A DNA stretch of 64,000 bases from Mesorhizobium shangrilense (GTDB lineage Bacteria; Pseudomonadota; Alphaproteobacteria; Rhizobiales; Rhizobiaceae). The notes beneath the pieces are model-generated. The model was not told where the DNA came from. It saw only the letters and a list, made by a program, of their open reading frames with translations, and did not search any database. Each line of letters starts with the position of its first letter. Within the stretch, counting starts at the first letter, position 1. Below are positions 1-64,000 of the stretch, piece by piece. A program made the translations under genes and the position numbers. The stretch spans positions 1,612,001 through 1,676,000 of the forward strand of contig NZ_JBEWSZ010000001.1 in the NCBI RefSeq assembly GCF_040537815.1, in the 5' to 3' direction.

Positions 1-1930
<1,930 letters not shown>

Positions 1931-2186
1931 CGTCGCTCCTTAGCTCAATTCTCGGGACGAGCCTCGCCGCGGCTCGCCTTGCATCTAGGCCACCTGGGCG
2001 GCGACCCTCTTGTCTGTTCACCTGCCGCCTGTTGGCGGCTGGCCAAAACGGGAGAAAACCCGTTTCCTGAAGACCGAATTCCGGCCCTCAGGAAAGAGGT
2101 TCTCGTACATCTCGCGTTACGCGTCCTCCCTTCACGCGAAGGGAGTGGCGGACGGCGCGAGGCCGCCCGCCAAACAATCAAAACGC

Positions 2187-2564
2187 TTACTTAAGTTCGA
2201 CCTTGGCGCCAGCTGCTTCCAGCTGAGCCTTGAACTTGTCCGCGTCGGCCTTGGAAACGGCTTCCTTGACCGGCTTCGGAGCCGCCTCGACCAGGTCCTT
2301 GGCTTCCTTGAGGCCAAGACCGGTGATGGCGCGAACTTCCTTGATCACGTTGATCTTCTGAGCGCCAGCTTCGGTGAGGACGACGTCGAATTCCGTCTTT
2401 TCCTCGACCGGAGCCGCGGCAGCAGCACCACCGCCAGCGGCGGCAACAGCCACCGGAGCAGCGGCAGAAACGCCCCACTTTTCTTCCAGAAGCTTCGACA
2501 GCTCGGCCGCCTCGAGGACGGTCAGCTTCGAAAGGTCGTCTACGATCTTTGCGAGATCAGCCAT
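2187..2564 (-). CDS. rplL: 50S ribosomal protein L7/L12
   Basis: This 125-residue protein is the multi-copy stalk protein that recruits translation factors to the ribosome. The N-terminal dimerisation domain ([19 protein letters not shown]) is followed by an Ala/Gly-rich hinge at about residues 34-52 and a C-terminal domain with [21 protein letters not shown], the factor-binding surface. Length and all landmarks are normal for the family. It lies 54 bp downstream of rplJ, whose product anchors it, and is presumably cotranscribed with it. Confidence 0.98.
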
Positions 2565-2618
2565 TGTAGTATTCCTTCGTTAGGTTCGAACGTGTGTTTT
2601 TGATAGCGAGGAACGGCC

Positions 2619-3137
2619 TCATGCCGCCTCGTCCTTCCGGGCATAAGCGCCAATGACGCGCGCGACCGAAGCCGCTGGCGCATTGACGATCTGGGCGATC
2701 CGGGTTGCCGGTGTGGCGATCATGCCAACCAGCCTGCCGCGCAGCTCGTCCAGCGACGGGAGTGTGGCGAGAGCCTTCACACCGTCGGCGTTGAGCGAGG
2801 TCGTGCCCATTGCGCCGCCGAGAATGACAAGCTTGTCATTTCCCTTGGCGAAATCGGACGCGACCTTCGGCGCCGCAATCGGATCCTCCGAATAAGCAAT
2901 CAGCGTCTGTCCCTTGAACAGCTCGATGATCGATGCGGAGTCCGTGCCCTGAAGAGCGATTTTGGCGAGACGGTTCTTCGCGACTTTAACGGTGCCACCG
3001 GCGGCGCGCATTTTCGACCGAAGGTCGTTCATTTGCGCGACGGTGATACCGGCATAGTGGGCCACGACCACTGAACCTGCGTTCGAGAACGCACCGTTCA
3101 GGCCCGTGACGAGTTCGCGTTTTTCCGCTCTGTCCAC
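2619..3137 (-). CDS. rplJ: 50S ribosomal protein L10
   Basis: L10 (172 residues) is the stalk base protein that binds 23S rRNA and carries the L7/L12 dimers on its C-terminal helix. It opens [17 protein letters not shown] from a GTG codon at 3135-3137, with a GGAGA-type ribosome-binding site about 10 nt upstream. The conserved [11 protein letters not shown] segment is present near residue 55. A 397-bp untranslated leader precedes it. In many bacteria L10 represses its own translation by binding such a leader. Confidence 0.97.
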
Positions 3138-3534
3138 TGCCTATCTCCAGTTGACCCCAATCCTGTTGATGGGAACATTCCCATTCACGAGGACAGGCGT
3201 CTGGTTGCCTTTTGTCGGCCGGGCCATCCAGTAACGGATCTCCCGAACGACGCTCGAGGATCCTGCCCCCTTTCGCCACATCAGCCGGCAAGCCGAACGA
3301 TGCGCAGACAAAAGGCAAACACGGTTCGAACCTTTCATTGGAGCAGTCGCTCCGTTGTCGGGTCTTCACCCGTCTCATGCAGGCCCACATGAATTAAGGC
3401 TTTTGGGCCGCCTGCAATCTCGGACAGGATGTCCGGAAGCCTTTCGACTTCCGGCACCGGACCTCCGAAACAAATCAGAGGCCCGGAATTCTTCGCGGAT
3501 CAGCCCTGTCGCGGGCCGATCCAGATTGATCGCA
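3138..3534 (-). promoter_or_regulatory. rplJL leader, candidate L10 autoregulatory RNA
   Basis: This is a 397-bp gene-free stretch between rplA and rplJ. Transcribed on the minus strand it can form several hairpins. One pairs GCAGGC at 3411-3416 side with GCCTGC near 3373-3378, and a following segment contains GGGTGAAGACCC and GGAGCGACTGCTCC helices around 3345-3370. Known family behaviour is that L10 or the L10-L12 complex binds an mRNA leader in this position and represses rplJL. The assignment rests on position and foldability, not on a covariance match. Confidence 0.55.
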
Positions 3535-4233
3535 TCAGGACGCGGTGAGCGTCGAAACGTCGAGCTTGAGGCCCGGGCCCATCGTCGAGGTGACCGACAC
3601 CTTCTTGACGTAGTTACCCTTGGCGCCAGCCGGCTTCGCCTTGGTCACGGCATCGGCGAAGGCGCGGACGTTTTCTTCCAGAGCCTTGACGTCGAACGAG
3701 ACCTTGCCGACGCCGGCGTGCACGATGCCCGCCTTCTCGACGCGGAACTCGACAGCGCCGCCCTTGGACGCCTTGACGGCGGCGGCGACGTCGGTGGTCA
3801 CGGTGCCGACCTTCGGGTTCGGCATCATGCCGCGCGGGCCGAGCACCTTGCCCAGACGGCCGACGAGCGGCATCATGTCCGGCGTGGCGATGCAGCGATC
3901 GAAGTCGATCGTGCCCTTCTGGACGATGTCGACCAGATCCTCGGCGCCAACGATGTCGGCACCCGCGGCCTTGGCTTCCTCGGCCTTGTCACCGCGTGCG
4001 AACACGGCGACGCGGACGGTGCGGCCAGTGCCGTTCGGCAGATTGACCACGCCGCGAACCATCTGATCGGCATGACGCGGGTCGACGCCGAGGTTCATCG
4101 CGACTTCAATGGTCTCGTCGAACTTCACCGACGAACGATCCTTGAGCAGCTTCAGCGCATCACCCAGGGCATAAGCCTTGTTGGGATCAATGCCTTCGCG
4201 GGTCTTCGATACACGCTTTGCAATCTTTGCCAT
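3535..4233 (-). CDS. rplA: 50S ribosomal protein L1
   Basis: L1 is the 232-residue protein of the mobile L1 stalk, which releases deacylated tRNA from the E site. The N-terminus [16 protein letters not shown] and the conserved stretches [16 protein letters not shown] and [19 protein letters not shown] are intact. It begins 4 bp after the rplK stop, so the two genes are almost certainly translated from one message. In E. coli L1 represses this rplKA pair by binding the rplK leader; the 161-bp gap before rplK would be the place to look here. Confidence 0.98.
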
Positions 4234-4237
4234 GATC

Positions 4238-4666
4238 TTAGCCCACCACTTCCAGACCCATCGAGCGGGCGGAGCCCTCGACCATGCGCATGGCCGCCTC
4301 GACGTCGTTTGCGTTCAGATCCTTCATCTTGGCGGTGGCGATCTCGCGGACCTTGTCGCGCGAAACAGTGCCAGCCTTGACCTTGCCCGGCTCCTTGGAA
4401 CCAGCCGTCAGGTTAGCCGCCTTCTTGAGGAAGTAGCTCACCGGAGCCGTCTTCATGACGAAGGTGAACGACTTGTCCTGATAGTAGGTGATGACGACGG
4501 GGACCGGCGATCCCTTTTCCATTTCCTGGGTCTGCGCGTTGAACGCCTTGCAGAATTCCATGATGTTGATGCCACGCTGACCAAGCGCCGGGCCGATCGG
4601 CGGAGACGGCGTTGCCGATCCCGCTTTAACCTGGAGCTTGAGCTGGCCTGCAATTTTCTTAGCCAT
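4238..4666 (-). CDS. rplK: 50S ribosomal protein L11
   Basis: L11 (142 residues) forms the GTPase-associated centre together with 23S rRNA. Typical landmarks are the proline-rich N-terminal [20 protein letters not shown], the central [21 protein letters not shown] and the C-terminal rRNA-binding half ending RSMGLEVVG. The start ATG at 4664-4666 is preceded by a GGAAAAGAG ribosome-binding region. It is the first gene of the rplKA pair, 161 bp downstream of nusG. Confidence 0.98.
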
Positions 4667-4827
4667 CTCTTTTCCTGCCTCTTCTCATGCCGGCATCGCC
4701 GGCGGTTGCAGTCTGGTGGTTCGATCCGTGCGGCCGGCTAAAGCCGCACTCGTCTCCCACCGTTCTCAAGGCCACGCGTTTCCGCGCCGCCTCCCCTGAT
4801 CGCCCGATGGGCGCCAAGGATTCCGGA

Positions 4828-5355
4828 TCAGCCTTTTTCGACCTGTCCGAATTCCAGATCGACGGGCACGGCGCGCCCGAAGATCGAAACTTCCACCTTG
4901 AGCCGCGCACGCTCCTCGTCCACTTCCTGGACGAAGCCGTTGAACGACGCGAAAGGACCATCCGAAACGCGGATCGCCTCGCCAATCTCGAACGTGACCG
5001 AAGGCTTCGGCCGCTCGACGCCTTCCTGCACCTGGTTCAGGATGCGTTGCGCCTCGGCTTCCGTGATCGGCACGGGTTTCGAGTCGCCCAGGAAACCGGT
5101 GACTTTCGGCGTATTCTTGACGAGCGAGAAAACCGCATCGGTCAGGTTTGCCTTCAGCATCACGTAGCCCGGGAAGAACTTGCGCTCCGCATCGACCTTG
5201 CGGCCACGACGAACCTCGACCACCTTTTCGGTCGGCACGACGATCTGCTCGATGTCAGCGGACAGGCCCTTCTGCTTGGCCTTGTTGATGATGTCTTCGG
5301 CGACCTTTTTTTCAAAGTTCGAATAGGCGTGGACGATGTACCAGCGCGCGGTCAT
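4828..5355 (-). CDS. nusG: Transcription termination/antitermination factor NusG
   Basis: NusG (175 residues) binds the RNA polymerase clamp to suppress pausing and links polymerase to Rho or to ribosomes. The N-terminal NGN domain opens with RWYIVHAYSNFEKKVAEDI. The C-terminal KOW domain lies near residues 125-160 with IGEAIRVSDGPFASFNGFV. The size is normal. It follows secE by 27 bp, the conserved secE-nusG pairing found throughout bacteria. Confidence 0.98.
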   Translation of the reverse strand: MTARWYIVHAYSNFEKKVAEDIINKAKQKGLSADIEQIVVPTEKVVEVRRGRKVDAERKFFPGYVMLKANLTDAVFSLVKNTPKVTGFLGDSKPVPITEAEAQRILNQVQEGVERPKPSVTFEIGEAIRVSDGPFASFNGFVQEVDEERARLKVEVSIFGRAVPVDLEFGQVEKG

Positions 5356-5382
5356 TTCAAGACTTCTCCGTAATCGCCGGAC

Positions 5383-5586
5383 TTAGCGTCCGATGCCCAG
5401 AATCTGTTCGACCGCAAGGCCCATGAGCTGATCGGCGGTGAAGAAAAAGATCATCGCAATCACAGCGAAGGCCAGAACCATCACCGTCGAGATCATCGTC
5501 TCGCGCCGCGACGGCCAAGTCACCTTGGCGGTCTCCGCGCGGACCTGCTGGAGAAAGACGAAAGGATTTGTGGTTTTCGACGCCAT
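5383..5586 (-). CDS. secE: Preprotein translocase subunit SecE
   Basis: This is the short, single-membrane-span form of SecE that clamps SecY in the Sec translocon. The 67-residue product has the conserved amphipathic segment VRAETAKVTWPSRRET followed by one transmembrane helix (about residues 35-55). I start it at MASKTTNPFVF (ATG 5584-5586). A longer in-frame start six codons upstream adds MKTERH, which is not family-like. The position before nusG and after tRNA-Trp supports the call. Confidence 0.95.
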   Translation of the reverse strand: MASKTTNPFVFLQQVRAETAKVTWPSRRETMISTVMVLAFAVIAMIFFFTADQLMGLAVEQILGIGR

Positions 5587-5955
5587 ATGCCGCTCTGTCT
5601 TCAAGATCCGTTGGCCGGATCTCCTGGATGATCCCGCTGGCCGGGACGTGCCGCCTGGACTTGCGCTTACGCCGAATCAGCGCAACCATTCCGCCCATGC
5701 AAATCAGACGCGTAAAGCCGGCTTCCCAGCTCCACGCGTCGCGTGTCTGTTTCGTCTACATAAAACCGATTCTTGATCCACGCAAGTGGCAAGTGTCCGC
5801 TTTATGACCAAACGCCGCCTCGGAACCATCCAGTCGTCCCGTCCCGGCTATCAGGCTGTTATGCCTCAGTCGGCCTAATATGGCAAGCGGGTCGCCGATT
5901 TTCAACGGTCGGCCGCGGGAGAGTCGTATTTTCGTGAATTGGCCATTTCGAAAAA
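5587..5955. other. Gene-free gap upstream of secE
   Basis: There are 369 bp between secE and tRNA-Trp with no convincing coding frame on either strand. Because secE and nusG read leftward, their promoter is expected here or within the tRNA transcript. I see no clear terminator or repeat. Confidence 0.5.
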
Positions 5956-6031
<76 letters not shown>

Positions 6032-6150
6032 ATCACGCCGCGCATCAATGCGGCAGGCGCTTCCTAAAAGCTTCCGCGTGTTCTGTAAAGAGTACTCTGC
6101 AGCGATGACCGGGGGAAAAGCAGATGGGCTTTGAAATACACCAAGGCCCA

Positions 6151-6648
6151 TCATCTACCGCTCGCCGGCCGGTACGGGCCGCCAGGCACCCCCCACCCCC
6201 AAGCCGGCATCGGCTCCGTGGTCGGATCACAGGTTTCGCCGAGATTGGAATTCATCTTTGCAAGCCGCGATCCCCATTCGATATAGGCTGTGAAGGCCGA
6301 GCGAAATTCCGGATCGTCCGGCAAACCAACCGAGTCGGCGGCATCGATCAGCAGATTGATCCAACGGCGGCGCTGCTCCTCGGTCAGATGCTTGCCCAGG
6401 TGATGCATGACCATCTCGCGGTGGCCGCCGTGCTTTTCGCTGTAGGTCTTCGGGCCGCCAAAGACCTCTCCGATAAAGGCCGCGACGTGCGCAGGATGAT
6501 CCGGCGCCATATGCCTGAACACCGGCCCGACAATCGGGTCGCGAAGCACCTTGTCGTAGAATGTTTCCGTCAGGCGGGTCAACGCCTCGCCGCCGCCAGC
6601 CCATTCGTACAGCGTCGGGACGCTCGGCTTTCCGGTGCTTTCGTCCAT
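6151..6648 (-). CDS. Group II truncated haemoglobin
   Basis: This 165-residue haem protein belongs to the two-over-two globins (group II, trHbO-like), which handle oxygen, NO or peroxide in the cytoplasm. Family features visible are LYEWAGGGEALTRLTETFYDKV at the N-terminus, VGPVFRHM, the proximal-histidine region HREMVMHHLGKHLTEEQ and the tryptophan of RRRWINLL. The C-terminal tail after about residue 140 is Pro/Gly-rich and longer than in many homologues. The gene stands alone between tRNA-Trp and a pair of secreted proteins. The physiological ligand cannot be read from sequence. Confidence 0.9.
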   Translation of the reverse strand: MDESTGKPSVPTLYEWAGGGEALTRLTETFYDKVLRDPIVGPVFRHMAPDHPAHVAAFIGEVFGGPKTYSEKHGGHREMVMHHLGKHLTEEQRRRWINLLIDAADSVGLPDDPEFRSAFTAYIEWGSRLAKMNSNLGETCDPTTEPMPAWGWGVPGGPYRPASGR

Positions 6649-6729
6649 GTCGGGCCTCGTCTCGTGAGGCCGCGACTATCCGCCTTCATCATTGCGCACT
6701 CAAGCTGGCAGGACGGCTAGTGACAGAGC

Positions 6730-7512
6730 CTATTGCTTGAGGTCCAGCACAGTGAACACGCGGCAATTGTCGGCGGCGGGGGCAGCCGCGCAGACCGAGC
6801 CCGCGGTTAAAAGCTCGGGTCCGCCTGCGCCGGTGATCAGGCTCATCTTCAACATCTGTTGTGAAAACAGAGGATCGAGGCCGCCGGCGGGTGCCTTTTG
6901 CATCGCATCCGACAAGGAGCTGTCGACGCCCATTTCCTTGAGATAGGTCGACAGCTTGCGCGACGACGCGGCTTGCCTGACGCCGACAATGGCATCCGTG
7001 GCGACAAGGCGCCTGACGCCGCCAGCCAGCATCAACGTGCATTCGGATGCGCAATAGCCTCCAGCGGAAATGGCGCGGCCGAGGAAACGTGCGCCCTTGC
7101 CATCATTGGCCTTGCAATCCGGTTCCTCCGGCCGGCAGCCATCGAACCAGGTCCTGCCGACCACGACGCCGAGAGCGCTGCGCCGGATCAGCCGGCCAAG
7201 CATCATGGCGGCATCGCTGTCGCCACCGGACGAGAAGACCACGACCGGCAGTTTACGACCGTCAAGCTGCTGAAGCGTCTTCTTCAGAAGCTGCGGCGTG
7301 TTGGCTTTGATGTCGCCCTCGGCCGATATCCACTCAGGACATGTCGGCTCGCAACCCGCGTCACTGCTGCGAACAACGACAAAGCGCATCGCCGATATGT
7401 CTGGGCCATCGGACCCGGCGGCGAGCGCCGGTCTCCCCAGACACAAGAACAACAGCCACAGGACCAGGCCTGACCAGCGACCGGCACCAGCCATAAGGCG
7501 CGACAAGGTCAT
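6730..7512 (-). CDS. Secreted ClpP/crotonase-fold protein, degenerate copy
   Basis: The 260-residue product has an N-terminal signal peptide (hydrophobic LVLWLLFLCLGRPALA, cleavage near residue 31) and a domain like the periplasmic COG3904 group, which shares the ClpP/crotonase fold. It is a clear paralogue of the gene starting 4 bp upstream: both share MRFVVVRSS, CEPTCPEWISAEG, ANDGKGAR and MLAGGVRRLV. Positions that look catalytic in the partner are changed here: SPGG becomes SSGG, CASAC becomes CASEC and GVHQ becomes GVRQ. A segment of about 45 residues present in the partner is also missing. It may be a non-catalytic partner or a decaying duplicate. Confidence 0.75.
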   Translation of the reverse strand: MTLSRLMAGAGRWSGLVLWLLFLCLGRPALAAGSDGPDISAMRFVVVRSSDAGCEPTCPEWISAEGDIKANTPQLLKKTLQQLDGRKLPVVVFSSGGDSDAAMMLGRLIRRSALGVVVGRTWFDGCRPEEPDCKANDGKGARFLGRAISAGGYCASECTLMLAGGVRRLVATDAIVGVRQAASSRKLSTYLKEMGVDSSLSDAMQKAPAGGLDPLFSQQMLKMSLITGAGGPELLTAGSVCAAAPAADNCRVFTVLDLKQ

Positions 7513-7516
7513 TGGA

Positions 7517-8452
7517 TCAATGGTCCTCCTTGAGATCCGACACTGTCACCACCCGGCAGTTGGCCGCGGCTGGAACGGTCTTGCAGACTGGAGCCCCGAT
7601 CAGCAGATCGACAGAGTCCAGGCTGGTCACGAGATGCATGCGCAGCATGCTATCGGGCACCAGCTGATGAATGCTGCTGGCCGGCGTGTTCTTGATCGTC
7701 TGCAGGACGCCCTCGCCTACGCCCATCTCCGTCAGATAGGCAGCCAGCTTTTTCTCGAGCGCCTCGTCCATCTCATAGGTCTTGTAGCTGCCCGCATTCT
7801 TTCGGCTGACGATCTTCGTATCGATGATCCGCTTCTTGCCCCGCACCACTCGGTATGTCGTGCGATACAGCAATCTCGTGCGCACGAAGGTGGTCGTGAT
7901 CTGATGGACACCGAGATAGGGCTGCGGCCCAACCAGTCGCCTGACGCCACCGGCCAGCATCAAAGGGCACGCGGAAGCACAGTAACTGCCGAGTTCATAA
8001 GGGATGCCGATATAGCGGGCCCCCTTGCCGTCATTCGCCTTGCAGTCTTTCGCGTCGGGTTGGCAACCGAAGAACCATGTCCTTCCGACGGCGGCATCAA
8101 GCCTGTTCTGCCGGATCATGCGGCCCATCGCGATGGCCGCGCTCACATCGCCGCCCGGCGAGTCGATAACGATCGGCAATCTTCGGCGACCCAAGGTTTT
8201 CAGGAGGTTTTTCAGCAATTGGGGGCTGTTGGCGTTTATGGTGCCTTCCGCCGATATCCATTCAGGACAGGTCGGCTCGCAGCCCGGTGCGCTGCTGCGA
8301 ACGACGACAAAGCGCATTTGAGGACTGTCTTCGGGGCCAACCGGTTTCTTGGCTACAGCGAACGCCGCATTTGCGTGAAAGATGAGAAAGAGCGCCGAGA
8401 TCAGACCCAGCAGCCGGTGTGAATGAACCATCGAACAGAGCCTCTGGGCCAC
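7517..8452 (-). CDS. Secreted ClpP/crotonase-fold protein, probably intact copy
   Basis: This 311-residue protein has an N-terminal signal sequence ending near AFAVAKK. Its ClpP-like domain carries IDSPGGDVSAAIAMGRMIR, YCASACPLMLAGGVRR and LGVHQ, the pattern of COG3904-type periplasmic proteins related to SppA/ClpP serine peptidases. Serine in CASAC and the histidine in GVHQ are plausible catalytic residues, though this is inferred from the fold. It is the first gene of a two-gene unit with its shorter paralogue downstream (4-bp gap). A lysine/arginine-rich insert of about 45 residues after GVHQ is absent from the paralogue. The target is unknown. Confidence 0.75.
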   Translation of the reverse strand: MAQRLCSMVHSHRLLGLISALFLIFHANAAFAVAKKPVGPEDSPQMRFVVVRSSAPGCEPTCPEWISAEGTINANSPQLLKNLLKTLGRRRLPIVIDSPGGDVSAAIAMGRMIRQNRLDAAVGRTWFFGCQPDAKDCKANDGKGARYIGIPYELGSYCASACPLMLAGGVRRLVGPQPYLGVHQITTTFVRTRLLYRTTYRVVRGKKRIIDTKIVSRKNAGSYKTYEMDEALEKKLAAYLTEMGVGEGVLQTIKNTPASSIHQLVPDSMLRMHLVTSLDSVDLLIGAPVCKTVPAAANCRVVTVSDLKEDH

Positions 8453-8651
8453 TCGCCGATCCCTCTCAGTGCAACCGACAATAGCGCAGGCTCCCGAAGG
8501 TCGGAATCGATTTCTGCTGTACCAACCAGCGCCGGGGAAAAATTCTGCGTGAGGGAATTGTTCCGGTATCTTGGTGTCAGAATCGTCGCGCAGCGCGTCG
8601 GCCGCGACGGAACAGATAGCCCCTGCTTGCTATTCCCAGCCTGGAAACGAA

Positions 8652-8677
8652 AAAGGGCGGTCCGAAGACCGCCCTTT
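8652..8677 (-). terminator. Rho-independent terminator of tuf
   Basis: A perfect 11-bp stem (8652-8662 with 8667-8677) closes on a CGAA tetraloop (TTCG on the transcribed strand). A T-tract follows the stem on the minus strand. It lies 30 bp beyond the tuf stop codon. Confidence 0.93.
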
Positions 8678-8706
8678 CCTTCTCGATCCGGCGATGCCGG
8701 AAGCGA

Positions 8707-9882
<1,176 letters not shown>

Positions 9883-10151
9883 AGTCTCTTTCCTTGGACG
9901 GCCTGGACCTTCAGTTCAGTCGAATGCGGGGCGATTAGCGACAAAGGCCAAAAAACACAAGCGTCTTTTGGCGGGGCGCTGTCTCACTCGGCCTGAACCT
10001 GGGATCCGATTTCGGGATGTGATGCGGATATAGGAACGCGCGCGCCGAAATCAAACGGCTGCAAAGGGGTTACCCAGATAGTCTTTCAGCAGGACCCGCA
10101 ACCGATATTTGACCCATTGCGGCAGCAGCCCGGCTCTGATTTTCTGGCGCG

Positions 10152-11039
10152 ATGCATTCCATCCCGAGCACCATTCGCGGCCCCCTGTTCATGATCGTTG
10201 CGACCGGGTCGTACCTAGTCAACGACACGATGATGAAGCTCGCCACGGCAGGGCTGCCGTCCTACGAAGTCTTGTTTCTGCGCGGAGCGGCGGCAACGCT
10301 CTGGGGCTTCCCGCTCTTGTTCCTGCTGGGCTACGGCAAACAGATCCCGCTGATATTCGACAAGCGCGTGCTGCGCAGGAACCTGCTCGAGCTGGCGGCG
10401 ATCCTTTGCTACGTGGTGGCGCTGGCCAACATGCAGATCGCCGATTCCACCGCGCTCGGCCAGATCACGCCGCTGTTGATGCTTGTCGGCTCCTCTATCC
10501 TGTTTGGCGACCGGATCGGCGGGCAACGCATGGCGCTGATCGGGCTCGGCTTCATCGGCGCGCTGATGGTGGCGCAACCGACCATGGAGGGCATTTCGGT
10601 GTATGCCTTGCTGGCGCTGGGCAACGCGGCGCTGTCGGCCGCGCGCGATCTCGCCGGCAGGCGGGTCCCCGCTGAAGTCCCGGGGATGATCGTGGCGATT
10701 TCTGCCGTGGTCGTGATGCTGGTTGGCGCGGGCGCCGCGCATCTGGTTTCCGAGCGCAGGGTCATGCCAGAGATGCGCCATCTGCTGTTGATGGCCGGCG
10801 CCGGGTTTTTCCTGATCTTCGGCCACTTCTTCATCTTCATGGCCTACCGCGTCGGGTCGACGAGCGCGGTGGCGCCGTTCTACTACTGCTTCACCGTCTG
10901 GGCGGTCATTTCGGGCCTGTTGGTGTTTGGCCAATTCCCCAATGCGCTGGCGGTCTGCGGCATCCTGCTGGTTGTCGGCAGCGGCCTGACCATCGTCACG
11001 CTGGATCAGCGCAAGCGCCGACTGACCATCGTCGCCTAG
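10152..11039 (+). CDS. DMT-family (EamA) membrane transporter
   Basis: This 295-residue integral membrane protein has about ten hydrophobic helices in two EamA-like halves. Recognisable features are the first-helix motif ATGSYLVNDTMMKLATAGLPSYEVLFLR, followed by ALANMQIADSTALGQITPLLMLV, where the first repeat shows the usual polar breaks. Members export or import amino acids, nucleotides or S-adenosylmethionine; the substrate here cannot be assigned. It is transcribed alone, divergent from tuf, with no obvious partner gene. Confidence 0.85.
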   Translation: MHSIPSTIRGPLFMIVATGSYLVNDTMMKLATAGLPSYEVLFLRGAAATLWGFPLLFLLGYGKQIPLIFDKRVLRRNLLELAAILCYVVALANMQIADSTALGQITPLLMLVGSSILFGDRIGGQRMALIGLGFIGALMVAQPTMEGISVYALLALGNAALSAARDLAGRRVPAEVPGMIVAISAVVVMLVGAGAAHLVSERRVMPEMRHLLLMAGAGFFLIFGHFFIFMAYRVGSTSAVAPFYYCFTVWAVISGLLVFGQFPNALAVCGILLVVGSGLTIVTLDQRKRRLTIVA

Positions 11040-11141
11040 CTACCGTTCGGCGGATGGAGTGTTGGTCGCCAATAGCTCAGTTGCCGGCCAAACGAATGCG
11101 GCCGGCGACTGTCGAATATCCGAGGTGGACCTGCCCTGCGT

Positions 11142-11399
11142 CTAAAGTGTCCGGCTTCCGGTGAACTGGTGGTAGGCCCAGAGCACAACCACCGCACCCA
11201 CGACCGCGACAATCAAGCTGTAGATGTTGAGGCCAGTAACGCCCGACGCACCGAAAGCGCTGAAGATCAGGCCGCCGACAATGGCGCCGACGATGCCGAG
11301 CACGATATCCATTATCATGCCCTGGCCTGTCTTGTTGACGATCTTGCTGCCAATGAAACCGGCGACGATGCCGAGAATGATCCAGCTGATGATACCCAT
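11142..11399 (-). CDS. GlsB/YeaQ/YmgE-family small membrane protein
   Basis: This is an 85-residue protein with three hydrophobic glycine-rich helices: GIISWIILGIVAGFIGSKI, MDIVLGIVGAIVGGLIF and a third ending VVLWAYHQFTG. It matches the transglycosylase-associated (GlsB/YeaQ) family, which is often linked to stress response in the inner membrane. I start it at MGIISW (ATG 11397-11399) rather than at an upstream in-frame ATG that adds 13 charged residues before the first helix. Function beyond the family association is unknown. Confidence 0.88.
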   Translation of the reverse strand: MGIISWIILGIVAGFIGSKIVNKTGQGMIMDIVLGIVGAIVGGLIFSAFGASGVTGLNIYSLIVAVVGAVVVLWAYHQFTGSRTL

Positions 11400-11530
11400 T
11401 TTTTTTCCTCTCCGATCCCCCTGGCGAGAGATTTTCACATGATTGTCAAAAGCTCAAGCCAGCTTGAAATTCCGCCTGAATGCGCCATTGTTGACGATGG
11501 GCTGGGCTTGGTTCAGATGGAGGATCCACT

Positions 11531-11980
11531 ATGGGACTTTTTGACAACGCCGTTCCCGGCGGCAATATCGCCAAACCGCTGATGATCGCGCTCGGCGCGC
11601 TGATGGTTGGAAAGATGCTGAGCGGCAGAAGCGCCGAACAGCCGGCACAGCCGCAAAGCCCCGAACCGGCCGGAACAACATCCGCCGACGGCGGCCTGCT
11701 TGGCGGGCTGGGCGGTCTCCTCGGCAAGCTGACGGACGCCGGTCACGGCAATGTCGCCGACTCATGGGTCGGCACCGGACAGAACCAGCCGATCAACCCC
11801 AACGACCTGGGCAGCGCGCTGGGCCCGCAAGTCATTCGCGAAATCGCACAGCGGACCGGAATGGACGAGCAGGAACTGCTCAAGCAATTGTCCGCTGCGT
11901 TGCCAGGGGTCGTCGACAAGCTGACACCGGGCGGACAGGTGCCGCCACAGCATCAGGTGGCTTCCCTGTTCAACAGCTGA
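11531..11980 (+). CDS. YidB-family (DUF937) protein
   Basis: The product is 149 residues. It has a short N-terminal hydrophobic stretch, a low-complexity Gln/Pro/Ala linker (about 38-55), a GGLLGGLGGLLGKL glycine-leucine segment and a conserved C-terminal block with VADSWVGTGQNQPI, ALGPQVIREIAQRTGM and LSAALPGVVDKLTPGGQVP. This is the YidB/DUF937 pattern. The biochemical role of the family is not established. It is divergently placed from the GlsB-like gene, 131 bp away, so both may share a regulatory gap. Confidence 0.85.
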   Translation: MGLFDNAVPGGNIAKPLMIALGALMVGKMLSGRSAEQPAQPQSPEPAGTTSADGGLLGGLGGLLGKLTDAGHGNVADSWVGTGQNQPINPNDLGSALGPQVIREIAQRTGMDEQELLKQLSAALPGVVDKLTPGGQVPPQHQVASLFNS

Positions 11981-12082
11981 GACTGCGCCTCCCCTACGAG
12001 ATGCAAAAGGCGCCCTGACCTGTTGAATTTGCTTATTATTGATCGAAAGTTTCGGCTTTCGAAGAGTGGATGTGCTTGTGTC

Positions 12083-12146
12083 ATGCGCGAACCCTTGAGC
12101 GGTTCGCGCATTTGAGCGGTTCGCGCATTCGAGCGGTTCGCGTAAC
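12083..12146. repeat. Hairpin merging into three 17-bp tandem repeats
   Basis: An 11-bp perfect inverted repeat (12083-12093 with 12101-12111) overlaps three direct copies of a GAGCGGTTCGCGCATTY unit starting at 12097, 12114 and 12131; the third copy ends differently. It lies about 100 bp downstream of the YidB-family gene and could terminate it, but no T-tract follows the stem. Confidence 0.7.
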
Positions 12147-12270
12147 TGCCTAATCCGCCTGGAAAATCATGAGGGCCAGAAGGCTCAGCGCGCCATTTTC
12201 ACAACCACCAGCGTCAGTCGAATGCTGATCAAACAGCGTCGAACCGAAACGAATTCCTTGCGTGAAACTT

Positions 12271-12344
12271 TGGAGCGGGTAGCGGGAATCGAACCCGCAC
12301 CGGGAGCTTGGAAGGCTCTTGTGATACCATTTCACCATACCCGC
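12271..12344 (-). tRNA. tRNA-Gly (anticodon UCC)
   Basis: This 74-nt tRNA has acceptor stem GCGGGTA paired with TACCCGC, discriminator T and encoded CCA. The anticodon loop is CTTCCAA (UCC) and the T arm is GCGGGTTCGATTCCCGC. It closely resembles E. coli glyT, which lies upstream of tufB; here it is likewise upstream of tuf but 2.4 kb away. Confidence 0.97.
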
Positions 12345-12667
12345 GTATGGCCACCTAGCTAGTCGACGATGTTGCGAAGGTCAAGCAGGCTCGATCCGAC
12401 ATCCCGAACCTTCTTGGCGCGTCAAGCACGAGATGCCGGCAATCAGCACTATCGGACGCTCCCGCTGGCGATGTTGACGTTCGGCCTTTCAATTTTCTGC
12501 GTCAATTAATAAATTTACGTATGTAATAATTTACTGATACGCATTAAAAGTGACAAAGTTATCTGTAAAATTTCGCCTTGCGGTTGCGCGCTGGCGCGAC
12601 GTATGTAGCTGGCGGGGCAGCGCTAAGGGACAGCCAGGAAACGGATGTCCATGATGCGAGGGATCGA
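12345..12667 (+). promoter_or_regulatory. AT-rich promoter region of the LacI-family gene
   Basis: This 323-bp gap has no gene. The part 12495-12560 is markedly AT-rich compared with the surroundings. It contains TTTACGTATGTAAT at 12515-12528, an imperfect palindrome resembling the reverse complement (TTTACGCGCGTCAA) of the candidate LacI site found before the two sugar ABC operons, matching 9 of 14 positions. Autoregulation by the LacI-type protein is an inference. Confidence 0.45.
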
Positions 12668-13690
12668 ATGCCGATGACGCACAAGACGATGGAGGAGTTT
12701 GCCCGTTCCTGCGGCGTCTCCCGGCCAACGCTGTCAAAATATTTCGATGATCCGACCTCCATCAAGCCTGCCACGAGGCAACGGATCGAGGTTGCGCTGC
12801 GCTCGTCCGATTACCAGCCCAATCTGTTTGCCCGCAACCTGAACCGCAAGCGCACCCGCAGCATCGGCATCATGGTGCCGACGGTCGTCGACCCCTTCTA
12901 CTCGGAGATGGTCAGCCGCATCGAACTCAGGCTGCGCGACGAAGGCTACTGGCCGATCGTGATCTCCTCGCATGGCTCGCGCGAACTCGAAGTCGAGGCG
13001 ACGCGAACCATCCTGTCGCTCAAGGTTTCCGGTGCCCTGATCGCGCCACTCGGTGTGCGCTCGGATCACCGGACGTTGGAGAAGCTGACGCAGGCCATAC
13101 CGGTCGTCTATTTCGACACTTATCTCGAAGGCGGAACGCCGTTCGTCGGCAACAACAACAGCCAGAGCGTCTCGACCATCGTCGACTATCTCTGCCGCTC
13201 CGGCGACGCGCCGATCTATTTCGATATTCCGCACGTCAACCACAATTCCCCGGAGCGGCTGAACAGCTATATGAGCTCCATGAAGCGGCTCGGACAGGAG
13301 CCCATCGTCATCGGCAACACCGATGACTACACCTGGGACTTCGAGCGGATCGGCTACGAACAGATGGAGAAAATGCTCGGCAATGGCGGCCTGCCTGGCA
13401 AGACCATTCTGTGCAACAACGACCGTCTCGCTTTCGGCGTGATGGCGGCCGCCTACTCCCATGGCCTCAAGGTCGGGCGCAAAAGCGATTGTGACCTGCG
13501 CGTCGCGGCGCATGACGACCATCCGCTGAGCCGCTACACATGCCCGGCGCTGACCACCATGGCCCAGGATTTTGCCTCGATGGCCGGGCGCAGCGTGGAA
13601 ACGCTGCTGGCCTTGCTGAACGAGGATGGGGCGGCTGTCTCGCCGAAGGTCAATCTCGACTCGACACTGGTCATGCGTCAGTCGGCCTGA
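12668..13690 (+). CDS. LacI-family transcriptional regulator
   Basis: The 340-residue protein has an N-terminal helix-turn-helix (MEEFARSCGVSRPTLSKYFDDP, about residues 8-30) and the LacI hinge region YQPNLFARNLNRKRTRSIGIMVP. A periplasmic-binding-protein-like effector domain follows (DPFYSEMVSRIE, ILCNNDRLAFGVM, AAHDDHPLSRYTCPALTT). I start at ATG 12668 behind a GCGAGGGA region; an ATG two codons later is also possible. The gene ends inside the convergent esterase gene (13-bp overlap of coding ends). It most likely controls the flanking carbohydrate locus through the operator-like sequences at 15901 and 25595. Confidence 0.9.
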   Translation: MPMTHKTMEEFARSCGVSRPTLSKYFDDPTSIKPATRQRIEVALRSSDYQPNLFARNLNRKRTRSIGIMVPTVVDPFYSEMVSRIELRLRDEGYWPIVISSHGSRELEVEATRTILSLKVSGALIAPLGVRSDHRTLEKLTQAIPVVYFDTYLEGGTPFVGNNNSQSVSTIVDYLCRSGDAPIYFDIPHVNHNSPERLNSYMSSMKRLGQEPIVIGNTDDYTWDFERIGYEQMEKMLGNGGLPGKTILCNNDRLAFGVMAAAYSHGLKVGRKSDCDLRVAAHDDHPLSRYTCPALTTMAQDFASMAGRSVETLLALLNEDGAAVSPKVNLDSTLVMRQSA

Positions 13691-14652
13691 CGCCCGAAAG
13701 CCGGATCGAAGCCGCACCATGCGGCAACCGCCGCATTCACTGCCTCGCGCGCCGCCGGGCCATGGTGGCCCATCGAAACGAAGCCGTGGATCTGGCCGGG
13801 CCAGCGCCTGACGATAATTGGCACCTCGGCCGCCGCCAGACGTTTCGCATAAGCCTCGCCTTCATCGGCAAGGATGTCGTGACCGGCGATCGCGACAAAA
13901 GCCGGCGCCGTGCCGGCAAGACTGACAGCCTTCAGCGGCGAAACGCGCCAATCCCTGATATCAGAGAGATCGCGAATGTAGTGATCGCGAAACCAGGCCA
14001 TCGACGACGCCGTCAGGCCGAAGCCCTCGGCAAAGCGGTGATAACTGCCGGCTTCCTGCGAAGCGTCTGTGTTCGGATAAAACAGCAACTGCGCCGTTGG
14101 CGCGGCCTTTTCTTCGCGGCAGAGAAGACACAGCACCGTGGCGAGATTGCCGCCGGCGCTGTCGCCGGCGACGGCGATCCGCAGAGCATCGATGCCGAGA
14201 TCATCAGCATGTATCCGCATGAAGGATAGCGACGCCTGGCAATCCTCGATCGCGGCCGGGAATTTGTGTTCGGGCGCCAGCCGGTAATCCGGAGAGACCA
14301 CCACGCAGCCGGCGATGTTGGCAAACCAGCGGCAAATCTCGTCATGCGAATCGAGATTGCCGATGACCCAGCCACCGCCATGCAGATAGAGCAGTGCCGG
14401 GGCTAGGGCCGAAGGCACTCCCTGCCCGTGGTAGATCCTGAGCGTCAACGGCCCTCCGGGCCCCGCGATCGTGCGCTCGACAAGCGAGGCGACCGGTTCG
14501 CGCTCGCCCTGAAATTCGGGAAATCCCTCTTCATAGGCCCGGCGCGCCTCTTCCGGCGTGCCGGCCTCGAACGGCCGCGCGGGCGCCTGCCGGCCGAGGT
14601 CGAGCACATGCCGGGCCTCGGCGTCGAGCAGGGATAAAGGGGACTTCGTCAT
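13678..14652 (-). CDS. Alpha/beta hydrolase, HSL-type esterase
   Basis: This 324-residue hydrolase belongs to the hormone-sensitive-lipase (esterase family IV) type. The oxyanion-hole motif HGGGW is at 91-95, the nucleophile is Ser165 in GDSAG, and the acid and histidine lie in GHDILADEG and GQIHGF. It carries no signal peptide, so it probably acts in the cytoplasm on an acylated small molecule. It starts 16 bp after the stop of a Gfo/Idh/MocA dehydrogenase gene, and the pair is transcribed divergently from the sugar ABC operon. Removal of an acyl group from an imported glycoside would fit, but this is conjecture. Confidence 0.88.
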   Translation of the reverse strand: MTKSPLSLLDAEARHVLDLGRQAPARPFEAGTPEEARRAYEEGFPEFQGEREPVASLVERTIAGPGGPLTLRIYHGQGVPSALAPALLYLHGGGWVIGNLDSHDEICRWFANIAGCVVVSPDYRLAPEHKFPAAIEDCQASLSFMRIHADDLGIDALRIAVAGDSAGGNLATVLCLLCREEKAAPTAQLLFYPNTDASQEAGSYHRFAEGFGLTASSMAWFRDHYIRDLSDIRDWRVSPLKAVSLAGTAPAFVAIAGHDILADEGEAYAKRLAAAEVPIIVRRWPGQIHGFVSMGHHGPAAREAVNAAVAAWCGFDPAFGRQAD

Positions 14653-14668
14653 GGAAAGCCGCTCCTGC

Positions 14669-15817
14669 TTACGCACGCAGGCTTGCCGCCTCGTCTTCCT
14701 GGAGAAGCCGCGGCTGATCGACCGTTCCGTTGACGGCGACCGATTCGCGGCTTTCGCCCGAGGCAAGAATGGCCTCCATGATCTCCAGCACATGAAGGGC
14801 GAGATCGCCGGACGCGCGCGGCTTTCTACCAGTCTTCAGCGCGCGCGCCAGATCGGCAACGCCGAGCATCCGGTAATTGGCGCGATCGGGCGCGGCGTAG
14901 GGCCAGTTCAGAGCGCCGTAGAGCTCGCTCTCGCTCTGGAAATCAGCCCAGTCAGCGCCACGCTCCGACAGCGAGATCGTGCCGCCGAACGTATCGGGGT
15001 CAGGCAGTCTGAGCGAACCTTCCGTGCCATGAAGCTCGATCGGATGATTGGAGTGCCTGAAGACATCCCATGACGCGCCGAAGGTCACGGTGGCGCCGGA
15101 GCGGAATTCCAGCAGCGACAGGATATTCGTCGGCGTGCCAACCTTGAAGGTGGTGTCCTTGAACGGACCTTCGGCGGTGATCAGCCGCTCCTCCTGGCCG
15201 CGCGTCGCCATCGCCATGACGCGGGCCACCGGCCCAAGCAGGTTGACGAGCATCGTCAGATAGTAAGGGCCCATGTCGAAGACCGGCCCGCCGCCAGGCT
15301 GGTAATAGAATTGCGGATTGGGATGCCAATGTTCCATGCCGCGCCCCATCATGAAGGCGGTGCCGGTGACAGCCCGACCGATGGCGCCCTCCTCCATAAG
15401 CCGGCGCGCGCGCCGGCCGGCGGCACCAAGGAATGTGTCCGGGGCCGAACCCAGCAGCAGACCGCGCTCAGCGGCCTCGGCGACAAGGCGGCGTCCGTCG
15501 CTGGCTGATGTCGCCAGCGGCTTTTCGGTGAAAACGTGTTTTCCGGCGGAAAGCGCTGAAACCGAAACGTCGAAATGCGCCGACGGTATGGTGAGGTTGA
15601 GGACGAGGTCGATCTCGGGATCAGCCAGAAGCGCATCCACGCTGACGGCACGGATGCCATATTCGCTGGCGCGCAGGGCTGCCAGTTCCGTGGAAATGTC
15701 GGCGCATGCCCGCAATTCCACACCGGCGAAGAGCGCCGCATTGCGCAGATAGGTCATAGATATGTTGCCGCAGCCGATGACGCCGATGCCGAGCTTGTCC
15801 TTTGAATTCGCGGGCAT
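14669..15817 (-). CDS. Gfo/Idh/MocA-family dehydrogenase (first of three)
   Basis: The 382-residue protein has the N-terminal Rossmann motif GIGVIGCGNIS (about 10-20) and the family EKP signature in HVFTEKPLA, whose lysine is the usual catalytic base. A C-terminal substrate domain follows with GGPVFDMGPYYLTMLVNLLGPV. The family oxidises sugars or cyclitols with NAD(P). The start MPANSKDKLG (ATG 15815-15817) is preceded by GGGAGGT; a longer start adds six residues. It is the first gene of a two-gene unit with the esterase, divergent from the Tat-exported binding-protein gene. The shared gap carries the candidate LacI operator. Confidence 0.88.
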   Translation of the reverse strand: MPANSKDKLGIGVIGCGNISMTYLRNAALFAGVELRACADISTELAALRASEYGIRAVSVDALLADPEIDLVLNLTIPSAHFDVSVSALSAGKHVFTEKPLATSASDGRRLVAEAAERGLLLGSAPDTFLGAAGRRARRLMEEGAIGRAVTGTAFMMGRGMEHWHPNPQFYYQPGGGPVFDMGPYYLTMLVNLLGPVARVMAMATRGQEERLITAEGPFKDTTFKVGTPTNILSLLEFRSGATVTFGASWDVFRHSNHPIELHGTEGSLRLPDPDTFGGTISLSERGADWADFQSESELYGALNWPYAAPDRANYRMLGVADLARALKTGRKPRASGDLALHVLEIMEAILASGESRESVAVNGTVDQPRLLQEDEAASLRA

Positions 15818-15900
15818 TTCTATTCTACCTCCCAAACGTCCTGATGCCTTGTCCGAGCCCTTGCGCCAGCAGCGGGCCTTGTTCGAAAGCCGCTATACAG

Positions 15901-15936
15901 CATTTTAAATGTTGACGCGCGTAAAATTTTTATAGA
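15901..15936. promoter_or_regulatory. Candidate LacI-type operator, copy A
   Basis: Within the 175-bp divergent gap lies CATTTTAAAT followed by TTGACGCGCGTAAA at 15912-15925. The 14-mer is palindromic at six of seven paired positions around a central CG step, as is typical of LacI-family sites. The same block recurs upstream of the second ABC operon (25595-25633). The regulator at 12668 is the obvious candidate to bind it. Confidence 0.7.
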
Positions 15937-15992
15937 ACATACGAACATGCTGGCACACAATATCGGGAGGCTGCCAGCCCAAGGAGGAGAAA

Positions 15993-17339
15993 ATGACTGA
16001 CATGAAAAAAGGGCCGGTCTCCGGCTCGAAGCCTGCTGCTCACGTCACGATTGCTGACCGCAGGCAGTTTCTCATTGGAAGCGCCGGCCTCTTGGGCGCG
16101 GCAACACTTGGCATGAGCACAGGACTGGGAGTCCGCAAGGCTCGCGCCCAGTCACGCGCCGAAATCAGTTTTGCGAGCGCTGCCTTCTTCGGCAAGGAGA
16201 CCTTTGGCGATCTGATCAAGGCCTTTAACGAATCGCAGGATCGCATTCTCGTCAAGAACATCGAACTCCCGCCACCAAGCTCCTCCACCGAGGTGTATCA
16301 GGGCCTTGTCCAGCAGTTGGCCCGCCGCAACGGCACGCCCGACGTGTTCAGCCAGGACGTGATCTGGATCGCCGGCTTTGCCGCCGCCGGCTGGGCACTG
16401 CCGCTCGACGAATACTTCCCGGTCGACAAGCGCAGCGCTTACTTTGAGGGAACCCTCAACGCCTGCACCTATGGCGGCAAGCTCACCGCCCTGCCCTGGT
16501 TCATGGATTCGGGCATGTTCTATTACCGCAAGGACGTGCTGGAGAAGCATGGTGGCAAGGTGCCGGAGAACTGGGCGGACATGGCCACGATCGCCGCCGC
16601 CGCACAGAAGGCCGGCGATATCGATTTTGGCTATCTCTGGCAGGGCAAGCAGGCCGAGGTTCTGGTCTGCGACGCGGTCGAGATCATCACCTCCAACAAC
16701 GGTGCCATCCTCGCGCCCGACGGCAAGTCGTCGCTGATCAACCAGAAGGGCGCGGTGGAAGCGATCCAGTTCCTCCACGACACCATTGCCACGACCAAGA
16801 TCAGCCCGCAGGATGTGTTGTCCTGGGACGAAGAGCCGTCGCGCCAACCGTTCACCTCGGGCAAGGCGATGTTCATGCGCAACTGGTCCTACGTCTACCC
16901 GATCGCCCAGGATGCCAAGGCATCTCAGGTCGTCGACAAGGTTGGCGTCGCGCCGCTGCCTTCGTTCCCGGGTGGCAAGAGCTCGGCCTGCCTCGGCGGC
17001 TATCAGCTCGGCGTCAACGCCAACTCCAAGCATCGTGAAGCCGCGATCGAGTTGCTCACCTGGCTGTCGTCAAGCGAGACCCAGCATCGCATCGCTCTGA
17101 ACTTCGGCCTGGCGCCGACACGCCCCGCTCTGTTCCAGGACGAGAAGATCAAGACGGAACAGCCGTTCATGGCAAGCCTGGAAAAGGTCTTCACCGGCGC
17201 CACGGCGCGGCCGATCACGCCCGAATACGCCAAGGTGACGCTTGCCTTGCAGTCGGGTATCTCCAAGGCGCTGGTCTCTGGCAACGTCCAGGCCGAGATG
17301 GACGCGCTGGCCGCGCAGATCAACAAGATTGTCGGCTGA
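15993..17339 (+). CDS. CUT1-type sugar ABC transporter, Tat-exported binding protein
   Basis: This 448-residue extracellular solute-binding protein (family 1, MalE/UgpB-like) captures a sugar or related ligand in the periplasm. Its N-terminus carries a twin-arginine signal, ADRRQFLIGSAGLLGAA with the arginines at 23-24, ending in ARAQS near 52. Twin-arginine export suggests it folds before secretion. It is the first gene of a coupled ten-gene operon. A strong AAGGAGGAG ribosome-binding site precedes ATG 15993. Its leader and first codons reappear in decayed form upstream of the second transporter (25595-25735). Confidence 0.92.
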   Translation: MTDMKKGPVSGSKPAAHVTIADRRQFLIGSAGLLGAATLGMSTGLGVRKARAQSRAEISFASAAFFGKETFGDLIKAFNESQDRILVKNIELPPPSSSTEVYQGLVQQLARRNGTPDVFSQDVIWIAGFAAAGWALPLDEYFPVDKRSAYFEGTLNACTYGGKLTALPWFMDSGMFYYRKDVLEKHGGKVPENWADMATIAAAAQKAGDIDFGYLWQGKQAEVLVCDAVEIITSNNGAILAPDGKSSLINQKGAVEAIQFLHDTIATTKISPQDVLSWDEEPSRQPFTSGKAMFMRNWSYVYPIAQDAKASQVVDKVGVAPLPSFPGGKSSACLGGYQLGVNANSKHREAAIELLTWLSSSETQHRIALNFGLAPTRPALFQDEKIKTEQPFMASLEKVFTGATARPITPEYAKVTLALQSGISKALVSGNVQAEMDALAAQINKIVG

Positions 17340-17343
17340 ACCC

Positions 17344-18276
17344 ATGTCCGCGGCGGTTGATGTTTCTGGCACCGGCCGGCCGCGGAGGCTTGGCAAGGCG
17401 CTTCCGGGCGCCCTCTGGGCCCTGCTCCTGCTGACGCCGGCATTCGTGTCGCTGGCGTCGGTCTCCTTCTATCCGATCGTCAACGGGCTTTACCTCTCGC
17501 TCACCAACACCTCGCTGATCACGCAGGATCAGGACTTCACCGGCTTCGCCAACTATGTGCAGCTGTGGGGCGACGCGCAGTTCTGGAATGCATGGTGGCA
17601 CACCATGTGGTTCACCCTGGCGTCGACGACATTGGAGACCGTGATCGGGCTCGGCATGGCGCTGATTCTTTGCGAGGCCTTCAAGGGACGCGGCCTGGTT
17701 CGCGCCGCGATGCTGGTTCCCTGGGCAATGCCCACTGTCGTCACCTCAAAAATGTTCGGCTGGCTGTTCGACGGCCAGAACGGCATCATCAATTATATCC
17801 TGCTACACGCCGGGCTGATCGAGCAGAACGTCAATTGGTATGGCTCAACGCAAACAGCGATGACGACCATCATCATCGCCGATGTCTGGAAGACCACACC
17901 ATTCATGGCGTTGCTGCTTCTGACCGGCCTGCAGACCGTGCCCAATTCGCTGATCGAGGCGGCGCGCATGGATGGCGCCAAGGGGTGGATCACCTTCTGG
18001 TACATCCGCCTGCCGCTGCTGATGCCGACATTGCTGATCGCCGGCCTGTTTCGCGCGCTGGATGCCTTTCGCGTATTCGACCTTGTCTATGTGCTGACCG
18101 GCGGCGGACCCGCCGACTCCACCGAGACGCTATCCACCTTGTCCTACAAGGTGCTCTTCTCGACATTGCAGTTTGGCTATGGCGCGGCGGTTTCGACAGC
18201 CATGTTCGTCACCGAAGGCATTATCGCACTGGTATTCTGCCTCTATCTCGTCAGGCAGATCAGGAGAGCGCAATGA
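17344..18276 (+). CDS. CUT1-type sugar ABC transporter permease (MalF/UgpA-like)
   Basis: The 310-residue membrane protein has six or so transmembrane helices and the EAA loop in the form EAARMDGAKGWITFWYIRLPLL, which docks on the ATPase. It starts 4 bp after the binding-protein stop and overlaps the next permease by ATGA. An unusually long hydrophilic N-terminus (about 18 residues) precedes the first helix. With its neighbour it forms the translocation pore; the ligand is not identifiable. Confidence 0.92.
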   Translation: MSAAVDVSGTGRPRRLGKALPGALWALLLLTPAFVSLASVSFYPIVNGLYLSLTNTSLITQDQDFTGFANYVQLWGDAQFWNAWWHTMWFTLASTTLETVIGLGMALILCEAFKGRGLVRAAMLVPWAMPTVVTSKMFGWLFDGQNGIINYILLHAGLIEQNVNWYGSTQTAMTTIIIADVWKTTPFMALLLLTGLQTVPNSLIEAARMDGAKGWITFWYIRLPLLMPTLLIAGLFRALDAFRVFDLVYVLTGGGPADSTETLSTLSYKVLFSTLQFGYGAAVSTAMFVTEGIIALVFCLYLVRQIRRAQ

Positions 18277-19109
18277 ACGACACGCGCTCACCTCTGCAAA
18301 GCATCGCCATCTATCTCGGCGCCCTGCTGATCCTGATCTGGTCGGCCGGCCCGTTCCTGTGGCAGTTCTCGACGTCGTTCCAGCTCGACAAGGCGCTGAC
18401 CTCGGGCTCGCCGTCGCTGATCCCCTCGCCGTTCACGCTCGAACACTATTACAACGCCTTCGTCGAGAAGCAGCTGCACCGATACGTCTGGAACTCGCTG
18501 GTGGTCTCGCTGGCCACGACGTTCCTCTGTCTCTTCGTCGGATCGCTGGCGGCCTTCGCGCTGTCGCGGCTCAACATAAAGGGCCGCTTTGGCATCCTGA
18601 TGGTCATCCTCTCGGTGTCGATGTTTCCGCAGATCGCACTGGTCGGGCCACTCTATCTAGTGGCGAGCAATCTTGGGCTGCTCGACACCTACACGGCGCT
18701 GATCATCACCTATCTGGCGCTCGGGCTGCCGCTCGTCACCTGGGTGCTGTTCGGCTATTTCGAAACGCTGCCGCGCGAGATCGACGAGGCGGCGCGCATG
18801 GACGGCGTCAGCATTCCCGGCCTGCTCTGGCACATCATCCTGCCGATGTCGCTGCCCAGCCTGGTGACCACCGGCCTGCTCGCCTTCATCACCGCCTGGA
18901 ACGAATTCCTGTTCGCGCTGGCCTTCACCTCAAACATCGACCACCAGACGATTCCTGTCGGCATCGCCAATTTCACCAACCTCTACTACGTGCCCTGGGG
19001 CGATATCGCCGCAGCTTCGGCAGTCGTCACCGTTCCGTTGATCGTGCTGGTGCTCTTCTTCCAGCGGCACATCATCGAAGGGCTGACGCAGGGCGGCATC
19101 AAGGAATGA
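18273..19109 (+). CDS. CUT1-type sugar ABC transporter permease (MalG/UgpE-like)
   Basis: The 278-residue partner permease carries the EAA loop EIDEAARMDGVSIPGLLWHIILP and the C-terminal GLTQGGIKE typical of MalG-type subunits. ATG 18273 overlaps the stop of the preceding permease, indicating translational coupling. The next gene begins 4 bp after its stop. Confidence 0.92.
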   Translation: MNDTRSPLQSIAIYLGALLILIWSAGPFLWQFSTSFQLDKALTSGSPSLIPSPFTLEHYYNAFVEKQLHRYVWNSLVVSLATTFLCLFVGSLAAFALSRLNIKGRFGILMVILSVSMFPQIALVGPLYLVASNLGLLDTYTALIITYLALGLPLVTWVLFGYFETLPREIDEAARMDGVSIPGLLWHIILPMSLPSLVTTGLLAFITAWNEFLFALAFTSNIDHQTIPVGIANFTNLYYVPWGDIAAASAVVTVPLIVLVLFFQRHIIEGLTQGGIKE

Positions 19110-19113
19110 AAGC

Positions 19114-19935
19114 ATGACCAAGAAAGACCTGAAAGTCGGTTGCCAGACCTTTACCTGGGAGATGCTCGGAGACCGCTTTGCCGGCGGTCCCGACGATCTC
19201 CTGAAGGCAATCGCCGGTGGCGGCTACGCCGGCATCGAGATCACCGACACGATGATCGGCCGCTATGCCGACAGACCCTCGGAATTCGCCGCCGCGCTGA
19301 AGTCGTCCGGCCTCACCCTCGTCTCCTTCGCCTTCGGCTCCAGCAGCGGCTTCACGCGGAAGGACAGGATCGACGCCGATCTCGAAGCCGCGCAGCGCTG
19401 GATCGAATTCGCGTCCGCATTTCCTGGCGCGCTCGTCTCGATCGGCTCGGCCACGGTCGTGTCCGATGGCCCGCGCAACGACAAGTTCGCCATCGCGGCC
19501 GAATTCTACAACAAGGCCGGCGAGCTCGGGCGCAAGGCCGGCGTCGATGTCGCCGTTCATCCCAGCTCCCACCACAACACGCTGCTGTTCGACCGCGCCG
19601 ACTACGACCGGATCTTCTCGCTGATCGACCCCTCGCTCGTCGGCTGGGTGCCGGACACCGGCCACATCCTGCGCGGCCACGCCGACATGGCGGACACGCT
19701 CACCACCTATCGTGACCGCATCCGCTATGTGCACCTGAAGGACGTCGATGCCACCGGCACATGGGCGATGCTGGGCAAGGGCATCTGCGACACCCAGACG
19801 GTGATCGATATCGCAAGTGCTGCGCCACGCTTCAACGGCTGGCTGGTGCTGGAAGAGGAATCCGAGGCCGCCGCCGCCGATCCGGCCGCCGCGGTCAAGA
19901 CCAACCGCCAGACCATGCGTAACTACGGCGCGTGA
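19114..19935 (+). CDS. Sugar phosphate isomerase/epimerase-type TIM barrel (first of two)
   Basis: This 273-residue protein fits the xylose-isomerase-like TIM-barrel superfamily (AP endonuclease 2 type), which includes inosose dehydratase IolE, hydroxypyruvate isomerase and various epimerases. Visible features are the opening strand VGCQTFTWEM, AVHPSSHHNTL, GWVPDTGHILRG and YVHLKDVD, whose Glu/His/Asp residues usually bind a divalent metal. It follows the permease by 4 bp and precedes a Gfo/Idh/MocA dehydrogenase by 10 bp. The reaction could be epimerisation, dehydration or glycoside elimination of an oxidised sugar; none can be chosen from sequence. Confidence 0.85.
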   Translation: MTKKDLKVGCQTFTWEMLGDRFAGGPDDLLKAIAGGGYAGIEITDTMIGRYADRPSEFAAALKSSGLTLVSFAFGSSSGFTRKDRIDADLEAAQRWIEFASAFPGALVSIGSATVVSDGPRNDKFAIAAEFYNKAGELGRKAGVDVAVHPSSHHNTLLFDRADYDRIFSLIDPSLVGWVPDTGHILRGHADMADTLTTYRDRIRYVHLKDVDATGTWAMLGKGICDTQTVIDIASAAPRFNGWLVLEEESEAAAADPAAAVKTNRQTMRNYGA

Positions 19936-19945
19936 GGACGAAACC

Positions 19946-21022
19946 ATGATCCGGAAACAGGAACGTCGTCTTCGTGTCGGTGTGCTCGGCTGCGGCCCGA
20001 TCGCGCAATTCGCCCATCTCGAATCTTGCGTGAAAGCAGGCAATGCCGATCTCTATGCGATCTGTGATGCCGCGCCCGACCTGCTGGCACGGATGGGCGC
20101 AACCTACGAACCGCAGAAGATGTATGGCGACTACGATGCCATGCTGGCCGACCCGGAACTGGAGGCGGTTATCGTCGCTACTTCCGACGCCTACCACGTC
20201 CCGATGTCGATCAAGGCGCTGGAAGCCGGCAAACACGTGCTGTGCGAAAAGCCGATCGGCGTCTCGGTCGAGGAAGGCGAGAAGCTGGCCGATGCGGTCA
20301 AGCGTTCCGGCAAGGTGCTGCAGGTCGGCCACATGAAGCGCTTCGATCCCGCGCTCGAGGCTGCCCGAGATTTCGTCCGCCACGAGATGGGCGAGATCCT
20401 GGCGCTGAAGGCCTGGTATTGCGACTCCACCCACCGCTACACCAACACCGACGCGATCCAGCCGCTGCCCGTCACCAGCAAGCTGGCGCGCAAGCCGGCC
20501 GGCAATCCCAAGGCCAATCTCCGGCAATACTTCATGTTGGCGCATGGGTCTCACCTTGTCGACACGGCACGCTTCCTGTGCGGCGAGATCGTTGCTGTCC
20601 GCGCCCGCCTCAATGAGCGGTTCGGCGCCTATTGCTGGTTCGTCGAAACGGAGTTCGCCAATGGGGCGCTCGGTCATCTCGATCTCACAGTGGCCGTGCG
20701 CATGGACTGGCACGAAGGTTTTCAGCTCTACGGCGAAAACGGCTCGGTGATCGCAAAAACCTTCAACCCCTGGTATTTCCGGGCAAGCGAAGTCGACATT
20801 TTTCACGAGAAGGATGCGACGTCGCGAAAGCCGCTTGGCGCCGACGGTCATTTCTTCAGGCGGCAGATCGAAGGCCTCGCCGCCACCGTGCTTGACGGCG
20901 CGCCACTGCGTGGTGCCGACGTCGAGGACGGGCTCGCCTCGATCCGAGCCATGGTGGCGATCGCGCGCTCGGTCGAGACCGGGCAGCGCGTCGAGATCGC
21001 CTCCGTGACGGGAGCGGTCTGA
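19946..21022 (+). CDS. Gfo/Idh/MocA-family dehydrogenase (second of three)
   Basis: The 358-residue dehydrogenase begins with LRVGVLGCGPIAQFAHL (Rossmann fold) and has the family motif LCEKPIG near residue 100. The C-terminal domain carries HGSHLVDTARFLCGEI, where the histidines normally contact the substrate hydroxyls. The gene overlaps the next by one base (TGATG). It lies between two TIM-barrel genes, a neighbourhood that in known pathways oxidises a sugar at C3 or a cyclitol before isomerisation or elimination. Confidence 0.9.
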   Translation: MIRKQERRLRVGVLGCGPIAQFAHLESCVKAGNADLYAICDAAPDLLARMGATYEPQKMYGDYDAMLADPELEAVIVATSDAYHVPMSIKALEAGKHVLCEKPIGVSVEEGEKLADAVKRSGKVLQVGHMKRFDPALEAARDFVRHEMGEILALKAWYCDSTHRYTNTDAIQPLPVTSKLARKPAGNPKANLRQYFMLAHGSHLVDTARFLCGEIVAVRARLNERFGAYCWFVETEFANGALGHLDLTVAVRMDWHEGFQLYGENGSVIAKTFNPWYFRASEVDIFHEKDATSRKPLGADGHFFRRQIEGLAATVLDGAPLRGADVEDGLASIRAMVAIARSVETGQRVEIASVTGAV

Positions 21023-21840
21023 TGCAGATCGGGGTGTTCGCCAAGACGTTTTCGGGAAACGAACCGGCCGGCGTGCTGGCAGCGGTCCGCGACGCCGGGT
21101 TTGCCGTCACCCAGTTCAACCTTGCCTGTGCCGGCCTACCGTCCATGCCGAATGTCGTTCCGGACAACGCCATCAGCTCGATTGCCGCCGCTTCGGCTGG
21201 TTCAGGCGTCTCTCTGGTGGCGCTTTCGGGCACCTACAACATGGCGCATCCGGACAAGGCGGTGCGCGACGATGGCTTGCGCCGGCTTGCCGTGATCATC
21301 GAGGCGGCAGCAGCACTTTCCATTCCTCTCGTCACGCTTTGCACGGGGACGCGCAATGCCGATGACCAGTGGGCTCAGCATCCCGATAATGGAGATGCTT
21401 CGGCTTGGGCCGATATGGCTGCTGAAATGGCAAAGGCGCTGGAGTTCGCCGAGCGCCACGGCGTCGATCTCGGCATCGAGCCGGAGCAAGCCAACATCGT
21501 CACGTCAGCCGACGATGCGATGCGTCTCATCACCGAGATGAGCTCGAAGCGGCTGCGCGTCGTTCTCGATCCGGCGAACCTGTTCGAACAGGCGAACGCC
21601 CAGCAGGCACGCGTCATCGTCGCCGAAGCAATCGAACGCACGGCCGGCCACGTCGCCATGGCCCATGCCAAGGACCGTTTCGTCGACGGCCGCTTTGCCA
21701 CCGCTGGCCAGGGCGTTGTCGACTTTGCGGATTTCGTCTCCCGACTCAAGGCAACGGGTTTCGACGGGCCGCTGGTCACGCACGGGCTCTCGGCTGCCGA
21801 AGCGCCCGGCGTGGCCCGCTTCCTCAAGGGGCTGCTCTGA
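21022..21840 (+). CDS. Sugar phosphate isomerase/epimerase-type TIM barrel (second of two)
   Basis: This 272-residue TIM-barrel protein opens MQIGVFAKTFSGNEPAGVL and has VTLCTGTRN, DLGIEPEQANIV and LRVVLDPANLF, the strand ends that hold metal-binding acidic residues in the xylose-isomerase-like superfamily. It is clearly diverged from the other barrel encoded 1.1 kb upstream. One-base stop/start overlaps link it to both neighbours. The exact reaction is unknown. Confidence 0.85.
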   Translation: MQIGVFAKTFSGNEPAGVLAAVRDAGFAVTQFNLACAGLPSMPNVVPDNAISSIAAASAGSGVSLVALSGTYNMAHPDKAVRDDGLRRLAVIIEAAAALSIPLVTLCTGTRNADDQWAQHPDNGDASAWADMAAEMAKALEFAERHGVDLGIEPEQANIVTSADDAMRLITEMSSKRLRVVLDPANLFEQANAQQARVIVAEAIERTAGHVAMAHAKDRFVDGRFATAGQGVVDFADFVSRLKATGFDGPLVTHGLSAAEAPGVARFLKGLL

Positions 21841-22673
21841 TGGCAGCCGTGGCCACCCTTCTCCGCGACGGCGCCGCGCTCTCGATGTCGGACAATGGCG
21901 ACGGGCCTGCGATCGTCTTCCAGCACGGCCTGGGCGGCGGCGAGGCGCAGGTCGCCCAGTCATTTCCCGCCGACGCGGGCTTCCGGCGCATCACGCTGGA
22001 ATGCCGTGGGCACGGCGCGTCCACTCTTGGCAAAGGCCGCCCGTTTTCCTTCGACATGTTCGCTAACGACGTTCTTGCCGCCGCCGATGAGGCGGGGCTG
22101 CGGCGCTTCGTTGCCGGCGGCATCTCCATGGGCGCGGCGATTGCCATGCGCCTTGCCTGCCGCCATCCGGATCGCGTGACCGGCCTCGTGCTCGTAAGGC
22201 CGGCCTGGACCTTCGACCGCGCGCCGGCGAATATGCTGCCGATCGCGGAGGTCGCAAGCCTCATCCTGGATCATGGACCTGAAAGGGCAAAAGCGATCTT
22301 CGTGGAGTCGCAAACGGCGGCCCGGTTCAAGCGTGAGGCGCCCGACAATCTAGCCTCGCTGCTGGGCTATTTCGACCGGCCCGATGCCGCGCAGTTCGCA
22401 GAGGTCCTGGCGGATATCGCTGCCGATGGACCAAGCGTTTCCGTTGACGATGCCGCCGCTGTCGCCATGCCGGTATTGGTCATCGGCAATGCCCTGGATG
22501 AGGTACATCCACTGTCGGCCGCCAACACGCTGGCCACCGCCATTCCCGGTGCGGTGGTCGCGGAGGTGTTTCCGAAGTCGCTCGACGGCAGCCGGCATTT
22601 TTCTGAACTCCACGCGCAAATCACCGCCTTCCTGCACGCTCACCTCAACATTCGGAGCCTTCTTCCGTCATGA
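21840..22673 (+). CDS. Alpha/beta hydrolase
   Basis: The 277-residue protein has the alpha/beta-hydrolase oxyanion region VFQHGLGG (about 27-33), the nucleophile elbow GISMG with Ser96, an acid in LVIGNALDEVHP and the histidine in GSRHFSEL. It resembles lactonase/esterase members such as 3-oxoadipate enol-lactonase-like enzymes. A lactonase would fit a dehydrogenase-based sugar pathway in which a sugar lactone is formed, but that is inference. The start ATG overlaps the preceding stop by one base. Confidence 0.83.
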   Translation: MAAVATLLRDGAALSMSDNGDGPAIVFQHGLGGGEAQVAQSFPADAGFRRITLECRGHGASTLGKGRPFSFDMFANDVLAAADEAGLRRFVAGGISMGAAIAMRLACRHPDRVTGLVLVRPAWTFDRAPANMLPIAEVASLILDHGPERAKAIFVESQTAARFKREAPDNLASLLGYFDRPDAAQFAEVLADIAADGPSVSVDDAAAVAMPVLVIGNALDEVHPLSAANTLATAIPGAVVAEVFPKSLDGSRHFSELHAQITAFLHAHLNIRSLLPS

Positions 22674-23392
22674 CGACCAAATCCCTGTCCGGCCGCGCCG
22701 CCATCGCCGCCTTGCCGCGCAACCGGCTGCTCGGCGAGTTTTCGCTTTGGTCAGCCGATCTCGCCAATATGGAACGCGACCTCAATCGCATCGATCCCTT
22801 CGTCGATCTGCACCACATCGACGTGGCCGACGCCCGCTTCACCCCCGGCTTCCTGTTCTTTCCGGACCTGGTGGCACGCATCGCCAAGCTGACAGCGAGG
22901 CCGATCCATGTCCATCTGATGGTCGAAGCGGAAATCGTCGAGGAGCAGACGCGCCAGTTCATCGAGGCCGGCGCCGACCTTGTCAGCGTCCATGCCGAGA
23001 ACGCGGAAGCGGGCCTGCGCGCCGTGCGGCTGGCGCATGAGCTCGGCGCCGAGGCCGGCGTCGTGCTCAGGCTGGAAACACCAGTTGCCGCGATAACGCC
23101 CTTCCTGCCGGAAGTGGCCTTCGTGACGCTTCTTGGCACCTCCATCGGCGTCAAGGGCCAGAGCCTTTCGGAACAGGCCTGCCCTCGCCTGATCGAGGCA
23201 CGCGCCCTGATGAGAAAGGCCGGCCGCGAGGCTGACATCATCCTGGCGGCGGATGGTGGCATCCGCCATGAGACCGTGCCGCGTCTGCGCGCCGCCGGCG
23301 CCGAGACCGTGGTGCTGGGCTCACTGGCATTCGGCGACCCCGACCTTGCCCAGCGCATGGCATGGCTGCATGGGCTGAAGGTCGCCGCCTGA
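22670..23392 (+). CDS. Ribulose-phosphate 3-epimerase-family protein (AlsE-like)
   Basis: This 240-residue TIM barrel shows the RPE pattern: HHIDVADARFTPG (His49 and Asp51), VHLMVE with His82 and the phosphate-binding ADGGIR near the C-terminus. The family interconverts ketose 5- or 6-phosphates at C3. It is somewhat longer and more diverged than housekeeping Rpe. Being directly followed by a ROK kinase recalls the alsE-alsK pair for D-allose, so an allulose-6-phosphate-type epimerase is a reasonable guess. The ATG overlaps the previous stop by four bases. Confidence 0.85.
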   Translation: MTTKSLSGRAAIAALPRNRLLGEFSLWSADLANMERDLNRIDPFVDLHHIDVADARFTPGFLFFPDLVARIAKLTARPIHVHLMVEAEIVEEQTRQFIEAGADLVSVHAENAEAGLRAVRLAHELGAEAGVVLRLETPVAAITPFLPEVAFVTLLGTSIGVKGQSLSEQACPRLIEARALMRKAGREADIILAADGGIRHETVPRLRAAGAETVVLGSLAFGDPDLAQRMAWLHGLKVAA

Positions 23393-24426
23393 TGGCCAAC
23401 AAGGTCGCCCTCGCCTTCGATCTTGGCGGAACCGAGCTGCGCGGCGCGCTGGTCGAGAGCGGCGGCCACGTCGTAGCCCATGCCTCGGCGCCAACGATGG
23501 CCGTGGCAGGATCGGAGGCGGTGATCGGCCAGATCATAACGCTGGCGGCCGATATTCTGGCACAGCGGCCGCAGGCGGAGGTGGTCGGCATTGGCGTCGG
23601 CGCGCCGGGTCCGCTCGATCCCAAGGCCGGAATTGTCATTGCCCCGCCGACGCTGGCGGGCTGGCACGATGTGCCGCTGATCGACATTCTCGGCAGCCAT
23701 TTCGGCCTGCCGGTGCGCCTCGAAAACGATGCCAATGCGGCAGCGCTTGGCGAATGGCGCTTCGGCGCCGGCCGGGGCACCGGATCGATGGTGTTCGTCA
23801 CCGTCTCCACCGGCATCGGTGGCGGCGTCGTTGCCGAGGGTCACATCTATCACGGACGGCGCGGGCTGGCCGCCGAGATCGGCCACATGACGATTACCGG
23901 TGAAGGCGAGCGCTGCTTTTGCGGCGCCATAGGCTGCTTCGAGGCGGTTGCCTCGGGAACGGCACTGGGGCGGCGCGCCACGGCACTGACGGCGCCAGGC
24001 GACGGCTCGCTGCTCAGGCGCCTGTCAGCCAATGGCGACGTTTCGGCCAAGCATGTCGTCGATGCCGCGCGTGCCGGCGACGTGCGCGCGCTTGAATTGC
24101 TGGAGGCGGAAGCGAAGTGGCTGGGCATTGGTTTCACCAATCTGCTGCATCTCTATTCGCCGGATCTGATCGTGATGGGCGGCGGCCTCGCCAACGGTTT
24201 CGACCTTCTGGCTCCGATGATCCGGACGACAGTAGGACAGCGGGCAATGCCTGCCTATCGTGACGTACCGATCGTGCGGGCCGAGCTCGGAGCTCGCGCC
24301 GGGCTGATCGGCGCGGCCAGCCTGATCCTCTGGAAGGGTGAAGCGGGTGCGCCGCTGGCGATGACGCATGATGAGAACAACAACGGCACGCCCGAACGTG
24401 CCGACAGGGAGGCAAGCCATGGCTGA
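23392..24426 (+). CDS. ROK-family sugar kinase
   Basis: The 344-residue protein has the phosphate-binding [11 protein letters not shown] (10-20), the catalytic region [11 protein letters not shown] with Asp113, EIGHMTI, and the zinc motif CFCGAIGC (175-182). These place it among ROK sugar kinases rather than ROK repressors, since there is no N-terminal helix-turn-helix. It would phosphorylate the imported or processed hexose. The start overlaps the epimerase stop by one base and its end overlaps the ATPase gene by eight bases. Confidence 0.9.
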
Positions 24427-25510
24427 GCTCAAGCTGCGCGGCGTGCGCAAATCCTACGGGTCCGTGGAAGTCATCAAGGGCATAGACCTGGACGTCAAGG
24501 ACCGGGAATTCGTGGTGTTCGTCGGGCCGTCAGGCTGCGGCAAGTCCACGCTGTTGCGCATGATCGCTGGTCTCGAGAAAATTCCGCATGGCGACCTTCT
24601 CATCGATGGCGTCCGCTCCAACGACATCGACCCGTCTGAACGCGGGCTGGCCATGGTGTTTCAGTCCTACGCGCTCTATCCGCACATGACGGTCGCCGAC
24701 AATATGGGCTTTGCGCTGAAGATCGCCGGTATTGCCGCCAGCGAGAAGGAACGCAAGGTGAAGGAGGCGGCCGAAGTGCTGCAGCTTTCGCATCTTCTCG
24801 AACGCCGGCCGAAGGAGCTTTCTGGCGGCCAGCGCCAGCGCGTCGCCATCGGCCGCGCCATCGTGCGCAACCCAAAAGTGTTCCTGTTCGACGAGCCGCT
24901 GTCGAACCTCGATGCGGCGCTACGTGTCAGCATGCGGCTCGAACTGATGCGGCTGCACGAGCAACTCGCCGCGACGATGATCTATGTCACCCATGACCAG
25001 ACCGAAGCGATGACCATGGCCGACAAGATCGTGGTGCTGAACGGCGGACACATCGAGCAGGTCGGCTCGCCGCTCGACCTCTACAACAGGCCGGCGAACA
25101 TTTTTGTCGCCGGCTTCATCGGCTCACCGAAGATGAATCTGCTGAAGCTGAAGGTTGCATCGACGGGTCCCGGTGGCGTCACAGTGACGTTGCCGGACGG
25201 CCAGGCGCTGACGGTTCCGGTCGAGGCCGGCGCAATCAGATCTGGCGACGAGGTCCTGCTTGGCATGCGCCCCGAACATCTCAGCGTCTCTGCCGAAGGA
25301 CAGTTTCGCGGACAGGCCATGCTGGCCGAGCGGCTGGGCAGCCTGACCATCCTGCATGTCGAGATCGCGCCAGCACTGACACTGGTGGTTCAGGCCGAGG
25401 GCGGCGACACGACGCCTTTGCACAAGCCGATCAGCCTCGAAATCTCTCCCGCTGCCTGCCATCTGTTTCGAACGGATGGCCCCGCATTGGCGCCGCTCCG
25501 CCCGAACTGA
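24419..25510 (+). CDS. CUT1-type ABC transporter ATPase (UgpC/MsmK-like)
   Basis: The 363-residue ATPase has Walker [10 protein letters not shown], the Q loop, signature LSGGQRQR, Walker B VFLFDEP and the switch histidine in THDQTEA. A C-terminal OB-type regulatory domain of about 120 residues (with GMRPEHLSV) is typical of MalK/UgpC. It completes the transporter whose binding protein and permeases lie 5-8 kb upstream in the same operon. The start [11 protein letters not shown] (ATG 24419) lies inside the ROK gene; an upstream ATG would add 17 unlikely residues. Confidence 0.93.
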
Positions 25511-25594
25511 GCAGCACGCTCACAATCCGGCTCTCCGAACCAATGACTCCAACCGACGTGCTGCGTTGCAGCACAATCAAAAACCACTGCACAC

Positions 25595-25633
25595 CATTTT
25601 AAATCTTGACGCGTGTTAAATTTTTCTCGAACA
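25595..25633. promoter_or_regulatory. Candidate LacI-type operator, copy B
   Basis: CATTTTAAAT followed by TTGACGCGTGTTAAA at 25606-25620 repeats the block seen at 15901-15936 with a handful of substitutions. It sits upstream of the FrcBCA-like operon, implying that both transporters belong to one regulon. The palindrome is slightly poorer than in copy A. Confidence 0.68.
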
Positions 25634-25678
25634 TGCGGAAATGCTGGCAAGGCACTGGCCAGCGCTCTGGGAGGAGAA

Positions 25679-25852
25679 ATGCCTGACATCAACAGGCCCG
25701 AAATGGGCTCGAAGCCGACAAATCATATGACTGTCGCTGCCCTGACGGCCGCCTGTCATCAATGGGTGGATTCGCACCGCAACGTCCGGCGCAGGCCTTT
25801 CCTTCGCCTGAGACCGATCAACGAGACACAATCAACAACGGGAGGAAGAACT
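25679..25852 (+). pseudogene. Vestigial 5' end copied from the first binding-protein gene
   Basis: An ATG at 25679 with a strong GGGAGGAG site begins an open stretch reading MPDINRPEMGSKPTNHMTVAA. This aligns with the first residues of the Tat-exported protein at 15993 (MTDMKKGPVSGSKPAAHVTIA). The similarity covers the upstream leader as well and fades after about 20 codons. The frame stays open into the binding-protein gene at 25853, so a 58-residue extension is possible in principle. A normal signal peptide and its own ribosome-binding site at 25853 argue that this piece is a relic leader. Confidence 0.7.
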
Positions 25853-26842
25853 ATGCGCTTGTTCAATTGTCTGGCGGTGAGCGCCAGTCTGTTTGCGATG
25901 ATGGCTTCAGGGCCGGCATTCTCCGAAGACGCCGCGAAAGTCGCGGCCATCGTCAAGGGCCTCGACAACCCATTCTTCCAGACCATGCAGAAGGGCATCG
26001 AAGAGCAGGCAAAGGCCAACGGCGTCAATGTCACCGTCCAGGCCGCCGCCAATATGGGCGACGCCACTGGACAGGCCGACCGCCTGACCGCCATGGCCAT
26101 GCAGGATTTCGATTGCTACCTGGTCAACCCGATCAGCGTCTCCAACCTCGTCCAGGCCCTTGTGCCGGTCGCGCAGAAGAAGAAGCCGATCGTCAACATC
26201 GACAGCACCATCGACGCCGAGCAGGCCAAGGCTGCCGGCTTCGCCGTCTCGACCTATATCGGCACCGACAATGTCGCCGCCGGTGCACTGGCCGGCGAAG
26301 AAATGCTGAAGCTGGTGCCGAAGGGCTCCAAGGTCGCTATCATTGCGGGCATCGTCGGCGATGTCGGCAGCAACGCTCGCATCAAGGGCTTCAAGCAGGC
26401 CGTTGAAGGCAAGCTCGAAGTCGTGGTGATGGTCAGCGCCGATTGGGATCGCGAGAAGGCGCTGACCGCCGCCACCGACATCCTCGCCGCGCATCCGGAC
26501 CTCACTGGGTTCTTCGCCGCCAACGACATCATGGCGCTCGGCGTCGAACGCGCCGTGCGGACCTCTGGCAAGGAAGTGAAGGTGATCGGCCTCGACGGCA
26601 TCGTCGATGCGCTGAAATCGATTGCCGCCGGCGAACTCTCCGCCACCGTCGCACAGTACCCCTATGTCGTCGGCGCCATGGGCGTCGAGGCCTGCGCCGT
26701 GGCCGCCAAGGGCAAGGAACTGCCCGCCAACGTGCCGGCACCGGTGCTGCTGATCAACAAGGACAATGCCGAGGCCTCGCTGAAGAACTTCCCGCGCCCC
26801 GGTGGCGACTATCCTGATCCCTTCCGCGAGATGTTGAAGTGA
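25853..26842 (+). CDS. Sugar ABC transporter periplasmic binding protein (RbsB/FrcB-like)
   Basis: The 329-residue protein has a Sec signal peptide (MRLFNCLAVSASLFAMMASGPAFS, cleaved near 24) and a periplasmic-binding-protein type 1 fold like RbsB or FrcB. Segments such as VKGLDNPFFQTMQKGIEEQAKAN, GTDNVAAGALAGEEM and GFFAANDIMALGVERAV are characteristic. A GGGAGGAAG site precedes ATG 25853. The gene heads a B-C-A operon and its permease overlaps by GTGA. Likely ligand is a pentose, hexose or polyol. Confidence 0.9.
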   Translation: MRLFNCLAVSASLFAMMASGPAFSEDAAKVAAIVKGLDNPFFQTMQKGIEEQAKANGVNVTVQAAANMGDATGQADRLTAMAMQDFDCYLVNPISVSNLVQALVPVAQKKKPIVNIDSTIDAEQAKAAGFAVSTYIGTDNVAAGALAGEEMLKLVPKGSKVAIIAGIVGDVGSNARIKGFKQAVEGKLEVVVMVSADWDREKALTAATDILAAHPDLTGFFAANDIMALGVERAVRTSGKEVKVIGLDGIVDALKSIAAGELSATVAQYPYVVGAMGVEACAVAAKGKELPANVPAPVLLINKDNAEASLKNFPRPGGDYPDPFREMLK

Positions 26843-27840
26843 GCACTCCTTCAGACAACGCGCCCGCCGCCCATTCGGCGGGCGCAGAGGAGAGTCGTCC
26901 CTCCCTTGCGGCTCTCCTCCTCGATCCTTCCTTCTGGGCCGACTGGGCGTCCGTCGTCGGCCTGGTCGGCCTCGTCATCGTGTTCGGCATCGCCCAGCCG
27001 GTCTTTCTCAGCGTCGCCAATCTGCAGGCGCTGTTGCTGGCGGCGGCGATCCTGGTCGTGCTGTCGATCGGCCAGACTTTTGTGGTGGCGACATCCGGCA
27101 TAGATCTTTCCATGGCCGCTTCCGTCATGCTGGGCGCCGTTATCCTTGGCCTCGTCAACGCCGCGGGCTGGGGTATCCTCCTCGCCTGCGTGGCTGCGGT
27201 TCTCGCCACAAGTGCGGTCGGGTTTCTCAACGGCGTCATCATCACCGCCGGGAAAATACCCGACTTCGTGGTGACGCTCGGCACGCTTTCGGCGATCACC
27301 GGGCTCGGCCTCATCCTGTCGGGCGGTGAGCCAGCCATGGTCGGCTCGACCTTCCTGCTCAAGCTGGCGTCCGGTTCCTTCGGTCCGTTCGGCTATCCGG
27401 TCTGGGTGGCTATCGCCGCCGTCATCGTGGCGCATATCGCGCTCTATCACACCCGCTTTGGCGTCCATTTGCTGGCGACCGGCGGCCAGACCGAAAGTGC
27501 GGGCGCGCTTGGCATCCGCACCAACCGGGTCAAGATCGCCGCCTACACGATTTCAGGCCTTTGCGCCGGCATCGCGGCAATTCTCCTGGTGGCGCGCATC
27601 GGTTCGGCCGAGCCGCTGATCAACACCAGCCTGCTGCTGAATTCGGTGGCCGCCGTCGTGCTCGGTGGTGTCAGCCTGTTCGGCGGCCGCGCCAGCATTC
27701 TCGGGCCTGCCATCGGCGCGCTGATGCTTACGGCACTGGTCAACGGGCTGACTCTGCTCAGTGTGTCCGCCTTCTATCAACCGCTTGCCGTGGGCGCCAT
27801 CGTGGTGCTGGCGGCGCTGATCATGCGGTATCAGAAATGA
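26839..27840 (+). CDS. Sugar ABC transporter permease (RbsC/FrcC-like)
   Basis: This 333-residue membrane protein has about ten hydrophobic segments and family motifs such as VVATSGIDLSMAASVML and AVVLGGVSLFGGRASILGPAIGAL, the latter being the coupling and pore region of RbsC-type permeases. It starts at a GTG overlapping the preceding stop (GTGA), so translation is coupled. A hydrophilic N-terminal extension of about 25 residues precedes the first helix. Confidence 0.9.
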   Translation: MSTPSDNAPAAHSAGAEESRPSLAALLLDPSFWADWASVVGLVGLVIVFGIAQPVFLSVANLQALLLAAAILVVLSIGQTFVVATSGIDLSMAASVMLGAVILGLVNAAGWGILLACVAAVLATSAVGFLNGVIITAGKIPDFVVTLGTLSAITGLGLILSGGEPAMVGSTFLLKLASGSFGPFGYPVWVAIAAVIVAHIALYHTRFGVHLLATGGQTESAGALGIRTNRVKIAAYTISGLCAGIAAILLVARIGSAEPLINTSLLLNSVAAVVLGGVSLFGGRASILGPAIGALMLTALVNGLTLLSVSAFYQPLAVGAIVVLAALIMRYQK

Positions 27841-28601
27841 GCGCCGTCAATCACATCCCGTCCTCGGAGGCGATCATCGCCTGTGAAGGACTGAGCAAGC
27901 ATTTCGGTGGCATACGCGCCTTCACCGACGTCGCCTTCCAGGCCCGTCGCGGCGAAGTCACCGCCGTCATTGGCGACAATGGTGCGGGCAAATCCTCCCT
28001 GATACGCAGCCTGGTCGGCGTGCATCAGCCGGACGCCGGCAATCTGTTCTTCGACGGCCGAGCGCGACCTTTCACCAATCCCGACGAGGCACGCAAGGCC
28101 GGTATCGAAACCGTGCATCAGAACCTGGCGCTGATCGACGAACTGACGGTGGCGCAGAACCTGTTCCTCAACCGCGAGATCGTACGCCGGATCGGCCCCT
28201 TCGCTTTCCTCGATCGCAAGGCGATGAAACGCGAGGCCCGCTCCATGCTGTCGCGCCTTTCGATCAACGTGCCGTCGATCAACCAGCGTGTGCGGCGCCT
28301 GTCGGGCGGCCAGCGGCAGGCGATATCAATCTGCCGTGCCGTCGGTTCCGGCGCCAAGCTGGTTGTGATGGACGAGCCGACGGCGGCACTTGGCGTGCAG
28401 GAAACGGCCAATGTCGAGGCGCTGATCCGGCGCCTGCGCGAACAGTCCGTCAGCGTCATCCTGGTCAGCCACAATTTCGATCAGGTCCGCCGCCTCTCGG
28501 ACCAGATCTGGGTGATGCGGGCAGGACGCATGGCAGCGACGGTGCGCGCATCCGAAACAACCGGCAACGAACTCGTTGCGCTCGTCACCGGCGCGGCTTG
28601 A
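27837..28601 (+). CDS. Sugar ABC transporter ATPase, single-domain (FrcA-like)
   Basis: The 254-residue ATPase has Walker A GDNGAGKSS, signature RLSGGQRQA, Walker B LVVMDEP and the switch histidine in LVSHNFDQV. Most RbsA/XylG-type proteins have two fused ABC domains; this one has only one, as in rhizobial FrcA of the fructose system. Gene order binding protein-permease-ATPase also matches frcBCA. The start overlaps the permease stop (ATGA). Confidence 0.9.
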   Translation: MSAVNHIPSSEAIIACEGLSKHFGGIRAFTDVAFQARRGEVTAVIGDNGAGKSSLIRSLVGVHQPDAGNLFFDGRARPFTNPDEARKAGIETVHQNLALIDELTVAQNLFLNREIVRRIGPFAFLDRKAMKREARSMLSRLSINVPSINQRVRRLSGGQRQAISICRAVGSGAKLVVMDEPTAALGVQETANVEALIRRLREQSVSVILVSHNFDQVRRLSDQIWVMRAGRMAATVRASETTGNELVALVTGAA

Positions 28602-28624
28602 CTGCCGCGCCTAACGACATCTTT

Positions 28625-28657
28625 ACCAAATGAACGTTGGTTTTGACCAACCGAACG
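28625..28657. promoter_or_regulatory. Candidate operator before the third dehydrogenase
   Basis: Two direct copies of ACCAAnYGAACG start at 28625 and 28646, spaced 21 bp (about two helical turns). They overlap an inverted repeat TTGGT-N4-ACCAA at 28637-28650. The site lies in the 79-bp gap between the FrcA-like gene and the third Gfo/Idh/MocA gene. The binding protein is unknown. Confidence 0.5.
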
Positions 28658-28680
28658 ATTGAGTTGAAAGGGAGCATGCC

Positions 28681-29766
28681 GTGGCGGTGATCCGTGTCGG
28701 ACTTGTAGGTCTTGGAGAGGTCGCGCAGTCGATCCATCTGCCGGTGCTGAGCGATCAGCGCGACCGCTGGGTCATCGCTGGCGTCCATGACGTCTCGCCA
28801 AGCCTCGTGGCGCTATGCACATCCGAATACGCGACCGCAAAGGCCTATGAATCCGCGGAAGCCCTGATCCGTTCGCCGGACATTGATGCCGTGTTCGTGC
28901 TGTCCTCCGACGACACGCACAGCCGCTTCGTGCGTGCGGCCATGGAGGCCAACAAGCATATCCTGCTGGAAAAACCCGCCTGCCTGACGGTGCGCGAGAT
29001 CGACGAGTTGCTGGCACTGACACCTAACTACGGAAAGACCCTCTTTGTCGGCTACATGCGCCGCTACGCGCCGGCCTATCTGGCGGCCAGGGATGAACTG
29101 CCTGATCATGCCGACATCACCCATGTCCGCATCTTCGACCTGATCTCGGAAGGCCGGCATTTCCTCAAGAAGAGCCAGAATGTCCTCTATCCCAAAGACA
29201 TCGACGCGGACTTGCTTTCGCGTGGCGCAAAGGAGCGCGATGCGCTGATCCGCGAGGTGGTGGGCGTCGATGCGCCGGCCGACCTGATGCGCGCCTATCG
29301 CGGTCTGACCGCTCTGTCCTCGCACCATATTTCGGCGATGCGTGGGTTGATCGGAGAGCCCGTGGGCGTGGTCGCGGCACACCGCACCAATGGCGGCGCC
29401 AACACCTCAGTCACCTTCGACTACGGCCATTTCGCCTGCTGCTATGATGCGGTCGTCGACGATATCGGCCTGTTCGACGCCATGATCGAAGTGCGCTCGA
29501 ACACCAGGCGTGTGCGCATCATCTATGACACGCCCTATATCCGCAGCCTGCCAACCCGGCTGGAGGTGACCGATGCCGGTCCGCTTGGCCCGGTGACCAG
29601 GACTTTCGGTCCGCTCTACGGCGACGCCTTCTCCAACGAGTTGGAGATTTTCCACCGCCACATCACCGAAGGCACCAAGCCGCTGACCGACCTGGCCGAT
29701 TCACGCCGCGACCTGGCGCTGATGGCCGAGATCATCGATCGGATGAAGAAGAGCGGCCGAGGCTGA
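28681..29766 (+). CDS. Gfo/Idh/MocA-family dehydrogenase (third of three)
   Basis: The 361-residue protein starts at GTG 28681 (an ATG five bases upstream is out of frame and stops at once). It has the Rossmann opening VIRVGLVGLGEVAQSIHLPVL and the motif LLEKPACL near residue 100. The C-terminal domain contains LTALSSHHISAMRGLIGEP. It is only distantly related to the two other dehydrogenases in this locus. The intervening operator-like repeats suggest it can be controlled separately from the transporter upstream. Substrate unknown. Confidence 0.88.
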   Translation: MAVIRVGLVGLGEVAQSIHLPVLSDQRDRWVIAGVHDVSPSLVALCTSEYATAKAYESAEALIRSPDIDAVFVLSSDDTHSRFVRAAMEANKHILLEKPACLTVREIDELLALTPNYGKTLFVGYMRRYAPAYLAARDELPDHADITHVRIFDLISEGRHFLKKSQNVLYPKDIDADLLSRGAKERDALIREVVGVDAPADLMRAYRGLTALSSHHISAMRGLIGEPVGVVAAHRTNGGANTSVTFDYGHFACCYDAVVDDIGLFDAMIEVRSNTRRVRIIYDTPYIRSLPTRLEVTDAGPLGPVTRTFGPLYGDAFSNELEIFHRHITEGTKPLTDLADSRRDLALMAEIIDRMKKSGRG

Positions 29767-29775
29767 GAGCGCTCG

Positions 29776-30051
29776 CTACTTCCCGCAATGGTGGTCGTTG
29801 ATCTTGTTCAACGCATTCGCGTCGGGCCCGACACGATGGTATGAGCAGGCTCCGGCAGCCGTCGTGACCAATTGCTGGTCGTAATAACGCGGGCCACCGA
29901 ACAGGAAGTCGATGACGTCCCTTTCGGCGGGAACATAGTGTTCGGGTTGATCCTGACGCTCGTAATGCCGGTCTCCAGCAGCCGCCGACCCGCAAATGCC
30001 GCAGCCTATTCCGACAGCGAGGGCGAAGATCGCAGAACATTTCGTCGTCAT
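29776..30051 (-). CDS. Small secreted protein, unknown function
   Basis: The 91-residue product has a signal-like N-terminus (MTTKCSAIFALAVGIGCGICGSAAAG) and a polar mature part of about 65 residues containing DVIDFLFGGPRYYDQQ and ACSYHRVGPDANALN, with two cysteines in the mature chain. I do not recognise the family. The start ATG 30049-30051 follows a GAGGG sequence; a longer frame adds 30 residues before the signal. It is convergent with the dehydrogenase gene, ending 9 bp away. Confidence 0.6.
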   Translation of the reverse strand: MTTKCSAIFALAVGIGCGICGSAAAGDRHYERQDQPEHYVPAERDVIDFLFGGPRYYDQQLVTTAAGACSYHRVGPDANALNKINDHHCGK

Positions 30052-30185
30052 CGGCAAATACCCTCTTGGCCATTCGGACTCACACCATACATCCAAAATC
30101 GCCAGTCGAAAAAAGGTTCCCGAGACGGTCTCGTCAAGCACCAGCCTGATCGGTGGTGGTTGTCCTTAGCCTCGCCCGTGTGCAG

Positions 30186-31772
30186 TCAGTAGCCAAGCGC
30201 CATGCCGTCCTTGCGCGGATCCGAAGCCCCGGTCAGCGTACCCTTCTCCCAGTCGATCAGAACCAGTTGGCCGCCACCCAACGGTTCGTACGGCGCCGTG
30301 ACCTTGTGGCCGCGTCGGCGCAGGCCTTCGATGGCTTCAGCAGAGACGCTGCGTTCGGCGCTGACCATGTCGTCATTGTAGAACACGCGCGGCGCGTCCA
30401 TCGCTTCCTGGGGGTCCATGCCGAAATCGAACATGTTTGTCAGCAGATGGACATGGCCGAAGGGCTGGTAGCCACCGCCCATCACCCCGAATGGCATCAG
30501 CGCGCGACCACTCCTGGTGACCATGCCTGGCATGATGGTGTGCATCGGCCGCTTGCCGGGAGCGATGCAGTTCGGATGCCTGGGATCAAGGCGAAAACTC
30601 GTCCCGCGATTCTGCAAGACGATTCCAGTTTTTGGGCCGACAATGCCGCTGCCAAATGAAAAATAGGTCGAGTTGATGAAGCTGACCGCGTTGCGGTCGC
30701 GATCGACCACCGAAATGTAAACCGTGTCGCTGCCGGGCAACGCAACACGCGGCAGACGCGTCATGGCACGATCGCGGTCGATCTCGGCGCGCAGCCGGTC
30801 CGCATAGTCACGCGACAAAAGTTCTTTCACGGGGACCGCCACATGGTCCTGATCGCCAACCAGATTGTCGCGATCGCGATAGGCAAGCCGTCCCGCCTCG
30901 ATCTCCAGGTGGAGCCGCTCGGCGCCGTTGGGATCGAGCCCGCCCGGCAAGAAACCGGACAGCACGTTCAGCATCAACAGCGCGGTAAGGCCCTGATTGT
31001 TCGGCGGCATCTGATGGATGTCGTAGCCGTGGTAGGAGGTGCTGACGGGCGTCGTATAGTCGCCCCTTGTCGACGCGAAATCGTCGAGCGTGTGCAGGCC
31101 ACCCAGTGCCTGCAACCTCGAGACCATATCATCGGCGGTCTCGCCTTCATAGAAACCAGCGCGACCGTCCCTGGCGATCTTGCGCAGCGTCGCGGCGAGT
31201 TCCGGCTGGCGATGCACATCACCCGCCACCGGCGCCCTGCCACCCGGCAGGAAGATGCGTGCGGCGTGCTCGTCGGCCGAAAGATCCGTCTCGGGATCCG
31301 CCCAGTCGAAGGCGACACGGTCGTGCACGACATAGCCGTGCTCGGCATAGTGGATGGCGGGAGCCAGCGCATCGGCGATGCCTTTGCGGCCATGATCTTC
31401 CAACAGGCGGCACCAGGCGTCCACGGCGCCGGGTACCGTCACCGAATGCGGTCCGCCAGCCGGAATGCGATCGAAGCCTTTTTCGAGATACCAGTCGACA
31501 TTCGCGGCCGCGGGAGCGCGGCCCGAGCCGTTGAATGCCAGCACATCGCCCCCTCCATTCGGGCAATAGAGAACGAAGCAGTCGCCGCCGATACCGGTTG
31601 ACTGCGGCTCCACGACGGCCTGCACGGCTGCCGCCGTGATCGCGGCATCCATCGCATTGCCGCCGGCGCGCAGCATGTCCACGGCGGCAAGCGTAGCGAG
31701 CGGATGCGATGTCGCGGCCATGCCTTCGGTGGCGCGGACTGGAGATCGGCCGGGAAACTGTAAGTCACGCAT
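30186..31772 (-). CDS. Gamma-glutamyltransferase-family protein (cytoplasmic type)
   Basis: The 528-residue Ntn-hydrolase homologue has the GGT start region ATEGMAATSHPLATLAAVDMLRAGGNA and GIGGDCFVLY. The presumed self-cleavage and nucleophile threonine is Thr350 in GSDTVYISVVDRDRNAVSF. C-terminal MPFGVMGGGYQPFGHVHLLTN is also family-typical. No signal peptide is visible, unlike classic periplasmic GGT, so it likely acts on imported gamma-glutamyl compounds or as an acylase of the wider family. It lies 127 bp downstream of a polyamine/opine-type ABC operon in the same orientation. Confidence 0.88.
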   Translation of the reverse strand: MRDLQFPGRSPVRATEGMAATSHPLATLAAVDMLRAGGNAMDAAITAAAVQAVVEPQSTGIGGDCFVLYCPNGGGDVLAFNGSGRAPAAANVDWYLEKGFDRIPAGGPHSVTVPGAVDAWCRLLEDHGRKGIADALAPAIHYAEHGYVVHDRVAFDWADPETDLSADEHAARIFLPGGRAPVAGDVHRQPELAATLRKIARDGRAGFYEGETADDMVSRLQALGGLHTLDDFASTRGDYTTPVSTSYHGYDIHQMPPNNQGLTALLMLNVLSGFLPGGLDPNGAERLHLEIEAGRLAYRDRDNLVGDQDHVAVPVKELLSRDYADRLRAEIDRDRAMTRLPRVALPGSDTVYISVVDRDRNAVSFINSTYFSFGSGIVGPKTGIVLQNRGTSFRLDPRHPNCIAPGKRPMHTIMPGMVTRSGRALMPFGVMGGGYQPFGHVHLLTNMFDFGMDPQEAMDAPRVFYNDDMVSAERSVSAEAIEGLRRRGHKVTAPYEPLGGGQLVLIDWEKGTLTGASDPRKDGMALGY

Positions 31773-31899
31773 CGAGGGTCAGTACCTTGTCATAAGAAGA
31801 AGCTATAAAGTTTGGGCGTAAGCTAAAGCTTTCGCATCGAGATTCGTCTTGCATGAGCTTGGTTTCGAAAAACCCGTTTTTTATTTTTCCGGACATGCG

Positions 31900-32700
31900 T
31901 TAGCGGCGACGACCGAACAGTTGCGCCATCGACAGCAACACGACCGAGAGCACGATCAGGCAGGTGGAGATCGCGGCGATCGTCGGATCGATCTGGTCGC
32001 GCAAGGCGTTGAACATCCGGCGCGTCAGCGTCGTCACCTCGCCGCCGGATATGAAGAACGAGACGACAACCTCATCGAACGAGGTGATGAAGGCGAACAG
32101 CGCGCCTGAGACGATCGAAAACCGTATCTGCGGCACCGTTACTTGCCAGAAGGCGGCAAAGCGCCCTGCTCCCAGGCTGCGCGCCACCCGCTCCTGGTTC
32201 ATGTCATAGGACCTGAACCCGGAAAGCACTGTCAGCATCACCAGCGGCAGCGCCTGAACGGTGTGGGCCAGCACCAGCCCGGTCATGGTGTTGTTCAGGC
32301 CGACACGCGCATAGATGAAGAACGTACCGATGCCCACGAGGATGACCGGTACGATCAAGGAGGCCGTCATCAGCGCGTTGATAAAACCCGACATGCGCAG
32401 CATCCGCGAATTCAACGCATAGGCGGCCGCCACTCCGATCGGTGTTGCGACGATCGTCGTCAGGATCGCGGCCTTGAGCGAGACGATGGTGGCGTCACGC
32501 CATTCCACGGACTGGAAATAAGCTTCGTACCAGCGCAACGACCATTCCTGCGGCGGGAACTGCAGCAGCGTCGACCCCGAAAATGACATCGGCACGATGA
32601 TCAGCGAGGGCGCGATCAGGAACAGCAGTACGAGGCCGCCAAAGGCATACAGCCATAGCCGCCGCCAATGCGAGATCGGCAAACCAAGGTCCTCGTTCAT
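31900..32700 (-). CDS. Polyamine/opine-type ABC transporter permease (PotC-like), system 1
   Basis: The 266-residue permease has about six transmembrane helices and the binding-protein-dependent transport loop RVARSLGAGRFAAFWQVTVPQI. Its N-terminal SLIIVPMSFSGSTLLQFPPQEWSLRWYEAYF is typical of PotC/opine permeases. I start at ATG 32698-32700, whose codon overlaps the stop of the upstream permease by four bases. It is the last gene of the transporter operon. Confidence 0.9.
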   Translation of the reverse strand: MNEDLGLPISHWRRLWLYAFGGLVLLFLIAPSLIIVPMSFSGSTLLQFPPQEWSLRWYEAYFQSVEWRDATIVSLKAAILTTIVATPIGVAAAYALNSRMLRMSGFINALMTASLIVPVILVGIGTFFIYARVGLNNTMTGLVLAHTVQALPLVMLTVLSGFRSYDMNQERVARSLGAGRFAAFWQVTVPQIRFSIVSGALFAFITSFDEVVVSFFISGGEVTTLTRRMFNALRDQIDPTIAAISTCLIVLSVVLLSMAQLFGRRR

Positions 32701-33608
32701 CTTGCGCTCCAGACGCCGGTGGCTCGGGCTCCGAACAACCTCTGCAGAAGCGCAAGAAGGCCGAGTGTGACCGCAAGCAGGATGACCCCGAGCGCGCTGC
32801 CGGCGCCCCAGTTGGAATAGAGGCTGGTGGTCTGTTCCATCCGCATCGCCCACATGATGACCTTGCCGCCACCCATCAATGCCGGCGTGACGAAGAAGCC
32901 GAGGCACAGCACAAAGACGATGACCACGCCCGAAGCCAGACCGGGAAGCGACAGCGGAAAGAATATCTGGCGAAAGGTCGCCGATGGGCTGGCGCCAAGA
33001 TTCATCCCGGCCCGCAGATAGTCGGAATCGATCGCCTTCATCGAGGCATAGAGCGGCAGGACAAGGAAAGGCAGCATGATGTGCGTCATGCCGATGATGA
33101 CGCCAGTGAAATTGTTGGCCAATGACAGCGGCTGGTCGATCACCCCGAGATTCATGAGCCAGGTGTTGACCAGGCCCTTGCGCTGCAGGATCACCAGCCA
33201 GGCATAGGTGCGCACCAGCACCGAGGTCCAGAACGGCAGGATCACGAAGATCAGGCACACGGAAGCGATGCGCTGCCGCAACTGTGACAGCATGTAGGCA
33301 AGCGGGTAGCCGAGGAGGACGCAGAGCCCGGTGACCGTGAAAGCCACCTTGAAGGTGGTGACAAAGGTCCGGATGTAGGAACTCTGCTCGACGAAACGGG
33401 CATAGTTGGACCCGCTGAGCATGCCGTTTTCGTCAAAGAACGAAAGCCAGAACAGCCAGCCGATTGGCAACACGATGATCACGCCAACCAGCAGCAGGCC
33501 TGGCGAACACAGTGCCAGCAAGGCCAGTGATTCACGCCGCGCATCCGCCTTCAGCACGTCGGCGTTCGCGCCGCGAAGGTGACCTTCGGTGTCCGCCAGC
33601 GTCGTCAT
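32697..33608 (-). CDS. Polyamine/opine-type ABC transporter permease (PotB-like), system 1
   Basis: The 303-residue permease has a hydrophilic N-terminus of about 28 residues, then six transmembrane segments. Family marks are LPFWTSVLVRTYAWLVIL and the coupling loop RAGMNLGASPSATFRQIFFPLSLPG. The start MTTLADTEG (ATG 33606-33608) overlaps the ATPase stop by ATGA, favouring it over a longer frame inside the ATPase gene. Confidence 0.9.
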   Translation of the reverse strand: MTTLADTEGHLRGANADVLKADARRESLALLALCSPGLLLVGVIIVLPIGWLFWLSFFDENGMLSGSNYARFVEQSSYIRTFVTTFKVAFTVTGLCVLLGYPLAYMLSQLRQRIASVCLIFVILPFWTSVLVRTYAWLVILQRKGLVNTWLMNLGVIDQPLSLANNFTGVIIGMTHIMLPFLVLPLYASMKAIDSDYLRAGMNLGASPSATFRQIFFPLSLPGLASGVVIVFVLCLGFFVTPALMGGGKVIMWAMRMEQTTSLYSNWGAGSALGVILLAVTLGLLALLQRLFGARATGVWSAR

Positions 33609-34696
33609 GCTTCGCTCGTCACGATGCTGGTGTCTTCGGCGTTGATCTGAAGATTGATCGCCTGCCCGTCTTGCGGAATCCTCGACAGAATGTCGCTGCG
33701 GCAATAGTCGCGAAGTGCGACCTGCTCGCCATTGGCCAGCGTCACGTAGCAGATGAAACTGTCACCTTGATAAACGATGTCGCGGACCGTGGCTGCAAAG
33801 ACATTCGTGCTGGTTTCCGAAGCGCCTCCGGCGAGCCTGACACATTCCGGGCGTGCGACCAGCCAATGCCGACCCGACGGCGGCACCGGCGACCCGGTAT
33901 GAATTCTCTGTCCAGCGTACCATGCGGCGCCGTCCCGGCAGTCGACGGGGATGAAATTAGAGTCGCCGATGAAGCCGGCGACGAACCGGGTGCGAGGTTT
34001 GGCATAGAGCGTCTTGGGTTGATCCAATTGCTCGATGCGGCCCTTGTTCATGACGGCGATCCTGTCCGACATGGTGATCGCCTCGCGCTGGTCGTGGGTG
34101 ACATAGACAGTGGTCATGCCCAACCGGCGATGCAGGCTGCGCAGCTCGATCTGCATATGCTCGCGCAGCCCCTTGTCGAGCGCCGAGAGCGGCTCATCCA
34201 TCAGGACGATGCGTGGCTCGAACACGATCGCCCGCGCCAACGCAACGCGCTGGCGCTGGCCGCCCGACAACTGGTCGACGCGGCGGTCGGCAAGGCCCTG
34301 CAATTGCACGAGTTCAAGCGCCTTCTCGACCCGCTCGGCCGTTTCCACTGCCGCGATGCGCCGCTGCTTCAACGGGAAAGCGATGTTGTGGAAGACGTTC
34401 ATATGCGGGAACAGCGCATAGTTCTGGAACACCATGCCGATGTTGCGCTTGTGCGGCGGCATGGTGATGACCTCATCCCCGCCGATCCTGATGCTTCCGG
34501 CATTGGCTCTTACAAACCCGGCGAGGATCATCAGAAGCGTGGTCTTGCCTGACCCGGACGGACCAAGCAGCGTGAGGAATTCGCCGGGCGCCACGTCGAG
34601 ATCGAGATCACTGAGAACCGGGACGCTGCCGAAGCGCTTGGCAATTCCCTTGATGCTGATCGGTGGCGAGGACTGTGCTGCGGACAAAATCGACAC
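33605..34696 (-). CDS. Polyamine/opine-type ABC transporter ATPase (PotA-like), system 1
   Basis: This 363-residue ATPase has Walker [10 protein letters not shown], signature QLSGGQRQR, Walker B IVLMDEP, switch THDQREA and a C-terminal TOBE domain from about residue 285. The sequence HKRNIGMVFQNYALFPHMNV is characteristic of PotA-type subunits. It is separated from the binding-protein gene by 93 bp holding a hairpin, and overlaps the permease downstream. Confidence 0.92.
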   Translation of the reverse strand: MSILSAAQSSPPISIKGIAKRFGSVPVLSDLDLDVAPGEFLTLLGPSGSGKTTLLMILAGFVRANAGSIRIGGDEVITMPPHKRNIGMVFQNYALFPHMNVFHNIAFPLKQRRIAAVETAERVEKALELVQLQGLADRRVDQLSGGQRQRVALARAIVFEPRIVLMDEPLSALDKGLREHMQIELRSLHRRLGMTTVYVTHDQREAITMSDRIAVMNKGRIEQLDQPKTLYAKPRTRFVAGFIGDSNFIPVDCRDGAAWYAGQRIHTGSPVPPSGRHWLVARPECVRLAGGASETSTNVFAATVRDIVYQGDSFICYVTLANGEQVALRDYCRSDILSRIPQDGQAINLQINAEDTSIVTSEA

Positions 34697-34737
34697 TTCC
34701 TTCAGAGATGAGCTGTGCGAGAACGCAAGAGACTTCT

Positions 34738-34762
34738 CTCGCCGGAGAATTGCCCCGGCGAG
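34738..34762 (-). promoter_or_regulatory. Intercistronic hairpin between binding protein and ATPase
   Basis: A perfect 8-bp GC-rich inverted repeat (CTCGCCGG with CCGGCGAG, 9-nt loop) lies in the 93-bp gap. No T-run follows, so it is more likely to stabilise the upstream message or partly attenuate transcription than to terminate it. Such hairpins commonly keep binding-protein expression above that of the membrane subunits. Confidence 0.55.
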
Positions 34763-34789
34763 GACGTGCTTGTCGGACCGGACGCGGCC

Positions 34790-35836
34790 TTACTGCTGGA
34801 TCAGGTTGTTGAATTTTTCCGTGGCTTCCACGAGGTTGTCACGCCAGAATTCGGCATCCTGCAGAACCTGTTTCTTGACGTTCTCGGGCGATGAATTGAT
34901 GTCCTTGATCCTGTCCGCGGGGATCTTGCCGGTGTCAAAAGCCTTCTCATTCACCGGCCCATTGTCGACATAGAGCGGCAAATTGGCCTGCAGCTGCGGG
35001 CTGACGAACATGGCCAGCGCCTTCATGGCGATGTCCTTGTTCTTCGAGCCCTTCGGTATGACCATGCAGTCGGCGGTGAGAACGCCCTGATCGAACGAGA
35101 AGCTGACCGGCGCGCCTTCCTTCTTCAGGGTACCGGCGCGTCCGTTCCAGATGCTGGCCATGTCGACCTCGCCATCCTTGACCAGTTGCATCGCCTGGGC
35201 TCCGGACGTCCACCAGGCGTCGATGTGGCCACGGATCTTGTCCACCGACTTCAAAGCGCCGTCGACGTCCACGGGATAGACCTTGTCGATGGGAATCCCT
35301 TCGGCAAGAGCCGCGACGCTGAGCGTCTCGGTCGACTGGCTGCCGCTCAGCGCACGGCGGCCCGGAAACTTCTCGACATTCCAGAAATCGGCCCAGGTCT
35401 TCGGTCCCTTGTCGCCGAAGACATCTGTCCGGTAGATCAGGACCACGGACGTGTAGGAGATGCCCACCCAATCGTCATGCACCAGCTTCGGATTGATCCC
35501 GCTTTTGTCGATGACACTGTAGTCGAGCTTCTCGAACAGGCCTTCCTTGGAACCCCTGGCACATTCGTCAGCACCCAGCTCGGTGATGTCCCACTTGACC
35601 GCATTGCCGGTCACCTGGAGCCGGACATCATCCAGCCCGTTGGTGGTGTCTTCCTTGATCGTGATGCCGAGCGCATCGGCGGTCGGCTTGAAGAAGGCTT
35701 TGGTCTGCGCTTCCTGATAGGTGCCGCCCCATGAGGCGACAGTGATCGTGTCGGCCGCGAGCGCGCCCGAAGCGACGCCAACGGTCAGGCCAGCCATGGC
35801 CAATGCACTTGCAAGGCTTGATTTTCTCATCGTCAT
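34790..35836 (-). CDS. Polyamine/opine-type ABC transporter binding protein (PotD-like), system 1
   Basis: The 348-residue protein has a Sec signal peptide (MTMRKSSLASALAMAGL to GALAAD, about 28 residues). It has the fold of spermidine/putrescine-type binding proteins, with TITVASWGGTYQEAQTKAF and WDITELGADECARG. I start at ATG 35834-35836; upstream in-frame ATGs fall in the operator region. It is the first gene of a four-gene ABC operon that reads toward the GGT homologue. A gamma-glutamyl amine or amino-acid derivative is a plausible ligand by context only. Confidence 0.88.
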   Translation of the reverse strand: MTMRKSSLASALAMAGLTVGVASGALAADTITVASWGGTYQEAQTKAFFKPTADALGITIKEDTTNGLDDVRLQVTGNAVKWDITELGADECARGSKEGLFEKLDYSVIDKSGINPKLVHDDWVGISYTSVVLIYRTDVFGDKGPKTWADFWNVEKFPGRRALSGSQSTETLSVAALAEGIPIDKVYPVDVDGALKSVDKIRGHIDAWWTSGAQAMQLVKDGEVDMASIWNGRAGTLKKEGAPVSFSFDQGVLTADCMVIPKGSKNKDIAMKALAMFVSPQLQANLPLYVDNGPVNEKAFDTGKIPADRIKDINSSPENVKKQVLQDAEFWRDNLVEATEKFNNLIQQ

Positions 35837-35872
35837 GTTCCCCGGATATTGCCATTGTTTCGGCATTCTATT

Positions 35873-35882
35873 TTGTATACAA
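35873..35882. promoter_or_regulatory. Candidate GntR operator TTGTATACAA
   Basis: A perfect 10-bp palindrome, TTGTATACAA, lies in an AT-rich patch of the 220-bp divergent gap between the binding protein and the GntR regulator. It fits the general GT-N2-AC core of FadR/VanR-type GntR sites. It lies 37 bp upstream of the binding-protein start codon. Confidence 0.6.
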
Positions 35883-36056
35883 TTTTGAATGTAATCGCTG
35901 GCAAAAACAAATGTCAACTTGAAAGATCGCGTTCTTCAGCCATAAGCTGGCGTCTGTATCGGACAGTTGAGTGGCCGGCGACCACCGCTGTCCCGACGAT
36001 GCCGGGCAGCCGACGGTGGCCGGCGTTTCTCGAGCAAGAATTGGAAATCGCTTAGT

Positions 36057-36755
36057 ATGGCCAAGGGGAAGAATACGCTGCGCGAATCCGTGTACGGGTC
36101 GCTGAAGGCGATCATCGTCACCGGACAATTGCCGCCGGGCGCACGCGTCACGGAAAACGACCTGGCGGTGAAGCTGAAGGTCAGCCGCACGCCCGTTCGC
36201 GAGGCGTTGAACCGGCTGGAGCAGGACGGGCTGGTGATCGGCCGCCCGCGTCAGGGCTACATCGTCACCGAATTCGACATCCACATGTTCCGCGAAGCGT
36301 TCGAGATACGCGAACTGCTTGACGGCTATGCGACCGAGTTGGCGACAGCCAAGATCACAGACCCCGAGAAGGAACGCCTGCGCGAAATGGTCAGGGAATG
36401 CGAGCGGCTTGCCGCCCTGCCCGACCGCAAATCGGAGGACATGTTCCAGGAGTTGCAAATCGGAATGGACATCCACCGCACCATTGCCGAGATCAGCGGC
36501 AATGTGATGCTCTGCGGAATATTGAACGGCATTCTCGACAAGTGCCAGCACTACGTCTGGATGGAGTTGCTGAGGCTCGATGAGTGGAAGATCGCTCGCG
36601 ACGAGCACTTCGATATCGTCGAGGCGATTTGCGAAGGTGATGCCGCACGTGCTGTCGAATTGACACGTGAGCACATCCGTGGATCGCGCAACAACATCCT
36701 CCGGCTGCTGCAAGCGAAGTCCGACTACCAGACATTTCTTGCTCGGGCCTCGTAG
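36057..36755 (+). CDS. GntR-family regulator, FCD (FadR) subfamily
   Basis: The 232-residue regulator has a winged helix-turn-helix with ENDLAVKLKVSRTPVREALNRLEQDGLV (about 36-63) and an all-helical FCD effector domain containing EIRELLDGYATELA and the metal-site histidines in MDIHRTIAE and DEHFDIVEAI. I start at MAKGKNTLRESVYG (ATG 36057). It is divergent from the ABC operon and most likely represses it through the palindrome in the shared gap. Confidence 0.9.
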   Translation: MAKGKNTLRESVYGSLKAIIVTGQLPPGARVTENDLAVKLKVSRTPVREALNRLEQDGLVIGRPRQGYIVTEFDIHMFREAFEIRELLDGYATELATAKITDPEKERLREMVRECERLAALPDRKSEDMFQELQIGMDIHRTIAEISGNVMLCGILNGILDKCQHYVWMELLRLDEWKIARDEHFDIVEAICEGDAARAVELTREHIRGSRNNILRLLQAKSDYQTFLARAS

Positions 36756-36809
36756 CGCAAACGAAGCCGAGCCGGCCGGCCGGCAAGGCCGCCCAGCCCA
36801 TTGGCTACA

Positions 36810-37787
36810 TCAGGGGTACGCGCCGGCAATGCTCGCACGCTGGCGCACCAGAGCCAGCACCGTGTCTATTGTCGGCGTTTCGACACCGACGATGCGGCCG
36901 AGTTCCGAAACGGCGGCTACCACGGCATCGATCTCCATCTGCCTGCCACGTTCGAGATCCTGCAGCATCGATGTCTTGTGCTCGCCGATGGCGGCCGCGC
37001 CATCGATGCGACGCTCCACCGAGATCGGCATGGTCACGCCGAGCGCGTTCGCCACCTTTTCCGCCTCGGTCATGATCGAAAGCGCCAGGCGACGGGTCTC
37101 GGCATCGCCGCAGATTCGCGCAAGCGTGGCTCCCGTCAGCGCACTGATCGGATTGAAGGCAACGTTGCCCCACAGCTTCACCCAGATCTCGGTGCGGATG
37201 TCTGCCTTGACCGGAGCCTTCAGCCCTGCCCCGATCAGCGCCTTGCTGAAAGCTTTCACGCGTTCGGTGGCGACACCGGAGGGCTCGCCAAGGCTGAACC
37301 GGTCGCCGGAAACATGCTGGACCACGCCGGGCTCAACGACTTCCGCCGCCGGGTAGACGACGCAGCCGATGACCCGGTCGGCGCCAATGCCGCGCTTTTG
37401 CACTCCGCCGGGATCGACCGATTCCAGCACATGGTCGCGCCACGGACCCTCGAGGCCATGAAAGTACCACCACGGCACGCCATTGACCGCCATCACCACG
37501 CTGGTTGTCGGCCCGAGCAAAGGCTGCATGCGGTCGACGATCCCTGCAACCGCGGGCGCCTTCAGCGCGACGACGACATAATCCTGTTCGCCGGCTTCGG
37601 CAGGATTCTCATAAGCCGCGACCTGCACGGTCGACGTAGCGTCGCCTTCGACAAGACGCAGCCCATTGGCCTGAATCGCCAGCAGATGGGGCCCCCGCGC
37701 GATCAGCGTCATCTCATGGCCGGCTTTCGCCAGGCGAGCGCCCATCAGGCCGCCAATGGCGCCGGCACCGTAGATACAGATCCTCAT
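36810..37787 (-). CDS. 2-dehydropantoate 2-reductase-family protein
   Basis: This 325-residue NADP-dependent reductase has the N-terminal dinucleotide motif IYGAGAIGGLMGARLA and the conserved lysine region EIWVKLWGNVAFNPISALTG, followed by the C-terminal ApbA/PanE helical domain. True PanE reduces ketopantoate for pantothenate synthesis, but many paralogues act on other 2-oxo acids. The gene overlaps the acyl-CoA ligase gene upstream by four bases, so a catabolic role coupled to that enzyme is more likely than vitamin synthesis. Confidence 0.85.
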   Translation of the reverse strand: MRICIYGAGAIGGLMGARLAKAGHEMTLIARGPHLLAIQANGLRLVEGDATSTVQVAAYENPAEAGEQDYVVVALKAPAVAGIVDRMQPLLGPTTSVVMAVNGVPWWYFHGLEGPWRDHVLESVDPGGVQKRGIGADRVIGCVVYPAAEVVEPGVVQHVSGDRFSLGEPSGVATERVKAFSKALIGAGLKAPVKADIRTEIWVKLWGNVAFNPISALTGATLARICGDAETRRLALSIMTEAEKVANALGVTMPISVERRIDGAAAIGEHKTSMLQDLERGRQMEIDAVVAAVSELGRIVGVETPTIDTVLALVRQRASIAGAYP

Positions 37788-39313
37788 CGCGTGATCCCCA
37801 GCCGTTCCGCAAGGCCGATCCGCTGCAGTTTGCCCGTCGGTCCTTTCGGTATCTCTTCCAGGAACACGATTCGGCGCGGCACCTTGAAAGGCGCCAGTCT
37901 CGCGGCGACGAATTCGCGCAATTCGCTCTCGGACGCGGATGCGCCTTCGCGCAAAACCACGGCGGCGGCAACCTCCTCACCAAGCTTCTCGCTCGGCATG
38001 CCGAAGGTCAGCGCCTGGAGCACGGCTGGATGTTCGGCAATGATGTCGTCCACCTCGCGCGGCGAGATCTTCTCGCCGCCACGATTGATGATCTCCTTGA
38101 GGCGGCCACTGATAGTGAGATAGCCCTGCTCGTCCAGATGGCCGAGGTCGCCGGTGCGAAACCAGCCATCGCGAAAAGCTTCGGCATTGGCTTCCGGCCG
38201 ATTCTCGTAGCCGCCGGTCACATTCGGCCCACGGATGACGATCTCGCCGGGCTGACCGGGCGCCGCCAGCTTTCCTGAGGCGTCGAGGATCGCCACCTCG
38301 GGGCCGGCGGCGATGCCGACCGAGCCCGGCTTGCGCGGCGATGGCGGCAATGGGTTGCTGGTCATCTGGTGCGCTGCTTCCGTCATGCCGTAGGATTCGA
38401 TGACCGGACAGGCAAAGGTCCGCTCCAGTTCGCCGATCAGCACCGGCGACATCGGCGCGGACGAGGAGCGGATGAGCCGCAGCCTGTGCCGTTCCATCAC
38501 TTCGCGGTTGCGTTCGGCACGGCCGAGGATCGCCTGATGCATGGACGGCACGGCGCTGTACCAGGTGGCAGTCGACTCATCCAGCCAGCCGAAGAACCGC
38601 AGTGCGTTGAAGCCGCCACCGCAAAAGACACTGGCGCCGGCAGAGATCGACGACAGCAACGCTCCGATCAAGCCGTGAATATGGAAAAGCGGCATGATCA
38701 CCAGCCCGCGATCGGACTGGGTCAACGACAATGTGCGGGCGATGTTGCGCGCCGAGGTCGTCAGGTTGAGGTGGCTGAGCGGCACGATCTTGGGTTTTGA
38801 GGTGGTTCCTGAGGTGTGCAGCACCAGCGCGATATCCGCGGGCGTCGCGTTGGCATCAGCTGCCGGCGTGTCCGCTGCCTGCTCAACGACAAGATCAAAT
38901 GAACCGGCCGGTGCATCATTGACGGGCCGCAGTTCGACGATCGCCACGCCGCGTGCGAGCGCTGCCGCACGTGCCGGAGTCTCGGACCCTTCCAGCACCA
39001 CCAAGGCCTTGGCGCCAAGGTCGTTCAGATAATAGTCGAACTCCTCCATGCGATAGCTTGGATTGAGCGGCGCAGCCGTAGCCGCCGAGGCAATCGCCAA
39101 AAACACGGTCGCCAGTTCGGCGCTATCCGGCATGACGATCGCCACGCGGTCGCCGGGAACAATGCCGGCCTTTCGAAACACCGTCGCGACGGCCGCGATC
39201 CGGTCGGCAAGCCCACCATAAGTCAGCGGGGCACGGCCGGGTGCAAGAACGGCGAGGGAGGCCGGATCGTGTGCGGCGACAAGCGCCGGGATTGTTGAAG
39301 TTACGGATGTCAT
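37784..39313 (-). CDS. Acyl-CoA ligase, oxalyl-CoA synthetase (AAE3/Pcs60)-like
   Basis: The 509-residue adenylate-forming enzyme has the P-loop HTSGTTSKPK (166-175), A5 motif SYGMTEAAHQM, A8 GRLKEIINRGGEKISP and the catalytic lysine in PKGPTGKLQR. Long stretches read like plant AAE3 and yeast Pcs60, the oxalyl-CoA synthetases: MPLFHIHGLIGALLSS, WYSAVPSMHQAIL, TSNPLPPSPRKPGSVG. It would activate oxalate to oxalyl-CoA in the cytoplasm, the first step of CoA-dependent oxalate breakdown. No formyl-CoA transferase or oxalyl-CoA decarboxylase is in the window. An FCD regulator gene lies 27 bp upstream in the same orientation. Confidence 0.8.
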   Translation of the reverse strand: MTSVTSTIPALVAAHDPASLAVLAPGRAPLTYGGLADRIAAVATVFRKAGIVPGDRVAIVMPDSAELATVFLAIASAATAAPLNPSYRMEEFDYYLNDLGAKALVVLEGSETPARAAALARGVAIVELRPVNDAPAGSFDLVVEQAADTPAADANATPADIALVLHTSGTTSKPKIVPLSHLNLTTSARNIARTLSLTQSDRGLVIMPLFHIHGLIGALLSSISAGASVFCGGGFNALRFFGWLDESTATWYSAVPSMHQAILGRAERNREVMERHRLRLIRSSSAPMSPVLIGELERTFACPVIESYGMTEAAHQMTSNPLPPSPRKPGSVGIAAGPEVAILDASGKLAAPGQPGEIVIRGPNVTGGYENRPEANAEAFRDGWFRTGDLGHLDEQGYLTISGRLKEIINRGGEKISPREVDDIIAEHPAVLQALTFGMPSEKLGEEVAAAVVLREGASASESELREFVAARLAPFKVPRRIVFLEEIPKGPTGKLQRIGLAERLGITR

Positions 39314-39340
39314 CGATGGGTCCTCGCTTGTCGTGACAGT

Positions 39341-40012
39341 TCAGCCGGCGTTGCCAAAAAGACCATCACGCACGGATTCCAGATGGCGCCGCATCGCCTG
39401 GGCCGCGGCTTCCGCATCGCGCCCGGCAATGGCGTCGACATAGGCGCGGTGTTCCTCGCGATAGATGGTGAGGCGTTCCTGCGTCAGTGTTTCGTGCCGT
39501 AGCCGCGACCATTGCGGCTGGGCACGAATGGCGTTGAAGGCCTCGTAGATCGACAGCAGCAACACATTGTGCGCGGCTTCGGCGACCGCCCGATGCAGCC
39601 GTGCGTCCCACAGCTCCCAGGTCTCGACATCCCTGGCCACTTCGCTCCTGGCGAGCAGATGATGCAGCTCGGCTATCTCGGCCGCCGTTGCCCGCGTCGC
39701 GGCGAGCCGAGCCAGCGACGGCTCGACCAGGATTCGCGCTTCCATCAGTTCATTCGGGCTGGTGTGCGGCGCGACCAACGGTGCCGTTCCCGCAACGCGG
39801 CGCGGGCGGGCTCCCACGAAAGTGCCCTGCCCGACATGACGCCAGATCTTGCCTTCGGCTTCGAGCACCTCAAGGCCTTCACGCAACGCGCTACGGCTGA
39901 GATCGAGCTGTTCGGAAAGATCGCGCTCGGCCGGAAGCCTGCTGGCCTCGGGAAAGGCTGCACTGTCGATCAATTCGAGCAGCTTTGATACGGCGCGTTC
40001 CCTACGCCTCAT
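39341..40012 (-). CDS. FadR-type (FCD) transcriptional regulator
   Basis: This 223-residue GntR-family regulator has a winged helix with ASRLPAERDLSEQLDLSRSALREGLEVLEAEGKI and HVGQGTFVG (about 22-67), then an FCD domain with metal-ligand-like residues in DARLHRAVAEAAHN and EEHRAYVDAI. It is the first gene of a likely operon with the oxalyl-CoA-synthetase-like and reductase genes and probably senses the substrate or a product of that pathway. Confidence 0.9.
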   Translation of the reverse strand: MRRRERAVSKLLELIDSAAFPEASRLPAERDLSEQLDLSRSALREGLEVLEAEGKIWRHVGQGTFVGARPRRVAGTAPLVAPHTSPNELMEARILVEPSLARLAATRATAAEIAELHHLLARSEVARDVETWELWDARLHRAVAEAAHNVLLLSIYEAFNAIRAQPQWSRLRHETLTQERLTIYREEHRAYVDAIAGRDAEAAAQAMRRHLESVRDGLFGNAG

Positions 40013-40325
40013 TTGATACCACTTAAGATTGGTTTCAGTTTTGAGCGCAGCGTATCAAGCAAGTGGAAGGAGATGCGAGCGGAATTTTGATGTCAATTTT
40101 CAAATTGGTATCAACCAAGGCCGACGAGGAACGGCACTGTGTCGCCATGCGCTTGTTTGACTTCGAGGCAGGGCGGCATCGACATACGAATCGCCACCGC
40201 AATGGCGTCCTCGTGACACGCCAAGTCGGATGGTAAAATCTTCGGAAGGAATAGAACCGTTTGGTTCTTCAGGGCTGCTCTGGCGAGCAGGCCTGCTTCG
40301 CGTTTCAGGGCTTCCGGGCCGGCAG
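40013..40325 (-). promoter_or_regulatory. Regulatory gap with candidate FCD operator
   Basis: This 313-bp stretch before the FCD regulator contains the inverted repeat TTGGT-ATCA-ACCAA at 40105-40118, plus a partial copy TTGATACCA near the start codon. The TTGGT/ACCAA half-sites recall PdhR/LldR-type FCD sites, although those usually have three spacer bases. No gene was found in the rest of the gap. Confidence 0.5.
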
Positions 40326-40410
40326 TGGTGGAGAGGGTTGGATTTGAACCAACGTAGGCATAGCCAACGGATTTACAGTCCGTCCCCTTTAACCACTCGG
40401 GCACCTCTCC
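40326..40410 (-). tRNA. tRNA-Tyr (anticodon GUA)
   Basis: This 85-nt class II tRNA has acceptor stem GGAGAGG with CCTCTCC, discriminator A and encoded CCA. The anticodon loop is CTGTAAA (GUA) and a long variable arm is present. The T arm is TTGGTTCAAATCCAA. It is transcribed toward the distant tuf gene, as tyrU is in E. coli. Confidence 0.97.
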
Positions 40411-40614
40411 AGTCTGCCGCCGGAGCCATGCAACGAGGCTTGTACGCGTCACGACCGCCATGGCTGTCGTCCGCGATGGGCCTTATGGCGGCACCATCCA
40501 AAACTGTCAACCGCAACATTCCGGCAAAACGCATTGAAATTTCATCCGGGTCACGATGGGTGGTTGTCCGGTGCGGCTGTATCCATTTCCACCGGACATG
40601 GTTATAGAACCGGC

Positions 40615-41472
40615 ATGACCAGCGACAACAATTCCAAGACGCCCAAAGACACCCACTACGCCAAGCTGCGCCGCGCCTATCGCGACGAGAAGAGCGGTGG
40701 CGCGCCGGCATTCCGGCCACGCCAGCCGGTGCCGCCGGGCGAGAACGCGGCGGACGGGCTGGTGCGCCTCTATGGCCTGCACACGGTGCGGGCGGCACTG
40801 GACAATCCACGGCGCAAGATCAGAAAGATGCTGGTGACGCGCAATGCGCTGGAGCGCCTGGAAATAGCGGATCTCGCCGCTCTACCCTTCAAGGCCGAAC
40901 TGGTCGAGCCGAGGGACATCGACAAGGTGACCGGTTCCGACGCCGTGCATCAGGGCGTGCTGATCGAGGCCGAGCCATTGAAACCCAAGCGGCTTGATGC
41001 ACTTGGCGATGCCAAACTGGTGCTGGTGCTCGACCAGGTCACCGATCCGCACAATGTCGGCGCGATCCTGCGCTCGGCGGTGGCCTTCGGCGCCGGCGCG
41101 CTGATCACCACGGCACGCCACAGTCCGCAGGAATCAGGCGTGCTGGCGAAATCGGCTTCCGGTGCGCTGGAGCATATCGACCAGATCGAAGTGAAGAACC
41201 TGGCTGACGCGCTTGGGCAATTGCACGAGGCCGGCTTCCAGACCATCGGCCTTGATTCGGACGGCCCCACGGAACTTGAAACCGGCTTCGAGGGTGACAA
41301 GATCGCCTTGGTGTTGGGCGCCGAAGGCAAGGGCCTGCGCCAGAAGACCCGCGAGACCGTGACGACGCTCGCCCGCCTGGAGATGCCCGGCGCGATCCGC
41401 TCCCTCAACGTGTCGAATGCGGCGGCAGTCAGCCTCTATGCGGCGCGGGCATTCCTGAAACAGCGCGGCTGA
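40615..41472 (+). CDS. rlmB: 23S rRNA (guanosine-2'-O)-methyltransferase RlmB-like (TrmH/SpoU)
   Basis: The 285-residue SPOUT methyltransferase has an N-terminal substrate-binding domain with LVRLYGLHTVRAALDNPRRKI and the three SpoU motifs: LDQVTDPHNVGAILRSA, ALVLGAEGKGLRQ and IRSLNVSNAAAVSLY. These form the trefoil knot that binds S-adenosylmethionine. It is likely to modify G2251 of 23S rRNA, though other TrmH-group targets cannot be excluded. I start at MTSDNNSKT (ATG 40615). The gene is divergent from tRNA-Tyr. Confidence 0.88.
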   Translation: MTSDNNSKTPKDTHYAKLRRAYRDEKSGGAPAFRPRQPVPPGENAADGLVRLYGLHTVRAALDNPRRKIRKMLVTRNALERLEIADLAALPFKAELVEPRDIDKVTGSDAVHQGVLIEAEPLKPKRLDALGDAKLVLVLDQVTDPHNVGAILRSAVAFGAGALITTARHSPQESGVLAKSASGALEHIDQIEVKNLADALGQLHEAGFQTIGLDSDGPTELETGFEGDKIALVLGAEGKGLRQKTRETVTTLARLEMPGAIRSLNVSNAAAVSLYAARAFLKQRG

Positions 41473-41517
41473 GCCGGAAGTGACGGGCCGTCTACCGCCA
41501 ACATGATTGAAACGAGA

Positions 41518-41550
41518 AGCGGGTTCCGGCGACGAACGCCGAAACCCGCT
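41518..41550. terminator. Bidirectional hairpin terminator between rlmB and glxR
   Basis: A 14-bp stem with a single mismatch (41518-41531 with 41537-41550, 5-nt loop) lies between two convergent genes. Short pyrimidine-rich runs flank it on both sides. It probably ends both transcripts. Confidence 0.75.
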
Positions 41551-41603
41551 CTTCGCGAGGCAAGAGTTGGCGGCTTGGGAACGTTGGACCGCCCTCTCCT
41601 GAC

Positions 41604-42521
41604 CTATGCCGCTTTGCCTTTGACTTCAGCTGCTTCGCCGCCGACTTCGAAATTGGCCATCCGCTCCAGCGCCCGCACCAGCGCCGAATGATCCTCCTTG
41701 GCGCCGCCATTGGCCGCGCAGGAATTAAACAGCTGCTGCGTCGTCGAGGTGTTGGGCAGCGACACGCCAAGCGCCTTGGCGCCCTCCAGCGCCAGGTTGA
41801 GATCCTTCTGGTGCAATTCGATGCGGAAGCCTGGTGCGAAGGTGCGCTTGACCATGCGCTCGCCATGCACTTCAAGGATGCGCGAAGCCGCCAGGCCGCC
41901 CATCAACGCCTGTCGAACCTTGGCCGGATCAGCTCCGGCTTTTGAAGCAAAAACAAGAGCTTCGGCGACGGCTTCAATGGTCAACGCGACAACGATCTGG
42001 TTGGCGACCTTGGTGGTCTGGCCGACGCCGTTCGGCCCGACCAGCGTGATGTTCTTGCCTATCTTCTCGAAAACAGGCCTGGCGCGCTCGAACGACTTTT
42101 CCTCGCCGCCGACCATGATGGTCAGCGATGCGGCCTTGGCGCCGACTTCGCCGCCGGACACAGGGGCATCCAGATAGGAACAGTCGAGATCGTTTATCCT
42201 CTTGGCGAAAACCTTGGTCTCGATCGGCGAGATCGAGCTCATGTCGATGACCAGCTTGCCTTTGGTCAAACCAGAGGCAACGCCGCTCTCACCGAACAGC
42301 ACGTCGGCGACCTGCGGCGTGTCCGGCACCATGGCGATGATCATGTCGGCGGCCTTGGCCACAGCGTCATGGCCGGTCACGGTCTTCAGCCCCTTGGCAA
42401 CAAGGTCAACTGGTGGCTTCGAACGATGGTCGCTGGTGATGACCTTGTAACCGGCGTCGAGAAGGTGGCCCGCCATTGGGGCACCCATGATGCCTAGGCC
42501 GATGAAACCGATGGTTTCCAT
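41604..42521 (-). CDS. glxR: Tartronate semialdehyde reductase (2-hydroxy-3-oxopropionate reductase)
   Basis: The 305-residue member of the beta-hydroxyacid dehydrogenases has the Rossmann motif GFIGLGIMGAPMAGHL, the substrate motif DAPVSGGEVGAKAASLTIMVGG and the catalytic lysine in GQTTKVANQIV. It reduces tartronate semialdehyde to D-glycerate. The gcl-hyi-glxR order makes this assignment firm. I start at METIGFIG (ATG 42519-42521). It is the last gene of the glyoxylate operon. Confidence 0.93.
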   Translation of the reverse strand: METIGFIGLGIMGAPMAGHLLDAGYKVITSDHRSKPPVDLVAKGLKTVTGHDAVAKAADMIIAMVPDTPQVADVLFGESGVASGLTKGKLVIDMSSISPIETKVFAKRINDLDCSYLDAPVSGGEVGAKAASLTIMVGGEEKSFERARPVFEKIGKNITLVGPNGVGQTTKVANQIVVALTIEAVAEALVFASKAGADPAKVRQALMGGLAASRILEVHGERMVKRTFAPGFRIELHQKDLNLALEGAKALGVSLPNTSTTQQLFNSCAANGGAKEDHSALVRALERMANFEVGGEAAEVKGKAA

Positions 42522-42553
42522 AGTTTTTCTCCAAATGACTGTGTGAAGGCTGG

Positions 42554-43351
42554 CTAGGCCGCAGCACTTCCCTGCCCGGCCAACGCCCGGAACCATCCCA
42601 GTCCAGCTTCCGTCCCGGCCTTGGGCTTGTACTCAGCCCCGACCCAGCCGGAATAGCCGATGCGGTCGATGTGGTCGTAGAGGAAGGGATAGTTGATCTC
42701 GCCCGTACCCGGTTCGTGACGACCGGGATTGTCCGCAAGCTGGATATGCGCGATGCGGCCGAGGTTTGCCTCGATGGTACGGGCGAGATCCCCCTCCATG
42801 ATCTGCATGTGGTAGATGTCGCATTGAAGGAAGAGGTTCTTCGAGCCGACGCGGTCGATCAGCGCCAGCGCCTGGTCCGAATAGCTCAGGAAGAAGCCCG
42901 GAATATCTCGCGTATTGATCGGCTCGATCAGAAGCTTGATGCCGGCCTGCTCCAGTTTCTCCGCCGCGAAAGCCAGGTTCTCGACGAAGACGTCCCCAAG
43001 CACCTTTGGCTCGACGCCTTGCGGCGCGATCCCGGCGAGACAGTTGACCTGTTCGCAACCCAGTGCGTGCGCATAGGTGATCGCCTTGGCGACGCCTTGG
43101 CGGAATTCGGGGACGCGATCCGGCAGCACCGCGATGCCGCGCTCGCCCTTGGCCCAATCGCCGGGCGGCAGGTTGAACAGGACTTGCGTCAGCGCGTTCT
43201 TCTTCAGGCGTGCGGACACGACATCGGGCGCATGGTCGTACGGACCGATATATTCGACACCCTTGAAGCCCGCGCGGGCAGCGGCCTCAAAACGATCAAG
43301 AAAATCATGCTCGCCAAAGAGCATCGAAAGATTGGCTGAAAACCGTGGCAT
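42554..43351 (-). CDS. hyi: Hydroxypyruvate isomerase
   Basis: This 265-residue TIM-barrel enzyme interconverts hydroxypyruvate and tartronate semialdehyde. Family features include FSANLSMLFGEHDFLDRFEAAARAGF, LIEPINTRDIPGFFLSY, FLQCDIYHMQIMEGD and HIQLADNPGRHEPGTGEINY, with metal-coordinating Glu, Asp and His residues. It lies between gcl and glxR with gaps of about 25-32 bp. Confidence 0.94.
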   Translation of the reverse strand: MPRFSANLSMLFGEHDFLDRFEAAARAGFKGVEYIGPYDHAPDVVSARLKKNALTQVLFNLPPGDWAKGERGIAVLPDRVPEFRQGVAKAITYAHALGCEQVNCLAGIAPQGVEPKVLGDVFVENLAFAAEKLEQAGIKLLIEPINTRDIPGFFLSYSDQALALIDRVGSKNLFLQCDIYHMQIMEGDLARTIEANLGRIAHIQLADNPGRHEPGTGEINYPFLYDHIDRIGYSGWVGAEYKPKAGTEAGLGWFRALAGQGSAAA

Positions 43352-43375
43352 AGCGGAACTTCCTCACAAATTGAA

Positions 43376-45157
43376 TCAGTCGAGCATGACGATCGACGTC
43401 GGCGCGTCTTCATGGCTTTCGGCAAGTTGCTCGAATTCGGTGATCTTGTCGATTTCAGTGCCCATCGAGATGTTGGTGACGCGCTCGAGGATGAATTCGA
43501 GCACGACGGGAACCTGATGTTCCTTCATCAGCCGTTGCGCCTCCTTGAAGGCACCGGCGAATTCCTCCGGCTTGCGCACCCTGACAGCCTTGCAGCCCAT
43601 GGCTTCGGCAACGGCGACATGATCGACGCCATAACCCGCCTCAGGATCGCCAGTCCGGTTGATGTTCTCGAAGGCAAGGCTGACTTCGAAATCCATCGAG
43701 AAACCGCGCTGCGCCTGGCGGATCAGGCCGAGATAGGCATTGTTCACGACCACATGGATGTAAGGCAGTTTGTGCTGCGCCCCGACAGCCAGTTCCTCGA
43801 TCATGAACTGGAAATCATAGTCGCCGGAAAGCGCCACGATGTTGCGATCCGGGTCAGCGGCGCGAACGCCGAGCGCTGCCGGCAGCGTCCAGCCGAGCGG
43901 CCCGGCCTGCCCGCAATTGATCCAGTTGCGCGGCTTGTAGACATGCAGGAACTGCGCGCCGGCGATCTGCGACAGCCCGATCGTGGTGACATAGGTGGTG
44001 TCGCGGCCAAACGCCTTGTTCATTTCCTCATAGACACGCTGCGGCTTCAGCGGCACCTGGTCGAAATGCGTCTTGCGCTTCATCGTCTTCTTGCGGCTCT
44101 GGCACTCCTTCGCCCAGCCTGACCAATCCCGTAGCCTGCCTGCCGTCTTCCACTCTGTGGCGACATCGAGCAGCATCTTCAGCGCCGCACCCGCATCCGA
44201 GACGACGCCGAGGTCGGGCGCGAACACACGGCCGATCTGCGTCGGCTCGATGTCGACATGAATGAACTTTTTCCCCTTGGTGTAGACGTCGACCGAGCCG
44301 GTGTGGCGGTTGGCCCAGCGGTTGCCGATGCCGAAGACGAAGTCGGCCTCGATCATGGTGGCATTGCCATAACGATGCGAGGTCTGCAGCCCACACATGC
44401 CGGCCATCAGCCGGTGATCGTCGGGGATCGCGCCCCAGCCCATCAAGGTCGGGATGACCGGAACGCCGGTGATCTCTGCGAATTCGATCAGAAGGTCGGA
44501 AGCATCCGCATTGATGATGCCGCCGCCAGCGACGATCAACGGCCTTTCGGCCGCATTCAGCATGTCCAGCGCCTTCTCGGCCTGGCTGCGTGTCATCGCT
44601 GGCTTGAACGGCGTCATCGGCTCATAGGCGTCGATGTCGAATTCGATCTCAGCCAGTTGCACGTCGACCGGGAGATCGATGAGGACCGGCCCGGGTCGCG
44701 ACGAGCGCATCAGGTGGAACGCCTTCTGCAGCGCCATCGGCACCAGGTAGGGCTCCATCACGGTGACCGCCCATTTGGAGACGGGGGCGGCGATGGCGGC
44801 GATGTCGACGGCCTGGAAATCCTCCTTGTTCAACCGGGCGCGCGGCGCCTGGCCGGTGATGCACAGGATCGGAATGGAATCGGCGGCGGCCGAGTAGAGC
44901 CCGGTGATCATGTCGGTGCCAGCTGGACCCGAAGTGCCGATGCAGAGCCCGATGTTGCCCGACCTGGCACGGGTATAGCCCTCAGCCATATGCGAGGCGC
45001 CCTCGACGTGGCGGGCAAGAACGTGGCGGATCGAACCCCTCGCCTTCAGTGCCGAATAGAGGGGATTGATCGCCGCGCCCGGCACGCCGAAAGCGCAGGA
45101 AATGCCTTCCTTTTCGAGAACGAGAACCGCGGCATCGACAGCGCGCATCCTGGCCAT
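43376..45157 (-). CDS. gcl: Glyoxylate carboligase (tartronate-semialdehyde synthase)
   Basis: This 593-residue thiamine-diphosphate enzyme condenses two glyoxylates to tartronate semialdehyde and CO2. The motif [17 protein letters not shown] places valine at residue 51, where almost all relatives have the cofactor-activating glutamate; this substitution is a hallmark of Gcl. The ThDP site [15 protein letters not shown] and [16 protein letters not shown] is intact. I start at [11 protein letters not shown] (ATG 45155-45157), behind GGAGGG. It heads the gcl-hyi-glxR operon, divergent from an IclR regulator. Confidence 0.96.
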
Positions 45158-45245
45158 TTTCCAGCCCTCCACGGGATTGTCATTGTTGGATGGACTGATG
45201 ATGCTCGCGTCGTCACTATTTTTCAATTTTTTCAGAATATTTTTT

Positions 45246-45260
45246 CATTTCTAGGAAATG
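45246..45260. promoter_or_regulatory. Candidate IclR/AllR-type operator
   Basis: A perfect 6-bp inverted repeat CATTTC-TAG-GAAATG lies in the very AT-rich 214-bp gap between gcl and the divergent IclR gene. In E. coli the IclR-family AllR controls gcl, so an IclR-type site here is expected. Confidence 0.6.
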
Positions 45261-45371
45261 GCCTTTATTAATTGATTTCATTTGACTTTTTGTTTTTCAA
45301 GAATCTCGCCACCACGATCCGTGAAAAACTTTTTCATTGCGTCTTGGACGAAATCACCGAGAATGACGTCC

Positions 45372-46193
45372 ATGGAAACAACTGAAAAACGCCAGCGCGG
45401 CCGCCCGCGCTCCTTCAATGGTCCGGCCGAAGCCGCTTCGGTGCAGTCGCTTGACCGGGCGCTGCGCATCCTGGCGATTGTCGCTGATGGTAGCGGCCTG
45501 TCGCTGAGCGAGATCGCGGCGCAGAGCGGCCTTGCCGCCTCCACCGCCTATCGCATGCTGACGACAATGGAGAACCACGGCATGGTCGAGTTCGACTCGA
45601 GCGACCAGCTCTGGTCGATCGGCGTCGAGACCTACCGCATGGGCGCGGCCTTCCTGCGCCGCCGCAAGCTGGTCGACCGCGCGCGTGTCGTCATGCAGGA
45701 GCTGATGGAGCAAACCGGTGAGACCGCCAATCTCGGCGTCGCCGAGGATGATTGCGTTGTCTTCGTCAGCCAGGTCGAGACACACCAGGCGATCCGCGCC
45801 TTCTTCCGGCCGGGCACCCGCAGTCCGTTCCATGCCTCGGGCATCGGCAAGGCGGTGCTGGCGCATCTCGAGCCGGAACGCGTCGGCGCCATCCTGCGCA
45901 AGGCCGGACTGGAACGCTTCACCGACAAGACGCTCTCGGATCTCCCCGCCCTCACCCGTGATCTCGGCAGGATCAAGCTGCGCGGCTGGTCCGTGGACGA
46001 CGAGGAACGCCACCCAGGCATGCGCTGTGTTGCCGCCGCCATCTTCAACGAATTTGGCGAACCGATCGGCGGCGTCTCCGTTTCCGGACCGACAGTGCGG
46101 GTGACACCGGAGCGACTGGCCGAGATCGGGCCCCTGGTGCGCAATGCCGCGGCCGACGTGACGAAGATGATCGGCGGGGTCAAGTCAACATGA
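45372..46193 (+). CDS. IclR-family regulator (AllR-like by context)
   Basis: The 273-residue regulator has a basic N-terminus, an IclR winged helix-turn-helix (SVQSLDRALRILAIVADGSGLSLSEIAAQSGLAASTAYRMLTTM, about 24-67) and the C-terminal ligand-binding GAF-like domain with HASGIGKAVLAHL and GVSVSGPTVRVT. It is divergent from gcl and most likely senses glyoxylate or a related acid. The start is either ATG 45372 or an ATG three codons earlier. Confidence 0.9.
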   Translation: METTEKRQRGRPRSFNGPAEAASVQSLDRALRILAIVADGSGLSLSEIAAQSGLAASTAYRMLTTMENHGMVEFDSSDQLWSIGVETYRMGAAFLRRRKLVDRARVVMQELMEQTGETANLGVAEDDCVVFVSQVETHQAIRAFFRPGTRSPFHASGIGKAVLAHLEPERVGAILRKAGLERFTDKTLSDLPALTRDLGRIKLRGWSVDDEERHPGMRCVAAAIFNEFGEPIGGVSVSGPTVRVTPERLAEIGPLVRNAAADVTKMIGGVKST

Positions 46194-46214
46194 AGAGCGC
46201 AGTCGCGCAAAAAA

Positions 46215-46232
46215 GGGGCTGCGAGGAGCCCC
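46215..46232. terminator. Bidirectional terminator between IclR gene and BA14K gene
   Basis: A perfect GGGGCT/AGCCCC stem with a 6-nt loop lies between convergent genes. On the minus strand it is followed by six T residues, so it is stronger for the BA14K-type gene; on the plus strand only CTCTTT follows. Confidence 0.85.
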
Positions 46233-46257
46233 TCTTTCTGGCTGTTTGAAACACCCC

Positions 46258-46557
46258 TCAGAGCCGGCAGTAATGGGAATAGCCGTCCCGGCCGATATAG
46301 GTGTCGGAGTCGGGATCGTAGCTTGCATAGCGATTGAGGCAACGCCGGACATGCCACGAGCCGCCGTCTTCCTCGACGTAGACAGGACGCGGCTGGGCGA
46401 GCGCGCTGCCCAGAATGAAGCCGCCGACGCCGGCGGCGATGCCGATGCCGATCTCGCGATCGTGTGAGTGAGCAGCCGACGGCTGGACGGTGCCGGCCAG
46501 CATCGTGGCGGCGACAGTGGTGGCGATGAGGCCGGAAACGATTGTGCGCTTGAACAT
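46258..46557 (-). CDS. BA14K-family secreted protein
   Basis: This 99-residue protein has a signal peptide (MFKRTIVSGLIATTVAATMLAG to PSAAHS, about 30 residues), a glycine-rich hydrophobic segment IGIGIAAGVGGFILGSALA and a C-terminal BA14K-type motif: RRCLNRYASYDPDSDTYIGR followed by DGYSHYC. The family was first noted as an immunoreactive Brucella protein; its function is unclear. The signal peptide and 5' untranslated region are closely related to those of the polyhistidine protein gene 240 bp upstream. Confidence 0.85.
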   Translation of the reverse strand: MFKRTIVSGLIATTVAATMLAGTVQPSAAHSHDREIGIGIAAGVGGFILGSALAQPRPVYVEEDGGSWHVRRCLNRYASYDPDSDTYIGRDGYSHYCRL

Positions 46558-46581
46558 GATGATCTCCCTGCTTCGTTGACC

Positions 46582-46600
46582 GAGGCGAGCCATCCGCCTC
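46582..46600 (-). promoter_or_regulatory. 5'-UTR hairpin of the BA14K gene
   Basis: GAGGCG pairs with CGCCTC around a 7-nt loop, about 25-43 nt upstream of the start codon. An equivalent hairpin with a conserved surrounding sequence precedes the polyhistidine gene at 47042-47059, suggesting shared post-transcriptional control. Confidence 0.55.
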
Positions 46601-46733
46601 TTGATCATCTGTCGTTGCGGCAACGGAAAAGGTTCGAAGATTTTTTTGATTTTTTGAAGGGACGACGATCGGCCGGTTGGACGTGGACATAAGGCGCCAA
46701 TCGTCGACGATGATCGCGGCGGCATGCAGATGC

Positions 46734-46761
46734 AAAAAAAGGGCGGCCGAAGCCGCCCTTT
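46734..46761 (-). terminator. Rho-independent terminator of the polyhistidine gene
   Basis: A perfect 10-bp stem (46738-46747 with 46752-46761) closes on a four-base loop. The minus strand continues into a T-tract at 46737-46734. It lies 38 bp after the stop codon. Confidence 0.9.
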
Positions 46762-46798
46762 CCTGAACTGGTCTTTCAGTCACGCCATCAGCCTATGC

Positions 46799-47017
46799 TC
46801 AATAGATGATGTAGTGATGGTGATGATGATGGTGGTGATGATAAAACCACCATCCGGAATCCGGGTAGTCCGGGTAATCCTGGTAATACCCGTAATCCTC
46901 GTAGTGATGATGATGATGGTGCATGCCGTAGGCCGACGATGACTGGACGGTGACGGCCAGCGCGCCGGTTGCAACGAAGATTGCGATAAGAGCGGAAACG
47001 AAACTGCGCTTGAACAT
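46799..47017 (-). CDS. Small secreted polyhistidine/tyrosine-rich protein
   Basis: The 72-residue product has a signal peptide (MFKRSFVSALIAIFVATGALA, cleavage near SSSAYG). The mature chain of about 42 residues carries six consecutive histidines (codons 46904-46921), an acidic/aromatic linker YEDYGYYQDYPDYPD and a second run of nine histidines (codons 46814-46840), ending YIIY. Signal peptide and 5' leader match the neighbouring BA14K-type gene, but the mature part is unrelated to it. Histidine runs could bind Ni, Zn, Cu or Co in the envelope; this is inference. It has a proper terminator, supporting a real gene. Confidence 0.75.
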   Translation of the reverse strand: MFKRSFVSALIAIFVATGALAVTVQSSSAYGMHHHHHHYEDYGYYQDYPDYPDSGWWFYHHHHHHHHHYIIY

Positions 47018-47041
47018 GGTGATCTCCTGGATCCTTTGATC

Positions 47042-47059
47042 GAGGCGACCATTCGCCTC
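47042..47059 (-). promoter_or_regulatory. 5'-UTR hairpin of the polyhistidine gene
   Basis: GAGGCGA pairs with TCGCCTC around a 4-nt loop just upstream of the ribosome-binding region. It is the counterpart of the hairpin at 46582-46600 and lies within a leader that is visibly conserved over about 90 bp. Confidence 0.55.
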
Positions 47060-47196
47060 TGACAATCAGTCGTCGAGGCACCGAAAAAGGTTCAGGAAGG
47101 AATTTTCAAAGGCAGGACGAATCGCTCCGCCCGGGCCGGTAAACGGCGGCCGAATGCCGCAAGCGCTGCCTGTTCAGGCTATGCCTGCTATGGTGC

Positions 47197-47364
47197 TCAG
47201 CCCATGCCGGTCACGTGGCGAAGCCAGAAAGCCAGCGCGATAAAACCGACGATGGTGGCTACACCGGTCCAGTCAATGTTGGCGCTCTTCAGATCCTTGA
47301 TGAGTTTCAGCAACAAAGCCCAAACGGCAACCACGACAATGGCAATGACGACAAAACGGATCAT
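47197..47364 (-). CDS. Tiny single-to-double-span membrane protein
   Basis: The 55-residue product has a first hydrophobic helix MIRFVVIAIVVVAVWALLLKLI, a short polar loop (KDLKSANIDW) and a second helix VATIVGFIALAFWLRHV. I do not recognise the family. The start ATG 47362-47364 follows a GAGGG ribosome-binding sequence. A 29-bp perfect palindrome lies 25 bp upstream of the start. The gene is isolated and may be stress- or envelope-related. Confidence 0.55.
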   Translation of the reverse strand: MIRFVVIAIVVVAVWALLLKLIKDLKSANIDWTGVATIVGFIALAFWLRHVTGMG

Positions 47365-47388
47365 GCGACACCCTCGCCCATGCGATTG

Positions 47389-47417
47389 CACCTGACCCCT
47401 ATATAAGGGGTCAGGTG
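47389..47417. repeat. 29-bp palindrome with ATATA centre
   Basis: CACCTGACCCCT (47389-47400) is perfectly repeated in inverse at 47406-47417 around ATATA. It lies between the divergent tiny membrane-protein gene and tRNA-Thr. It could be an operator spanning a promoter, or a strong RNA hairpin. Confidence 0.8.
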
Positions 47418-47521
47418 GCGGTTTTCAGGGTGACCAAGCAGGCGGTCCATCCGCCACGCCGATGGTGAAAAACCGACTTTTGCCTTTACTGGCGCGACAA
47501 ATATGCTAACCGGTGCGCCGT

Positions 47522-47597
47522 GCCCTTGTAGCTCAGCTGGTAGAGCAGCGGTTTTGTAAACCGAAGGTCGGCGGTTCGATTCCGTCCGGGGGCACCA
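47522..47597 (+). tRNA. tRNA-Thr (anticodon UGU)
   Basis: This 76-nt tRNA has acceptor stem GCCCTTG with CGGGGGC (two G-U pairs), discriminator A and encoded CCA. The anticodon loop TTTGTAA gives UGU. It is on the plus strand, opposite to tRNA-Tyr, tRNA-Gly and tuf. Confidence 0.95.
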
Positions 47598-47821
47598 GCT
47601 TTCACGAATTGACATGGGCCGGGTCCCACAATCCACCTTTTGCAGACGTGGGTGTTGTCGGCGTGTTCGCTCACGGCTCCTTCGATTGACGTCCCAATCC
47701 CACACGCACCAGCACCCTTGCCGGAAGTCAAAATTCGCCGCGACGGAAAACCGGGCGAGCGGCGTTTAAGGTTTTGCACCACTTCCGAACAACGTGTTGT
47801 GCGACCCAAAGAGAGGACATC

Positions 47822-48073
47822 ATGAGAAAGATAATTTTGATCGGCTTTGCCGTCGGAGCCGCCCTGTCGGCAGTGGCTCCAGCTGAAGCAAGTGGCGGCT
47901 GTGGCGTCGGATTTCATCGTGGGCCGTATGGCGGGTGCCGCCCAAATCGCGGCCCCGTGGTGGTCGTCCCCGGCCCTGTCCTAGGCACGTTCTATCCAGG
48001 TCGCGGTTATTGGTACGACGGCCGTTATTGGGGCCATCGCTATCGGGTACACGGCGGCTGGCGCTATCGCTAA
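47822..48073 (+). CDS. GCG_CRPN-type small secreted protein
   Basis: The 83-residue product has a signal peptide (MRKIILIGFAVGAALSAVAPAEAS). The GCGVGFHRGPYGGCRPNRG motif follows, the prefix that defines the rhizobial GCG_CRPN proteins, and then a Gly/Tyr/Arg-rich tail (GYWYDGRYWGHRYRVHGGWRYR). Two cysteines bracket the motif. Function is unknown; such proteins are exported and basic. The start is ATG 47822 behind GAGAGGACATC. Confidence 0.8.
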   Translation: MRKIILIGFAVGAALSAVAPAEASGGCGVGFHRGPYGGCRPNRGPVVVVPGPVLGTFYPGRGYWYDGRYWGHRYRVHGGWRYR

Positions 48074-48184
48074 TCCCACCACGCGTCCGCGGGAACACGG
48101 CAAGCTTCCGTTCCCGCACCTTGCAACGGCGTAACTGAGTTTTTCACTTCCTCACTCCCGCGAGCAGAGTGGCGGTCCCTACGA

Positions 48185-48206
48185 GCTGGGCGCAACTGCG
48201 CCCAGC
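48185..48206. terminator. GC-rich hairpin downstream of the GCG_CRPN gene
   Basis: A perfect 9-bp stem GCTGGGCGC/GCGCCCAGC closes on AACT, 112 bp after the stop codon. No T-tract follows, so intrinsic termination is uncertain. Confidence 0.45.
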
Positions 48207-48307
48207 GAATGCGCAATTCTCACGGCCCGCATGATGAAGCCTGATAGCGCGATCCGCTGCCTCTCACCGTCGGTTTGAGGTGACCCGCGCGAATCCGCTT
48301 GCCATCC

Positions 48308-48342
48308 CGCAGTTCACTTAATAGCTTGTAAAGTGAACTGCG
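48308..48342. promoter_or_regulatory. 12-bp perfect inverted repeat, candidate XRE-cupin operator
   Basis: CGCAGTTCACTT (48308-48319) is repeated in inverse at 48331-48342 with an 11-bp AT-rich spacer, ending 8 bp before the start codon of the XRE-cupin gene. The spacing and strength suggest an autoregulatory operator overlapping the promoter, or an mRNA hairpin that masks initiation. Confidence 0.7.
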
Positions 48343-48350
48343 GGGCCCCC

Positions 48351-49046
48351 ATGAAAATCGCCGAGGATGACAGCGACAACGACAGCGCCATGCCCAGCAT
48401 GGAGGCGCGGCGATCCGCGATATTGGGCGATCGCGTCAAGTTCTATCGCACCGCACGACGCCTCACGCTGCGCCAGCTCGGCGACATCGTCGGCACCACC
48501 GCCAGCTTCCTGAGCCAGCTCGAGCGCGGCCTCTCCGGCGCCAACACCAGCACGCTGATGCTGATCGCCAATGCGCTGGGCATCAGCCTCTCCGACCTTT
48601 TCGATGAACGCAAGGCGACGCCGCACGCGGTGCTGACGCGCGCCGAGCGCCCCGCCCTGCCGGTCAGCGAGGGCTATCGCAAGACGCTGCTGTCACGCCG
48701 TCCGATTCGCGATGTCGAGGTCTATTGCGGACATTTCGACGTTGGCGGCTCGACCGGAGATGCCCCTTACACCCACGGCAACGCGCATGAGATGTTCCTG
48801 GTCCTGCGCGGGCGGGTCGAACTGACGCTCGGCGCCGAGACCTTCGTTCTCGATGAGGGCGACAGCATCGAATACCCGACATCGACGCCGCACAAGACCG
48901 TCAATGTCGGCAGCACGCCTGCCGAAGTGCTTTGGATCATCGCACCGCCAACCAGCGGCACCATCGATCTCGACGAATATGTAGCCCGGAAACCACTCGC
49001 GGCCGGGTTGCCTAAAGCAAAAGGCGAGTTTGGGAAGGATGAGTAA
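48351..49046 (+). CDS. XRE-family regulator with cupin domain (PuuR-like)
   Basis: The 231-residue regulator has an N-terminal XRE helix-turn-helix (LTLRQLGDIVGTTASFLSQLERGLSGANTSTLMLIANALGI, about 38-79) and a C-terminal cupin with YTHGNAHEMFLVLRGRVELTLG and EYPTSTPHKTVNV. This layout is that of PuuR, the repressor of putrescine utilisation. It is followed immediately by a polyamine-type ABC operon and an amine-oxidase-like gene, consistent with that role. I start at ATG 48351; a GTG six codons earlier lies inside the inverted repeat. Confidence 0.88.
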   Translation: MKIAEDDSDNDSAMPSMEARRSAILGDRVKFYRTARRLTLRQLGDIVGTTASFLSQLERGLSGANTSTLMLIANALGISLSDLFDERKATPHAVLTRAERPALPVSEGYRKTLLSRRPIRDVEVYCGHFDVGGSTGDAPYTHGNAHEMFLVLRGRVELTLGAETFVLDEGDSIEYPTSTPHKTVNVGSTPAEVLWIIAPPTSGTIDLDEYVARKPLAAGLPKAKGEFGKDE

Positions 49047-49047
49047 T

Positions 49048-50130
49048 ATGGGATACAGATCAACGCTTGCGAAGATTGCCGGCGCAACAGTGCTCGCGGC
49101 CATGGCGACCGGAGGTGTTTACGCGCAGAGCGCGCCGCCGGCCGGCACAGTCGTCGACGGGTCGCTGAAAGGAAAGACCCTGACCTTCGTGTCCTATGGC
49201 GGCATCTACCAGGATGGCCAGGTCGCCGCGCTCAAGGAGTTCGTCGACAAGAGCGGCGTCAAGCTGCTCAATGACGGCCCGACGGAAATCGCCAAGCTCC
49301 AGGCACAGGTGGAATCCGGCAATGTGACATGGGATGTCGTCGATACCGACGATCTTCCGCCATTCGTCCATTGCGGAAAACTGTTCCAGAAACTCGACCT
49401 GACCAAGATCGACATCTCGAAGATCCCGGCGGGTCAGGTCGGCGAGTGCAGCGTGCCGGCGATGAACTACGGCGCCGTTCTGATGTACAAGAACTCGACC
49501 TACAAGGACAATCCGCCGAAGGACTGGAAGGATTTCTTCGACACCAAGAAATTTCCCGGCATACGCGCCATTGATGGCAGCGGAAGCCCGGTCGGCGGCC
49601 TTATCGAACAAGGCATCCTGGCAGATGGCGGCTCGGTCCAGAACATGACGGCCGCGGATATCGACAAGGGCATCGCCAAGATCAAGGCAATCGGCCCGGA
49701 CACGATCTTCTGGAAGACCGGTGCTGAATCCCAGCAGCTCGCCGAATCCGGCGAAGCCGACATGATCATCATGTGGACGGGCCGCGCCATGACCGCGGTC
49801 AAGAACGGCGCTGCCTACACGCCGGTGTGGAAGGACTGGCTGGTCGTCATGGATCAGCTGACCATCCCGGTCGGGGCCAAGGACACCGACGCATCCTACG
49901 CGCTGATCAATGCCTATCTCGGCAAGAAGTCGCAGGAGATCCTGACGGAGCAGACCTCCTATTCGCCCATCAACACCGAGTCGCAGCCGAAGGTGGATCC
50001 TTCCGTCGCCGCCTTCCTGACCAACTCGCCCGACCACGCCAAGCAGGGCTATCAGCAGAACATCAAGTTCTGGGTCGCCAATTTCGCTGCCGCTTCCGAC
50101 AAGTGGACGGCCCTGATGGCCGGCAATTGA
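49048..50130 (+). CDS. Polyamine/opine-type ABC transporter binding protein, system 2
   Basis: The 360-residue protein has a signal peptide (MGYRSTLAKIAGATVLAAMATGGVYAQ) and a PotD-type fold with LTFVSYGGIYQDGQVAALKEFVD, TWDVVDTDDLPPFVHCGK and WKDFFDTKKFPG. I choose ATG 49048 because AAGGA lies 8 bp upstream; an ATG three codons earlier overlaps the regulator stop. Regulator and transporter are therefore tightly linked. The ligand is probably a polyamine or amino-acid derivative. Confidence 0.88.
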   Translation: MGYRSTLAKIAGATVLAAMATGGVYAQSAPPAGTVVDGSLKGKTLTFVSYGGIYQDGQVAALKEFVDKSGVKLLNDGPTEIAKLQAQVESGNVTWDVVDTDDLPPFVHCGKLFQKLDLTKIDISKIPAGQVGECSVPAMNYGAVLMYKNSTYKDNPPKDWKDFFDTKKFPGIRAIDGSGSPVGGLIEQGILADGGSVQNMTAADIDKGIAKIKAIGPDTIFWKTGAESQQLAESGEADMIIMWTGRAMTAVKNGAAYTPVWKDWLVVMDQLTIPVGAKDTDASYALINAYLGKKSQEILTEQTSYSPINTESQPKVDPSVAAFLTNSPDHAKQGYQQNIKFWVANFAAASDKWTALMAGN

Positions 50131-50155
50131 GCCGTCGGGACCGCGAGGCAAAGAC

Positions 50156-51064
50156 GTGAGCCAGACATCACAGATATCCACGGCCGGGGGTGAAAATCCC
50201 CGGCCGGCGGGTGGCGCGCCAGCCTCTCGGCGGCGCCCATGGCTTGCCGCCTATCCTTCGCTGCTGGCGATGCCGGCCTTGCTGCTGCTCATCGCTGCCA
50301 TGGGCTATCCGCTGCTGACCGTCACGCTGCGCAGTTTCTCGGACCCCGCCTGGGGCCTGCAGAACTACGTCTGGTTCTTCTCCACACCCGTGAACGTCAC
50401 GGTCCTGTGGCGCACTTTTTCCATCGCGGCTTGGGTCACAATCGTCTGCGTGATCGCCGCCTATCCCTACGCCTATCTCATGACCGCGGTCGGGCCGCGC
50501 ATGCGGCTTATCCTCATCCTGTGCGTCCTGGTGCCGTTCTGGGTCAGCGGTGTCGTGCGCACCTTGGCCTGGGTCATCCTGCTGCAGGATTCAGGCATCA
50601 TCAATTCGCTCATCAGGCTGCTCGGCTTTGATGGCGTGAAGCTTATCCGCACGCAGACCGGCGTCGTCATCGGCATGGCACAGGTGCTGCTGCCGTTCAT
50701 GATCCTGCCGCTCTATTCGGTCATGCGCGGCATCGACCTGCGCCTGGTGCAGGCGGCGCGCAGCCTGGGCGCGCGCCCCTCGCGCGCCTTCCTGCAGGTC
50801 TATCTGCCGCTGTCGCTGCCCGGCGTCTTCGCCGGCGCCATCATCGTCTTCATCCTGTCGCTCGGCTTCTACATCACCCCGGCGCTGCTTGGCGGGCCAC
50901 GCAGCACGATGCTGTCGACGCTGGTGCAGAGCCAGGTGCTCAGCCTGCTCAACTGGGGTCGAGGCGGCGCCATGGGCGTCGTGCTGCTGGTCGCAACCTT
51001 CGTGCTGCTGGCGCTCGCCGCACCGCTGATGCGCCAGCGCCACAAACAGGCGTCCAGATCATGA
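50156..51064 (+). CDS. Polyamine/opine-type ABC transporter permease (PotB-like), system 2
   Basis: The 302-residue permease begins at GTG 50156 with a Pro/Gly-rich hydrophilic N-terminus of about 30 residues, then six transmembrane helices. Features are LVPFWVSGVVRTLAWVILLQDSG and the coupling loop QAARSLGARPSRAFLQVYLPLSLPG. A GC-rich hairpin (50182-50205) falls within its first codons. It overlaps the next permease by four bases. Confidence 0.9.
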   Translation: MSQTSQISTAGGENPRPAGGAPASRRRPWLAAYPSLLAMPALLLLIAAMGYPLLTVTLRSFSDPAWGLQNYVWFFSTPVNVTVLWRTFSIAAWVTIVCVIAAYPYAYLMTAVGPRMRLILILCVLVPFWVSGVVRTLAWVILLQDSGIINSLIRLLGFDGVKLIRTQTGVVIGMAQVLLPFMILPLYSVMRGIDLRLVQAARSLGARPSRAFLQVYLPLSLPGVFAGAIIVFILSLGFYITPALLGGPRSTMLSTLVQSQVLSLLNWGRGGAMGVVLLVATFVLLALAAPLMRQRHKQASRS

Positions 51065-51846
51065 AGACGCCGTTCCGCATCATACTCGGCCTGTTCTGCC
51101 TGCTGGTCGCCGTCTGGCTGGTGATGCCGACGCTGGTCATCATCCCGATGTCGTTCAACGAGAAGAAGTCGCTGGCCTTCCCGCCATCCGGCTTCTCCTG
51201 GCAGTGGTACGAGAATTTCTTCACCAACCCGGATTGGCTGGCGAGTTTCTTCAATTCGCTCAGGGTCGCGGGCCTCGTTGCCGTGGCCGCCACGGTGATC
51301 GGTACGCTGGCCGCGCTCGGCCTCAGCCGCATGAAGCATTCCGGCGCCGGCCTGCTGCGCGCCATCCTGATCACGCCGATGATCGTACCTGGCGTGGTGC
51401 TGGCGATCGGCATCTATGCCGTCTATCTCGATTACCAGCTTGTCGGCACCACCACCGGCTTCGTCATCGCCCACACGATGCTGGCGATCCCCTTCGTCAT
51501 CATCGCCGTGTCGGCAAGCCTCGAAGTCTTCGACGTGCGGCTGGAGACGGCCGCGGCAAGTCTCGGTGCCAACCGCTTCACCACGTTTCGCACCGTGACC
51601 TTGCCACTGATCGCGCCCGGCATCCTGTCCGGCTTGCTGTTTGCCTTCGTCACCTCCTTCGACGAAATCATCGTCGCGCTGTTCATCACCAGCCCATACC
51701 TGAAAACCTTGCCCGTCCAGATCTTCACAAGCATCACCCGTGACGCCGACCCCACGGTGACAGCCGTCGGAACGATCATCTTCATTGCCACGACGCTGAT
51801 CATCAGCGCCGGGCTGATCATCAGCTCTAGATCGAAGAGGAGTTGA
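51061..51846 (+). CDS. Polyamine/opine-type ABC transporter permease (PotC-like), system 2
   Basis: This 261-residue permease has the typical PotC-type opening with LVIIPMSFNEKKSLAFPPSGFSWQWYENFF and the coupling loop ETAAASLGANRFTTFRTVTLPLIAPG. It has about six transmembrane helices. It overlaps the upstream permease (ATGA) and is followed one base later by the ATPase start. Confidence 0.9.
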   Translation: MKTPFRIILGLFCLLVAVWLVMPTLVIIPMSFNEKKSLAFPPSGFSWQWYENFFTNPDWLASFFNSLRVAGLVAVAATVIGTLAALGLSRMKHSGAGLLRAILITPMIVPGVVLAIGIYAVYLDYQLVGTTTGFVIAHTMLAIPFVIIAVSASLEVFDVRLETAAASLGANRFTTFRTVTLPLIAPGILSGLLFAFVTSFDEIIVALFITSPYLKTLPVQIFTSITRDADPTVTAVGTIIFIATTLIISAGLIISSRSKRS

Positions 51847-51847
51847 G

Positions 51848-52966
51848 ATGTCTGCGTCCAACACCAGAGAACGCGGCGCGGCCATCGACATTCAAGGCGC
51901 CACCAAGCGTTACGGCAATTTCACCGCGCTCGACGACGTCAGCCTGCATATCGAGCCGGGCGAGTTCATGACGCTGCTAGGCCCCAGCGGATCGGGAAAG
52001 ACCACCACGCTCAACGTCGTGGCGGGCTTTACGGACCTGACCTCCGGCGACCTCGCCGTCGGCGGAAAAAGCATCGTCGCGCTGCCGGCGCACAAGCGCA
52101 ATATTGGCGTGGTCTTCCAGCACTATGCGCTGTTTCCGCACATGACCGTCGGCAAGAACGTCGCCTATCCGCTCACACTGCGCGGCATGGACAAGCAAGC
52201 GCGCGACCGCCACGTCGCGCGGGCGCTCGACATGGTCAAGATGGCCGACTTCGCGCATCGTTATCCAGCCGAGCTTTCAGGCGGCCAGCAACAGCGCGTG
52301 GCACTGGCCCGCGCCATTGTCTTCGATCCGCCGCTGCTGTTGATGGATGAGCCGCTCGGCGCGCTCGACAAGAAGCTTCGCGAATGGCTGCAGCTGGAGA
52401 TCAAGCGCATCCATCGCGAACTCGGCACCACCTTCGTCTATGTCACGCATGACCAGGAGGAGGCGCTGGTCCTGTCTGATCGCATCGCCGTGTTCAACCA
52501 GGGGCGTATCGAGCAGGTGGGAACAGGCCGCCAGCTCTATGATGAGCCAATGACCTTGTTCGTGGCGAAATTCATCGGGGAATCGACCAGTTTACGCGGC
52601 GCCGCCGAAACGTCAGGCAGCGAGACCAGCCTGACGGTTGCCGGCCAGAGGATCGTTGCCCGGGGAAAACTCGCCAGCGGCCAGAAACCGGTGGTCCTGC
52701 TGCGGCCGGAGAAACTGGCGCTTGCCAGCGCGAACGCGCCTGTGGCCGACGGGCAGAACAGCCTCACCGCCCAGGTCAGCGAAGCGATCTATCTGGGGTC
52801 CGGTTCGAAATACCAGGTGACCCTTCGCGATGGTTCCGTCGCCATCGTGCGCGCATCCCTGGAAGCCCAGCCTTTCTCCATTGGCGACACAGTCGATCTG
52901 CGCTGGTCGACCGTCGATGCAAAGCTTCTTGCCGACGACGACCGCGCCGACATGACGATGACCTGA
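51848..52966 (+). CDS. Polyamine/opine-type ABC transporter ATPase (PotA-like), system 2
   Basis: The 372-residue ATPase has Walker [24 protein letters not shown], signature ELSGGQQQR, Walker B LLLMDEP and switch THDQEEA, with a C-terminal TOBE domain from about residue 285. It completes transporter system 2. The amine-oxidase-like gene begins 28 bp after its stop, in the same orientation. Confidence 0.92.
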   Translation: MSASNTRERGAAIDIQGATKRYGNFTALDDVSLHIEPGEFMTLLGPSGSGKTTTLNVVAGFTDLTSGDLAVGGKSIVALPAHKRNIGVVFQHYALFPHMTVGKNVAYPLTLRGMDKQARDRHVARALDMVKMADFAHRYPAELSGGQQQRVALARAIVFDPPLLLMDEPLGALDKKLREWLQLEIKRIHRELGTTFVYVTHDQEEALVLSDRIAVFNQGRIEQVGTGRQLYDEPMTLFVAKFIGESTSLRGAAETSGSETSLTVAGQRIVARGKLASGQKPVVLLRPEKLALASANAPVADGQNSLTAQVSEAIYLGSGSKYQVTLRDGSVAIVRASLEAQPFSIGDTVDLRWSTVDAKLLADDDRADMTMT

Positions 52967-52994
52967 CCCCTCTTTCCACCACAGGATTTTAAAC

Positions 52995-54380
52995 ATGGAT
53001 GCCAAGGTCAACGGCAACGTCTCGTTCTGGTATGCCGACATTGGCGGCTTGCCGGCCTATCGCGCGCCGCTTCCAGGCGACCTCGAAGCCGACGTCTGCA
53101 TCGTCGGCGCCGGCTATACCGGCCTGTGGACGGCCTATTACCTGAAGAAGGCCGCCCCTTCGATCCGCATTGCGATCGTCGAAAGGGAATTCGCCGGCTT
53201 CGGCGCGTCCGGGCGCAATGGCGGCTGGCTGTCCGGCGGCTTCAGCTGGTCGCGCGAAAAGTATCTGAAGACGTCGACCCGCGGCGCCGTCATCGACATG
53301 GAAACGGCCATGCATGGCACGGTCGATGAAGTGATCGCGGTGACCGAGGCCGAAGGCATCGACGCCGACATCCGCCGCGTCGACAATCTGACGGTAGCGA
53401 CCAACAAACCGCAGCTGGAACGGATCAAGGCTGCCTACGAGGACGCGATCGGCTGGAACGTGCCACGGGACCGCATCGCCATGATCGGTCAGGAGGAAGC
53501 CAAAGCCCGCATCAATATCAAGAATGTGCTTGGCGCTTTCATTCATCGCGGCACGGCACGCGTGCAGCCAGCCAAGCTCGTGCGCGGCCTGGCCGCGGCC
53601 GTCGAGCGCCTCGGCGTGCCGATCTATGAACAGACTGAGGTGACCGGCATCGAAAAGGGCAAGGTCACGACCAATCGCGGCACTGTGCGCGCGCCCACCA
53701 TCATCCGCGCCACGGAAGGGTTCACGGCCGGCATTCCCGGCAATGAGCGGCTCTGGCTGGCGCTCAACAGCGCGCAGATCATTACCGAGCCGCTGCCGCA
53801 ATCGCTGTGGGACGAGATCGGCTGGAAGGGCCACGAACTGCTGGGCGATGCCGCGCACGCCTATTGCTATGCGCAGCGCACCCGCGAAGGTCGCATCACC
53901 ATGGGCGGCCGGGGCGTGCCCTATCGCTACGGTTCAAAAACGGATGTGCGTGGCCAGACCCAACAGGCGACGATCGAAAGCCTGCATGCGATCCTCACCA
54001 GTCGCTTGCCACAGACAGCTGGGCTTCGCATCGATCACGCCTGGTGCGGCGTGCTTGGCGTGCCGCGCGACTGGTGCACGACGGCCGGCCTCGATCCCGA
54101 GACCGGCATTGGCTGGGCCGGTGGCTATGTCGGGCTCGGGGTCTCGAGTTCCAATCTTTCAGGGCGGACGCTGCGCGATCTCATCCTGCGCCGCGACACC
54201 GAACTGACCCGCCTGCCCTGGGTCAACCGCAAGGTCAGCAAATGGGAACCGGAGCCCATGCGCTGGATCGGTGTCCACTCGATGTACCAACTGTACCGTA
54301 TCGCCGACGAACGCGAGGAGGCGGGCCTCGACCACACATCGAAGCTGGCGGGGATCGCCGACCGCATCACAGGACATTGA
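52995..54380 (+). CDS. FAD-dependent amine oxidoreductase (DAO family, PuuB/OrdL-like)
   Basis: The 461-residue flavoprotein has the N-terminal FAD-binding motif VCIVGAGYTGLWTAYYL (about 34-50) and GASGRNGGWLSGGFSW, the flavin contact typical of OrdL/PuuB and related glycine-oxidase-like enzymes. The C-terminal GWAGGYVGLGVSSSNLSGRTLRDLI completes the FAD site. Known relatives oxidise gamma-glutamylputrescine or other secondary amines. Coupling with a PuuR-like regulator and polyamine-type importer suggests an amine substrate imported by system 2. Confidence 0.88.
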   Translation: MDAKVNGNVSFWYADIGGLPAYRAPLPGDLEADVCIVGAGYTGLWTAYYLKKAAPSIRIAIVEREFAGFGASGRNGGWLSGGFSWSREKYLKTSTRGAVIDMETAMHGTVDEVIAVTEAEGIDADIRRVDNLTVATNKPQLERIKAAYEDAIGWNVPRDRIAMIGQEEAKARINIKNVLGAFIHRGTARVQPAKLVRGLAAAVERLGVPIYEQTEVTGIEKGKVTTNRGTVRAPTIIRATEGFTAGIPGNERLWLALNSAQIITEPLPQSLWDEIGWKGHELLGDAAHAYCYAQRTREGRITMGGRGVPYRYGSKTDVRGQTQQATIESLHAILTSRLPQTAGLRIDHAWCGVLGVPRDWCTTAGLDPETGIGWAGGYVGLGVSSSNLSGRTLRDLILRRDTELTRLPWVNRKVSKWEPEPMRWIGVHSMYQLYRIADEREEAGLDHTSKLAGIADRITGH

Positions 54381-54468
54381 GCCCGTAGCGCCATCCGATT
54401 GGACGCTGTGGCACCAGCCAATCCGCGAATAAGTCCTACAAGCATTTCAGTGCCTGCCGGAGACCGCC

Positions 54469-54828
54469 ATGACCGACTTCCAGACCTTCGCCCACCTCGC
54501 CTCCATCGATCTCGGTGAACCCGAGGCCAAGCCGACCTCGATCAGTGGCGATCAGGTCGAGGCATCGAGGACATTATGGACCTCGCCGGACGGGACGCTG
54601 GAAGTCGGCGTCTGGGAGTGCACGCCCGGCCGGTTCACGGCCGCGCGCGAGGCGAATTCCGAAACCTGCCACATTGTGTCGGGCCGTGTCTCATTGCATG
54701 GTCCCGATGGCAGGAGCCAGGACGTCGGCCCCGGCGAGATGCTCGTCCTGCCAAGGGGCTGGCAGGGCGAGTGGACCATTCACGAGAAGACGCGAAAACT
54801 ATACATCCTGCACTTCGAAGAAGCGTGA
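54469..54828 (+). CDS. Cupin-domain protein (DUF861/EutQ-like)
   Basis: This 119-residue single cupin has the barrel motifs VGVWECTPGRFTAAREANSETCHIVSGRVSLHG and GPGEMLVLPRGWQGEWTIHEKTRKLYIL, as in the cupin_3 (DUF861) group. Such proteins often follow DAO-type oxidases in polyamine or amino-acid catabolic operons, but their reaction is usually undefined. It lies 88 bp after the oxidase and converges on a TetR gene. Confidence 0.85.
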   Translation: MTDFQTFAHLASIDLGEPEAKPTSISGDQVEASRTLWTSPDGTLEVGVWECTPGRFTAAREANSETCHIVSGRVSLHGPDGRSQDVGPGEMLVLPRGWQGEWTIHEKTRKLYILHFEEA

Positions 54829-54888
54829 GCCGAATTCCATTTTCTGGTAAGTTTGCAAACCGGCGCGGGGTCGGATCAACGCTTGTGA

Positions 54889-55599
54889 TCAACCACGCGG
54901 GGCCAGATCGAAATGCCGTGGAAACGCCTGATGCAGCAGCATCAGCATCGTCTTGCGCAGCACATCGGATCGGCCTTCCGGTGGGTTCAGGTGATCCCAG
55001 AACCACGCGCCATGAACGAGGTAGTTGAGGCTTTCAGCCAGCGTGTCCGTATCGACGTCGCTGTAGCCGCCGATATCAGCGATTTCGACGAGGAATTCAC
55101 GCGCTTCGGCAGTGTAGGCGAGATCATTCGGCATGCCGATTTCGTTGTAGATTTGCATGCTCTTGCGATCGCTGGAGAAGACGACGAAGACCGACACCCA
55201 TTTGGGATGCAGTCGCGAGAACCTCTGCGCGCATTCGAGCGCGCCCATCAGGCGTTGCACGGGTGAAAGGTCCGGTGCTCGGACCAGGCTCGCCCAGAGT
55301 TCGTCGTATTGATCGCTGAGATACTGCAACACAGCCCTGAAAAGATTCTCCTTGCTGCGGAAGTGGAAGACGACCAGCGCGTTGGATGAGCCGACATGCT
55401 CGGCAATGCGCTGCATTGTGACGGTCGCGAGCCCCTCCTCGGCGATGAGCTCGATCGTGGCGTCGATGATCCGCTGAATGCTCGCTTCGCCGCGTTCGCG
55501 CCGACGATCCCTGAGGCCGGGGGCGGGTTTCGAACCCTTGCCCTCGGCCTTTGCGACCTTGCGTGTCTCCGGTGCCACGGCTGCCTTGCGTTGCGCCAT
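54889..55599 (-). CDS. TetR-family regulator (BetI-like)
   Basis: The 236-residue regulator has a lysine-rich N-terminal tail of about 35 residues, a TetR helix-turn-helix (IIDATIELIAEEGLATVTMQRIAEHVGSSNALVVFHFRSKENLF, about 44-87) and a C-terminal domain with LAESLNYLVHGAWFWDHLN, similar to BetI-type regulators. It is probably the last gene of an operon after the binding protein and amidase. It likely controls the promoter near 58449. Confidence 0.88.
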   Translation of the reverse strand: MAQRKAAVAPETRKVAKAEGKGSKPAPGLRDRRRERGEASIQRIIDATIELIAEEGLATVTMQRIAEHVGSSNALVVFHFRSKENLFRAVLQYLSDQYDELWASLVRAPDLSPVQRLMGALECAQRFSRLHPKWVSVFVVFSSDRKSMQIYNEIGMPNDLAYTAEAREFLVEIADIGGYSDVDTDTLAESLNYLVHGAWFWDHLNPPEGRSDVLRKTMLMLLHQAFPRHFDLAPRG

Positions 55600-55700
55600 C
55601 TTCGTCCAGTCCTGTTCGAACCCTGCAGTGGATACTTCGCCGGCTCACCTTGGCTTGAGCCGGCGCGCAAAATTCCGTTGCAGGTGCTACCTATACACGA

Positions 55701-57128
55701 TCAAAGCACCGGTCGTGTTTCAGCGCTCCCGTACCATTGGCCCTGTGCCGTTTCATAAGCCATAGCTGCCTGAAACACATCGGCGTCACAATAGGTGCGG
55801 CCGACAATCTGGATGCCCGTCGGCACGCCGTTAGCGGCCCTGCCCGACGGTATGGAAAGAACCGGACAACGGCTCATCATGTTGAACGGCGTCGTCATCA
55901 CCCAGCCAAGCGATGGGTTCACGTGCTTTCCGTTGATCTCGACGGTGTCCTTGGAGTGATCGAACTCCGCCGCCACCGCCGGAATCGCGTTGGTCGGACA
56001 GATCAGCACATCGTATTTTTCCAGCAATGGCCCGAGCGTCTGGTACATCCTGGCCGCCACCTCCAGGGTTGCGACAAAGTCCGTGGCCTTCGACTTTTGC
56101 CCGTCCTCGGCGAACTTGCGGGCATAGCTCGTCATGTCCTTGCCGTGCTCCCGCAGCATCTGGACAAGCGAGGCGCCGAACAGATGCTCCAGATAGGCCA
56201 TGCCGGCCTTCAGCACTTCATCGCCCCAGCCAAGATCAACCTCCTCGACCGCAGCCCCCAGCGAACGGAAGACGTCACACGCGGCGAGCGTGTTCTTGCG
56301 CACCTCCGGATCCACCTCATAGGAGCCGAGATCCATCGAGAACCCGATCTTCCAGCCACTGATCGGCTTGTAGTCGAGCGGCAAGCGCAGCTTGGGCCGT
56401 AGTGTGGCGATGTCGAGCGGGCTCGGTCCAGCCATGACGTTCTGCAGCAGGATCGCGTCCTTCACATTCCGCGCCAGCGGACCCGTGTGGCAGTAGAAAT
56501 CGAGATTGAAGGGCGGTTCATCGGGGTTTCGGCCATAGGGCGGCTTGAAGCCGACGAGACCGCAAGCCGAAGCGGGAATGCGGATGGAGCCGCCAATGTC
56601 CGAACCGGTCGCGATCGAGGAGGTACCGGTGGCCAGCGTCGCCGCCGCACCACCGGACGAACCGCCCGGCGTGAATTCCGGATTCCACGGATTGCGTGTC
56701 ACGCCCCAGCGCCTGGACCAGGTGTAGCCGGCGCAGCTGAATTCCGGCGTCGCCGTGCGTGCGTGCACGATGCCCCCGGCCTTCATGATCCGCTCGTTCA
56801 TCGTCGACGTATGGCCGCCAATGGCATCCTTCGACAGAAGCGAGCCATGCGAAGTCGGCTTGCCCTTGATGTAGCTCTCGTCCTTGATGCCGATGGGCAG
56901 GCCTTCAAGGACGCCGGCCCTGACGCCCTTGGCGTATTTGGCTTCGGCTTTTTTTGCCAAATCCAATGCCTCTTCAAAATGGGTGAAGGTGAAGCAGTTG
57001 ATCGTCGGCTTCGTTGCTTCGGCGCGGCGGATGGTGGCCTGCATCAGTTCGACGGGCGAGAGCTTCTTCGCCTTGAACAGCCGCAGCGCCTCGCTGGCCG
57101 GCATGTAGCAAAGGTCGAGATCGGTCAT
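55701..57128 (-). CDS. Amidase (amidase-signature family)
   Basis: The 475-residue hydrolase has the Ser-cisSer-Lys triad of the family: Lys82 in PIGIKDESY, Ser157 in TPGGSSGGAAA and nucleophile Ser181 in GSDIGGSIRIPA. It is cytoplasmic, with no signal peptide. Substrates in the family range from simple amides to aryl and acyl amides, and cannot be fixed here. The gene follows a polyamine-type binding-protein gene by 92 bp and precedes a TetR gene, suggesting uptake and hydrolysis of an amide compound. Confidence 0.9.
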   Translation of the reverse strand: MTDLDLCYMPASEALRLFKAKKLSPVELMQATIRRAEATKPTINCFTFTHFEEALDLAKKAEAKYAKGVRAGVLEGLPIGIKDESYIKGKPTSHGSLLSKDAIGGHTSTMNERIMKAGGIVHARTATPEFSCAGYTWSRRWGVTRNPWNPEFTPGGSSGGAAATLATGTSSIATGSDIGGSIRIPASACGLVGFKPPYGRNPDEPPFNLDFYCHTGPLARNVKDAILLQNVMAGPSPLDIATLRPKLRLPLDYKPISGWKIGFSMDLGSYEVDPEVRKNTLAACDVFRSLGAAVEEVDLGWGDEVLKAGMAYLEHLFGASLVQMLREHGKDMTSYARKFAEDGQKSKATDFVATLEVAARMYQTLGPLLEKYDVLICPTNAIPAVAAEFDHSKDTVEINGKHVNPSLGWVMTTPFNMMSRCPVLSIPSGRAANGVPTGIQIVGRTYCDADVFQAAMAYETAQGQWYGSAETRPVL

Positions 57129-57220
57129 GGAAAGTCTCCTGCGATCGCCGGATCGCGTTCTTGCTCAAGTGAGTGGGGGCCGCGCCGCGGGTCGCGGCGC
57201 GGAGAAAACCTGGGGCCAGG

Positions 57221-58252
57221 CTATTTCTGAAGGTCGGTCCAGATCTTCGTGTAGAGCGCCTGCACATTTGGCGGGCAGGCCTGCATGAACTGGCCCTTGG
57301 CAGCGAATTCAGCTGGAACGTTCACTTCGGGCGCATTCTTCATGTCGTCGGGCATGAAGGCTTCCGACCCCTTGATGCCATTGGCGTAGTGCGCGAAGGC
57401 CGAGATCAACGCGGCGTTCTGCGGGTCCATGATGAAGTTCTGGAAGAGCTTGGCATTCTCGACATTCTTGGCGTCCTTCAGGACAGCGACATTGTCCATC
57501 CAGATCGGAAAACCTTCCTTCGGATATCCGTAGACAATCTTGGGATTCTGCAGCCGCTGCCGAAGGGAAATGCCGTTCCAGTTCACACCGGCGGCGATGT
57601 CACCCCTGCCCAGGCCGTCGACGGCCGCATAGTCGAGGGAAAGCCATTTTCCCTTCGCCTCGACCAGCTTGTCGTGGACCTTCTTCAGCACCTGCATATC
57701 GTCGGTGCAGTATTTGCCACCTTCGTAGGCGATGGCCAGGAACATGATGTCCCCCATTTCTGGGACGACGTTGATCTTGCCGACGAGCTCTGGCGGCGGA
57801 TCAAGGAAGATCGCGGACGTGTTGATATCGCCGGAATAGACCGACTTGTTGACCGACACGCCAGTCGTACCCCATTGCCACGGAACAGTGTATTTGCGGC
57901 CCGGGTCGAACGGCACGTCAACCCATCTCGGATCGACGTTCTTGAAGTTGTCCATCTTGTTGGGATCAGTCTCCAACAATAAACCCTCGCTGATCCAGAC
58001 CGGCATAACGCTGGCCGACGGTACCACGATGTCATAACCGGACGCGCCTTGGCGGACCTTGGCGAGCGCCGTGTCGTTGGAGTCATAGTCGGTAACGGTG
58101 ACCTTGACCTTGTAGATCTCCTCGAACTTCTTGATGAGATCGGGGTTGGTGTAGTTGCCCCAATTGTAGATGTTGAGTTCGCCCTCGGCACGGGCAGTAC
58201 CCGCGCACAGCAGCGACAGCGCGACGGCCGTCGCGGTCAGTTTCCAGTTCAT
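57221..58252 (-). CDS. Orphan spermidine/putrescine-type binding protein (PotD-like)
   Basis: The 343-residue protein has a signal peptide ([23 protein letters not shown]) and the PotD signature [35 protein letters not shown], closer to true PotD than the other binding proteins in this window. No permease or ATPase gene accompanies it; it is followed by an amidase and a TetR gene. It may feed one of the nearby transporters or a system elsewhere. I start at ATG 58250-58252. Confidence 0.88.
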
Positions 58253-58562
58253 GCTTACTTGCTCCCATTGTTGGGACCCGACGGCAATGCAGCCCAGGGT
58301 CCGTTTCCTGCTGAAGAAAAGGCAGGCGGCGACGCCTTTCGCCGCAACGGCAGTCCGGATGACTACCAAGATATTCCCCTCGCGCTTCTAAGCGGACATT
58401 CACCGGCAAGCCGGCTGTCCAACCCGATCGACAGGCATAGGGATAACATGACTAACTATACAGTCAATATCTTTTCAGCGCACACCTGTCACTGGATGTT
58501 CGCGTCGGTTCCGGCGGCAAATCGTGCGGAACAGTTGCACGCCGCATCCGGAGTCCCGGTCC
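58253..58562 (-). promoter_or_regulatory. Promoter region of the orphan binding-protein operon
   Basis: This 310-bp gap contains TGACT-N8-AGTCA at 58449-58466, an 18-bp dyad in an AT-rich patch that also supplies a TTGACT -35-like element reading toward the binding-protein gene. The TetR protein at 54889 or the one at 58563 could bind it. No gene was found in the gap. Confidence 0.5.
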
Positions 58563-59177
58563 TCACACCGCAATCGCAGCAACCAGAATCCGGTTCTGCC
58601 TGCGTATCGCAAGCCGCAATTCCGGGATCCTTGCCTCATCACGCTTCACGAACTCGATGAACATCATGTTCATGTTGTTGAAGATCAACTCACCCAGAGC
58701 CTGGCCGTCGATATCCTGCCGGACCAGGCCGAGCGCCTGCAGCCGGGCGATCAGCGCGCTGATCTGTTCGGTCAGCGACCGGTCGAGCGCGGTGTAGGCC
58801 TGGCCGAAGGGGCTGTCGGGCAGCTGCGTCGAGATCGCCATCGCCTGCCGCCACATCTCCTTGCTGAGATAGTGCAAGGAGTGTTCGATGTAGATGCCGA
58901 CCAGCGTATCCAGGGCATCGCCGACATTGGCCGGCGGGTTGGCGACCACCCCGCGCCCGGCGTTGAGCACCTCGTTGACTTCCAGCGAGACGATGGCGCC
59001 GAGGATGTCACCCTTGTTTTGATAGTAGTTGTAGATCGTACCGATCGAGACCTCGGCCTGCGTCGCGATCGCCTCGATCTTGGCGCCTTCATAGCCGGCA
59101 TCGCGGAAAAGCGCCGCCGCCGCCTCGATGATGCGCCTGTGCCGATCCGCCTTTTGCCTTGCCCGCAATCCGCTCAT
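58563..59177 (-). CDS. TetR-family regulator
   Basis: The 204-residue regulator has the TetR helix-turn-helix (IIEAAAALFRDAGYEGAKIEAIATQAEVSIGTIYNYYQNKGDILGAI, about 15-61) and a helical ligand domain with ALGELIFNNMNMMFIEFVKRDE. I start at MSGLRARQK (ATG 59175-59177) behind AAGAGG. It is divergent from transporter system 3, with a pair of 17-bp operator-like repeats in the 91-bp gap between them, so it very likely represses that operon and itself. Confidence 0.9.
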   Translation of the reverse strand: MSGLRARQKADRHRRIIEAAAALFRDAGYEGAKIEAIATQAEVSIGTIYNYYQNKGDILGAIVSLEVNEVLNAGRGVVANPPANVGDALDTLVGIYIEHSLHYLSKEMWRQAMAISTQLPDSPFGQAYTALDRSLTEQISALIARLQALGLVRQDIDGQALGELIFNNMNMMFIEFVKRDEARIPELRLAIRRQNRILVAAIAV

Positions 59178-59200
59178 ATCAGCCTCTTGCCACAAAAACA

Positions 59201-59234
59201 GAATTGACTCAATTTTAGAATTGGTTCAATTTTT
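59201..59234. promoter_or_regulatory. Two tandem 17-bp palindromic repeats, candidate TetR operator
   Basis: GAATTGACTCAATTTTA (59201-59217) and GAATTGGTTCAATTTTT (59218-59234) are direct repeats. The first contains the perfect palindrome AATTGA-C-TCAATT. They fill the centre of the divergent gap between the TetR gene and the system 3 binding protein. Confidence 0.75.
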
Positions 59235-59268
59235 TGCCAGAAGCCACAAAGGCAAGGGAGAACACTCG

Positions 59269-60360
59269 ATGTCCATGAAATCCGCATCCATGAATCCGCT
59301 CTCCATCCTGAAGAGCCGGTTGCGCACTGCCTGCGCCGCCACGGCACTTCTGTTGGCGGCCGGCGGCATTGCCCAGGCCGCCGATCTCAACGCGTTGATC
59401 TGGTGCGATCATTCCGACCCGGCGCTGCTGCAGCCCTTCGAGCAGGCCAACAACGTCAAGGTCAACGTCAAGGAATTCGAGGGAACCGGCGCCGGCCTCG
59501 CCATCGTCGAACAGTCGCAGCCCGGCGATTGGGACGTGATGGTGATCGACAGCATCGATGTTCCGCGCGGTGTCGAAAAGGGCCTGTTCGAGCCGCTGCC
59601 GGAAGACAAGCTGCCGCTGGCCGACATGTTTCCACAGGTGAAGATGGACGGTTCCACCGTCGTCGGCGGCAAGCGCTACGGCATCACCGAAAAATTCGGC
59701 TACAACACGATCGGCTACAACAAGACCAAGGTCGATCCGGCCGACATGCAGTCGCTGGCATCGCTGACATCAGACAAATACAAGGGCAAGGTCGCCATCT
59801 ACGACTACTATCTGCCGGTCATCGGCATGGCCGCACTTGCCATCGGCAAGAAGACGGCGGACCTGACCGAAGCCGACCTGCCCGCCCTCAAGGCCGAACT
59901 TCTCAAGATGAAGGCCAATGCCAAGCTGGTCGGCGAAGTGACCGCCAGCCAGACGGCGCTGGCCACCGGCGAGGTCGACATACTGGTCGGCGGTGGCGAA
60001 TGGGTGACGGCGGGACTGGCCAAGGAAAACCCGGCGCTGGACTTCTCCATCCCGAAGGAAGGTGCTGTGCTGTGGTCGCAGTCGCTGGCCATGTTCAAGG
60101 ATTCCAAGAACAAGGACATGGCGCTGAAATTCATCCAGTATATCATGAGCCCGGAAGGCCAGGCGCGCCTTGCCACCTCTTCCTGCTACTGGGGCATGCC
60201 GTCCAACACCAAGGCGGCGCTGACCGACGACCAGAAGAAGGTCCTGCGCTTCGACGAGCAGCCGGAATTCCTCGCCCGCGCCCAGGCCTATCCGGCGCCG
60301 AACGCCGATCTCGACAAGAAGATGCAGGACATGTGGACCGAAATGCTGCAGGCGAAGTGA
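59269..60360 (+). CDS. Polyamine/opine-type ABC transporter binding protein, system 3
   Basis: The 363-residue protein has a long signal peptide (ending LLLAAGGIAQAAD near residue 41). The PotD-type fold shows DLNALIWCDHSDPALLQPFEQANNVKVNVKEFEGTGAGL, and the last third carries HPE-like segments such as FIQYIMSPEGQARLATSS. I start at ATG 59269 after AAGGGAG; an in-frame ATG three codons later is possible. It heads a four-gene ABC operon followed by an MBL-fold hydrolase. Confidence 0.88.
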   Translation: MSMKSASMNPLSILKSRLRTACAATALLLAAGGIAQAADLNALIWCDHSDPALLQPFEQANNVKVNVKEFEGTGAGLAIVEQSQPGDWDVMVIDSIDVPRGVEKGLFEPLPEDKLPLADMFPQVKMDGSTVVGGKRYGITEKFGYNTIGYNKTKVDPADMQSLASLTSDKYKGKVAIYDYYLPVIGMAALAIGKKTADLTEADLPALKAELLKMKANAKLVGEVTASQTALATGEVDILVGGGEWVTAGLAKENPALDFSIPKEGAVLWSQSLAMFKDSKNKDMALKFIQYIMSPEGQARLATSSCYWGMPSNTKAALTDDQKKVLRFDEQPEFLARAQAYPAPNADLDKKMQDMWTEMLQAK

Positions 60361-60373
60361 GCGATTGCAGTTC

Positions 60374-61219
60374 ATGAGCTCGGCTGGAAACAACGGGCGT
60401 GCCCTGCCCTGGGCGCTGGTCACACCGGCGCTTGGCTGGACGCTGCTGTTCTTCGTCCTGCCTTTCATCGCCATGGGGCTCTCCAGCCTGACAGTGCATG
60501 AGGGCGGCAGCTTCACCCTGTCCAATTACAGCCAGTTCTTCACCAACCCCTCCTACTGGCAGGCGATGGTGAACTCGCTGCAGGTGACAGCGATCGTCAC
60601 CGTGGTCTCGGTTCTGCTCGCCTATCCCTTCGCCTGGATCCTCGCCGAACAGGTGCCGGAACGCTGGCAGCGGCTGGCGCTGATGCTGGCCGTGCTGCCG
60701 TTCTGGACTTCTTACGTCGTGCGTTCCTATTCCTGGCTGCTGGTGCTGGCGCAGAACGGCGTCATCAACCGCGCGCTCACCGGTTCCGCCCTGATCACCG
60801 AGCCGCTGCAGCTCGCCAATACACGCTTCGCCACCGTCACCGGCTTCGTGCATTTCTTCGTCATGCTCTTGACGCTGACCATTTTCGCCAACCTCAAGCA
60901 GCTCAGCCCGAGCTACCGCAAGGCGGCCGCCGATCTCGGCGCCGGACCGGTGCGTACCTTCCTGCATGTCGTCCTGCCGCTGACCTTGCCCGGCATCATG
61001 GTCGGCGCGTTCCTCACCTTCGTTCTGTGCATCGGTGACTACATCACGCCGCAGATTCTCGGCGGCAACAACGAGCTTCTGATGCCGCAGCTGGTGATGA
61101 TGCAGATCGGCCGACGCGGCGACTTTCCGCTGGCCTCGGCGCTGGCGATCATCCTGATGGCGGTCGTCACCGTCGCCTATCTGGCATGCGCCCGCTGGCT
61201 CAAGATCGAGCGGGCCTGA
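60374..61219 (+). CDS. Polyamine/opine-type ABC transporter permease (PotB-like), system 3
   Basis: The 281-residue permease has six predicted membrane helices, VLPFWTSYVVRSYSWLLVLAQNG and the coupling loop KAAADLGAGPVRTFLHVVLPLTLPG. I start at MSSAGNNG (ATG 60374); a TTG three codons upstream is an alternative. It lies 13 bp after the binding-protein stop and 2 bp before the next permease. Confidence 0.9.
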   Translation: MSSAGNNGRALPWALVTPALGWTLLFFVLPFIAMGLSSLTVHEGGSFTLSNYSQFFTNPSYWQAMVNSLQVTAIVTVVSVLLAYPFAWILAEQVPERWQRLALMLAVLPFWTSYVVRSYSWLLVLAQNGVINRALTGSALITEPLQLANTRFATVTGFVHFFVMLLTLTIFANLKQLSPSYRKAAADLGAGPVRTFLHVVLPLTLPGIMVGAFLTFVLCIGDYITPQILGGNNELLMPQLVMMQIGRRGDFPLASALAIILMAVVTVAYLACARWLKIERA

Positions 61220-61221
61220 CC

Positions 61222-62004
61222 ATGCGCGCCCTCATCCGCTTCGCTTCCTGGCTCTACGCCCTTGCAATCTACGGCTTCATCTTTCTGCCGGTGGTCGTGC
61301 TGGTGCTGTTCTCGCTGCAGGCGACGTCATTTCCGATCCCACCTTTCACCGGCCCGTCGCTGCGCTGGTACGACGCCGTTCTGTCCGACACGCGTCTGAC
61401 CTCGGCGCTGGTCAACTCATTGCTGGTGGCGTCCATCTCGTCATTTGCCTCCGTCACGCTCGGCTTCCTGTCCGCCTGGGGTTTCGCGCGTTTCGTCCTG
61501 CCCGGCTCCGGCCTGCTACGTGGATTGATCACACTGCCGCTGACGGTCAGCTACCTCATCATCGGCATGGGACTGCTGGTGCTGTTCAACTGGGCCGGCG
61601 TGCCGAAGTCGCTGGTTTCGGCCGGAATCGGCCACGTGGTGATCAACCTGCCGCTGTGCTTCGCCATCATCTACAGCCAGATGGGCGATCACCAGATCAA
61701 CATCGAGCGCGCCGCGCGCGACCTCGGTGCACCGGAATGGAAAGTGCTGCTGCTGATCACCGTGCCTGTCATGGCGCCCGCCATCTTCGCCGGCGTCTTC
61801 CTGTCGATGACATTCTCCTGGGACGAGTTCGTGATCTCCTTCCTGCTCACGCGCTTCGACACAACGCTGCCGGTGGAAATTTGGAATCTGCTGCGCTCCG
61901 GCCTCAATCCCAAGACCAACGCCGTCGGCTCGCTGGTCTTTGCCGTCTCCATCGTGCTGGTGGTGCTGTTCGAGCTGACACTTTTGCGGAGAAAGACGGC
62001 ATGA
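61222..62004 (+). CDS. Polyamine/opine-type ABC transporter permease (PotC-like), system 3
   Basis: The 260-residue permease opens MRALIRFASWLYALAIYGFIFLPVVVLVLFS and has the coupling loop RAARDLGAPEWKVLLLITVPVMAPA. The segment FSLQATSFPIPPFTGPSLRWYDAVL is typical of this subunit. Its stop overlaps the ATPase start by ATGA. Confidence 0.9.
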   Translation: MRALIRFASWLYALAIYGFIFLPVVVLVLFSLQATSFPIPPFTGPSLRWYDAVLSDTRLTSALVNSLLVASISSFASVTLGFLSAWGFARFVLPGSGLLRGLITLPLTVSYLIIGMGLLVLFNWAGVPKSLVSAGIGHVVINLPLCFAIIYSQMGDHQINIERAARDLGAPEWKVLLLITVPVMAPAIFAGVFLSMTFSWDEFVISFLLTRFDTTLPVEIWNLLRSGLNPKTNAVGSLVFAVSIVLVVLFELTLLRRKTA

Positions 62005-63065
62005 GCGCCCCCCTTGTCGATATCCGCGATGTCTCGCATCGTTTCGGCCAGCATGCGGCGCTGAAAAATGTCTCGCTCGCCATCGAACCCGGCAGCTACA
62101 CCATCCTGCTCGGGCCATCCGGCTCCGGCAAGACGACGCTGCTGTCGATCCTCGGCGGCTTCGTAAGCCCTAGTGAAGGCAAGGTGTTCATCCGCGGTGA
62201 GGACTGCACTTCGGTGCCACCAGCCAAGCGACCGACGACGACCGTGTTCCAGGACTATGCGCTGTTCCCGCATATGAGCGTCGGCGGCAATGTCGGCTTT
62301 GGCCTGCGCATGCGGGGCGTCGATGGCACCTCGCGCGCCGCACGTGCGCGTGAGGCGCTGGCGCTGGTTGGATTGGCGGCGGCCTTCGACAAGAAGCCGC
62401 ACCAACTCTCCGGCGGCCAGCGGCAGCGCGTGGCGCTGGCGCGCGCTCTTGTCGTCGAGCCGGCGGTGCTGCTGCTCGACGAACCGCTCGGCGCGCTCGA
62501 CCTGAAACTGCGCCGGCAGATGCAGGACGAACTGAAAGCGATCCAGAAGCGCGTCGGCACCGCCTTCATCCACGTCACCCACGACCAGGAAGAGGCCATG
62601 GCGCTGGCCGACCATTGCGTGGTGATGAATGACGGGCGCATCGAGGACGAAGGGCCGCCCGAGCGCGTCTACGCACGGCCGGCAACCCGCTTTTCGGCGA
62701 CCTTCATGGGTGAAAGCACCATCCTCGCCGGGAAGGTAACAGAGGTAGCGAATGGGATCATCACCATCGCAACGCAGGCTGGGCCGGTTTCACTGCCCGG
62801 CACGTTGCGGGCTGGCACCGCGGTCGCCCTGGCTATCCGGCCGGAGCATCTTGTCTTCGGTGCCACGGCAGGCACTGTCGCGCTGGGGGGGGCCAAGGTG
62901 AATGACGTGGTCTTTCAGGGCAGCTTCAAGCGCGTGCTGGCGATGTCCACCAAGGACCCAGCGCTGCACTTCATCGCCAAGGCCTCGGCCGCGGCGACCG
63001 TCCAGGCGGGCGACACCGTTGCGGTTTCGTGCAACGCTGGCGACATCATCCTTCTGGCGGATTGA
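62001..63065 (+). CDS. Polyamine/opine-type ABC transporter ATPase (PotA-like), system 3
   Basis: The 354-residue ATPase has Walker [23 protein letters not shown], signature QLSGGQRQR, Walker B VLLLDEP and switch THDQEEA, with a C-terminal TOBE domain containing [10 protein letters not shown]. It completes system 3 and ends 3 bp before the MBL-fold gene. Confidence 0.92.
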
Positions 63066-63068
63066 ACC

Positions 63069-63830
63069 ATGGGCACGCTTCCGGTCATCGACGCTCCCAA
63101 TTGGTACGAGACCATCCGCATGAGCGACGGCATCACGCTGATCCACGAGCCATGGATCAAGCCGTTCTTCCGCTGCAACATGTGGCATGTACGTGGCCGC
63201 GATCGTGATCTTCTGTTCGATACCGGCCTCGGCCATTTCAGCCTCAAGCGCCACGTGCAGTTGGTGACGGAGCGAAAACTCACCTGCGTCGCCAGCCACA
63301 CGCATTTCGACCATATCGGCTGCCACCATGAATTTCCGGATCGATGCGTACACTCGGCCGAGGCAGAAATCCTAGCCGACCCGCGCAACGAATGGACGGC
63401 CGCCGGCACCTACGCGACCGACGAGATGTTCGACGGCACGCCGCAAGGATGGGACACGGCGCGCTACAGCATCCGGCCCGCACCCGCCGGCCGGATGCTC
63501 GCGCATGGCGATGTCGTCGATCTCGGCGATCGTGCCTTCGAGGTCATCCATACACCCGGCCATTCGCCGGGCGGCATCGCGCTCCACGAGAAGAAAACCG
63601 GCATCCTGCTTTCCGGCGACATCATCTACGACGGCCCTCTGATCGACGATGTCTATCACTCTGACATCGACGACTACATCGCAACATTGCTGCGCATGCG
63701 CGACCTCGATGTCTCGGTCGTGCATGGCGGCCATTTTCCGAGCTTCGGCAAGGTGCGCTACCGCCAGCTTGTCGATGAATATCTGGCGCAGAAGCGGCAA
63801 GCCGGCTGCCATCTGCTGAAGACCCCATAG
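63069..63830 (+). CDS. MBL-fold metallo-hydrolase
   Basis: The 253-residue enzyme has the metallo-beta-lactamase zinc motif HTHFDH (77-82), with LLFDTGLG before it and TPGHSPGG, LSGDIIYDGP and VVHGGHFPSF supplying the remaining metal ligands. There is no signal peptide. It is the last gene of the system 3 operon and likely hydrolyses the imported compound or a thioester or lactone derived from it. The substrate is unknown. Confidence 0.87.
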   Translation: MGTLPVIDAPNWYETIRMSDGITLIHEPWIKPFFRCNMWHVRGRDRDLLFDTGLGHFSLKRHVQLVTERKLTCVASHTHFDHIGCHHEFPDRCVHSAEAEILADPRNEWTAAGTYATDEMFDGTPQGWDTARYSIRPAPAGRMLAHGDVVDLGDRAFEVIHTPGHSPGGIALHEKKTGILLSGDIIYDGPLIDDVYHSDIDDYIATLLRMRDLDVSVVHGGHFPSFGKVRYRQLVDEYLAQKRQAGCHLLKTP

Positions 63831-64000
63831 CGTCGACCTGTCACGTAGCGAACAACCGGCCGTTTTGAAAAGCGGGTCTGTTGCAGGGCGGGACATCGAC
63901 CGGAAGCAACGACGCATAGTGAGTGCAGCCAGCCTTTCCCGGTTCCATCACGTCCCCCGGCGTGAAATGTCACAAACTGAAGTCGCAATATGGCTTCGGG
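63831..64000. other. Terminal gap, no gene recognised
   Basis: The final 170 bp hold no convincing coding frame, terminator or repeat. The next gene presumably starts beyond the window. Confidence 0.4.

Follow-up and report, generated by a model that had tools for sequence, protein, structure and literature searches.

The window, the whole 64,000-nucleotide stretch of DNA that was analysed, contains two sugar importer operons that are preceded by similar leaders (Table 1). The first leader lies between a divergent gene for a Gfo/Idh oxidoreductase (gfo) and the gene for a CUT1-type binding protein (SBP1). The second precedes frcBCA, which holds the CUT2 importer domain set (Pfam Peripla_BP_4, BPD_transp_2 and ABC_tran) in one operon. 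The label Frc, for fructose, was given by the initial annotation of this DNA and is putative as to the sugar. A regulator gene of the same region encodes both a LacI HTH and a sugar-binding-like domain (Pfam LacI and Peripla_BP_3), which places its product in the LacI family. Rfam searches of 12000-32000 and of the whole window give four tRNAs and otherwise sub-threshold matches, with no known leader family among them.

Table 1. Genes and leader elements of the two importer loci (window coordinates).
Feature	Position	Strand	Basis
LacI-family regulator, presumed binder of both operators	12668..13690	+	Pfam LacI and Peripla_BP_3; in 57/57 frcB genomes
Gfo/Idh oxidoreductase, divergent from parent leader	14669..15817	-	adjoins leader in 66/77 fetched leader places
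Parent operator TTGACGCGCGTAAA, overlaps -35 box	15912..15925	+	identical in 66/66 parent leaders analysed, themselves found by similarity
Parent -10 GAACAT, 17 bases past TTGACG	15935..15940	+	sequence; function inferred
Parent hairpin GCTGGCA...TGCCAGC	15949..15978	+	sequence, fold
SD GGAGGAG and ATG of SBP1	15983..15995	+	sequence
SBP1, CUT1-type binding protein, twin-arginine-like start	15993..17339	+	Pfam SBP_bac_1; Tat by eye
Copied leader preceding frcBCA	25577..25733	+	alignment; 57/57 frcB genomes
Copied operator TTGACGCGTGTTAA, overlaps -35 box; relatives mostly TTGACGCGTGTCAA	25606..25619	+	
Copied -10 GAACAT, 17 bases past TTGACG	25629..25634	+	function inferred
5' hairpin, stem GCTGGC/GCCAGC plus T-G pair, compensatory changes	25642..25664	+	covariation
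Ghost start CTCT-GGGAGGAG-AA-ATGCCTG, nearly frozen	25665..25685	+	0.62 changes/site vs 6.25
GGGAGGAG, complement of AbcR anti-SD loop	25669-25676	+	
Open frame of the relic (58 codons), in phase with frcB in this window	25679..25852	+	frame not conserved
frcB's own SD GGGAGGA	25840..25846	+	sequence
frcB, CUT2-type binding protein	25853..26842	+	Pfam Peripla_BP_4; start common to relatives
frcC, permease	26839..27840	+	Pfam BPD_transp_2
frcA, ATPase, start codon provisional	27843..28601	+	Pfam ABC_tran

The initial annotation proposed that the leader in front of frcBCA was copied from that of SBP1, and pairwise alignment, the check that it named, bears this out. Local alignment of 15860-16140 with 25560-25860 scores 88, far above 1000 dinucleotide shuffles (mean 18.8, maximum 29) and above the next-best tile on either strand of the 64 kb (28, with tiles overlapping the copy excluded). 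The block first delimited, 25595-25735, is homologous, but the true match starts about 18 bases earlier and joins 15883-16076 of the parent to 25577-25733 of the copy. The shared elements include sequence upstream of the operator, the operator itself, the -35 and -10 boxes with their 17-base spacing, ATGCTGGCA, the hairpin, the Shine-Dalgarno sequence (SD), the ATG and the first codons; in some relatives the likeness to the old gene can be followed by eye to about codon 40. A plain DNA search of the same genome with the SBP1 leader returns the query itself and three chance matches of 19-20 bases and misses the frc copy, while a leader profile built with both leaders (profile R1, made from 61 of 103 distinct leaders) has exactly two matches, the parent and the copy. 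The transporter behind the copy is unrelated to that of the parent, as had been stated (SBP_bac_1/SBP_bac_8 versus Peripla_BP_4, BPD_transp_2 and ABC_tran), and homologous leaders thus precede non-homologous genes, the configuration by which promoter reuse is recognized. An frcB ortholog (E <= 1e-130) occurs in 57 of 146 Mesorhizobium genomes, and the copied leader stands before it in all 57.

Both promoters carry an even palindrome with a central CG (TTGACGCGCGTAAA and TTGACGCGTGTYAA). The LacI protein is found at 70% identity or more in 106 of the 146 genomes (hand count) and in every frcB genome, an association with a hypergeometric p of 2.6e-11 when kinship is ignored, and the recognition-helix stretch GVSRPTLSKYFDDP is identical across the four orthologs compared. 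In other genera that possess this LacI, the region beside gfo has a site matching at 13 of 14 letters in three genomes (G343, G272 and G456; 0 of 100 shuffles as good). A weaker site, GTTGACGCACG(G/C)TAAC in G418, G196, G214 and G188 and a variant in G464, matches at 11 of 14 letters and is marginal, since 5-12 of 100 shuffles do as well. Upstream of lacI in the window there is a weak operator-like site only (5 of 100 shuffles as good), and a whole-genome operator search allowing one mismatch gives 15 strand matches at 10 places, the two leaders included, versus 4 for the reversed control. The earlier suggestion that one LacI-type regulator governs both importers is made plausible by this co-occurrence and by the operator-like sites near LacI in other genera; judged from sequence, capture of the leader most likely put two unrelated importers under this one protein. 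Elsewhere (G415, L238), a perfect palindrome TTTACGCGCGTAAA (1567-1580 of that locus) separates a lacI of 42% identity from the gene that follows it on that strand.

The part of the copy that once began a gene is nearly invariant. Rates were obtained as parsimony change counts on the frcB tree, in which frcB has 6.25 changes per site at four-fold positions (116 sites) and 0.48 at the second positions of codons. The relic CTCTGGGAGGAGnAATGCCTG, block 25665-25685, has 0.62 changes per site, with 0.0 in the SD and 0.14 in ATGCCTG, and the rate rises directly behind it to 7.0 (25686-25698) and 9.1 (25699-25726). In 100000 random draws of 21 four-fold sites, no set had a rate as low as that of the block. 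The SD GGGAGGAG is present in all 57 frcB leaders and the ATG in 52, which are also the leaders with both intact at plain spacing or one base less; a single clade of five genomes has ACG instead, and in that clade the next ATG is open and in frame with frcB. The initial annotation regarded this start as a mere relic, a description that does not fit an SD, an ATG and four further bases that are nearly frozen. Because they have stayed so across the genus though the protein they once began is gone, the leftover probably still works in the mRNA, and this ghost start is probably functional rather than dead.

The 5' hairpin pairs in 99.2% of cells among the copies, compared with 32-71% in slid controls, and has 35 double-change cells where shuffles give 11.3 (0 of 500 as high). 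Two of five covariation measures are not above shuffles, namely pairs changed on both sides (3 versus 2.0) and pair types (10 versus 9.4). Because single-sequence folding is no better than shuffles (z = -0.35, -0.35 and -0.67), support for the hairpin comes from covariation. For a second small hairpin, CTCT/GGAG, every cell pairs, but there is hardly any variation, which leaves it without support either way. Pairing of ATGCCTG with a downstream CAGGCAT was considered as well and rejected: it is possible in 19 of 57 leaders (0.9 expected) and absent from 38 although ATGCCTG is invariant, and no conserved structure results. In 50 of 66 parent leaders the loop region of the hairpin (15958-15971 in the window) holds another SD-like word, GGGAGG(C/T).

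The frozen SD also matches a known class of small RNA. The anti-SD motif aSD1 of S. meliloti AbcR1/2 is CUCCUCCC (PMC8844928), and GGGAGGAG is the exact complement of this motif. The word occurs once in the 64 kb, counting both strands. RNAs of the corresponding ar15 family are found in 144 of 144 genomes searched (143 above the cut-off), which conflicts with the statement in PMC5596092 that AbcR1/2 had not been found in M. huakuii 7653R. The window itself contains no ar15 match; its genome has two ar15 loci with CUCCUCCCA (L204 and L205), and UCCUCCCA occurs in 28 of the 32 ar15 loci inspected, a set made up mostly (30) of the best-scoring loci. The best-scoring ar15 copy of this genome (L255, G000:C2:814475) is without the CUCCUCCC loop of those two loci. 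In at least 16 genomes an ar15 RNA lies on the same contig as the LacI gene and 8-29 kb from it (e.g. G102:C1:2352641, G011:C1:7127588 and G156:C65:27047).

These matches raise the alternative that the ghost start is kept solely as a pairing site for AbcR/ar15 RNAs and is not used by ribosomes. Persistence of GGGAGGAG in 57 of 57 leaders, even where ACG replaces ATG, would follow directly from it, as would the exact complementarity to aSD1 and the occurrence of the word as the sole copy on either strand of the 64 kb. The bases AATGCCTG that come behind are equally conserved, yet they fall outside the pairing region, and the site does not coincide with the frcB start but precedes it by 174 bases. 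An unstructured duplex energy calculation on 76 start regions ranks the ghost site 2nd and 17th, which does not set it apart. We consider exclusive use by the small RNA unlikely, although it is the best of the competing accounts. Complementarity to AbcR is to be expected of any strong SD, and the invariant CCTG after the ATG is accounted for by neither AbcR pairing nor a conserved peptide.

Leaders that have lost their importer serve as natural controls. Eight genomes have an frc-type leader without frcBCA (G132, G177, G060, G025, G117, G125, G158 and G030), and among these GGGAGGAG is intact in three and SD plus ATG in two (Fisher p = 6.8e-6 and 1.3e-4); several of the losses resemble deletion junctions. 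Within the region about 400 to 100 bases before frcB, G010 (L089) has tandem frc leaders; operator and SD are decayed in the distal leader, and the proximal one is intact. Such loss of sequence in leaders that are redundant or no longer serve frcBCA argues against a dead remnant that erodes slowly by chance while only operator and promoter matter. That account would agree with the unconserved peptide and frame and with the loss of the ATG in one clade, but the rates already contradict it (0.0 and 0.14, where four-fold sites have 6.25 and the bases directly behind have 7 to 9), and it is very improbable.

Conservation does not extend to a protein product. Past codon 3 the relic peptide accumulates 7 to 9 changes per site, and all three frames relative to frcB are represented. 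Among the 57 relic frames, 33 stop within -40 to +25 of the frcB start, 14 read from ATG straight into frcB in the same frame, five would do the same from ACG, four stop earlier and one overlaps out of frame; stop positions are approximate in G178 and G009, where the frcB start is uncertain. Up to 40 bases before frcB, 48 of 51 leaders have no stop in the relic frame; shuffles expect 29.6, and for frame +1 the number is 31 of 51. This count ignores kinship and covers 51 of the 57 leaders, the five with ACG and one with a missing base having been left out. It had been remarked that the relic start is still open in frame with the new gene. This is true of the window, where 58 codons without a stop lead from 25679 to 25853, and from ATG it is true of only 14 of the 57 genomes, with five more from ACG. 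The remark is incidental, because neither peptide nor frame is conserved and the two are in frame in only 19 of 57. That the relic ATG is the true start of an N-terminally extended FrcB is hardly credible: the frame is open in the window and the list of open reading frames has only longer starts, but the relic is out of frame in 38 of 57 relatives, and frcB comes with an SD of its own and a start common to them.

The copy seems to predate the genus. When loci are taken by species name, all 47 Mesorhizobium loci with an upstream region, M. ephedrae included, hold GGGAGGAG and a loose operator pattern, and 42 of the same 47 have GGGAGGAG-ATGCC; this set overlaps largely with the genomes of the 57-genome set. 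The loci examined in this way are 51 of 61 FrcB loci, after one fragment without upstream DNA and nine distant proteins were left out. None of the four FrcB relatives next in line (Rhizobium sp. CG5, 72%; Aureimonas, 79%; Kaistia, 78%; Geminicoccus, 69%) has the copied leader, and their frcB begins behind an RBS of its own, as judged by reading. Upstream of frcB in Rhizobium sp. CG5 (L318, about 440-460) there is a near-operator with one extra base, TTTACGCGCGGTAAA. The comparison of relatives that the initial annotation called for thus finds the relic in all 57 Mesorhizobium frcB genomes and in M. ephedrae, with the four distant FrcB relatives lacking it.

Among 297 genomes of the family, frcB at E <= 1e-100 is found only in the genome of the window and in M. 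ephedrae 6GN-30 (G343, identified through identical frcB coordinates although filed under another genus), which has both leaders. One is beside lacI, gfo and SBP1, and the other precedes frcB on a different contig. The frc leader of M. ephedrae keeps GGGAGGAG, followed by GTG, and its hairpin is not the same by eye. Its relic frame reads VASDREGPPAGPSFPPHDGISVHRP, resembling the start of SBP1, with a stop about 78 bases before frcB (by reading). This surviving SBP1-like start is one reason to dismiss convergence of two independent leaders on one repressor as scarcely conceivable: a single LacI that presumably binds both would select for similar operators, but spacer words, SD context and first codons are alike too, and the alignment outside the operator already contradicts it.

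The distance between frcB and lacI is 8-17 kb in 31 of the 57 genomes, and in the other 26 frcB lies elsewhere, 2.5-4.8 Mb off on the same contig in seven and on a different contig in 19; three of the latter with lacI of the adjacent type (G001, G130 and G151) may be contig breaks. Since the copy is seemingly older than the genus and the distance of frcBCA from lacI varies, their adjacency in the window says little about the origin of the copy. Nothing indicates that the duplication proposed by the initial annotation was a local one: frcBCA is separate from lacI in 26 of the 57 genomes, and in M. ephedrae the two are on different contigs. Copies read ATGCC where SBP1 leaders read ATGAC, and these copy-specific letters disfavor recent gene conversion.

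The parent leader offers a related case in which the gene has disappeared from behind the start. A neighboring gfo was found at 66 of 77 fetched leader places, of which 21 have SBP1 and 45 do not; 8 of 29 SBP1 genomes had no parent-leader match and were thus left out of the fetched set. In the 45 of 66 genomes analysed with an SBP1-less leader beside gfo (among L127-L203, e.g. L174, L141 and L191), the leader faces the 3' end of a convergent gene and then a gene starting near MSLGTK in 35, and it directly precedes the MSLGTK-type gene in nine. The convergent gene encodes a DeoR-family regulator in the one case tested (L174), and in G044 a sugar-isomerase-like cluster gene lies behind the leader. 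In 34 alignable SBP1-less leaders the SD has 0.14 changes and the ATG 0, versus 4.4 at gfo four-fold sites, and the four bases past the ATG are freer (about 3.5 changes). The other 11 of the 45 were set aside by hand since their gene start is absent, moved or not alignable, an exclusion that favors conservation in the remaining 34; all 45 together give about 1.9 for the SD, 2.0 for the ATG and 5.6 for four-fold sites. The operator of these leaders may be kept for gfo, which leaves the conservation of SD and ATG unexplained.

The evidence is best accounted for by a single ancient capture of the leader, under a shared LacI, with a ghost start that still works in the frc mRNA; we give this reading as a whole a probability of roughly 0.7. 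At least about 150 bases of the SBP1 operon start are copied before frcBCA in the 57 Mesorhizobium frcB genomes and in M. ephedrae, and the capture would have occurred once, before these lineages split. The LacI protein encoded at 12668 would repress both promoters, in which case one regulator switches both importers. The frc mRNA is predicted to start just before the hairpin, with the ghost SD and ATG near its 5' end. Most likely, this SD and ATG would load ribosomes on a short upstream ORF that reaches or enters the frcB start, and the same GGGAGGAG would also pair with AbcR-type anti-SD small RNAs. If the ghost start is both a ribosome site and an AbcR site, then transcriptional and post-transcriptional control were transplanted together. 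On comparative grounds, it is best read as a 5'-UTR element that may serve as a short-ORF start, an AbcR pairing site or both. Counting against this reading, four of 57 relic frames end well before frcB and ATG is ACG in five genomes.

A broader generalization is tentative and on balance doubtful: ghost starts could be a functional class of leader in which SD and start are kept without a conserved product, as a module that loads ribosomes or that binds or titrates AbcR. The class would cover both the copied frc case and the left-behind case of the 34 SBP1-less parent leaders that retain the start. If it exists, one copying event can carry LacI control along with small-RNA or translational control.

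Copied non-coding DNA is reportedly able to rewire regulation, as discussed under the titles 'Promoter reuse in prokaryotes' and 'Transfer of noncoding DNA drives regulatory rewiring in bacteria'. The present locus resembles promoter reuse in having homologous promoter regions before unrelated genes and differs from it in that the copy includes a gene start, is fixed across a genus and conserves SD and ATG without the gene. Bacterial 5' UTRs can hold translated leader ORFs (uORFs). Here too SD and start are conserved and the frame is usually open to near the start of the next gene, whereas neither peptide nor stop position is conserved and the element derives from the start of another gene. 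Local regulons of the LacI family can have an even palindrome on the promoter. The central-CG palindrome over the -35 box and the regulator gene in the cluster agree with this pattern; what differs is that the second target came in through the copying of an entire leader. Targets of AbcR1/AbcR2 (alpha-r15) in Sinorhizobium meliloti likewise include ABC-transporter binding-protein mRNAs with an SD complementary to the aSD1 loop CUCCUCCC (PMC8844928); at the present locus the complementary SD belongs to a ghost start that precedes frcB by 174 bases and would be a candidate target. A search of the open-licence PMC literature found no description of the frc/SBP1 leader.

The kind of event is already known; the novelty lies in a start that is frozen although its gene is gone. 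The locus provides a replicated case of how two unrelated importers can be joined under one regulator by copying of a whole leader and not by evolution of a new site, and it raises the prospect that selection can preserve a start codon in its own right after the gene is lost. The ghost start offers a direct test of how much a bacterium gains when ribosomes load, or small RNAs pair, within a 5' UTR. It also has a practical consequence, since annotation that takes the first in-frame ATG would add a false extension of 58 residues to FrcB. The lists of open reading frames for the window give GTG at 25613 and the in-frame ATG at 25679, both of which imply such a false N-terminal extension.
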